The translations under genes and the position numbers were made by a program. Below, piece by piece: positions 1-22,035 of a stretch of 22,035 nucleotides of DNA; position 1 is the stretch's first letter; every line of letters begins with the position of its first letter. Below the pieces are notes generated by a model. That model saw only the letters and a program-made list of their open reading frames with translations, had not been told where the DNA came from and made no database searches. This DNA is from a virus: the IMG/VR virus record IMGVR_UViG_3300003894_000028, positions 1-22,035 of that record. One strand, given 5' to 3'.

Positions 1-29
1 TCCTGACTATCATCGAGTCACTATCACCT
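1..29 (-). repeat. Left copy of a degenerate ~28-nt motif
   Basis: On the minus strand this reads AGGTGATAGT, a 5-nt spacer, GATGATAGT, one variable base, then AGGA. A closely similar copy lies at 21993-22020. In this copy the stop codon of the 24..314 gene falls inside the motif (TGA followed at once by TAG). An ATG at 13-11 could start the next gene with Met-Ile-Val-Arg, with AGGTGA as a distant ribosome site. Only four codons of that gene would be in the window, so it is not called separately. The similarity is visible by eye; any role as a gene-junction signal is inference. Confidence 0.45.
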
Positions 30-314
30 ACGCCTCCCCTCCCGGACACTCAGCACACACCCGCGCGGGAACGCGGTGACTCCGGCGAATCCCTCCTCGC
101 CTTTGGTGTCGGCAATCTTGAGGCATGAGTCATCCTCGAAGACGAGCCATCCCACGGTCTCGAAGGTCGGACACTCGACCTCCTCCGGCGGCGTCCATGA
201 TGAGTCGCTGATGATGTCGACCCACCTGATCAAGACAAGGCGTGGCCCCCCATCGCCCTCCGCGTGAGTGGGAGCGGTATCACGAGGCGGGGTCAGGGGA
301 GCCACTGATCTCAT
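24..314 (-). CDS. Small conserved phage protein of unknown function
   Basis: This encodes 96 residues with no membrane segment or signal peptide. The first 25 residues are rich in Pro, Arg and Thr. The rest looks like a compact beta-rich domain with a Trp-Val-Asp segment, a Ser-Asp-Ser-Ser-Trp turn, a Thr-Val-Gly-Trp-Leu-Val strand, and a C-terminal Pro-Arg-Gly-Cys-Val. From memory, similar short proteins with a Val-Gly-Trp-Leu-Val core and a Pro-Arg-Gly-Cys end recur in phages and proteobacteria without an assigned function. The ATG lies one base after the TAG of the upstream gene and has no clear ribosome site, so it is probably read by translational coupling. An internal start near Leu-Val-Leu-Ile-Arg-Trp is possible, because the N-terminal extension looks unstructured. 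Its position at the end of the tail-fibre group does not settle its role. Confidence 0.7.
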   Translation of the reverse strand: MRSVAPLTPPRDTAPTHAEGDGGPRLVLIRWVDIISDSSWTPPEEVECPTFETVGWLVFEDDSCLKIADTKGEEGFAGVTAFPRGCVLSVREGRRR

Positions 315-315
315 G

Positions 316-891
316 CTATGAATTAAAAGAACAAGCGAAACTCATTCCATAATTTGTACCGACAATGAGGTTCCTGTTTACTGTAGACATACCATGAACA
401 GAGAAATAGGGATTGCCATTTGAATCTTTCGTTAGGCTATAAACGAAATACATTCCCAGCGTTGTGTTCGGGCCGTCGGCTCCATCTGCATCGTGGATAT
501 CAATCCACCCGCCTCTCTTGAATCTTTTTCCCGGCCCCTCAATGTAAGATGCTAAAAAATCCGGGTGCATATAAATCTTTTTCACGCTTCCCGGTTGTGC
601 GGAGTCGGTTGAAAAGTAGTTACTGCTTGAAGGCATGACGTTGACGCCACTAAATCTTCTCCCTGCGCCTACAGTATTCCCTGCGACTGCCTCGTCGACA
701 TACTCCTTCGTAACAGACCCTCCCCCTTCCCCGCCTGGCCCTTCGCCTTCATCAAAATGGACGTTCCCATGAATGTAGGTATCGCCGCCCTCCCTGTTGA
801 TATGTATTTCCCTGCTAGGGTTCTCGGGCCAAATGAACTTGACACCGAGATGCTTCAACTTGAGAGCGTATTTGGTTCCCCAATTACTCAT
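316..891 (-). CDS. Probable tail fibre-associated or receptor-contact protein
   Basis: This encodes 191 residues. I do not recognise the family. Residues 1-45 are basic and aromatic, residues 46-59 form a Gly/Glu-rich linker, and residues 60-71 (Val-Thr-Lys-Glu-Tyr-Val-Asp-Glu-Ala-Val) resemble the short helical segment that precedes tip domains in phage fibres. Residues 77-191 are Ser/Asn/Gly/aromatic-rich and predicted beta. The start codon overlaps the stop of the preceding gene (ATGA) and has GGAGG four bases upstream. The position directly after the fibre and its small partner suggests an adsorption role. DNA for residues 77-191 is about 44% G+C by hand count (158/360 over 301-660), while 661-780 is 69/120. 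This suggests a swapped distal domain. A chaperone-like role is a weaker alternative. Confidence 0.6.
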   Translation of the reverse strand: MSNWGTKYALKLKHLGVKFIWPENPSREIHINREGGDTYIHGNVHFDEGEGPGGEGGGSVTKEYVDEAVAGNTVGAGRRFSGVNVMPSSSNYFSTDSAQPGSVKKIYMHPDFLASYIEGPGKRFKRGGWIDIHDADGADGPNTTLGMYFVYSLTKDSNGNPYFSVHGMSTVNRNLIVGTNYGMSFACSFNS

Positions 892-1169
892 TCGGCCTCC
901 GCGATGAGCGTGGCGTGGAGTTCCCTGATGGCCGCGATGGTGACGCCTATGTCCTCCTCGGTGACTGGCTCATTGCGCCGAAACTCCCCTCCGTTCTGTC
1001 GCCAGAATGGGTCGTTCATGTATTCGATCTCCCCGATACCCCTCTCAGGGTCATACTGAATGGCGTTGACGTTGGGAGCCACTACAGCGGAGACCCTATC
1101 CCCACTATGGTCTGTGGCGCTTACTCCATCAATGACGATGGTTTGGTCTTGTGGAATGATTGAGATCAT
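888..1169 (-). CDS. Small tail-module protein, often found next to phage fibres
   Basis: This encodes 93 residues. The N-terminal half has alternating hydrophobic strands with an Ile-Val-Ile-Asp-Gly-Val motif near residues 11-16. A Pro-Asn-Val-Asn-Ala-Ile-Gln-Tyr segment follows at about 32-39, then Gly-Glu-Ile-Glu-Tyr. From family knowledge, this layout (a strand ending in Asp-Gly-Val, then Pro-x-Asn-Val-x-Ala-hydrophobic, then Ile-Glu-Tyr) recurs in short proteins beside tail fibres in many phages and prophages, with function unknown. The C-terminal third is a predicted helix. The start overlaps the fibre stop by one base (TAATG), with GGAG seven bases upstream. It could be a fibre assembly factor or a minor structural piece. 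Confidence 0.7.
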   Translation of the reverse strand: MISIIPQDQTIVIDGVSATDHSGDRVSAVVAPNVNAIQYDPERGIGEIEYMNDPFWRQNGGEFRRNEPVTEEDIGVTIAAIRELHATLIAEAE

Positions 1170-3124
1170 TAAGCGACTCCGAGATAAATGATATAGGCGA
1201 GAGCGTAGTAGGGAGGGGTCGTGTCAACTGACCCGCTGAACGAGTGATTGTGATTGCCGATGCTATGGCTGTGTGAGCCAATGCCGTGACTGTGCGCTCC
1301 GCTACTCCCCGCGTCACCGCTGTCCCTCGTTGGAAACGTTGAGCCTCTCGCGACTGTCAGCGCCCCGGTTGCGGCATTGAGATCGGCAGTTGTCCCTGCG
1401 ACCTGAGTGGACATACTGTGATGGTGCGACGGCATCCTTGAGGTACTCAAAGTGTGGTTGTCAGTCGAGCCGAGGTCTGTGTCGTTCGTAGATAAATTTG
1501 TGTTATCCACACTCCCCGAGAAGGAGGAACTACTCGATCCACCACTTGACCCGACATTGACCCCAAGCATTCCACCCTTAATGAACCTGTCGGTTAGGTT
1601 TGGAACTTTTGAGGCGTTGGGGTGTCCTGATGCGTTTGCGCCGTCATCACACAGGAACCAACCTTTGCTGTTCAGTTCGGTGAGGTCGCGTACATCATTG
1701 CCTGACCACATTGAGATAATGCCAATGGGAGGCTCGTAACTGTCGCCTCCGGTCACATCAAATCGCATCCCGCTCGGTTGTGACGTAATGCTGATGCCAT
1801 CCCCGGCAATCATCGCGACATCCGAGTACATATCGTTCGAGTCCACCAACTTAATCATCGGTGTGCTTCTTAGATTGGCATCAGTCTCGAGTCGGTACTC
1901 CATGCCGTCCTGACCATCCTGACCCGGAGGGCCGGTCAAATCTTCGAGTTGGGCCGGAGTGAAGTCGTCATAGGTGAAGGGATCACCCTTATCGCCTTTG
2001 GGGCCGGGAACTGTTGAGTCCTGTCCGGTGTCACCCTTTTCGCCTTGTTCGCCTTGTGGGCCTCTGATGTCTCCGAGGTTCTCCCATTGTTCTGTTGCAC
2101 CGCCCCACGCATAGATGACTTGCTCGTCCTCAATGAAGTATGCGTCGCCATCTGCATCACCGGAAGCCGGGAGGTCTGTTGCGCTCGGGAGGTTGCCCTT
2201 AAAGTCGATGCCCTCACCCTTCAAGCCCTGCTCACCTTGCGGGATGGCAAACGACAGATTGACCGCATGGGCATCAGGCGGGCCTGTCTGAGTGACCGCG
2301 ACTGTGACCTCCTCTCCTGGCTCAAGGGTTTCGACATCAGCGGAGAAGTCAGGCGTCACACCGACCGGGCCTTCGGGGCCGGTCAGGCCGTCAAGTTGCT
2401 CGGGAGTGAAATCCTCATACTCGAAGGGATCGCCCTTCGGGCCAGTGGAGCCAGTTAAGCCAGTTGGCCCCGCCGGTATCTTGAAGTCCATATGGACGCC
2501 GGTGTACGGATCGTCGGGAGTGACTGTGACATCCGCGCCCTCTTCGTGGGGAACGGACTCCGCGTCTGCGGTGACGACAGGCGGTGGGCCGACAGGGCCG
2601 ACCTCCCCCTGTATGCCGGGAATCTGGTTTGCTTGATACCAACGCTTGTTGACCGCATCCTGATCCTCGAGGGGATCGGCCAGTGTCCGGACACGACTCC
2701 CGGTCATCTGAATGTCGCCGGTCATCGAGCCGCCGGAGAGTTTCAAATACCGAACGTCGCCCTCCTCGGTTGCCACTTTGTCCTCATAAAGCTCCTGACA
2801 AATCATTGTCAGTTTGTCGAGCGCGGCCTCGTGGCTTTCTGCCGGGAAGGCGTCATATGCTTGGTAATCGGTCTCCTGAGTGATCGGGGTCGTTCGCCAT
2901 ATGCGAATATCTCCGGGAGTCCCGACCTGTACTCTGAGAACCCAATTCCCGGAGCCATCCTCCTCGTCCTTTACGACGGCCGCGATGATCTCGCTCGAGA
3001 TACTCTCGTCGACATACGCCCATCGAACTTGAAGCGGGTCTTCGATCTCAAAGGTGATCGGGAGGTCGGTGACGTTTCCGTTCCAGTTGTAAGAGACCTC
3101 AGTCGTTTGGTTGTTTATCGTCAT
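1169..3124 (-). CDS. Tail fibre with T7-type N-terminal anchor and collagen-like shaft
   Basis: This encodes 651 residues. Residues 1-110 match the anchor region of T7-like fibres (IWRTTPITQETDY at about 75-87, then an Ala-Leu-Asp-Lys-Leu-Thr helix), which attaches the fibre to the tail. Residues 126-160 carry the Leu-Lys-Leu-Ser-Gly-Gly-Ser-Met-Thr-Gly motif seen in many fibres. Gly-X-Y collagen-like stretches occur at about 170-182, 219-232, 296-304, 355-383 and 398-407, separated by small domains. Two copies of a GDPF-(Tyr)-DFTP-x-QL module lie at 231-246 and 380-395, and two beta modules end in Ile-Pro-Ala-Gly or Ile-Pro-Gln-Gly. Residues 467-520 (Gly-Trp-Phe-Leu-Cys-Asp-Asp-Gly, then Val-Pro-Asn-Leu-Thr-Asp-Arg-Phe) are a tail-collar-like domain. 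The C-terminus has several His-x-His motifs (566-627), which bind metal in known trimeric fibres. The start overlaps the upstream stop (TAATG). A trimer is inferred. Confidence 0.9.
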   Translation of the reverse strand: MTINNQTTEVSYNWNGNVTDLPITFEIEDPLQVRWAYVDESISSEIIAAVVKDEEDGSGNWVLRVQVGTPGDIRIWRTTPITQETDYQAYDAFPAESHEAALDKLTMICQELYEDKVATEEGDVRYLKLSGGSMTGDIQMTGSRVRTLADPLEDQDAVNKRWYQANQIPGIQGEVGPVGPPPVVTADAESVPHEEGADVTVTPDDPYTGVHMDFKIPAGPTGLTGSTGPKGDPFEYEDFTPEQLDGLTGPEGPVGVTPDFSADVETLEPGEEVTVAVTQTGPPDAHAVNLSFAIPQGEQGLKGEGIDFKGNLPSATDLPASGDADGDAYFIEDEQVIYAWGGATEQWENLGDIRGPQGEQGEKGDTGQDSTVPGPKGDKGDPFTYDDFTPAQLEDLTGPPGQDGQDGMEYRLETDANLRSTPMIKLVDSNDMYSDVAMIAGDGISITSQPSGMRFDVTGGDSYEPPIGIISMWSGNDVRDLTELNSKGWFLCDDGANASGHPNASKVPNLTDRFIKGGMLGVNVGSSGGSSSSSFSGSVDNTNLSTNDTDLGSTDNHTLSTSRMPSHHHSMSTQVAGTTADLNAATGALTVARGSTFPTRDSGDAGSSGAHSHGIGSHSHSIGNHNHSFSGSVDTTPPYYALAYIIYLGVA

Positions 3125-6100
3125 TAGTCTTTCAATCCGTATTCGAGGGCCGCTCGTAAATAGAAGAGATTGTTATAGGGGATCAGTCTCGCGATCTTCG
3201 ACCAATCCTGATGAGTGAAGTCCTCACCGTTCGCGGTTTTATAGAAGGCGTTCCCGACGGCCCCATATGCTTCGGTCACAAAGCCGAAGGTCGGGCCGAG
3301 GAGTTCCGTGATTGCGTTCCGGGAGTAGTACCGGGAGACCGGGGACAGTCCGACCGCATCTCCGAGTCCTCCGAAGTTGGCGGTCAGTTTTTGCGTTGAC
3401 ATGATCCCGAGATCGAGGAGCGGAAGGAGACCGCTTCGCATCAAACCCTCATAGGCAATCTGCGTTGAACTCATGTCATCGACCTCATCCAACCGGCCAC
3501 GCGAAGCCATGTACAAATACCATCCACCGATTGCCGCCGCCCACGAGGAGAAGATTCCCTCGAGGACTTTGTAATTCCCCATCGCGAGGTTCTGGATGAT
3601 GGGGTTCAGAGTCTTGTCGACTGAGGCAAAGGGGAAGGACTTGAACTGAGTCACGAGCTGCATCGTCGTGTCCTTCGTAATGAACTTAGGAAGATCGGTG
3701 GCTCCCGGTGTGACGATGTTCTTGTCTGATATCCAGTTGGCGAACGCACCGAACTCATCGAGGAGGTTCATGTCGGAGGCGAGGGTCGGTTGCGCTCCGC
3801 TTGCGAGTTCATCCTCATAGGCTCGGCGCACTCCCCCATAGTCGAAGACGTGGACGTTGCCGTGCATGGTTCCATGTCGACGATACAGGTCGGCCACTTG
3901 AGCGAGTTTCTCTTCGCTCCATCCATGTTGAGCAAGCCACAGCCTGTCGGCCTTATCGAGTTTCGCTTTGCCGAGAGCCGCCTCGATCAATCTGTTCTCG
4001 GCAGTCTTGACCGTCGAGACTTTGTTGAACTGGTTGGCATACGGTAGGCCGGTAAGTTTCATAAATCCGGCAGTCATCTTGTTGAAGACCGACCCCACCG
4101 CTCCTCGCTCGAAGCCGTCATCAATGTCGTCGCTGATCTTGTGCATCGTGGTCGCGGAGGCGATGTCATGGATGTTCGCCATGAACGCGGCATCCTCCTG
4201 ACTGATCTCGGCCGCGAACGAGCGCATCCGGCGCATCGTCGGGGCGAACATCTTGCCGTATCCCTTGAGACCGCCATTCTTCATTGCGCCCATCGTGACA
4301 TCAGGCATCGACATGAAGAGAACCGAACCGAGGCCGCGCATGATTTGAAGGTCTTTCAAAAGGGACGCGATCCGTCGGAACTCTTGGCTCCCTTCGTTGG
4401 CCTTGTGCTGAATGACCCGGATCGAATGTTCAAAGTCTTCGAGGTCGGCTAGGATGCGCTTGCGAATCTTTTCGGCTTTCTTTCTCGGGAGGCCATGCGT
4501 CCGGACTTCGATCTCATCCATGACCTGTTTGATCATGTCGGCATGGCGCTGAGTGCCGGGAAGGACTCCCGCGTTCTTGAGTTCAAGATAAGGAGCGACT
4601 TGCATATTGTTCTTGGTCAGGATTCCCGAATACGACTGATCGAGGAGTTCCCCCATTAAGGGATCATCCTGTTCAAACATCAGGTGCCGACCTTGCAAGG
4701 CACTCGGGACTTTCGATGCGTCCGGGTTCAGTACACCGGCATCGACTCCCGCGACTCCTCCGGTGTTATCCCCCGAGATCGTTCGATACGATTCGCGCAG
4801 TAGTTGGGTCTCGGCTTTCTCATTCCACTCGTCGAGCTGCCTACGGTAAATCTCGCGCATTGACGGAAGAATGTCCTCATTTCTGGACAGTCTTTCGAGT
4901 TTCGCTTTCTTGGATGGCAAGCCGCGTCGAACGAATTCCTCCTCGCCAATGTTCTGAACCTTCTGGCGACTCCAAGACTGCGGGAGGTAATTCTTGTCCC
5001 CGGTCAACATCCTGACCAACTTGTAAGCGGCGTTCCGGTCGCCATTGTCGAAGACCCGCTTCGAGAGCGGAATCAACTCGTCAATCATCCGGAGTTGAAG
5101 GTCGCGCTCGGCTTCGAGTTTCTTGACCCGAGCATCTCTCAACTCGGCGACTTCGCCTTTGTAATTTGCCGATGCCTCCCAATCCTTCTCGGCCTTTGCG
5201 AGTTTGGCCGGGAAGTTGGCAAGGGTTTCCTCGCGGAGAGCGGCCAGTCGGTCGGGCGTCCAGTCTGCTCTCGTGAGGACATCTTGGTGGTATCCCTGAC
5301 GGAAGCGGTAGTCTTCCATCTGAGCCCAATTTTCGTTGAGGTCTTTGTAAGCCTTCTTCTCCCATTCCCGGAGAGGCCGCGCCTGACCTGTGGCTTCAAT
5401 AATCTCCTCGCCATCGGTTCGCATCAGTCGAGCCATGTGACGATCCAGATCGCCAAACGTGGTGTCGCGGATGATGGCTTTCGGGAGGCTCCCATAGAAG
5501 TCCTTCCGATATTTGTCCATGATCAGAAGCACTCGATCCACATATCGGGAGGAGGCATTGATCCGGGCCTCGACCGGTGCGGGGATCGCATCGCCGACCT
5601 TACCTTGCACGTTCGCCTTAGAGGCGAGACCCCCGCCGAAGACTCGAGTCCCCAACGAACGAATGGCGGCGCTCGGAGAGGTCTGCATATTGGTGATTGG
5701 GTTCACTCCCCGGACGAGACCACGCTTCGCGAAGACATCGGTCTCGGCATCAATGGCCTCATATTCGGCACGACGCTCCGCGATCAGAATCTCCTCGTCG
5801 AGTCCCTCCGTCTTTGCGCGGGTTCTGATCTCGTCGAGGCTCTCACTGATGCGAACATCATCGAGCGCGAGGTTGGTGCCATGTACGAGCGAATCATCTT
5901 CCACCGGGGCGAACCGGGAATTGTCGAGGTGGGTCTCGAGGTCTGTCTCGTATTCCTTGACCTTGCTGAGTACCTCCGGATCGTTGGAACTTCTGATCCT
6001 CGCGATCCCTCCGATGCCGTATCCCAAAGCTCCGGCGATTGCCGTTCCGGCGACTACGTTGGTGAATGATTCGTTGAACGTCCTCATCGGTTGGAGTTGG

Positions 6101-6645
6101 TGAAGGACGCCCTCGGTGATGATCTGTTCCCCGGCCGCAATCCCGGCCACTGATCCCGCGATCCTTGCGAGAGAGGCTCCGGCTCCGACGCCGGGAATCA
6201 TTACCATCGAGGCAATCGTCACAGGATCGAGAAGTCCGGCGACGGCTCCTGTCCAGAGTTGGCGGGTGATCGGCATATTGGCAATTTGTTGCCGGTCTCT
6301 TTCCTTCTGTCGATACAGGGCCATCGTGCGACGAGCCTCGGCGGGAGACTGTGCGTTGGCGATATAGGGGATCATCAACCGTTGACGCTCTTCTTCGAGG
6401 TTGGTCGTCTTGATCCACTCATAAGGATCAAAGCCATTGGCGATCACCTCCTCATCGGAGGCAAGCGTCCAGTCGCTAAGATCGTCCCCGCTGTACGCTT
6501 CTTCGAGGACTCCGGCCCCGAGGATGTTGTTGGCCCGATACATGGCCGACATATCACTCCATGCGGAGTTCTCCTGTTGGCCTTGCGAGAAGTCGCTGAC
6601 GAGGTAGTTCTGTTGGAACTCCTGTGGGGTGAGGTAGTCGGCCAC
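3124..6645 (-). CDS. Large internal virion (ejection) protein, T7 gp16 position
   Basis: This encodes 1173 residues and is the last of three internal-protein candidates before the fibre, the place of T7 gene 16. The start is a GTG overlapping the TAG of the previous gene (TAGTG). Residues 130-215 are strikingly hydrophobic and Gly/Ala-rich, with two or three possible membrane-inserting stretches (about 132-175 and 195-215). Another hydrophobic stretch with Trp-Ala-Ala-Ala-Ile-Gly-Gly-Trp-Tyr lies near the C-terminus. The long middle part is charged and helical. This fits a protein ejected with the DNA that helps form a channel across the host envelope. I see no lysozyme or lytic transglycosylase motif of the kind found at the N-terminus of T7 gp16. 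Function is assigned from order, size and composition rather than a diagnostic motif. Confidence 0.75.
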   Translation of the reverse strand: MADYLTPQEFQQNYLVSDFSQGQQENSAWSDMSAMYRANNILGAGVLEEAYSGDDLSDWTLASDEEVIANGFDPYEWIKTTNLEEERQRLMIPYIANAQSPAEARRTMALYRQKERDRQQIANMPITRQLWTGAVAGLLDPVTIASMVMIPGVGAGASLARIAGSVAGIAAGEQIITEGVLHQLQPMRTFNESFTNVVAGTAIAGALGYGIGGIARIRSSNDPEVLSKVKEYETDLETHLDNSRFAPVEDDSLVHGTNLALDDVRISESLDEIRTRAKTEGLDEEILIAERRAEYEAIDAETDVFAKRGLVRGVNPITNMQTSPSAAIRSLGTRVFGGGLASKANVQGKVGDAIPAPVEARINASSRYVDRVLLIMDKYRKDFYGSLPKAIIRDTTFGDLDRHMARLMRTDGEEIIEATGQARPLREWEKKAYKDLNENWAQMEDYRFRQGYHQDVLTRADWTPDRLAALREETLANFPAKLAKAEKDWEASANYKGEVAELRDARVKKLEAERDLQLRMIDELIPLSKRVFDNGDRNAAYKLVRMLTGDKNYLPQSWSRQKVQNIGEEEFVRRGLPSKKAKLERLSRNEDILPSMREIYRRQLDEWNEKAETQLLRESYRTISGDNTGGVAGVDAGVLNPDASKVPSALQGRHLMFEQDDPLMGELLDQSYSGILTKNNMQVAPYLELKNAGVLPGTQRHADMIKQVMDEIEVRTHGLPRKKAEKIRKRILADLEDFEHSIRVIQHKANEGSQEFRRIASLLKDLQIMRGLGSVLFMSMPDVTMGAMKNGGLKGYGKMFAPTMRRMRSFAAEISQEDAAFMANIHDIASATTMHKISDDIDDGFERGAVGSVFNKMTAGFMKLTGLPYANQFNKVSTVKTAENRLIEAALGKAKLDKADRLWLAQHGWSEEKLAQVADLYRRHGTMHGNVHVFDYGGVRRAYEDELASGAQPTLASDMNLLDEFGAFANWISDKNIVTPGATDLPKFITKDTTMQLVTQFKSFPFASVDKTLNPIIQNLAMGNYKVLEGIFSSWAAAIGGWYLYMASRGRLDEVDDMSSTQIAYEGLMRSGLLPLLDLGIMSTQKLTANFGGLGDAVGLSPVSRYYSRNAITELLGPTFGFVTEAYGAVGNAFYKTANGEDFTHQDWSKIARLIPYNNLFYLRAALEYGLKD

Positions 6646-9600
6646 TAAGGAGAGACCTCGAGATTCTGTTGGTGCAGTTTTTCTCGAGCGGCTTTACGCA
6701 TCTCCCTGATCTGCTCCTTCGATGCGTCGACTCGCTCGTCCTCCTCGACCACCTGGCCTTTTGTCTTCTGACCTTTGAGATCGACTTCCCATCCATCGTC
6801 GCCATCCATGTCGTCATCAGCGGGATAGGCTTCGGCGTTGGCCTCGTGCTTCGCTCTGACCTCCTTCTCGATGCGCTCCATCTCGGAGATCACGGTCTCT
6901 TGGGAGAGTCCGGTGATTCTGGCTTCTTGAAGAACGATGGTCTGCAAGCGACCGATCTCCTGTCGGAGAGGATCGTCCGGATTGTTTATGGATGCTTCGA
7001 CTTGCTTCTCGAGTTCGACTTGCCAACTCTCCACCGGAGGGAGGGAGTCCGGGTCTGCAATGAATCTCGTCCCTCGGCGAGTTCTGTGTGCCTTCTTCGG
7101 GACAGATTTTTGTGCGACCTCGAGTCTTTCCTCGAGTTGGGCTTGCGTTGCGTCGACCACGGCGTCGGCCGCTTTCGCCGCCTGTTGCGCGTTCTGAGTT
7201 TTGACTTGCTCCTGTGGCTCCTTCGACAGTTGATCACCTCGGACAATGACAAGTCGAGCGGAGTCCGGGACGACTGCTCCATCTTTGTCTTGGAGTCGCT
7301 GAATGATCGGACGGCCATCCATGTCGACCATCAACCATCCACCATCCTTCAACTTCTGGAAACGAACCTGATCCCCCTCAAACGCATCATCGGGGTGGAC
7401 TTGGTATCCGTTCGCGATGTCCTCTTCTGTCAGACGATCCACGCCGGAAGCGAAGTCCCGAAGACTCCATTCGAGTTCCTCAGTTCCCGCGAACTGATGC
7501 TTGTGGTGGATGCTGTCGCGTTCGATCTCGCCATGCTTTTCGTTGTACGAGAAAGTATTTCGAGCAACCGAGACCGCGAGTCGTGCGGCGTTCTTGTGAT
7601 CCTTCCCGGCGGCGATTGCGGTCGCATAAACCGACTTCATCAGGCCGGTGACTTCTGAGCTGCCGACCACCTTATCCTCCATCGCGTCGAAAATATCGTC
7701 GCCTTCGCCGTACTTCTTGACGGCCTCCTCGAAGTTCTCTTTCTCGAGAAAGTCCGTCGCTCGTTGTTCGGCAACACTCTCCGGGACTTGAGTCCGGTTG
7801 AGGTAGTTGTTCATTACATCCCGATACATTTGCGCCCCGGTCTCCGTTGCGATGTTGATGCCATCGAGAGTCGTAAAGAGATCGCGAGCCATCTCGAACG
7901 CTTGGCCGTAAGCGGCAGTCCGGAAGGCGCTTCCCTCTGATGCGCTGATGCCGCCCCCCGCCGCGCTGTCAATCTGATCGGCCAGGGCGAGAGCGGCCCC
8001 GATGCGTTGCGGGTCGCCACTATTGAGATCGTTGTGAATGGCCTCGGCAAATTGCTCGGGGACATATTTATGTTTCGCCACGAACTCGGATAGGCGAGTC
8101 TGAGTGTCGATAGGGTTCCCCGGCTTTATGGATTCCCCTTTGCCGTTCATAGACATCAGGATTTTCCATGCGGCCTCCTTAACTTCGGAGGCACTCGCCT
8201 TCTTTCCCCCGGCCTCATATTGCTTGTCGTTGCTCACCGTCATGGTGCCGAAAGCAAGACCGGCCGCTTCGTGGGTGATGAGTTGGTCTTTGGTGAATTC
8301 CAACTCCTTCTCTTCGTATTTGGCTTTCAGAGCGGCGACTGTCGTCTTGCGCGACTCTTTGTACTTTTGCCAATAAGGATCATCTGATCCGGCAAAGCCC
8401 GCCTCCCTCGGATCAACCGTGTCGATGTCTTTATAGGCTTGCTCGACTGCGGCGTATCCACCGGGGCCGACGGCAATGGCGGTCAGGTGTTCGTCGCTCC
8501 TCGCCTCGAGCGCAGACAGGAGTCTCCCCTTCTCTTGCTTATAGTCGGTTGGGGTGATTGTTCCTTTGTTGAATTCCGAGTTCAGCGTGGAGTTCGCTTC
8601 GGCCAGGAGGAAAGGACTGTCGACGATGTTTCCGTTGGCATCGGTGACGTTCGCCATGACTGAGGCGGTCAGGTTCCGGGAGTTGGTTGTCAAAGAGAGC
8701 GTGTCGGTCTCGTTGAGGTTCAAGGCACCGGCCTCTATAGCGGCCGTTGACCATGCCTCGACCATATCCGGATTTGTGGAATTCGCGATCTGATCTTTGT
8801 AGTAGTTGACGACCTCGTTGACTCGAGCCTTTGCGACCGCCCTTTGTCGGTTCGCGGTGTTCTCGTCGATGGCTCCGCTCATGTACATCTGGTCGATCAT
8901 GTACATATGCGAGCCCTCACTTGTCCCGGTCAGGTAATCCACATCGAATGACTCGGAGGCTAGGACTCGGAGGGATTCTCCGTTCCACTGGTTCTCAGCG
9001 GCGCGGCGTTTCTTGGAGATATCCTCCGGCGAGTAATAAGGCGAATACGCTTCTTCCCATTCGAGATAAGCGTCTTTGGTTCGGATGCCAGCAAGACTGT
9101 CGTCGGCTTCTCCCCTGATGCGATTATTGTGAGAACGCATCCGAAGTTGAGCGAGTTCTTCTTTCGCGGCGTCGATCATTCCGAGTCGGTCTGCCATGTA
9201 TGCCGACCTGAGCTGCGGGTTGGTAATCTTGTAACTGGTGTTTAATTCCTTCTCGAATGAGGCCAATTTTGAAGACAGGTCATCCTCGATTGTTTCGTAG
9301 TTGTAACTCCCGGACTCACCCATCTCCGTGAGGTCTTGCCTCATGGTCTGCTCGGTGACATATCCGGCGAGCCAACTTTTGAACTCGCTCTTTTTTGTCA
9401 GGACATCGGCTTTCTGATTGTTGTATTCGATCTCGAGACCGGCATCCACGAACTTCGCCCCGGCGTCGGCGATTGCCATTCCCATCCGACCTTGTGCAAG
9501 TGCCGCCGCCGCCCATGCGCGACCCACTTGGTCATAGTTGGTAGGCATCTTGTATTGGCTTTGCTTGACTGCCGTGTACCGCATCGGAGCCCTCCGTGTG

Positions 9601-9665
9601 ATCGGAGCCCTCATGGCCGAAGCCATCGAGGTATTAAAGTTGCCTTGTCTTCGAGGTAGTCTCAT
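6645..9665 (-). CDS. Internal virion protein, T7 gp15 position
   Basis: This encodes 1006 residues, almost entirely charged, Ala/Glu-rich and helical, with many heptad-like stretches and no clear membrane segment. The N-terminal 40 residues are basic (many Arg and Lys), and the C-terminal 60 are highly acidic then basic. Size, helical character and position between the 285-residue protein and the 1173-residue protein match the T7 gp15 slot, an internal core protein ejected into the host. The start lies 3 bases after the stop of the upstream gene and has only a weak ribosome site. No enzymatic motif is visible. The residues around 853-870 are Arg-rich (Arg-Thr-Arg-Arg-Gly-Thr-Arg), which could mark a flexible or cleavable joint; that is speculation. 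Confidence 0.75.
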   Translation of the reverse strand: MRLPRRQGNFNTSMASAMRAPITRRAPMRYTAVKQSQYKMPTNYDQVGRAWAAAALAQGRMGMAIADAGAKFVDAGLEIEYNNQKADVLTKKSEFKSWLAGYVTEQTMRQDLTEMGESGSYNYETIEDDLSSKLASFEKELNTSYKITNPQLRSAYMADRLGMIDAAKEELAQLRMRSHNNRIRGEADDSLAGIRTKDAYLEWEEAYSPYYSPEDISKKRRAAENQWNGESLRVLASESFDVDYLTGTSEGSHMYMIDQMYMSGAIDENTANRQRAVAKARVNEVVNYYKDQIANSTNPDMVEAWSTAAIEAGALNLNETDTLSLTTNSRNLTASVMANVTDANGNIVDSPFLLAEANSTLNSEFNKGTITPTDYKQEKGRLLSALEARSDEHLTAIAVGPGGYAAVEQAYKDIDTVDPREAGFAGSDDPYWQKYKESRKTTVAALKAKYEEKELEFTKDQLITHEAAGLAFGTMTVSNDKQYEAGGKKASASEVKEAAWKILMSMNGKGESIKPGNPIDTQTRLSEFVAKHKYVPEQFAEAIHNDLNSGDPQRIGAALALADQIDSAAGGGISASEGSAFRTAAYGQAFEMARDLFTTLDGINIATETGAQMYRDVMNNYLNRTQVPESVAEQRATDFLEKENFEEAVKKYGEGDDIFDAMEDKVVGSSEVTGLMKSVYATAIAAGKDHKNAARLAVSVARNTFSYNEKHGEIERDSIHHKHQFAGTEELEWSLRDFASGVDRLTEEDIANGYQVHPDDAFEGDQVRFQKLKDGGWLMVDMDGRPIIQRLQDKDGAVVPDSARLVIVRGDQLSKEPQEQVKTQNAQQAAKAADAVVDATQAQLEERLEVAQKSVPKKAHRTRRGTRFIADPDSLPPVESWQVELEKQVEASINNPDDPLRQEIGRLQTIVLQEARITGLSQETVISEMERIEKEVRAKHEANAEAYPADDDMDGDDGWEVDLKGQKTKGQVVEEDERVDASKEQIREMRKAAREKLHQQNLEVSP

Positions 9666-9668
9666 TTC

Positions 9669-10526
9669 TTAGAATCCGACTTGTCCGGTTTGGAAATAGG
9701 TGGGGTTGTAAGAACTTCCCGCACTCGCATAGGAGGGAGCCGACGGATAAGTCACCGCCGACGCTTGGCTCCCCTTCCAACTGTTATACGCTTGCCCCGC
9801 ATACCGAGCCGCTGATCCGATTGCGCCTATCGCGTTACTGAGTCCACCGTAATAAGCCGCCTGACCGTTGGCGACTCCGACCTCGGCCGCGATGTCGCCT
9901 TGCCTTCTCATTGCGGCCGCTTGTGCGGTAGCCTCGGCGATGGTGACTTGTGCTTGGAGTGCCGCGTTGGCCTTCATTACATTCGCGTTCAGTTGTGCCT
10001 CTTTTTGCGTCAACATACTCCGACGCAATCCGTCCTCCGCTTCGCCGATCAGCGTCAGCGCGTCACGTTGGAAAACGAATTGACGTTCTTGCAGTCCGGC
10101 GGTGATCTGAGATTCGAGGAACGCTTGAGGACTGCCTCCGTTGACCATGACACCGGACGAGGACAAGGCGGCGCGGATATCTCCGGCAAGCCATCTCTCC
10201 CCCCGAATGTGCTGACGTATGGTCTCCTGTGCTTGGATGGCGTACATCCTCGCGTTGTGGACGGTCGCCTCGACAATCGCCTGTGCGTTCTCGTACCCGA
10301 GCGCAAGAGTCATCGCCGCATTGTTGGCCGCAGCTCCTGTGATGGCGGCGGCGTTTATTTGTCCGAGTCTTTCGGCATCTGCGGCATTAAGGTAGGAGGC
10401 ATCTCGAGAGAGTTGGCCTCCCTGTATCATGGCCTCCCGCGCCTCATCACCGGCCTTCTTGGAACTGACCGCCCCATAAATTGAGGTGCCGATTCCGATT
10501 GCCGTGAGTATGGTTCCTATTGCCAT
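9669..10526 (-). CDS. Internal virion protein, T7 gp14-like
   Basis: This encodes 285 residues. Residues 2-20 form a hydrophobic Gly/Ile/Ala segment that could insert in a membrane. Residues 25-120 and 135-215 are long Ala/Gln-rich helices. A Ser-Ser-Gly-Val-Met-Val-Asn-Gly-Gly-Ser-Pro turn (122-133) lies between them and is typical of podovirus and prophage proteins in this slot. The C-terminus is Ser/Tyr/Pro-rich. T7 gp14 is shorter (about 200 residues) but shares the hydrophobic start, the Ala-rich helices and the gene order (tail B, then gp14, gp15 and gp16). Its likely role is as part of the ejection apparatus, acting at the outer membrane. The start lies 3 bases after the tail tubular B stop. 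Confidence 0.75.
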   Translation of the reverse strand: MAIGTILTAIGIGTSIYGAVSSKKAGDEAREAMIQGGQLSRDASYLNAADAERLGQINAAAITGAAANNAAMTLALGYENAQAIVEATVHNARMYAIQAQETIRQHIRGERWLAGDIRAALSSSGVMVNGGSPQAFLESQITAGLQERQFVFQRDALTLIGEAEDGLRRSMLTQKEAQLNANVMKANAALQAQVTIAEATAQAAAMRRQGDIAAEVGVANGQAAYYGGLSNAIGAIGSAARYAGQAYNSWKGSQASAVTYPSAPSYASAGSSYNPTYFQTGQVGF

Positions 10527-10529
10527 GCT

Positions 10530-12362
10530 CTATCCCGCGTTGCTTTGATAAATTCCATAAAGTGCGACCAGTTGTGTTTTCTTCGGGATGTCCTGTTCGA
10601 TGGTTATCGTCCCCGACAAGTCCCATCCAAGATTCAGAATGTCGTAGTCCCCTGTCCGGAGGTCTTCTGGATCACCCATCGGAGTCGAGGGTGTTCTTGC
10701 CGAAGGTCGAACGCCTTCTATTAAAGGGAGGGCCGAGTCGACCACCTTTGCGTAAATCTGGCCCCATCGTTGTGAGGTGCCGAGATTGGTTCCGGCTGAG
10801 TTGCCATCGTTGTAGGGCGTGGTCTCGAGTCGACTGACATAAGGCAAGCCGACCTCGATCTGTTTGCCGGGAAGGTCGAGAGTGATCTGACCGCCGCTCA
10901 CGGTCTTCGGGGTTTGCACCCCACCATTGACGACAGGTTGTACGACCTTTCCTTCGAGGTGATCAAGACCGCCGACCGCTGAGAGTTCCACATCATTGTC
11001 CGGAGGCGTGGTCAGTGACGAGTCGGTATAGACCTCCGGGTTCATATACTCGACGCAATAGTTGTCGCCACGTTTAACACAAACCCAAGTCTCATCCGCT
11101 GACTCGTTGGGGATGGTCGTGACGCTGACGACAAGACCATCAGTCGGGTGCCTGGCCCAGCCCATCGCGGAATAATCCTCGTCGTCGATGGCGGGGTCGT
11201 GGGTCATCGAGATCAAGGAACCATTCGCTAACACTTGCCAGAGAACCGAGTCCGGGACGAGTTCGTATGTCTGCGCGATCACCCCGCTGTCGGTAATGTG
11301 TTCGGCAAACCACGCAAGATCGCGGGAGATATATTGCTCAATGGCTGATCGGGCGTTCTGTGAGTACGACCTGACCTGTCGGCCGGAGCCTTGAACGAAG
11401 ACGGTGAGTTCACCGATATAGACCGGCTGAATGTGTCGGCCTCCATAAGAAGAAGTCCGAGCGATGTTCGGGATATTATTGACGCTGACATACTCGTCAG
11501 GCGTGAGGCGTTGCTCCGTTCCTGATGTTCCGATGAGAAGAACCTTCTCGGAGGAGAGCCACTCAATCTTCTCCTGACTGTACGCGGCGAGGGTCAACTC
11601 GAGCGCATCATCGGGTGCAATAGAGTCCGGGTCATTGTTGACCGTGAACTCATAAAAGTCCCCGATGCGAGAAGCCCACAAAGTCTGAGGCTTTGTCCGG
11701 ATACCTCCGAACCATAGACGTTGCTGATAAAAGACAACCGTCCGGGGATACCCTGCTCCCGCTGACCACTGAGCGCCGGTAAACGTGGGAACTTCCACTC
11801 GCCAATCCGTCGCACCGTATCGTCCGAGCCTTTGCGGTGGATGATCAGGGTGGACGAGGATCATCACGTCGTTTGCCTGACTCCAATGGACATCCCAAAT
11901 CTGATCGACTGTGAAAGGCGAGTCGATCTCATAAATGTCGCCCGAACCGTAAGTGTCGACCTCGTAAGATGAGGTCAGGTCATCCGGGTTCGCCCTACCC
12001 AATCCCGGAATGGATCGGAGCCTTCGCCTCCCTGTTCTGTCGCCATACTTGTCAGCGGAGAACAGTGAACTCTCGACGATGGTTCCACTCGAGCGGTGGA
12101 ATCTGATTTTCCTGTCGGTGAATTCGAGGACGTAACTTTGCTCTCGATTGAAAACGAAAGGGATGAGTCGTGCAGGGCCACCGGCAGTCTCGCCAATAAA
12201 GTTCATACCGAACCGACGCTTGACACCTCCTCGAGCGGAGACAACGAAGTTCTCGAGGGTGCGACAAGCGGAGGCGTATTGATTGGTGTTGACTCGCCCT
12301 TCTGAGAGCGGAGATATCTCGCCAGTCGAAAAATCCGTGATGACCTGTTGGACTCGCGCCAT
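10530..12362 (-). CDS. Tail tubular protein B (tail nozzle), T7 gp12-like
   Basis: This encodes 610 residues. The N-terminus carries the family hallmark: Phe-Ser-Thr-Gly-Glu-Ile-Ser-Pro followed by a Gly-Arg and a conserved Tyr (11-29), then Gly-Gly-Val-Lys-Arg-Arg-Phe-Gly (45-52). The remainder is beta-rich, as expected for the nozzle that forms the distal end of the short tail. It is somewhat smaller than T7 gp12 (about 790 residues), within the spread of related podoviruses. The start overlaps the tail tubular A stop by one base (TAATG). The C-terminus ends in a strand-rich segment (Gly-Thr-Ile-Thr-Ile-Glu). The neighbouring genes fully support the call. Confidence 0.92.
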   Translation of the reverse strand: MARVQQVITDFSTGEISPLSEGRVNTNQYASACRTLENFVVSARGGVKRRFGMNFIGETAGGPARLIPFVFNREQSYVLEFTDRKIRFHRSSGTIVESSLFSADKYGDRTGRRRLRSIPGLGRANPDDLTSSYEVDTYGSGDIYEIDSPFTVDQIWDVHWSQANDVMILVHPDHPPQRLGRYGATDWRVEVPTFTGAQWSAGAGYPRTVVFYQQRLWFGGIRTKPQTLWASRIGDFYEFTVNNDPDSIAPDDALELTLAAYSQEKIEWLSSEKVLLIGTSGTEQRLTPDEYVSVNNIPNIARTSSYGGRHIQPVYIGELTVFVQGSGRQVRSYSQNARSAIEQYISRDLAWFAEHITDSGVIAQTYELVPDSVLWQVLANGSLISMTHDPAIDDEDYSAMGWARHPTDGLVVSVTTIPNESADETWVCVKRGDNYCVEYMNPEVYTDSSLTTPPDNDVELSAVGGLDHLEGKVVQPVVNGGVQTPKTVSGGQITLDLPGKQIEVGLPYVSRLETTPYNDGNSAGTNLGTSQRWGQIYAKVVDSALPLIEGVRPSARTPSTPMGDPEDLRTGDYDILNLGWDLSGTITIEQDIPKKTQLVALYGIYQSNAG

Positions 12363-12931
12363 TACGCTCGAACCTGTTCAAAGTGATTGGGGCCGATCCT
12401 CCTGGCCGACTGCTCGAGAGAGTCGGTCGTCCGGGCCTCATCCAATACCTGTGAGAACAGTGCATTGAAGTTGCTCATCGAGGTGTTGTTTCCGGTCATG
12501 GCATAAGCCATCTCGGAAGCCAGTCGATAGACGAGGGCTTGAACGAGTTGGGTGCTGTACTTGCTCTCCGGGATCGCGTTGCTGAGATACACGATGGACA
12601 GAGGACTTTGGTTCGCCAAAACGGCGGTGCCGTTGACTTCCCATTGGTAGACCTTATTCGCGGAAGGCGAGAAGACCTCGAGGACGCGGATGCAATCCTC
12701 CGGCAGTTGGTACTGATGCTCGTATTCGCTGATGGGTTTGTCAGCGAGTTCGTTGAGTTCCTTCCTCCGCTTGAGGCTTGCCCACGGATACGCCCTCAAG
12801 ACGTAATCGCGAGTCGAAAGATATAAAGTCTTTGCGATCTTTGCCTCGTTGGAGTCTTCGGTGAACGAGGTGATCTCTCGACCTCCGAGCAACATGAGGG
12901 CGCGGTTTGCTACGTCGATGCTCGTGATCAT
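12362..12931 (-). CDS. Tail tubular protein A (adaptor), T7 gp11-like
   Basis: This encodes 189 residues, close to the usual length of about 190. The hallmark N-terminus is present: Asn-Arg-Ala-Leu-Met-Leu-Leu-Gly (9-16), then Ile-Thr-Ser-Phe with a following Asp-Ser, and Leu-Arg-Ala-Tyr-Pro-Trp (45-50). The family forms a twelve-membered ring under the portal to which the nozzle and fibres attach. The start is an ATG three bases after the stop of the 64-residue gene, with only a weak ribosome site. The stop overlaps the tail tubular B start. Confidence 0.92.
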   Translation of the reverse strand: MITSIDVANRALMLLGGREITSFTEDSNEAKIAKTLYLSTRDYVLRAYPWASLKRRKELNELADKPISEYEHQYQLPEDCIRVLEVFSPSANKVYQWEVNGTAVLANQSPLSIVYLSNAIPESKYSTQLVQALVYRLASEMAYAMTGNNTSMSNFNALFSQVLDEARTTDSLEQSARRIGPNHFEQVRA

Positions 12932-12934
12932 GTC

Positions 12935-13129
12935 TTAGTCCGTGCAGTCCTTTGGATCGTCGAGTGAGTCTCGAGTGCGAGCCTGGGGTTCTGTGGGTTC
13001 TTCTGGTGCTTGAGTTGCTTCGTTGAAGTAACACGAATAAGCCGACTCGTATCCTTCAATCGTTTGGTCTTCGACTGTCTTGACGACGGTCTTCGTTGTT
13101 TCGAGGGTGACTGAACTTGTGACGCCCAT
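12935..13129 (-). CDS. Small acidic-tailed protein between capsid and tail genes
   Basis: This encodes 64 residues. The start is the ATG at 13129, preceded by GGAGGA eight bases upstream. The frame stays open further upstream but only as a shadow of the capsid gene. The first 25 residues are Thr/Val-rich and predicted beta. The C-terminal half is rich in Glu, Pro and Asp, with two Cys residues (Ser-Cys-Tyr and Asp-Cys-Thr). I do not recognise the family. Position after the capsid and before the adaptor, plus its own strong ribosome site, suggests a virion or head-completion role made in quantity. That is inference from place only. Confidence 0.7.
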   Translation of the reverse strand: MGVTSSVTLETTKTVVKTVEDQTIEGYESAYSCYFNEATQAPEEPTEPQARTRDSLDDPKDCTD

Positions 13130-13154
13130 TTGTTTGTTCCTCCATAAATGGATC

Positions 13155-13172
13155 GGGGCTCCGAAGAGCCCC
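13155..13172 (-). terminator. UUCG-capped hairpin after the capsid gene
   Basis: On the minus strand this is GGGGCTC-TTCG-GAGCCCC, a 7-bp stem closed by the extra-stable cUUCGg tetraloop, 13 bases past the capsid stop. No U-run follows it in the sense direction, so it is not a textbook intrinsic terminator. It may be a partial terminator or an mRNA 3'-end stabiliser that raises capsid mRNA relative to tail mRNA. T7 places its main late terminator at the same spot, just after the capsid gene. The hairpin is seen; the function is inference. Confidence 0.55.
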
Positions 13173-13185
13173 TTTCCGTTTTGGT

Positions 13186-14049
13186 TTAGATGAGAATCTG
13201 GACGATCTTCTCTTCTTCGATACGGCTTGCGCCGTGAGTCGCTGACAAAAAGACCTGCCAAGCGTATGAAACGTCCGGACGCTGGTCGATCTTGGTTTTG
13301 ATGTCGGCACCGACAGCAAGACGCATCGCGCTTTTGTGATACGCGAGAGCCTGCGCGGTATCTTCGGCGACCAACTCGGTCATCACGATATCGAAGCCGA
13401 TCCACTTTTTGAGCGAACCGTCAACAAGAGCGCGAACCGTGTTGAAGTCTTGCGAAGTGACTTCCGTCGAAGACAGGAGATCAGTCAACGCTTTGGAGTT
13501 GATCACGAGGTAACGTCCCTCGGGGTCGACTTCGTTGGCGTCGAGTTTCTCCTTCGCGGCCAGAATGGCGTCGAGCGTCAAACCGGCGCCCGCAGCTCCG
13601 ACCACCATGTCGGTGTCGAACGCAACAGTCGTCCCCTCGCCATCAGTCGCGTCACCGGTAGCGGCGGCGATAATGGTTCGGTCGATCTGGCGGTTCATGG
13701 CCCACACACCGGCCTTCGCATACTCGGACTTCGGAGAGATCAGCATACGGAGCAAATCTTCGTTATCGAGAAGATCGGCCCAATACCAGTCCTCCATCGG
13801 GAACTTCCGACGAGAGTGTGGTACGTCTAAAATGACTGTTGGGGTGTGGCGAGTTGTACGCTGTTGCGCCTCGACCACGCCCATTCTTTCCACATTGCAA
13901 ATCTCGGCCTTGCAGACCTGTTCCATCACGGTCGAGCGAAGTCGAGAGGGGTGCTGTTGAGAGAGGTGAACTACATTGGATTTGAACGCCTCGATAAAGG
14001 CGGCATCAACCGAGGATGAGCCTCCGGGCATCGGATCAGATAAAGGCAT
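13186..14049 (-). CDS. Major capsid protein
   Basis: This encodes 287 residues. It resembles the small-capsid family found in podoviruses related to Bordetella phage BPP-1, which adopts the HK97 fold. The hallmark segment is His-Ser-Arg-Arg-Lys-Phe-Pro-Met-Glu-Asp-Trp-Tyr-Trp-Ala-Asp-Leu-Leu (about 78-94), a beta strand leading into the long helix (about 109-131). The C-terminal half alternates strands and helices with a Gly-Arg-Tyr-Leu-Val-Ile segment (178-183). The start is fixed by AGGAGG five bases upstream, the strongest ribosome site in the window, as expected for the most abundant protein. It follows scaffold and precedes the tail adaptor, as in T7. I see no cleavable prodomain and no slippery site for a longer minor form. 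Confidence 0.9.
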   Translation of the reverse strand: MPLSDPMPGGSSSVDAAFIEAFKSNVVHLSQQHPSRLRSTVMEQVCKAEICNVERMGVVEAQQRTTRHTPTVILDVPHSRRKFPMEDWYWADLLDNEDLLRMLISPKSEYAKAGVWAMNRQIDRTIIAAATGDATDGEGTTVAFDTDMVVGAAGAGLTLDAILAAKEKLDANEVDPEGRYLVINSKALTDLLSSTEVTSQDFNTVRALVDGSLKKWIGFDIVMTELVAEDTAQALAYHKSAMRLAVGADIKTKIDQRPDVSYAWQVFLSATHGASRIEEEKIVQILI

Positions 14050-14215
14050 GAGAGCCTCCTATAAAAGAAAGTTGAAAGGTTGTTTCGAGACTGCTACCCG
14101 GAGGACGGACAGTTTCTTCCGCTGACGTTGCGGTTCCCGGTCGGATGCCTCGATGAGACACTCCCCGACTTTTTTTATGCGCCGTAATAAAACGGAACGG
14201 CTTCTGTCTCTGGAA
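14050..14215 (-). promoter_or_regulatory. Leader region of the capsid gene
   Basis: This 166-bp stretch between the 27-residue peptide and the capsid start has no convincing open frame. On the minus strand, 14201-14181 can fold (GCCGT/ACGGC). Next comes GCATAAAAAAAGTCGGGGAG (14180-14161), which loosely resembles the two promoter-like elements at 21572-21588 and 21791-21807 (CAT-AA start and a GG near the 3' end, about 10 of 17 positions). A GTCGG/CCGAC pairing follows. The stretch ends in the strong capsid ribosome site at 14060-14055. It could be a weak internal promoter or a structured leader; neither is established. Confidence 0.4.
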
Positions 14216-14299
14216 TCAAAATATCCAGGGAATGATGATGACCATTGCGGTAGTGATTACAGATGTCGCGATAACGCTAAACCAATTCACATCCTTCAT
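14216..14299 (-). CDS. 27-residue single-span membrane peptide
   Basis: This encodes 27 residues, Met-Lys-Asp-Val-Asn-Trp followed by a continuous hydrophobic stretch rich in Ile, Val and Thr and ending Ile-Pro-Trp-Ile-Phe. Residues 6-27 could span a membrane once. A GAGGA site lies about five bases upstream of the ATG, better than that of most larger genes here, so translation is likely. It sits 26 bases after the upstream gene and directly before the capsid leader. I do not recognise it. It is too short and uncharged at the C-terminus for a typical holin. It could be a minor envelope-interacting peptide, a superinfection or lysis modulator, or a leader peptide. All roles are speculative. 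Confidence 0.6.
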   Translation of the reverse strand: MKDVNWFSVIATSVITTAMVIIIPWIF

Positions 14300-14325
14300 A
14301 ATTTCCTCACAGTTTGATTAGTGAC

Positions 14326-14790
14326 TTAATTTCCTCCCGGCATGAGGGAGGAGAACGGTTGGAGCCAGTTCTTTTTCTTTAGGGTGTTGTAATAATTTCC
14401 ACCGGACAGGATCGTTGAGTTCAAGGCTTTAGAGGCATCTTTCGGCCTCATGCGCTCCCTTTCTGCGGCGAGTTGTTCTTGCTGTCGGTTGTAGGCGTTC
14501 TGTTGGTCGATCTGCTGTTGCTTCATTGCCTCAACCAAGTCGGCAACTTCGTTTTTGAGATCGGCAACTTCGTCCTCGGGACTGGTTGTTTCTTCGGTTG
14601 GCGGGGTGTTGGTGTCGGGCGTCGTCTTCGGCGGGATATAGTTGCCGGTCGCCTTGAGAGACTTGTGCATATCTGTCGACCAAGTGCCGCCGCCTAGTTC
14701 GACCTGTTGCTTGGCCTTGCCATACTTGCCTTGCTTGGCATAGTCGACCGCCCTACCCCATTTACTGCCTCTGACGTTACCGGCGGCCAT
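14326..14790 (-). CDS. Low-complexity head-module protein with coiled coil and Lys-Lys-Lys tail
   Basis: This encodes 154 residues. Residues 8-50 are a small Gly/Lys/aromatic domain (Trp-Gly-Arg-Ala-Val-Asp-Tyr-Ala). Residues 52-72 are a Pro/Thr/Glu-rich linker. Residues 73-116 form a likely coiled coil with a repeated Glu-Val-Ala-Asp-Leu heptad and a Gln-rich continuation. The C-terminus has Leu-Asn-Ser-Thr-Ile-Leu (123-128), then Lys-Lys-Lys-Asn-Trp-Leu-Gln-Pro (138-145). That ending closely matches the ends of the two proteins at 17936-18559 and 18562-19095. It overlaps the upstream lysine-rich gene by one base (TGATG). Function is unknown; its position between scaffold and capsid suggests a head component. 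Confidence 0.75.
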   Translation of the reverse strand: MAAGNVRGSKWGRAVDYAKQGKYGKAKQQVELGGGTWSTDMHKSLKATGNYIPPKTTPDTNTPPTEETTSPEDEVADLKNEVADLVEAMKQQQIDQQNAYNRQQEQLAAERERMRPKDASKALNSTILSGGNYYNTLKKKNWLQPFSSLMPGGN

Positions 14791-15191
14791 CAGTCAAGCC
14801 ACTTGCTGACGCGCTTCTTGTTCTTGTCCTTACGACCGGACAGAATCTGAATGGCACGTTCATGGGCCTTAATCACGCCAGCACTCTTGTCTTTCTTTTT
14901 GACACTGGCAAGCCGCTTCTCCATGTCACTGACCTTCCCGGCCCAATGCTTGTTGATGGCTTCGGCGTGTTTCTTGAGACCGGCCTTGTCTTTGGCCTTT
15001 AGGCGAATGGCGTCCTGTTCTTTTATTTTCTTGCCGAGCGCCACGGCCTCATCACGATACTTCTTCGCGACATCCTTCTTCCCGGCCTTCATGGCGTCGC
15101 GCATTTGTTTGACTTTCGCCAAACGGTTTTTGTTTATGTCGGCGCGTTTTTTCTTGGCCGCGGCGACCTGTGCGGCAGTTGGTTTCGCCAT
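14790..15191 (-). CDS. Very lysine-rich helical protein, possible DNA- or capsid-interior-binding
   Basis: This encodes 133 residues, of which about 33 are Lys and 9 Arg against about 15 Asp and Glu, a net charge near +27. It is almost all helix-favouring Ala/Lys/Glu/Asp, with one Trp near residue 83 and one near the end, resembling histone H1 tails or a basic coiled coil. An AGGAGG site overlaps the scaffold stop codon seven bases before the ATG, so it is probably made in quantity. It sits between scaffold and capsid genes. It may bind packaged DNA, neutralise the acidic scaffold, or act as an internal head protein. I do not recognise a named family. Confidence 0.75.
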   Translation of the reverse strand: MAKPTAAQVAAAKKKRADINKNRLAKVKQMRDAMKAGKKDVAKKYRDEAVALGKKIKEQDAIRLKAKDKAGLKKHAEAINKHWAGKVSDMEKRLASVKKKDKSAGVIKAHERAIQILSGRKDKNKKRVSKWLD

Positions 15192-15200
15192 TGTGTCCTC

Positions 15201-16076
15201 CTATTCTGGATTGGCGTAGCGGTGTAGATCGAGGAAGCGTTCCATCGCGGCCTCATCGCCGTTGTGATAAGGATGTTGAGGGTTGTTCTGCATCTCCATA
15301 ATCTGTTGCCGAGCCTCATACGGTGTGAGTCCGGTTGATCCCTCGTGTGTTCCCGCGAAGCCCTGTCCTTCTTTGAGGTTTGCGCCGAGTGCTTGGAACA
15401 CTCGGATCACGGCAGGGTTATTCCCCGCTCCGGTTGAGTCCAATGCCTCGGACAATCCCGGTGCGGTTTGCTCAAGAAAAGCGACGGCCCTCCGGCCCTC
15501 TTCCACTTTCCTGTCGAAAGCCAGACCCCACTCCTGACGGAGAACATTGACATCATGTTCCACCATTTCAGTCGCGTTGGCCTGTGCGTCTTCTTCCCTG
15601 AGTTCGTTGTACATGGATATCGCTTCGACCTGTTCGCGGTTTAACCCCGCCGCCAAAGCGATTGAGAGGAAATCCTCGTCCACGCCTTCAAGACCGTATC
15701 CGGATATGTCGTCAGGAGCCCCCGCCGCCTCATAAAGAGAGGTCAGGTCATCCGGGTTGTACCGGGCGAGGCCAGGCACATCACTGAACCGGTCATAGAA
15801 CTTGTTCCAGTCCTCTTCCCCCGCGTCGGTGCCGGGGATGCGGATCGAGTTGCCAATCATCGACTGCGCGTTGACGTATCCCTTTGCGAGATCATCTATC
15901 GAGTCCACATCCAGAGCGTTCCGGATATTAGGATCAAGGCCGTCGCGCCAATCAGAAGGGAGCGGCGCGTTCGCCGTTTCCGAACCATTGCTCGGCACTC
16001 CTCCAATATCGCCTGACGGACTAAGACCCTCCGACTCTGCTCCTCCGCTTGCTTCCGCTGTTGCTTGTTCAATCAT
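15201..16076 (-). CDS. Capsid scaffolding protein
   Basis: This encodes 291 residues, acidic and mostly helical. The N-terminal 35 residues are disordered Ser/Gly/Glu-rich. The recognisable segment is Leu-Pro-Ser-Asp-Trp-Arg-Asp-Gly-Leu (39-47), followed by Ser-Ile-Asp-Asp-Leu-Ala-Lys-Gly-Tyr-Val-Asn-Ala-Gln (59-71) and Ile-Arg-Ile-Pro-Gly (78-82). This layout is typical of podovirus scaffolds. The C-terminus ends with His-Pro-Tyr-His-Asn-Gly-Asp and a final helix, also usual for the family, where it contacts the capsid. The protein directs procapsid assembly and then leaves. Its ATG overlaps the upstream stop (ATGA), with GGAG seven bases upstream. Its place between portal and capsid equals T7 gene 9. 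Confidence 0.88.
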   Translation of the reverse strand: MIEQATAEASGGAESEGLSPSGDIGGVPSNGSETANAPLPSDWRDGLDPNIRNALDVDSIDDLAKGYVNAQSMIGNSIRIPGTDAGEEDWNKFYDRFSDVPGLARYNPDDLTSLYEAAGAPDDISGYGLEGVDEDFLSIALAAGLNREQVEAISMYNELREEDAQANATEMVEHDVNVLRQEWGLAFDRKVEEGRRAVAFLEQTAPGLSEALDSTGAGNNPAVIRVFQALGANLKEGQGFAGTHEGSTGLTPYEARQQIMEMQNNPQHPYHNGDEAAMERFLDLHRYANPE

Positions 16077-16291
16077 TGGTCTCCGGCTCCCTTTTCGTTC
16101 AGTTGCTTCAATGTCAACACCAGATTCTTCTCACCTTCTGAAAATGCCGTGGTGTCCGGCTTTCCCTCAACCCAAGTCCGTCGCATCACAAAGGCGTCGA
16201 CCATGAAGTCAAGAAGTTCTTGACCGTCCTGTTTGCCGAATACCTTTTTGACCGACTGCTCGAAGTTGAAGTTTTCCCATTTCCGACTCAT
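16073..16291 (-). CDS. Bbp19-like small phage protein
   Basis: This encodes 72 residues. It has the pattern of the small phage family named after Bordetella phage Bbp19: a Gly-Gln-Glu-Leu-Leu-Asp-Phe-Met helix (23-30), then Arg-Arg-Thr-Trp-Val-Glu-Gly-Lys-Pro-Asp-Thr-Thr-Ala-Phe (37-50), then Glu-Gly-Glu-Lys-Asn-Leu-Val-Leu and a closing Leu-Lys-Gln-Leu. The family is usually found beside portal and scaffold genes; its function is not established. The start overlaps the portal stop (TAATG) and the stop overlaps the scaffold start (ATGA), so all three are probably translated in a coupled way. Confidence 0.85.
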   Translation of the reverse strand: MSRKWENFNFEQSVKKVFGKQDGQELLDFMVDAFVMRRTWVEGKPDTTAFSEGEKNLVLTLKQLNEKGAGDQ

Positions 16292-17934
16292 TAGATTTGC
16301 GCTCCCATTTGTGTTTCAGCGGCCATCGCCGCATCTTTCAGACCTCCGGCTTGAGTGGCTCTCGTCTGAGCCATCGACGCCTCCATTGCCATCGCCTCCT
16401 GTTGGGCTTGTTGCTCGGCTCGTTGTGCTTGCAGTTCGTCGACCTCGGCTTCGCCTTTGAGTGCCTTCGCCGGGGCTCCATACCGCTCCGCGAGAATTCG
16501 CATCGCACCATTCACGTCGATGATGTCGAGAGCGTTGGGATCGAGTTGTGACCACTGAGCTGCAAGGCCGAACAGGCGCTCAATCGCCTGTGCGTCTTCC
16601 ATTCTTTGGTTTCTTGCGAGTGGGCCTTGATACTCGATCTCAATCTTGGAGTCCGATAAGACATCCGGCTGATCACTGAACTGTCCGGCGCGATACATCA
16701 CACCGAAGACGCGCTCGATCAGCGGATTGAGGAATTCAGTTTGCAGTCGACCGAGCGTCGGCCCGAGGACTCGGTTCATTAGTGAATATCTGATCTCGAT
16801 CTCTGTGGCCGTTGTATTGTGTTTTTGCGGCCCGAGGTTGAGTTGATCAATCAGATAGATCGACTTGATGTTCTGATGGAGTTCTTCGGATTTGATCTGT
16901 ACCGCTTGCCACTGTGTTGCTTGAGTGAGCGGGGCCAGGGAGTTCATGTCCCGGACAAAGGTGAGACCACGCGCCTCGAGGTGGAGGTCGCCGATGATGC
17001 CGGTAGCACTCGCCATGATTGGCGGGTCGATGGTTTTCTCCCACGCGCCCAACTCGTACCGCTTCGCGAGGTTGATCGTCCGGATGTCAGCACGAGCCAA
17101 CACGCCGGGGCCGAAGCCATATAGATCGCCGGTTACTTTCCCCCACCGTGGGACGAGGTACGGCATTTCCTGATATCCCCCGGTCTCGAGAATGTGCTGA
17201 TCATCGACCGCGATCCAGTGTGATATGAACTGTCGCTTCTCCGGATCGGGGATGGGGTTGTCAGGTTGGTAGTCCTCATTCGGCATGACGCAATGGAGGA
17301 ACTTGAACTCTTTGTCGGGATTGTTCTCGAGGGCGTGAGCGATCTTGTCGAGTTTCTCGGCCTCCGGCCATCGTTGCGCCGCCTGTCGAGCGGTCATCTG
17401 TCTCTGGTGGTACACCGTGTCGACGATGCCGTCAGCGTTCTCCGCGATACAGATGCTCCCCAAATGGAGCGCATGGAATTGGAGTTTGAAACTGTTCGCC
17501 TGAGTGGCCTGTTCGACAAACATCGCACCGGTGCCGAACGCACAGAGGTCTTGGTACATCTCCGAGACTTGCGTCGCGAAATTGGAATCGCTGAACGCGC
17601 TCCCCATTCTCCCGGTGCAGTCCTCAAGCCACTCCATCGCCTCATCGGTGCGATTGAGTTCGCCGTCGTCATATTTCATGGTGAACCACGGCGCGGAGGG
17701 ATTTGTGAGGGACGAGTGCATATGCGAGGCGAGCATCGCGTTGGAGTGCATCGCCGTGGAGTCGAAGACCCGCTCTCCCCGGTAGGTGCCGGGAGTGCGT
17801 TTACTGATGAAACCCTGTCGGCCAGGCAGTACGAAGGTTGCGATCTCTTCCCAAAGCGAATCCCAATTTGATCGAGCCGAGACCATCTTCTTGTGTCTCT
17901 CGATCATCTTTTTCGCTTGCATTTCTTTATCCAT
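16291..17934 (-). CDS. Portal (head-to-tail connector) protein, T7 gp8-like
   Basis: This encodes 547 residues, the usual length for the T7-type connector family. The N-terminus has Arg-Ser-Asn-Trp-Asp-Ser-Leu-Trp-Glu-Glu-Ile-Ala (21-32) and Phe-Val-Leu-Pro (34-37), then Asn-Pro-Ser-Ala-Pro-Trp-Phe (78-84) and Gly-Thr-Gly-Ala-Met-Phe-Val-Glu (134-141), all hallmarks. The last 60 residues are Ala/Gln/Met-rich helix, matching the barrel end of such portals. Twelve copies form the ring through which DNA enters and leaves. It starts one base after the upstream stop, with a poor ribosome site, and overlaps the downstream Bbp19-like gene. The terminase large subunit that docks on it is encoded three genes upstream. 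Confidence 0.93.
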   Translation of the reverse strand: MDKEMQAKKMIERHKKMVSARSNWDSLWEEIATFVLPGRQGFISKRTPGTYRGERVFDSTAMHSNAMLASHMHSSLTNPSAPWFTMKYDDGELNRTDEAMEWLEDCTGRMGSAFSDSNFATQVSEMYQDLCAFGTGAMFVEQATQANSFKLQFHALHLGSICIAENADGIVDTVYHQRQMTARQAAQRWPEAEKLDKIAHALENNPDKEFKFLHCVMPNEDYQPDNPIPDPEKRQFISHWIAVDDQHILETGGYQEMPYLVPRWGKVTGDLYGFGPGVLARADIRTINLAKRYELGAWEKTIDPPIMASATGIIGDLHLEARGLTFVRDMNSLAPLTQATQWQAVQIKSEELHQNIKSIYLIDQLNLGPQKHNTTATEIEIRYSLMNRVLGPTLGRLQTEFLNPLIERVFGVMYRAGQFSDQPDVLSDSKIEIEYQGPLARNQRMEDAQAIERLFGLAAQWSQLDPNALDIIDVNGAMRILAERYGAPAKALKGEAEVDELQAQRAEQQAQQEAMAMEASMAQTRATQAGGLKDAAMAAETQMGAQI

Positions 17935-17935
17935 T

Positions 17936-18559
17936 TTATGAACCGGCTGGCGTCAGGTATGACTTTTTCTTTTTTTCCGGGTTCGGGAGGAACGCGGCCG
18001 GATTGAGGATCGTGTTCTCAAGACCGTCCCCCGGCTTGCTGACCTTTTCGGCCTCCTCCTGAGTGACCACCGGAGTCGACAGGCTTTTGGTGAGCATCGC
18101 GATCATCTCCATCAATGCTTTGGTGTTTTCGTCGAGGCCGGGTTTTCCGGTATTGGAAGAACCGCCGGAGGAGCCTCCGGACGAACCGCCAGACGAACCG
18201 CCGGACGAGCCGCCGCCTCCACCTCCACCGCCAGAGGAATAAGAAACCGTTCCCGGCATTGCTCGTCCCTCTTGCTTGCCGGACTGGTGCCAGTGCATCG
18301 CGCCAAATTCGGCCATGCTGATGCCTTCATTCTTCCCGCTGTACGGATCAGGTGCGCCCCGCTTCCAATGCTTGTTGTAGTTGTCCAACAAGTCTTTGTG
18401 CTGTCTTACATACTCAGCATAGTTTGGATTCTTGACTCCTTGACTGCCGTGTTTGGTGGTGAACTTCACGTCCTCCATCTTCTCAGCGGCCGCGATCTCT
18501 TTTTGGTGTTGCGGGTCTGGCTTGCTACCGCCACCGAAAAGGCTTGAGAGGAGGCTCAT
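17936..18559 (-). CDS. Head-module protein with Gly/Ser tether and Lys-run tail (paralogue 1)
   Basis: This encodes 207 residues. Residues 47-100 form a small domain: Tyr-x-x-Gln-His-Lys-Asp-Leu-Leu-Asp-Asn-Tyr, then Ala-Glu-Phe-Gly-Ala-Met-His-Trp and Gly-Lys-Gln-Glu-Gly-Arg. The last part resembles the His-aromatic-x5-Glu-Gly-Arg repeat found in many phage and bacterial surface proteins. Residues 108-135 are a pure Gly/Ser tether. Residues 141-162 form a short amphipathic helix. Residues 180-185 are Leu-Glu-Asn-Thr-Ile-Leu, and the protein ends Lys-Lys-Lys-Lys-Ser-Tyr-Leu-Thr-Pro-Ala-Gly-Ser. The next upstream gene has the same layout and is a likely paralogue. GGAG lies eight bases before the ATG. 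Function is unknown. Confidence 0.8.
   Translation of the reverse strand: MSLLSSLFGGGSKPDPQHQKEIAAAEKMEDVKFTTKHGSQGVKNPNYAEYVRQHKDLLDNYNKHWKRGAPDPYSGKNEGISMAEFGAMHWHQSGKQEGRAMPGTVSYSSGGGGGGGGSSGGSSGGSSGGSSGGSSNTGKPGLDENTKALMEMIAMLTKSLSTPVVTQEEAEKVSKPGDGLENTILNPAAFLPNPEKKKKSYLTPAGS
18159..18218 (-). repeat. 12-bp tandem repeat coding for a Gly-Gly-Ser-Ser tether
   Basis: About five units of a 12-bp sequence close to GAACCGCCGGAC (plus strand) lie in tandem and encode repeated Ser-Ser-Gly-Gly on the minus strand. A further run of Gly codons follows at 18219-18232. Unit identity is high but not perfect, which suggests recent expansion or contraction by slippage. The tether length probably varies among relatives. 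Confidence 0.8.
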
Positions 18560-18561
18560 AA

Positions 18562-19095
18562 TCAGGCTCCGATGGGTGTGAGGAAGGACTTTTTCTTCTT
18601 AGCCTCCTCGATGTTGAAGTTGGTGAGGAGGGTCTGTGCGGCGCTCACGGCCTGTGATGCGGCTTCCGACGATTGCGTCGAAGTCGAGGTCGAGGTCGAA
18701 TTGGTATTTCCCGCTCTGGCCGTAGCGAGATCGGAGAGCATCTTCACCAAGTCGACGAGTTCTCTGTTGAGCGGGTTTTGTTCCTGTTGTGTTCCGGAGT
18801 TGCCGCCGGAGTTGCCGCCGGAGTTGCCCCCTGATCCTGCGGCCTCCCTCTCGCGGAGTTTGGCGGCGTAGTCGACCCCACTCTTCTCATGTATTTTCCG
18901 ACCGGCACGTTTGCCATGAGCGCGGTAGTGGTTCTGCGCGTACTCCGCGGCAGTTTCCGCGAGCAAAGGTGTGCCGTCGTTCCTCATGTAAGCATTGGCT
19001 TGACGACCTCTGTCCCAAGTCCATTTGCCTCCATCGGAGTATTCGTCGTATACGTCCTTGTATTGGTACATATACCTTGCCCAATCTGTCGCCAT
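18562..19095 (-). CDS. Head-module protein with Gly-Asn tether and Lys-run tail (paralogue 2)
   Basis: This encodes 177 residues. Residues 5-67 match the domain of the next gene downstream: Tyr-x-x-Gln-Tyr-Lys-Asp-Val-Tyr-Asp-Glu-Tyr, then Ala-Glu-Tyr-Ala-Gln-Asn-His-Tyr and Gly-Lys-Arg-Ala-Gly-Arg. Residues 87-101 are a Gly-Gly-Asn-Ser tether, residues 108-125 a short helix, and residues 132-140 a Ser-Thr repeat. The protein ends Lys-Lys-Lys-Lys-Ser-Phe-Leu-Thr-Pro-Ile-Gly-Ala. The start has AGGA overlapping the large terminase stop. It lies between terminase and portal, where extra head genes are often found. No named family is recognised. The shared architecture points to a duplicated virion or head-assembly protein. 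Confidence 0.8.
   Translation of the reverse strand: MATDWARYMYQYKDVYDEYSDGGKWTWDRGRQANAYMRNDGTPLLAETAAEYAQNHYRAHGKRAGRKIHEKSGVDYAAKLREREAAGSGGNSGGNSGGNSGTQQEQNPLNRELVDLVKMLSDLATARAGNTNSTSTSTSTQSSEAASQAVSAAQTLLTNFNIEEAKKKKSFLTPIGA
18677..18700 (-). repeat. 6-bp tandem repeat coding for Ser-Thr
   Basis: Four units of GTCGA(A/G) on the plus strand encode the Ser-Thr repeat of the protein at 18562-19095. It is a simple slippage-prone repeat in a presumed disordered linker. Confidence 0.8.
18794..18829 (-). repeat. 12-bp tandem repeat coding for Gly-Gly-Asn-Ser
   Basis: Three units of CCGGAGTTGCC(G/C) encode the Gly-Gly-Asn-Ser tether of the protein at 18562-19095. The unit length matches the 12-bp repeat in the neighbouring paralogue, but the sequence differs, so the two tethers may have expanded separately. 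Confidence 0.8.
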
Positions 19096-19104
19096 CTTTC
19101 TGTC

Positions 19105-20472
19105 CTAGTGAAGTGTTGCGAAGACTCGTGGCCTTCTGATTCCGGAAGCGATCTGCGCGGCGTTCGTTACCATGTCGACGCTTCCCGCCAAGTACCGCAT
19201 CGCATCCGCACCATGCGAGGAGTGGTCGTGAACCGCTTTCTGTCGAAAGACCCCTTTGCGGTCATCCCATTCGCGATGATATTCATAGAGGCAAGACAGC
19301 AAGCGATGGCAATTCGCGCTGTCAATCCAGACGCGGTTCATAATGGATCGCACCGCGTTGATGCCATCCTGTACCGGCATCTTCGGGACGATGTTGAAGT
19401 GCATCCCTAACTCGGCGGCAATGTCGAGTCGGCTCATGCCGGAGGACATTTCCCTGACCTTCAAGTCCCACGGCCCCCAATGCTCTCCCCATATGTAATC
19501 AAGGTTCTGCAGCTCGCGGATGAAATAGTCGAGCCCCTTGCCGTTCTCCTCGATATAGTCGATCAGTCTGATCTCGTTCCCGGCAAACTGCGCCATGATG
19601 ATCGCCGTGGAGTCGGAGACACCCAAGTCCCAAAAGGTATGCACCGGGAGTTTGGAGTCGTAAGGGACTTTCGTGATCCGTCCCTCGAGTTCCATCTTGT
19701 TCATCTGGTCGGCGTAGTACGCACCGCGCACCGTCGACGTGAACTGTGCGAGGAGTTCCTGACCGTACTCCTCCTCGCTCATGGTCTGGCGCATCTGATC
19801 GACCTCATCGGCCATCAGCGTCCCGGCCTCTTGCCAGTTGATCTGAAAACGCGCCCAACCGGTCGGGCTCTTCCCGGCGTGTTCCCACTTGGCGAAGAAG
19901 TCGTTCCCCTTGCCGTTGGGAGTGCCGGAGAACATACAAAAGCCCCGGCGGTCAGCGAGTGCGGGACGGATTACTTTGTCGAAGGCTCCGTGGGGGAACA
20001 TTCCATACTCGTCGAGTACCGCGCCGTCAAAATACTGACCACGAATTGCGTCAGGATTATCAACACCGTAAAGCCTAATGCGAGAGCCATTAGGCAAGTC
20101 GCAACGCAACTCGCCTTCGTGGTACTTAACCATCGGGACAACCTTACTGAACTCCTTGAGGTAATCCCACGCGATGCTCTTCGACATCTTGAGTTGAGGT
20201 GCGATATACGCGAACCTGGATCTTCCGTCTTTAGCGGCGAGGGCTTTTGCCAGAAGGTGATTGATTGCCGCCACAGTCTTACCAGAGCGACGAGCGGCCA
20301 CGACGACCGTGAACCGGTTCTCATCCATGAGTCGGTGAATTTCCTTCTGGTGGGGATAGGGCTTGTAGGGGATGACAATGGTCTTGATGACCCCCTTCTT
20401 GAAGTCCCCGACCTCACCGCCTCCCGATGACTTGAGAGGTTCAAGGTCTTCACGTTTGAGGTTGCTCTTCAT
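19105..20472 (-). CDS. terL: Terminase large subunit (ATPase and nuclease)
   Basis: This encodes 455 residues, a normal length. The packaging ATPase has an arginine-containing Walker A motif Ala-Ala-Arg-Arg-Ser-Gly-Lys-Thr (59-66), a Walker B motif Gly-Ala-Val-Leu-Asp-Glu (150-155) and a coupling Ser-Gly-Thr (182-184). The C-terminal RNase H-like nuclease shows Phe-Trp-Asp-Leu-Gly (280-284, Asp282 as first acidic ligand) and Ser-His-Gly-Ala-Asp-Ala-Met-Arg-Tyr (419-427, Asp423). The enzyme drives DNA into the procapsid through the portal and cuts the concatemer. The ATG is not preceded by a clear ribosome site. Instead it follows two tandem CCCAAAGCA units, after a 35-bp gap from the HNH gene. 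The stop overlaps the ribosome site of the next gene. Confidence 0.97.
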   Translation of the reverse strand: MKSNLKREDLEPLKSSGGGEVGDFKKGVIKTIVIPYKPYPHQKEIHRLMDENRFTVVVAARRSGKTVAAINHLLAKALAAKDGRSRFAYIAPQLKMSKSIAWDYLKEFSKVVPMVKYHEGELRCDLPNGSRIRLYGVDNPDAIRGQYFDGAVLDEYGMFPHGAFDKVIRPALADRRGFCMFSGTPNGKGNDFFAKWEHAGKSPTGWARFQINWQEAGTLMADEVDQMRQTMSEEEYGQELLAQFTSTVRGAYYADQMNKMELEGRITKVPYDSKLPVHTFWDLGVSDSTAIIMAQFAGNEIRLIDYIEENGKGLDYFIRELQNLDYIWGEHWGPWDLKVREMSSGMSRLDIAAELGMHFNIVPKMPVQDGINAVRSIMNRVWIDSANCHRLLSCLYEYHREWDDRKGVFRQKAVHDHSSHGADAMRYLAGSVDMVTNAAQIASGIRRPRVFATLH

Positions 20473-20489
20473 GCTTTGGGTGCTTTGGG
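20472..20489 (-). repeat. Tandem 9-bp repeat before the large terminase start
   Basis: On the minus strand CCCAAAGCA occurs twice in direct succession, and the second copy runs into the A of the terminase ATG. It occupies the position where a ribosome site would be expected. It could be chance or a translational control element. Confidence 0.5.
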
Positions 20490-20507
20490 AAATACACGTC
20501 GACTCAC

Positions 20508-20732
20508 CTATTTATTCCGGCCGCGATTCTTCGAGGCGCTTTGGAGTCTGAGGTTGCTCCGGGAGTTGTTATTCGGATTCCGATCTTTGTGATCCACGTC
20601 CTTCCCCCTGACAGCACTCTCCCCGAGCCGCTTTGTCAGGAGTGTGCGAGCCGCATTGCGTTTCGCTCTCCGGCGTATCTGCTCCGGTTTGCCGTGGTAC
20701 TCGCGATATTCCTTCTTGTAGTCTCTGGTCAT
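20508..20732 (-). CDS. Small HNH endonuclease between terminase genes
   Basis: This encodes 74 very basic residues. The N-terminal half is an Arg/Lys-rich helix. The catalytic part reads Gly-Lys-Asp-Val-Asp-His-Lys-Asp (43-50) with His48, then Asn-Asn-Asn (54-56), Ser-Asn-Leu-Arg (59-62) and Lys-Asn-Arg (68-70), an HNN-type version of the HNH metal site. Small proteins with this DVDH, NN and NR pattern are common in marine and other phages. It lies between the probable small and large terminase genes. Such enzymes either help terminase cut DNA or are free-standing homing endonucleases. The ATG has only a weak purine-rich site upstream. The sequence cannot decide between the two roles. Confidence 0.85.
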   Translation of the reverse strand: MTRDYKKEYREYHGKPEQIRRRAKRNAARTLLTKRLGESAVRGKDVDHKDRNPNNNSRSNLRLQSASKNRGRNK

Positions 20733-20796
20733 TCCATCTCTTCCCTCTCGTCCCCTCGAAAACGGCCATCTCGACTCCGGTTGTATTTGGTTTTAT

Positions 20797-20883
20797 CCGG
20801 ATGCGCTCCGGCTCCGGTCTTGTGACGCGAGTGTTTTGCGACTAGGTTTCGCGTCGCGAAGCGACTCGCAGTTGCTCCGCAAC
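20797..20883 (-). other. Cluster of three small hairpins between terminase small subunit and HNH genes
   Basis: The 162-bp gap between the two genes (20733-20894) has no convincing open frame. On the plus strand it contains GTTGC-TCC-GCAAC (20871-20883), GTCGC-GAA-GCGAC (20853-20865) and CCGGA-TGCGC-TCCGG (20797-20811). A further GCGAC at 20838-20842 (minus strand GTCGC) could compete for the middle stem. No T-run follows in the sense direction. It may control readthrough into the HNH and large terminase genes, or be a remnant of an inserted element. The structures are seen; the role is unknown. Confidence 0.55.
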
Positions 20884-20894
20884 CGCTCCGCAGC

Positions 20895-21485
20895 TCAGTC
20901 TTGCCATTTGAAGTTGAGCGCGATGGGTTGGTCATCAGTAGTGACCTCGACGGCCTTGACTTGGGGGACTAGGAATTTCGCCACGTCGCGATGGCACTCG
21001 AGGCGTACCGCGACAGGAGTGGTCGGGTCGTTGGCAATGGCCGCGATGGCAACTACCGGGTCATAGCCTGGAACTTCCCTGTCCACCTTCATCCGGAGGG
21101 TCTGCGCTGAGACCGGTGCCTTTGACTGAGCGAGAGCCGCGCTCCGGGCTTCCATTGGATGTTCTTCGGGGCGTGGTGGGATGCCTTGAGTGTCCTTGAG
21201 GCGGTAGAAGCATCCCCCTCGTCCCCGGTTGATCATCTCGATATGAGGCTTGATCTCTTTGATGGCGTAGTGCAGATTCCTCATGGGTATCTTGTTGTCC
21301 TTAAAGAGAGCCTTGAACTCTTTGGAGTCATGCTCCCCGCCATCGGAGAGAACGAGTTTGATGATGTCGAGGGCTTTCTGGACTTGGGGTTGGAGTTTCA
21401 CCGGAGCCCACTCGCGGATGTTGCGGCCTCCTTTCGAGCGGGGCTTGAGGGTCGGTTGTTTGGATTTGGTTGAACCTTCTGACAT
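20895..21485 (-). CDS. terS: Probable terminase small subunit
   Basis: This encodes 196 residues. Residues 33-98 look like a winged-helix DNA-binding domain: helices around 34-47 and 54-62, a recognition-like helix 68-80, and a wing Arg-Gly-Arg-Gly-Gly-Cys-Phe-Tyr-Arg-Leu (87-96). The C-terminus (141-180) reads Tyr-Asp-Pro-Val-Val-Ala-Ile-Ala, then Pro-Val-Ala-Val-Arg-Leu-Glu, and Phe-Leu-Val-Pro-Gln-Val-Lys-Ala-Val-Glu. That resembles the conserved end of many phage small terminase subunits (Asp-Pro, then Arg-Leu, Lys-Ala-Val-Glu). It lies two genes upstream of the large subunit. The protein would recognise the packaging site. No good ribosome site is seen before the ATG; a purine run AAGGAAGG lies about 20 bases away. 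A DNA-binding regulator is the alternative. Confidence 0.7.
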   Translation of the reverse strand: MSEGSTKSKQPTLKPRSKGGRNIREWAPVKLQPQVQKALDIIKLVLSDGGEHDSKEFKALFKDNKIPMRNLHYAIKEIKPHIEMINRGRGGCFYRLKDTQGIPPRPEEHPMEARSAALAQSKAPVSAQTLRMKVDREVPGYDPVVAIAAIANDPTTPVAVRLECHRDVAKFLVPQVKAVEVTTDDQPIALNFKWQD

Positions 21486-21571
21486 TTTGATATGTGGGGC
21501 GTGTGCCTTCCTTTATATGCGCGGCGGGCGGGGCTTTTTTTGGCCCCCACCCCCCTCAAGGCATTAGTACA

Positions 21572-21588
21572 TCCTAATATACTTATGG
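21572..21588 (-). promoter_or_regulatory. Promoter-like element, proximal copy
   Basis: The minus strand reads CCATAAGTATATTAGGA and differs from the copy at 21791-21807 at one base. The end, TATATTAGGA, recalls the TATAGGGA initiation part of T7-class promoters. I see no matching -35 box at the usual spacing for a sigma-70 promoter. It lies about 87 bases before the small terminase start. A phage-encoded single-subunit RNA polymerase would be expected elsewhere in the genome if this is right. Confidence 0.5.
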
Positions 21589-21645
21589 CCCAAAAACATG
21601 GCGTCCAGGCGGCTCAAGTGGGACTTCGGCCCAAGATTCGGGGCT

Positions 21646-21663
21646 CACCACCCTCTCGTGGTG
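21646..21663. other. Hairpin CACCAC-(6)-GTGGTG in the control region
   Basis: A 6-bp perfect stem with a CCTCTC loop (plus strand) lies between the two promoter-like elements. No U-run follows in either direction. It is possibly part of the leader of the transcript from the distal promoter. Confidence 0.4.
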
Positions 21664-21790
21664 GTGGAAGCCTCCCAAAACCCCTTGTTTTATAGGCTCC
21701 ACTGAGTTTTGTGGGTCTTGGGACACGCCCCACGAGGGTCGAAAGGGCGTCAACTGGCCGATTTTGGCCGATTTGTGGGGAATAAGAGTC

Positions 21791-21807
21791 TCCTAATATA
21801 CTCATGG
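21791..21807 (-). promoter_or_regulatory. Promoter-like element, distal copy
   Basis: The minus strand reads CCATGAGTATATTAGGA, followed by GACTC, so the initiation end reads TATTAGGAGAC, reminiscent of T7 TATAGGGAGAC. Sixteen of 17 bases match the copy at 21572-21588, and I see no other copy in the window. It would drive transcription to the left through all genes in the window. Confidence 0.5.
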
Positions 21808-21828
21808 TCAGACCAATTTTTCGAGCCT

Positions 21829-21850
21829 ATCGACACGACCGCGTGTCGAT
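21829..21850. other. Perfect 9-bp hairpin upstream of the distal promoter
   Basis: ATCGACACG, a 4-base loop and CGTGTCGAT form a perfect stem. On the minus strand, no U-run follows directly (AGGCTCGAAAAATT). It may end or insulate the upstream transcription unit, or be a protein-binding palindrome. Confidence 0.5.
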
Positions 21851-21904
21851 GCCTCACCTTCCCCGCTCCACCCCAAAGGTCGACAGCGAGATCACCCCAA
21901 ACAA

Positions 21905-21947
21905 CGTCCGGAGCCTTTGTACTCGAGCGGAAAATAGTTTCCGGACG
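21905..21947 (-). terminator. Possible terminator-like inverted repeat
   Basis: CGTCCGG and CCGGACG are 7-bp perfect complements about 29 bases apart, with a smaller GGAAA/TTTCC hairpin competing inside. On the minus strand the second arm is followed by TTGTTTG, a weak U-rich tract. It could terminate transcription of the gene upstream of the window edge. The long loop lowers confidence. Confidence 0.3.
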
Positions 21948-21988
21948 CTGACAGGCAAGGCGGGGATCACTCGCTCTCTTTGTCTCAA

Positions 21989-22035
21989 TCATTCCTCACT
22001 ATCATCATTGACTATCACCTCTTCCCATAGGAGGG
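21989..22035 (-). CDS. Possible 3' end of an upstream gene (partial)
   Basis: Two minus-strand frames stay open to the right edge. One gives 14 residues with an acidic end (Val-Asn-Asp-Asp-Ser-Glu-Glu) and stops with TGA at 21991-21989. The other ends Ser-Tyr-Gly-Lys-Arg and stops with TGA-TAG at 22017-22012, the same arrangement seen at the end of the 24..314 gene. Only the C-terminus of any gene would be visible, so the product cannot be named. Confidence 0.3.
   Translation of the reverse strand, partial: LLWEEVIVNDDSEE
21993..22020 (-). repeat. Right copy of the degenerate ~28-nt motif
   Basis: The minus strand reads AGGTGATAGT, a 4-base spacer, GATGATAGT, one variable base, AGGA. Compared with positions 1-29, the three blocks (10, 9 and 4 bases) are identical, and only the spacer and one base differ. 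In this copy the frame after the internal ATG closes after seven codons. Confidence 0.45.

Follow-up and report, generated by a model that had tools for sequence, protein, structure and literature searches.

In bacteriophage T7, genes 6.7 and 7.3 lie just upstream of the portal gene. Residues 2–15 of gp6.7 (loop I) wrap the portal barrel, and each of the six C-terminal loops of gp7.3 (residues 84–98, KKSLSVARSSGGGIN) is fixed to a pair of neighbouring nozzle subunits, with K84 and K85 in contact with the DNA end; gp7.3 is required for assembly but not by the mature particle (PMC11784390). Small portal-adjacent proteins are usually annotated as "hypothetical" in the pelagiphages, which are among the most abundant ocean viruses, and in model phages such as epsilon15 and BPP-1. 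We describe here a C-terminal tail, without a name so far, that is carried by small pre-portal proteins of many short-tailed phages. This shared tag places such proteins in one class with a predicted location in the particle and would tie them to the role of T7 gp6.7 and gp7.3; it would also offer a route for loading protein into phage heads for delivery.

Three tailed proteins in the window

The window, the whole stretch of 22,035 nucleotides of viral DNA analysed here, encodes three proteins that an earlier note had singled out for a common C-terminal tail. The open reading frames confirm this: all three are on the minus strand, as are the surrounding phage genes, and they end in QTLLTNFNIEEAKKKKSFLTPIGA (18562–19095), LENTILNPAAFLPNPEKKKKSYLTPAGS (17936–18559) and LNSTILSGGNYYNTLKKKNWLQPFSSLMPGGN (14326–14790), following the pattern T-[IL]-L-x(8-10)-K3-4-[SN]-[FYW]-L-[TQ]-P. 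The relevant features are as follows.

10530..12362, minus strand: nozzle-type protein, assigned only by its tail tubular B position; no Pfam match
12362..12931, minus strand: adaptor-type tail protein (phrog_394, tail tubular A position); candidate partner region
13186..14049, minus strand: major capsid protein (Phage_capsid_2, PF19821, E 1e-73)
14326..14790, minus strand: tailed protein 3, 154 aa, ORF call, between the scaffold-like and major capsid genes; distinct N-terminus, coiled coil, M[KR]PxDASxALxSTIL segment, tail
14329..14418, minus strand: tail of protein 3, residues 125–154, STILSGGNYYNTLKKKNWLQPFSSLMPGGN
14790..15191, minus strand: Lys-rich protein without the tail, 133 aa, ORF call, adjoining the gene of tailed protein 3
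15201..16076, minus strand: scaffold/capsid-assembly-like protein (phrog_3742; weak protease match, phrog_458), between portal and major capsid genes
16291..17934, minus strand: portal protein (Head-tail_con, PF12236, E 1e-120)
17936..18559, minus strand: tailed protein 2, 207 aa, ORF call, directly upstream of the portal gene; N-terminal domain paralogous to that of protein 1, Gly/Ser linker, helix, tail
17939..18016, minus strand: tail of protein 2, residues 182–207, NTILNPAAFLPNPEKKKKSYLTPAGS
18562..19095, minus strand: tailed protein 1, 177 aa, ORF call, the first to follow the large terminase gene; N-terminal domain (about residues 1–65), Gly/Asn/Ser linker, helix, tail
18565..18636, minus strand: tail of protein 1, residues 154–177, QTLLTNFNIEEAKKKKSFLTPIGA
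19105..20472, minus strand: terminase large subunit (Terminase_6N, E 3e-9)

The upstream Leu-x-x-Thr-Ile-Leu, reported in the earlier note for two proteins, was correctly placed at L180 and L123, but the box is present in all three (TIL, TIL, TLL), 8–10 residues before the lysines. The proteins start with MATDW, MSLLSSLFGGGSKPDP and MAAGNV; the N-terminal domains, said to differ, do so only for protein 3, since proteins 1 and 2 are paralogs (36% identity over residues 33–206, E 9e-14). The arrangement of linker and helix before the tail is visible in the sequences, and AlphaFold places helices at 108–129 and 142–158 of the 177-aa protein with low confidence, its model reaching fair confidence for the N-terminal domain only. 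Foldseek returned no match for this model, and Pfam and PHROGs gave only low-complexity matches for the tailed proteins of the window. The 207-aa protein obtained a single weak tblastn match among 50,697 phage records, and no match in the viral-contig collection.

The paralogy of two of the three proteins, together with the low-complexity linkers of tailed proteins, would suit a chance likeness of unrelated Lys-rich C-termini combined with recent duplication. Over the final 12 codons, the tails of the two paralogs agree at just 25 of 36 nucleotides; they are thus not a recent copy, which also makes recent gene conversion of the tails unlikely. With the tails recovered by an independent profile, and with the positional clustering and shuffle controls given below, a chance origin is barely conceivable.

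A wider tail family upstream of the portal gene

The tail of the window appears to be a divergent form of a widespread C-terminal element, [ST]ILTGPxG(V/L)-x(5-10)-KKTLLG, found in PHROG 831, a cluster of unknown function that includes epsilon15 gp3 and small proteins of HTVC010P. When 2799 outside genes were ranked with a profile built from the window-clade tails alone, known canonical tailed genes made up 49 of the 50 best-scoring entries (AUC 0.98). The window tails retain T-[IL]-L-x and K-x-L but terminate in [FYW]L[TQ]P, and bridging forms exist, such as STLLTGTAGVQDKKKKQNFLQPIGG in relative L004. An hmmscan of the window proteins did not match PHROG 831, so that, judged from their sequences, their tails are best described as related to this family rather than as scoring members of it. 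The earlier note knew of no named motif; our literature search for the tail sequence or a name indeed found none, yet the element appears to belong to this existing, unnamed cluster.

The lysine run does not form the core of the motif: in many canonical tails there are no more than one or two lysines, and the core consists instead of the [ST]ILT box and a terminal LLG or [FY]LTP. Apart from Met1, 20 diverse tailed proteins have just two fully invariant columns, both of them tail leucines; one tail lysine is nearly invariant. Simple binding of DNA by a lysine-rich tail, with no protein partner, would be consistent with the lysine run of the window clade and with the positively charged stretches (KRKGR) that precede the TILT box in pelagiphages, but conservation is highest at hydrophobic positions (L, L, G or [FY]-L-x-P), and this, together with the scarcity of lysines in many canonical tails, renders it very improbable.

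Families of the epsilon15 type and of the AF/YA3 type can be aligned only over their final 46 residues (probability 98%, E 3e-13), indicating that two protein families with unrelated N-termini have only the C-terminal part in common. A phage with the element carries from one to four small tailed proteins with varied N-termini. Window-clade tails end in aromatic-L-x-[PS] in 18 of 18 cases examined, on different N-termini, against 0 of 217 outside the clade; such a joint switch is what would be expected if one partner had changed. An alignment of diverse tails is too variable to scan the collection, and the tail profile found no match in the PDB.

The link of the tail to the head module is solid. 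Of the 233 tailed genes in about 185 viral contigs, 232 fall in the interval from the large terminase gene to the portal gene; tails occur in none of 524 same-strand genes upstream of the terminase and in one of 387 downstream of the portal. Permuting the C-terminal 50 residues in some 2200 non-marker gene calls gave an expectation of at most 0.14 tail matches in any position class, against the 233 observed. The tail is conserved in relatives and its profile matches are not random Lys-rich C-termini, the two points on which the earlier note had made its claim depend; the survey refutes chance resemblance. Tailed genes precede the portal gene in pelagiphages, epsilon15 (gp3), BPP-1 (Bbp22) and Pseudomonas YA3. 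As an unbiased check, 369 gammaproteobacterial genomes yielded six PF12236 portal genes, four of which have a tailed gene immediately upstream (one a variant). The phages phiVC8 and ZP6 possess PF12236 portals and no tailed gene; the tail is therefore not essential in all phages with such portals.

The only one of the 233 tailed genes outside the terminase–portal slot is that of protein 3 of the window; proteins 1 and 2 occupy this slot, as do relatives of protein 3. Homologs of protein 1 are found in its slot in relatives L003, L004, L005 and L009, those of protein 2 directly upstream of the portal gene in L003–L010, and those of the C-terminal half of protein 3 in the terminase–portal interval of L004, L005, L008 and L009 and upstream of the portal gene in L007. 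The L003 homolog of the untailed 133-aa protein (within 2719–3180) also adjoins a tailed gene, although there the pair lies in the terminase–portal interval.

A putative docking anchor at the portal–tail channel

Pseudomonas YA3 gp3 ends in SSTILGGALGTPATTATKTLLGG and has been confirmed by mass spectrometry as a virion protein of low abundance (PMC7326022). At least one tailed protein is thus present in the virion in small amounts. Its presence in purified virions, although the main text of that study is silent on an intact C-terminus, argues against a tail acting in assembly only, whether it were to recruit scaffold or to provide a site for the phage's own maturation protease. A protease-scaffold gene does adjoin the major capsid gene in some of these phages, and T7 gp7.3 is itself dispensable once the particle is mature, but we regard a role confined to assembly as highly improbable.

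The scarcity of YA3 gp3 also speaks against a tail that serves for loading of the capsid interior, binding the HK97-fold major capsid protein so that cargo is packaged with the DNA, along the general lines of encapsulin cargo-loading peptides. Such a function would suit the tail, which is short, C-terminal, preceded by a flexible linker and attached to several unrelated N-termini, and the third tailed gene of the window adjoins the major capsid gene. However, linkage is to the portal and not to the capsid gene in 232 of 233 cases, and enzymatic cargo was sought without success, none of the 20 diverse tailed proteins having a recognised enzymatic domain. We consider capsid loading improbable.

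Another candidate site for the tail, in place of the tail channel, is the portal barrel or else the internal ejection core, where it would tie core proteins to the portal in the manner of T7 gp6.7 loop I. The tailed genes abut the portal gene, and many tailed proteins start MC...PK[IV]kTPP, reminiscent of the gp6.7 N-terminus that wraps the barrel (PMC11784390). That contact is made by the N-terminus and not the C-terminus of gp6.7, the N-terminal likeness is not significant by profile, and the tail is also found behind gp7.3-like N-termini. Moreover, a fusion of in-frame neighbouring Providencia genes for a tailed protein and the portal (stop read as Gly) was modelled by AlphaFold with the tailed part disordered and undocked, a weak test with one subunit and 26 sequences. 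Docking on the barrel or core is, on balance, unlikely.

Based on the above data, we propose, with about even confidence, that the tail serves as a common peptide for docking at the portal–tail channel, carried by virion proteins of low copy number that take the genomic place of T7 gp6.7 and gp7.3. We infer this because the tailed proteins resemble gp6.7 and gp7.3 in slot, size and charge and because gp7.3 is anchored to the nozzle by a C-terminal lysine loop. The hydrophobic boxes of the tail would bind a repeated site at the portal–adaptor–nozzle channel, while its lysines would be turned towards the DNA end, in the manner of the gp7.3 C-terminal loop. The variable N-terminal parts, thereby held at the portal vertex, could help to assemble or plug the tail and may leave with the DNA. 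That several proteins have the same tail would reflect their use of equivalent copies of a single site. The nozzle-type protein at 10530..12362 is, in analogy to T7 gp12, a candidate docking partner. Of the docking tag suggested earlier, a common C-terminal element on several proteins, behind variable N-termini and linked to the head module, is supported; as to its partner, for which the earlier note had named portal, capsid interior or scaffold, T7 gp7.3 as the closest precedent with a solved structure points to the nozzle–adaptor junction (PMC11784390). A broader and more tentative proposal is a portable docking code, in which one C-terminal tag, duplicated on as many as four payload proteins in a genome and mobile between genomic sites, would direct diverse small proteins to one repeated site of the portal–tail channel throughout a large lineage of podoviruses (pelagiphages, epsilon15, BPP-1 and relatives), each phage loading its own set for ejection ahead of the DNA.

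Comparison with known systems

T7 gp7.3 (PF11653, phrog_1320; PDB 9jyz) is likewise a small, basic protein of the virion whose gene immediately precedes that of the portal, with a conserved C-terminal KK-S-L... loop and a variable N-terminus, and some tailed proteins also start MGKKVKKA; it terminates, however, in GGGINI and not in LLG or LTP. T7 gp6.7 (phrog_1391) is also a small virion protein encoded upstream of the portal gene, and its N-terminus, MCFSPKIKTPKM, resembles the MC...PKIKTPPP of epsilon15-type tailed proteins, although its C-terminus is RKSAFGGKK. The N-termini of the window proteins are without a gp6.7-type MCxSPKxKxPK loop. We do not claim sequence homology of the tail to either protein: the tail profile scored gp7.3 and gp6.7 at background level (E 15 and 11), hhalign aligned only MGKKVKKA at the gp7.3 N-terminus (probability 6%) and MC-x-x-x-K in gp6.7, and nothing significant was found among the ORFs of T7, phiKMV, P-SSP7, HTVC019P, phiVC8 and ZP6. 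The window proteins did not match PF11653 or phrog_1320, for which only phages AF and TPWB-05 gave weak N-terminal matches (0.009 and 0.03).

The virion structural family phrog_4893 matches phiKMV gp29 (E 2e-8) as well as the tailed proteins YA3 gp3 (E 5e-20) and AF gp4 (E 8e-17); unlike a canonical tailed protein, phiKMV gp29 terminates in GTGVSQTLGINY. Encapsulin cargo-loading peptides are short, C-terminal and placed behind flexible linkers; the likeness is one of principle only, the gene linkage of the tail being to the portal. The closest counterparts are the PHROG 831 proteins of epsilon15 (gp3) and HTVC010P, small proteins with a C-terminal [ST]ILTGxxG...KKTLLG encoded directly upstream of a PF12236 portal gene, compared with which the window proteins are larger (154–207 aa), have other N-terminal parts and carry a tail ending in KKKK[SN][FYW]L[TQ]P.

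Tailed proteins of the window

The window, a 22,035-base viral contig from a virus record and possibly a fragment, carries a podovirus late module on its minus strand.

Late-module genes of the window
19105-20472, minus strand, large terminase
16291-17934, minus strand, portal (PF12236)
16073-16291, minus strand, Bbp19-like gene
15201-16076, minus strand, scaffold-like gene
13186-14049, minus strand, major capsid protein (MCP, PF19821)
12362-12931, minus strand, adaptor-type tail protein
10530-12362, minus strand, nozzle-position protein (assigned by position)

The three proteins to which the earlier note attributed a common C-terminal tail are encoded by ORFs at 14326-14790, 17936-18559, and 18562-19095, and their C-termini read as it described. 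The upstream box that it reported for two of them is present, but in all three (NTIL, STIL, and QTLL), and a differing N-terminal domain holds only for the third protein (14326-14790), as the other two are paralogs over most of their length. Three tailed paralogs of the window clade (17936-19095; L003:2355-2792, on a related contig) have in common the N-terminal pattern Y...DL/DV...A..H[WY]...G...gR, for which Pfam, PHROG, and structure searches returned no match. The 177-aa window protein is predicted with fair confidence to contain a small helical N-terminal domain, and a structural search with this model gave no match either.

Elsewhere in the window, a 651-aa protein (1169-3124) with several Gly-x-y collagen-like stretches (GPQGEQGEKGDTG...) is likely a tail fibre, and a small HNH endonuclease (20508-20732; PF13392, E 2e-7) lies beside the terminase genes.

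Position and conservation of the tail

In about 185 viral loci, whose terminase, portal, and capsid genes were identified by profile, mechanical gene calling yielded 233 tailed genes; 164 lie between terminase and portal, and 68 more occupy this slot on contigs that lack one of the two markers. The tail is absent from all 524 genes upstream of terminase and from all 919 on the opposite strand; downstream of portal, 1 of 387 genes has it, namely the window's own 14326-14790. The chance expectation, from shuffling of the last 50 residues, is at most 0.14 matches per position class. At least one pattern match is present in 113 of the 127 loci with both markers (some loci were retrieved using the tail itself, so that its presence there is biased and its position unbiased), and several of the remainder carry looser forms. 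In the PF12236-portal phages phiVC8 (Vibrio; L039) and ZP6 (Alteromonas; L040), the terminase and portal genes abut, with zero genes and hence no tailed gene between them; these phages would be natural controls for the role of the tail.

Conservation in relatives had been set beforehand as a test, and close relatives retain the tail: up to four genes per phage in L003-L010 (portal-matched contigs, 75-79% portal identity) end in T[IVL]L...KKK..[FYH]L[TQS][PS]. Portal relatives at a greater distance (33-43%), among them the Pelagibacter phages Baldr and HTVC010P, possess one to four small tailed genes in the same slot, with the canonical ending [ST]ILTGPxG(V/L)...KKTLLG; locus L015 has four consecutive tailed genes. 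A profile of 16 tails, all from the window clade, was searched against 2799 gene calls from outside it, each represented by its last 60 residues, and canonical-tail genes took 49 of the 50 top ranks (AUC 0.98); the single top-10 exception by pattern, in locus L048, also has a C-terminal STILTGPLGIEEEAETEDKNLLGS. In the reverse search, window-clade proteins ranked first and second among all clade ORFs with modest E values (0.03 and 0.1), and bridging forms such as STLLTGTAGVQDKKKKQNFLQPIGG exist. When the paralog and epsilon15-type families were compared directly, profile against profile, the correct columns aligned without reaching significance. Because of the clade-profile ranking and the shared position, we regard the window tail as a divergent version of the canonical one, and it is best classified as a clade-specific variant of a C-terminal element that is widespread on low-copy podovirus proteins. 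We found no name for this element in the literature; the pattern first noticed in the window is real and extends beyond it.

Canonical tailed proteins belong to PHROG 831, a function-unknown cluster matched by epsilon15 gp3 (E 6e-34), HTVC010P (2e-21, 3e-19), Baldr (about 1e-6 and 4e-7), and, over its last 32 residues only, BPP-1 Bbp22. Tailed genes lie directly upstream of portal in prophages of Citrobacter, Proteus, Providencia, Buttiauxella, Methylophaga, and Marinobacterium, in Pseudomonas Ab31, AF, and HU1, in Caulobacter Jess A, and, with a looser tail, in Acinetobacter TPWB-05; one small gene intervenes in Pseudomonas YA3, and Vibrio 1.185.O has a tailed gene in the terminase-portal slot. 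A tail-independent sample, a PF12236 search of 369 gammaproteobacterial genomes, gave six portal genes, four with a tailed gene immediately upstream (G001, L247, L248, and, as a variant, L250); since G001, a Citrobacter genome at the centre of the draw, was already known to have the tail, this corresponds to three of five new portal genes. The PHROG 831 profile is specific but insensitive: at E 1e-4 it matched a single genome among the 369.

In Baldr (L036), AF, and HU1, the terminase-portal slot contains acetyltransferase genes. Locus tags are swapped between the Baldr and Hodr records (L036, L245; OQ414636, OQ414635), the former bearing EXVC031PHodr tags and vice versa.

Modularity of the tail

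The epsilon15-type family starts with MC...PKxxTPP and the AF/YA3-type family with MGKKVKKA or MGGAVKKV, and the two align over no more than their 46 C-terminal residues (probability 98%, E 3e-13). Met1 and two leucines in the tail make up the invariant columns of an alignment of 20 diverse tailed proteins. An aromatic-L-x-[PS] end is found on all 18 window-clade tails examined and on 0 of 217 outside the clade; that the 18 switched jointly, on different N-termini, suggests a common partner that changed.

Relatives of the third protein occupy the terminase-portal slot in L004, L005, L008, and L009. In L003 (2355-3180), a tailed gene adjoins the Lys-rich gene between terminase and portal, in reversed order relative to the window, where their counterparts (14326-15191) sit between scaffold and MCP, as if the pair had moved. 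The tail is thus a tag rather than one family, bound to neither one gene nor one place.

In L007 (3634-3942) and L009 (6854-7162), the scaffold-MCP slot is taken instead by a protein of 102 aa that resembles A-type iron-sulphur carriers (PF01521; E 4e-5 to 6e-5, slightly short of the Pfam cut-off), an odd gene within a capsid module. In L005 (3234-3602) and L008 (1793-2161), two tailed genes flank a gene of the recombination endonuclease VII type (PF02945, E 1e-23).

Proposed docking and the T7 precedent

The tail is conserved, modular, and almost always in the terminase-portal slot, and one tailed protein has been detected in virions: YA3 ORF3 (84 aa; 1888-2142 of MK819239) ends in SSTILGGALGTPATTATKTLLGG, and YA3 gp3 is among 13 proteins found by mass spectrometry in purified virions, its low content making it invisible on the gel (PMC7326022). 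The docking tag proposed in the earlier note is the most likely reading of the tail. The tail would dock on a putative partner, its lysines would contact DNA, and the tailed proteins would be ejected. In a structure prediction from 26 homologs for a Providencia tailed protein joined in frame to the adjacent portal, the portal came out ordered and the tailed part disordered; this model of one subunit of a dodecamer, from a shallow alignment, is compatible with docking at a subunit interface or on another protein.

A solved precedent is provided by the small T7 virion proteins gp6.7 and gp7.3, whose genes lie upstream of portal gene 8. The C-terminal loop of gp7.3 (residues 84-98, KKSLSVARSSGGGIN) is present in six copies, each anchored on a pair of neighbouring nozzle subunits where adaptor and nozzle meet; K84/K85 contact the DNA end, and the N-terminus of gp7.3 is disordered around the DNA (PMC11784390). 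In gp6.7, it is residues 2-15 that wrap around the barrel of the portal (PMC11784390). The tail profile detected neither gp7.3 nor gp6.7 in T7, and profile comparison with gp7.3 saw only MGKKVKKA. Like the tailed proteins, gp7.3 in T7 relatives combines an invariant C-terminus with a variable N-terminus; HTVC010P places a PKxP-type gene and then an MGGAV-type gene before portal, in the order of T7 6.7 and 7.3; and phrog_4893 matches the tailed proteins of AF and YA3 as well as phiKMV gp29, an annotated virion structural protein. Together with the shared slot, these likenesses fall short of proof of family membership but are reasons to think that the tailed proteins may work like gp7.3.
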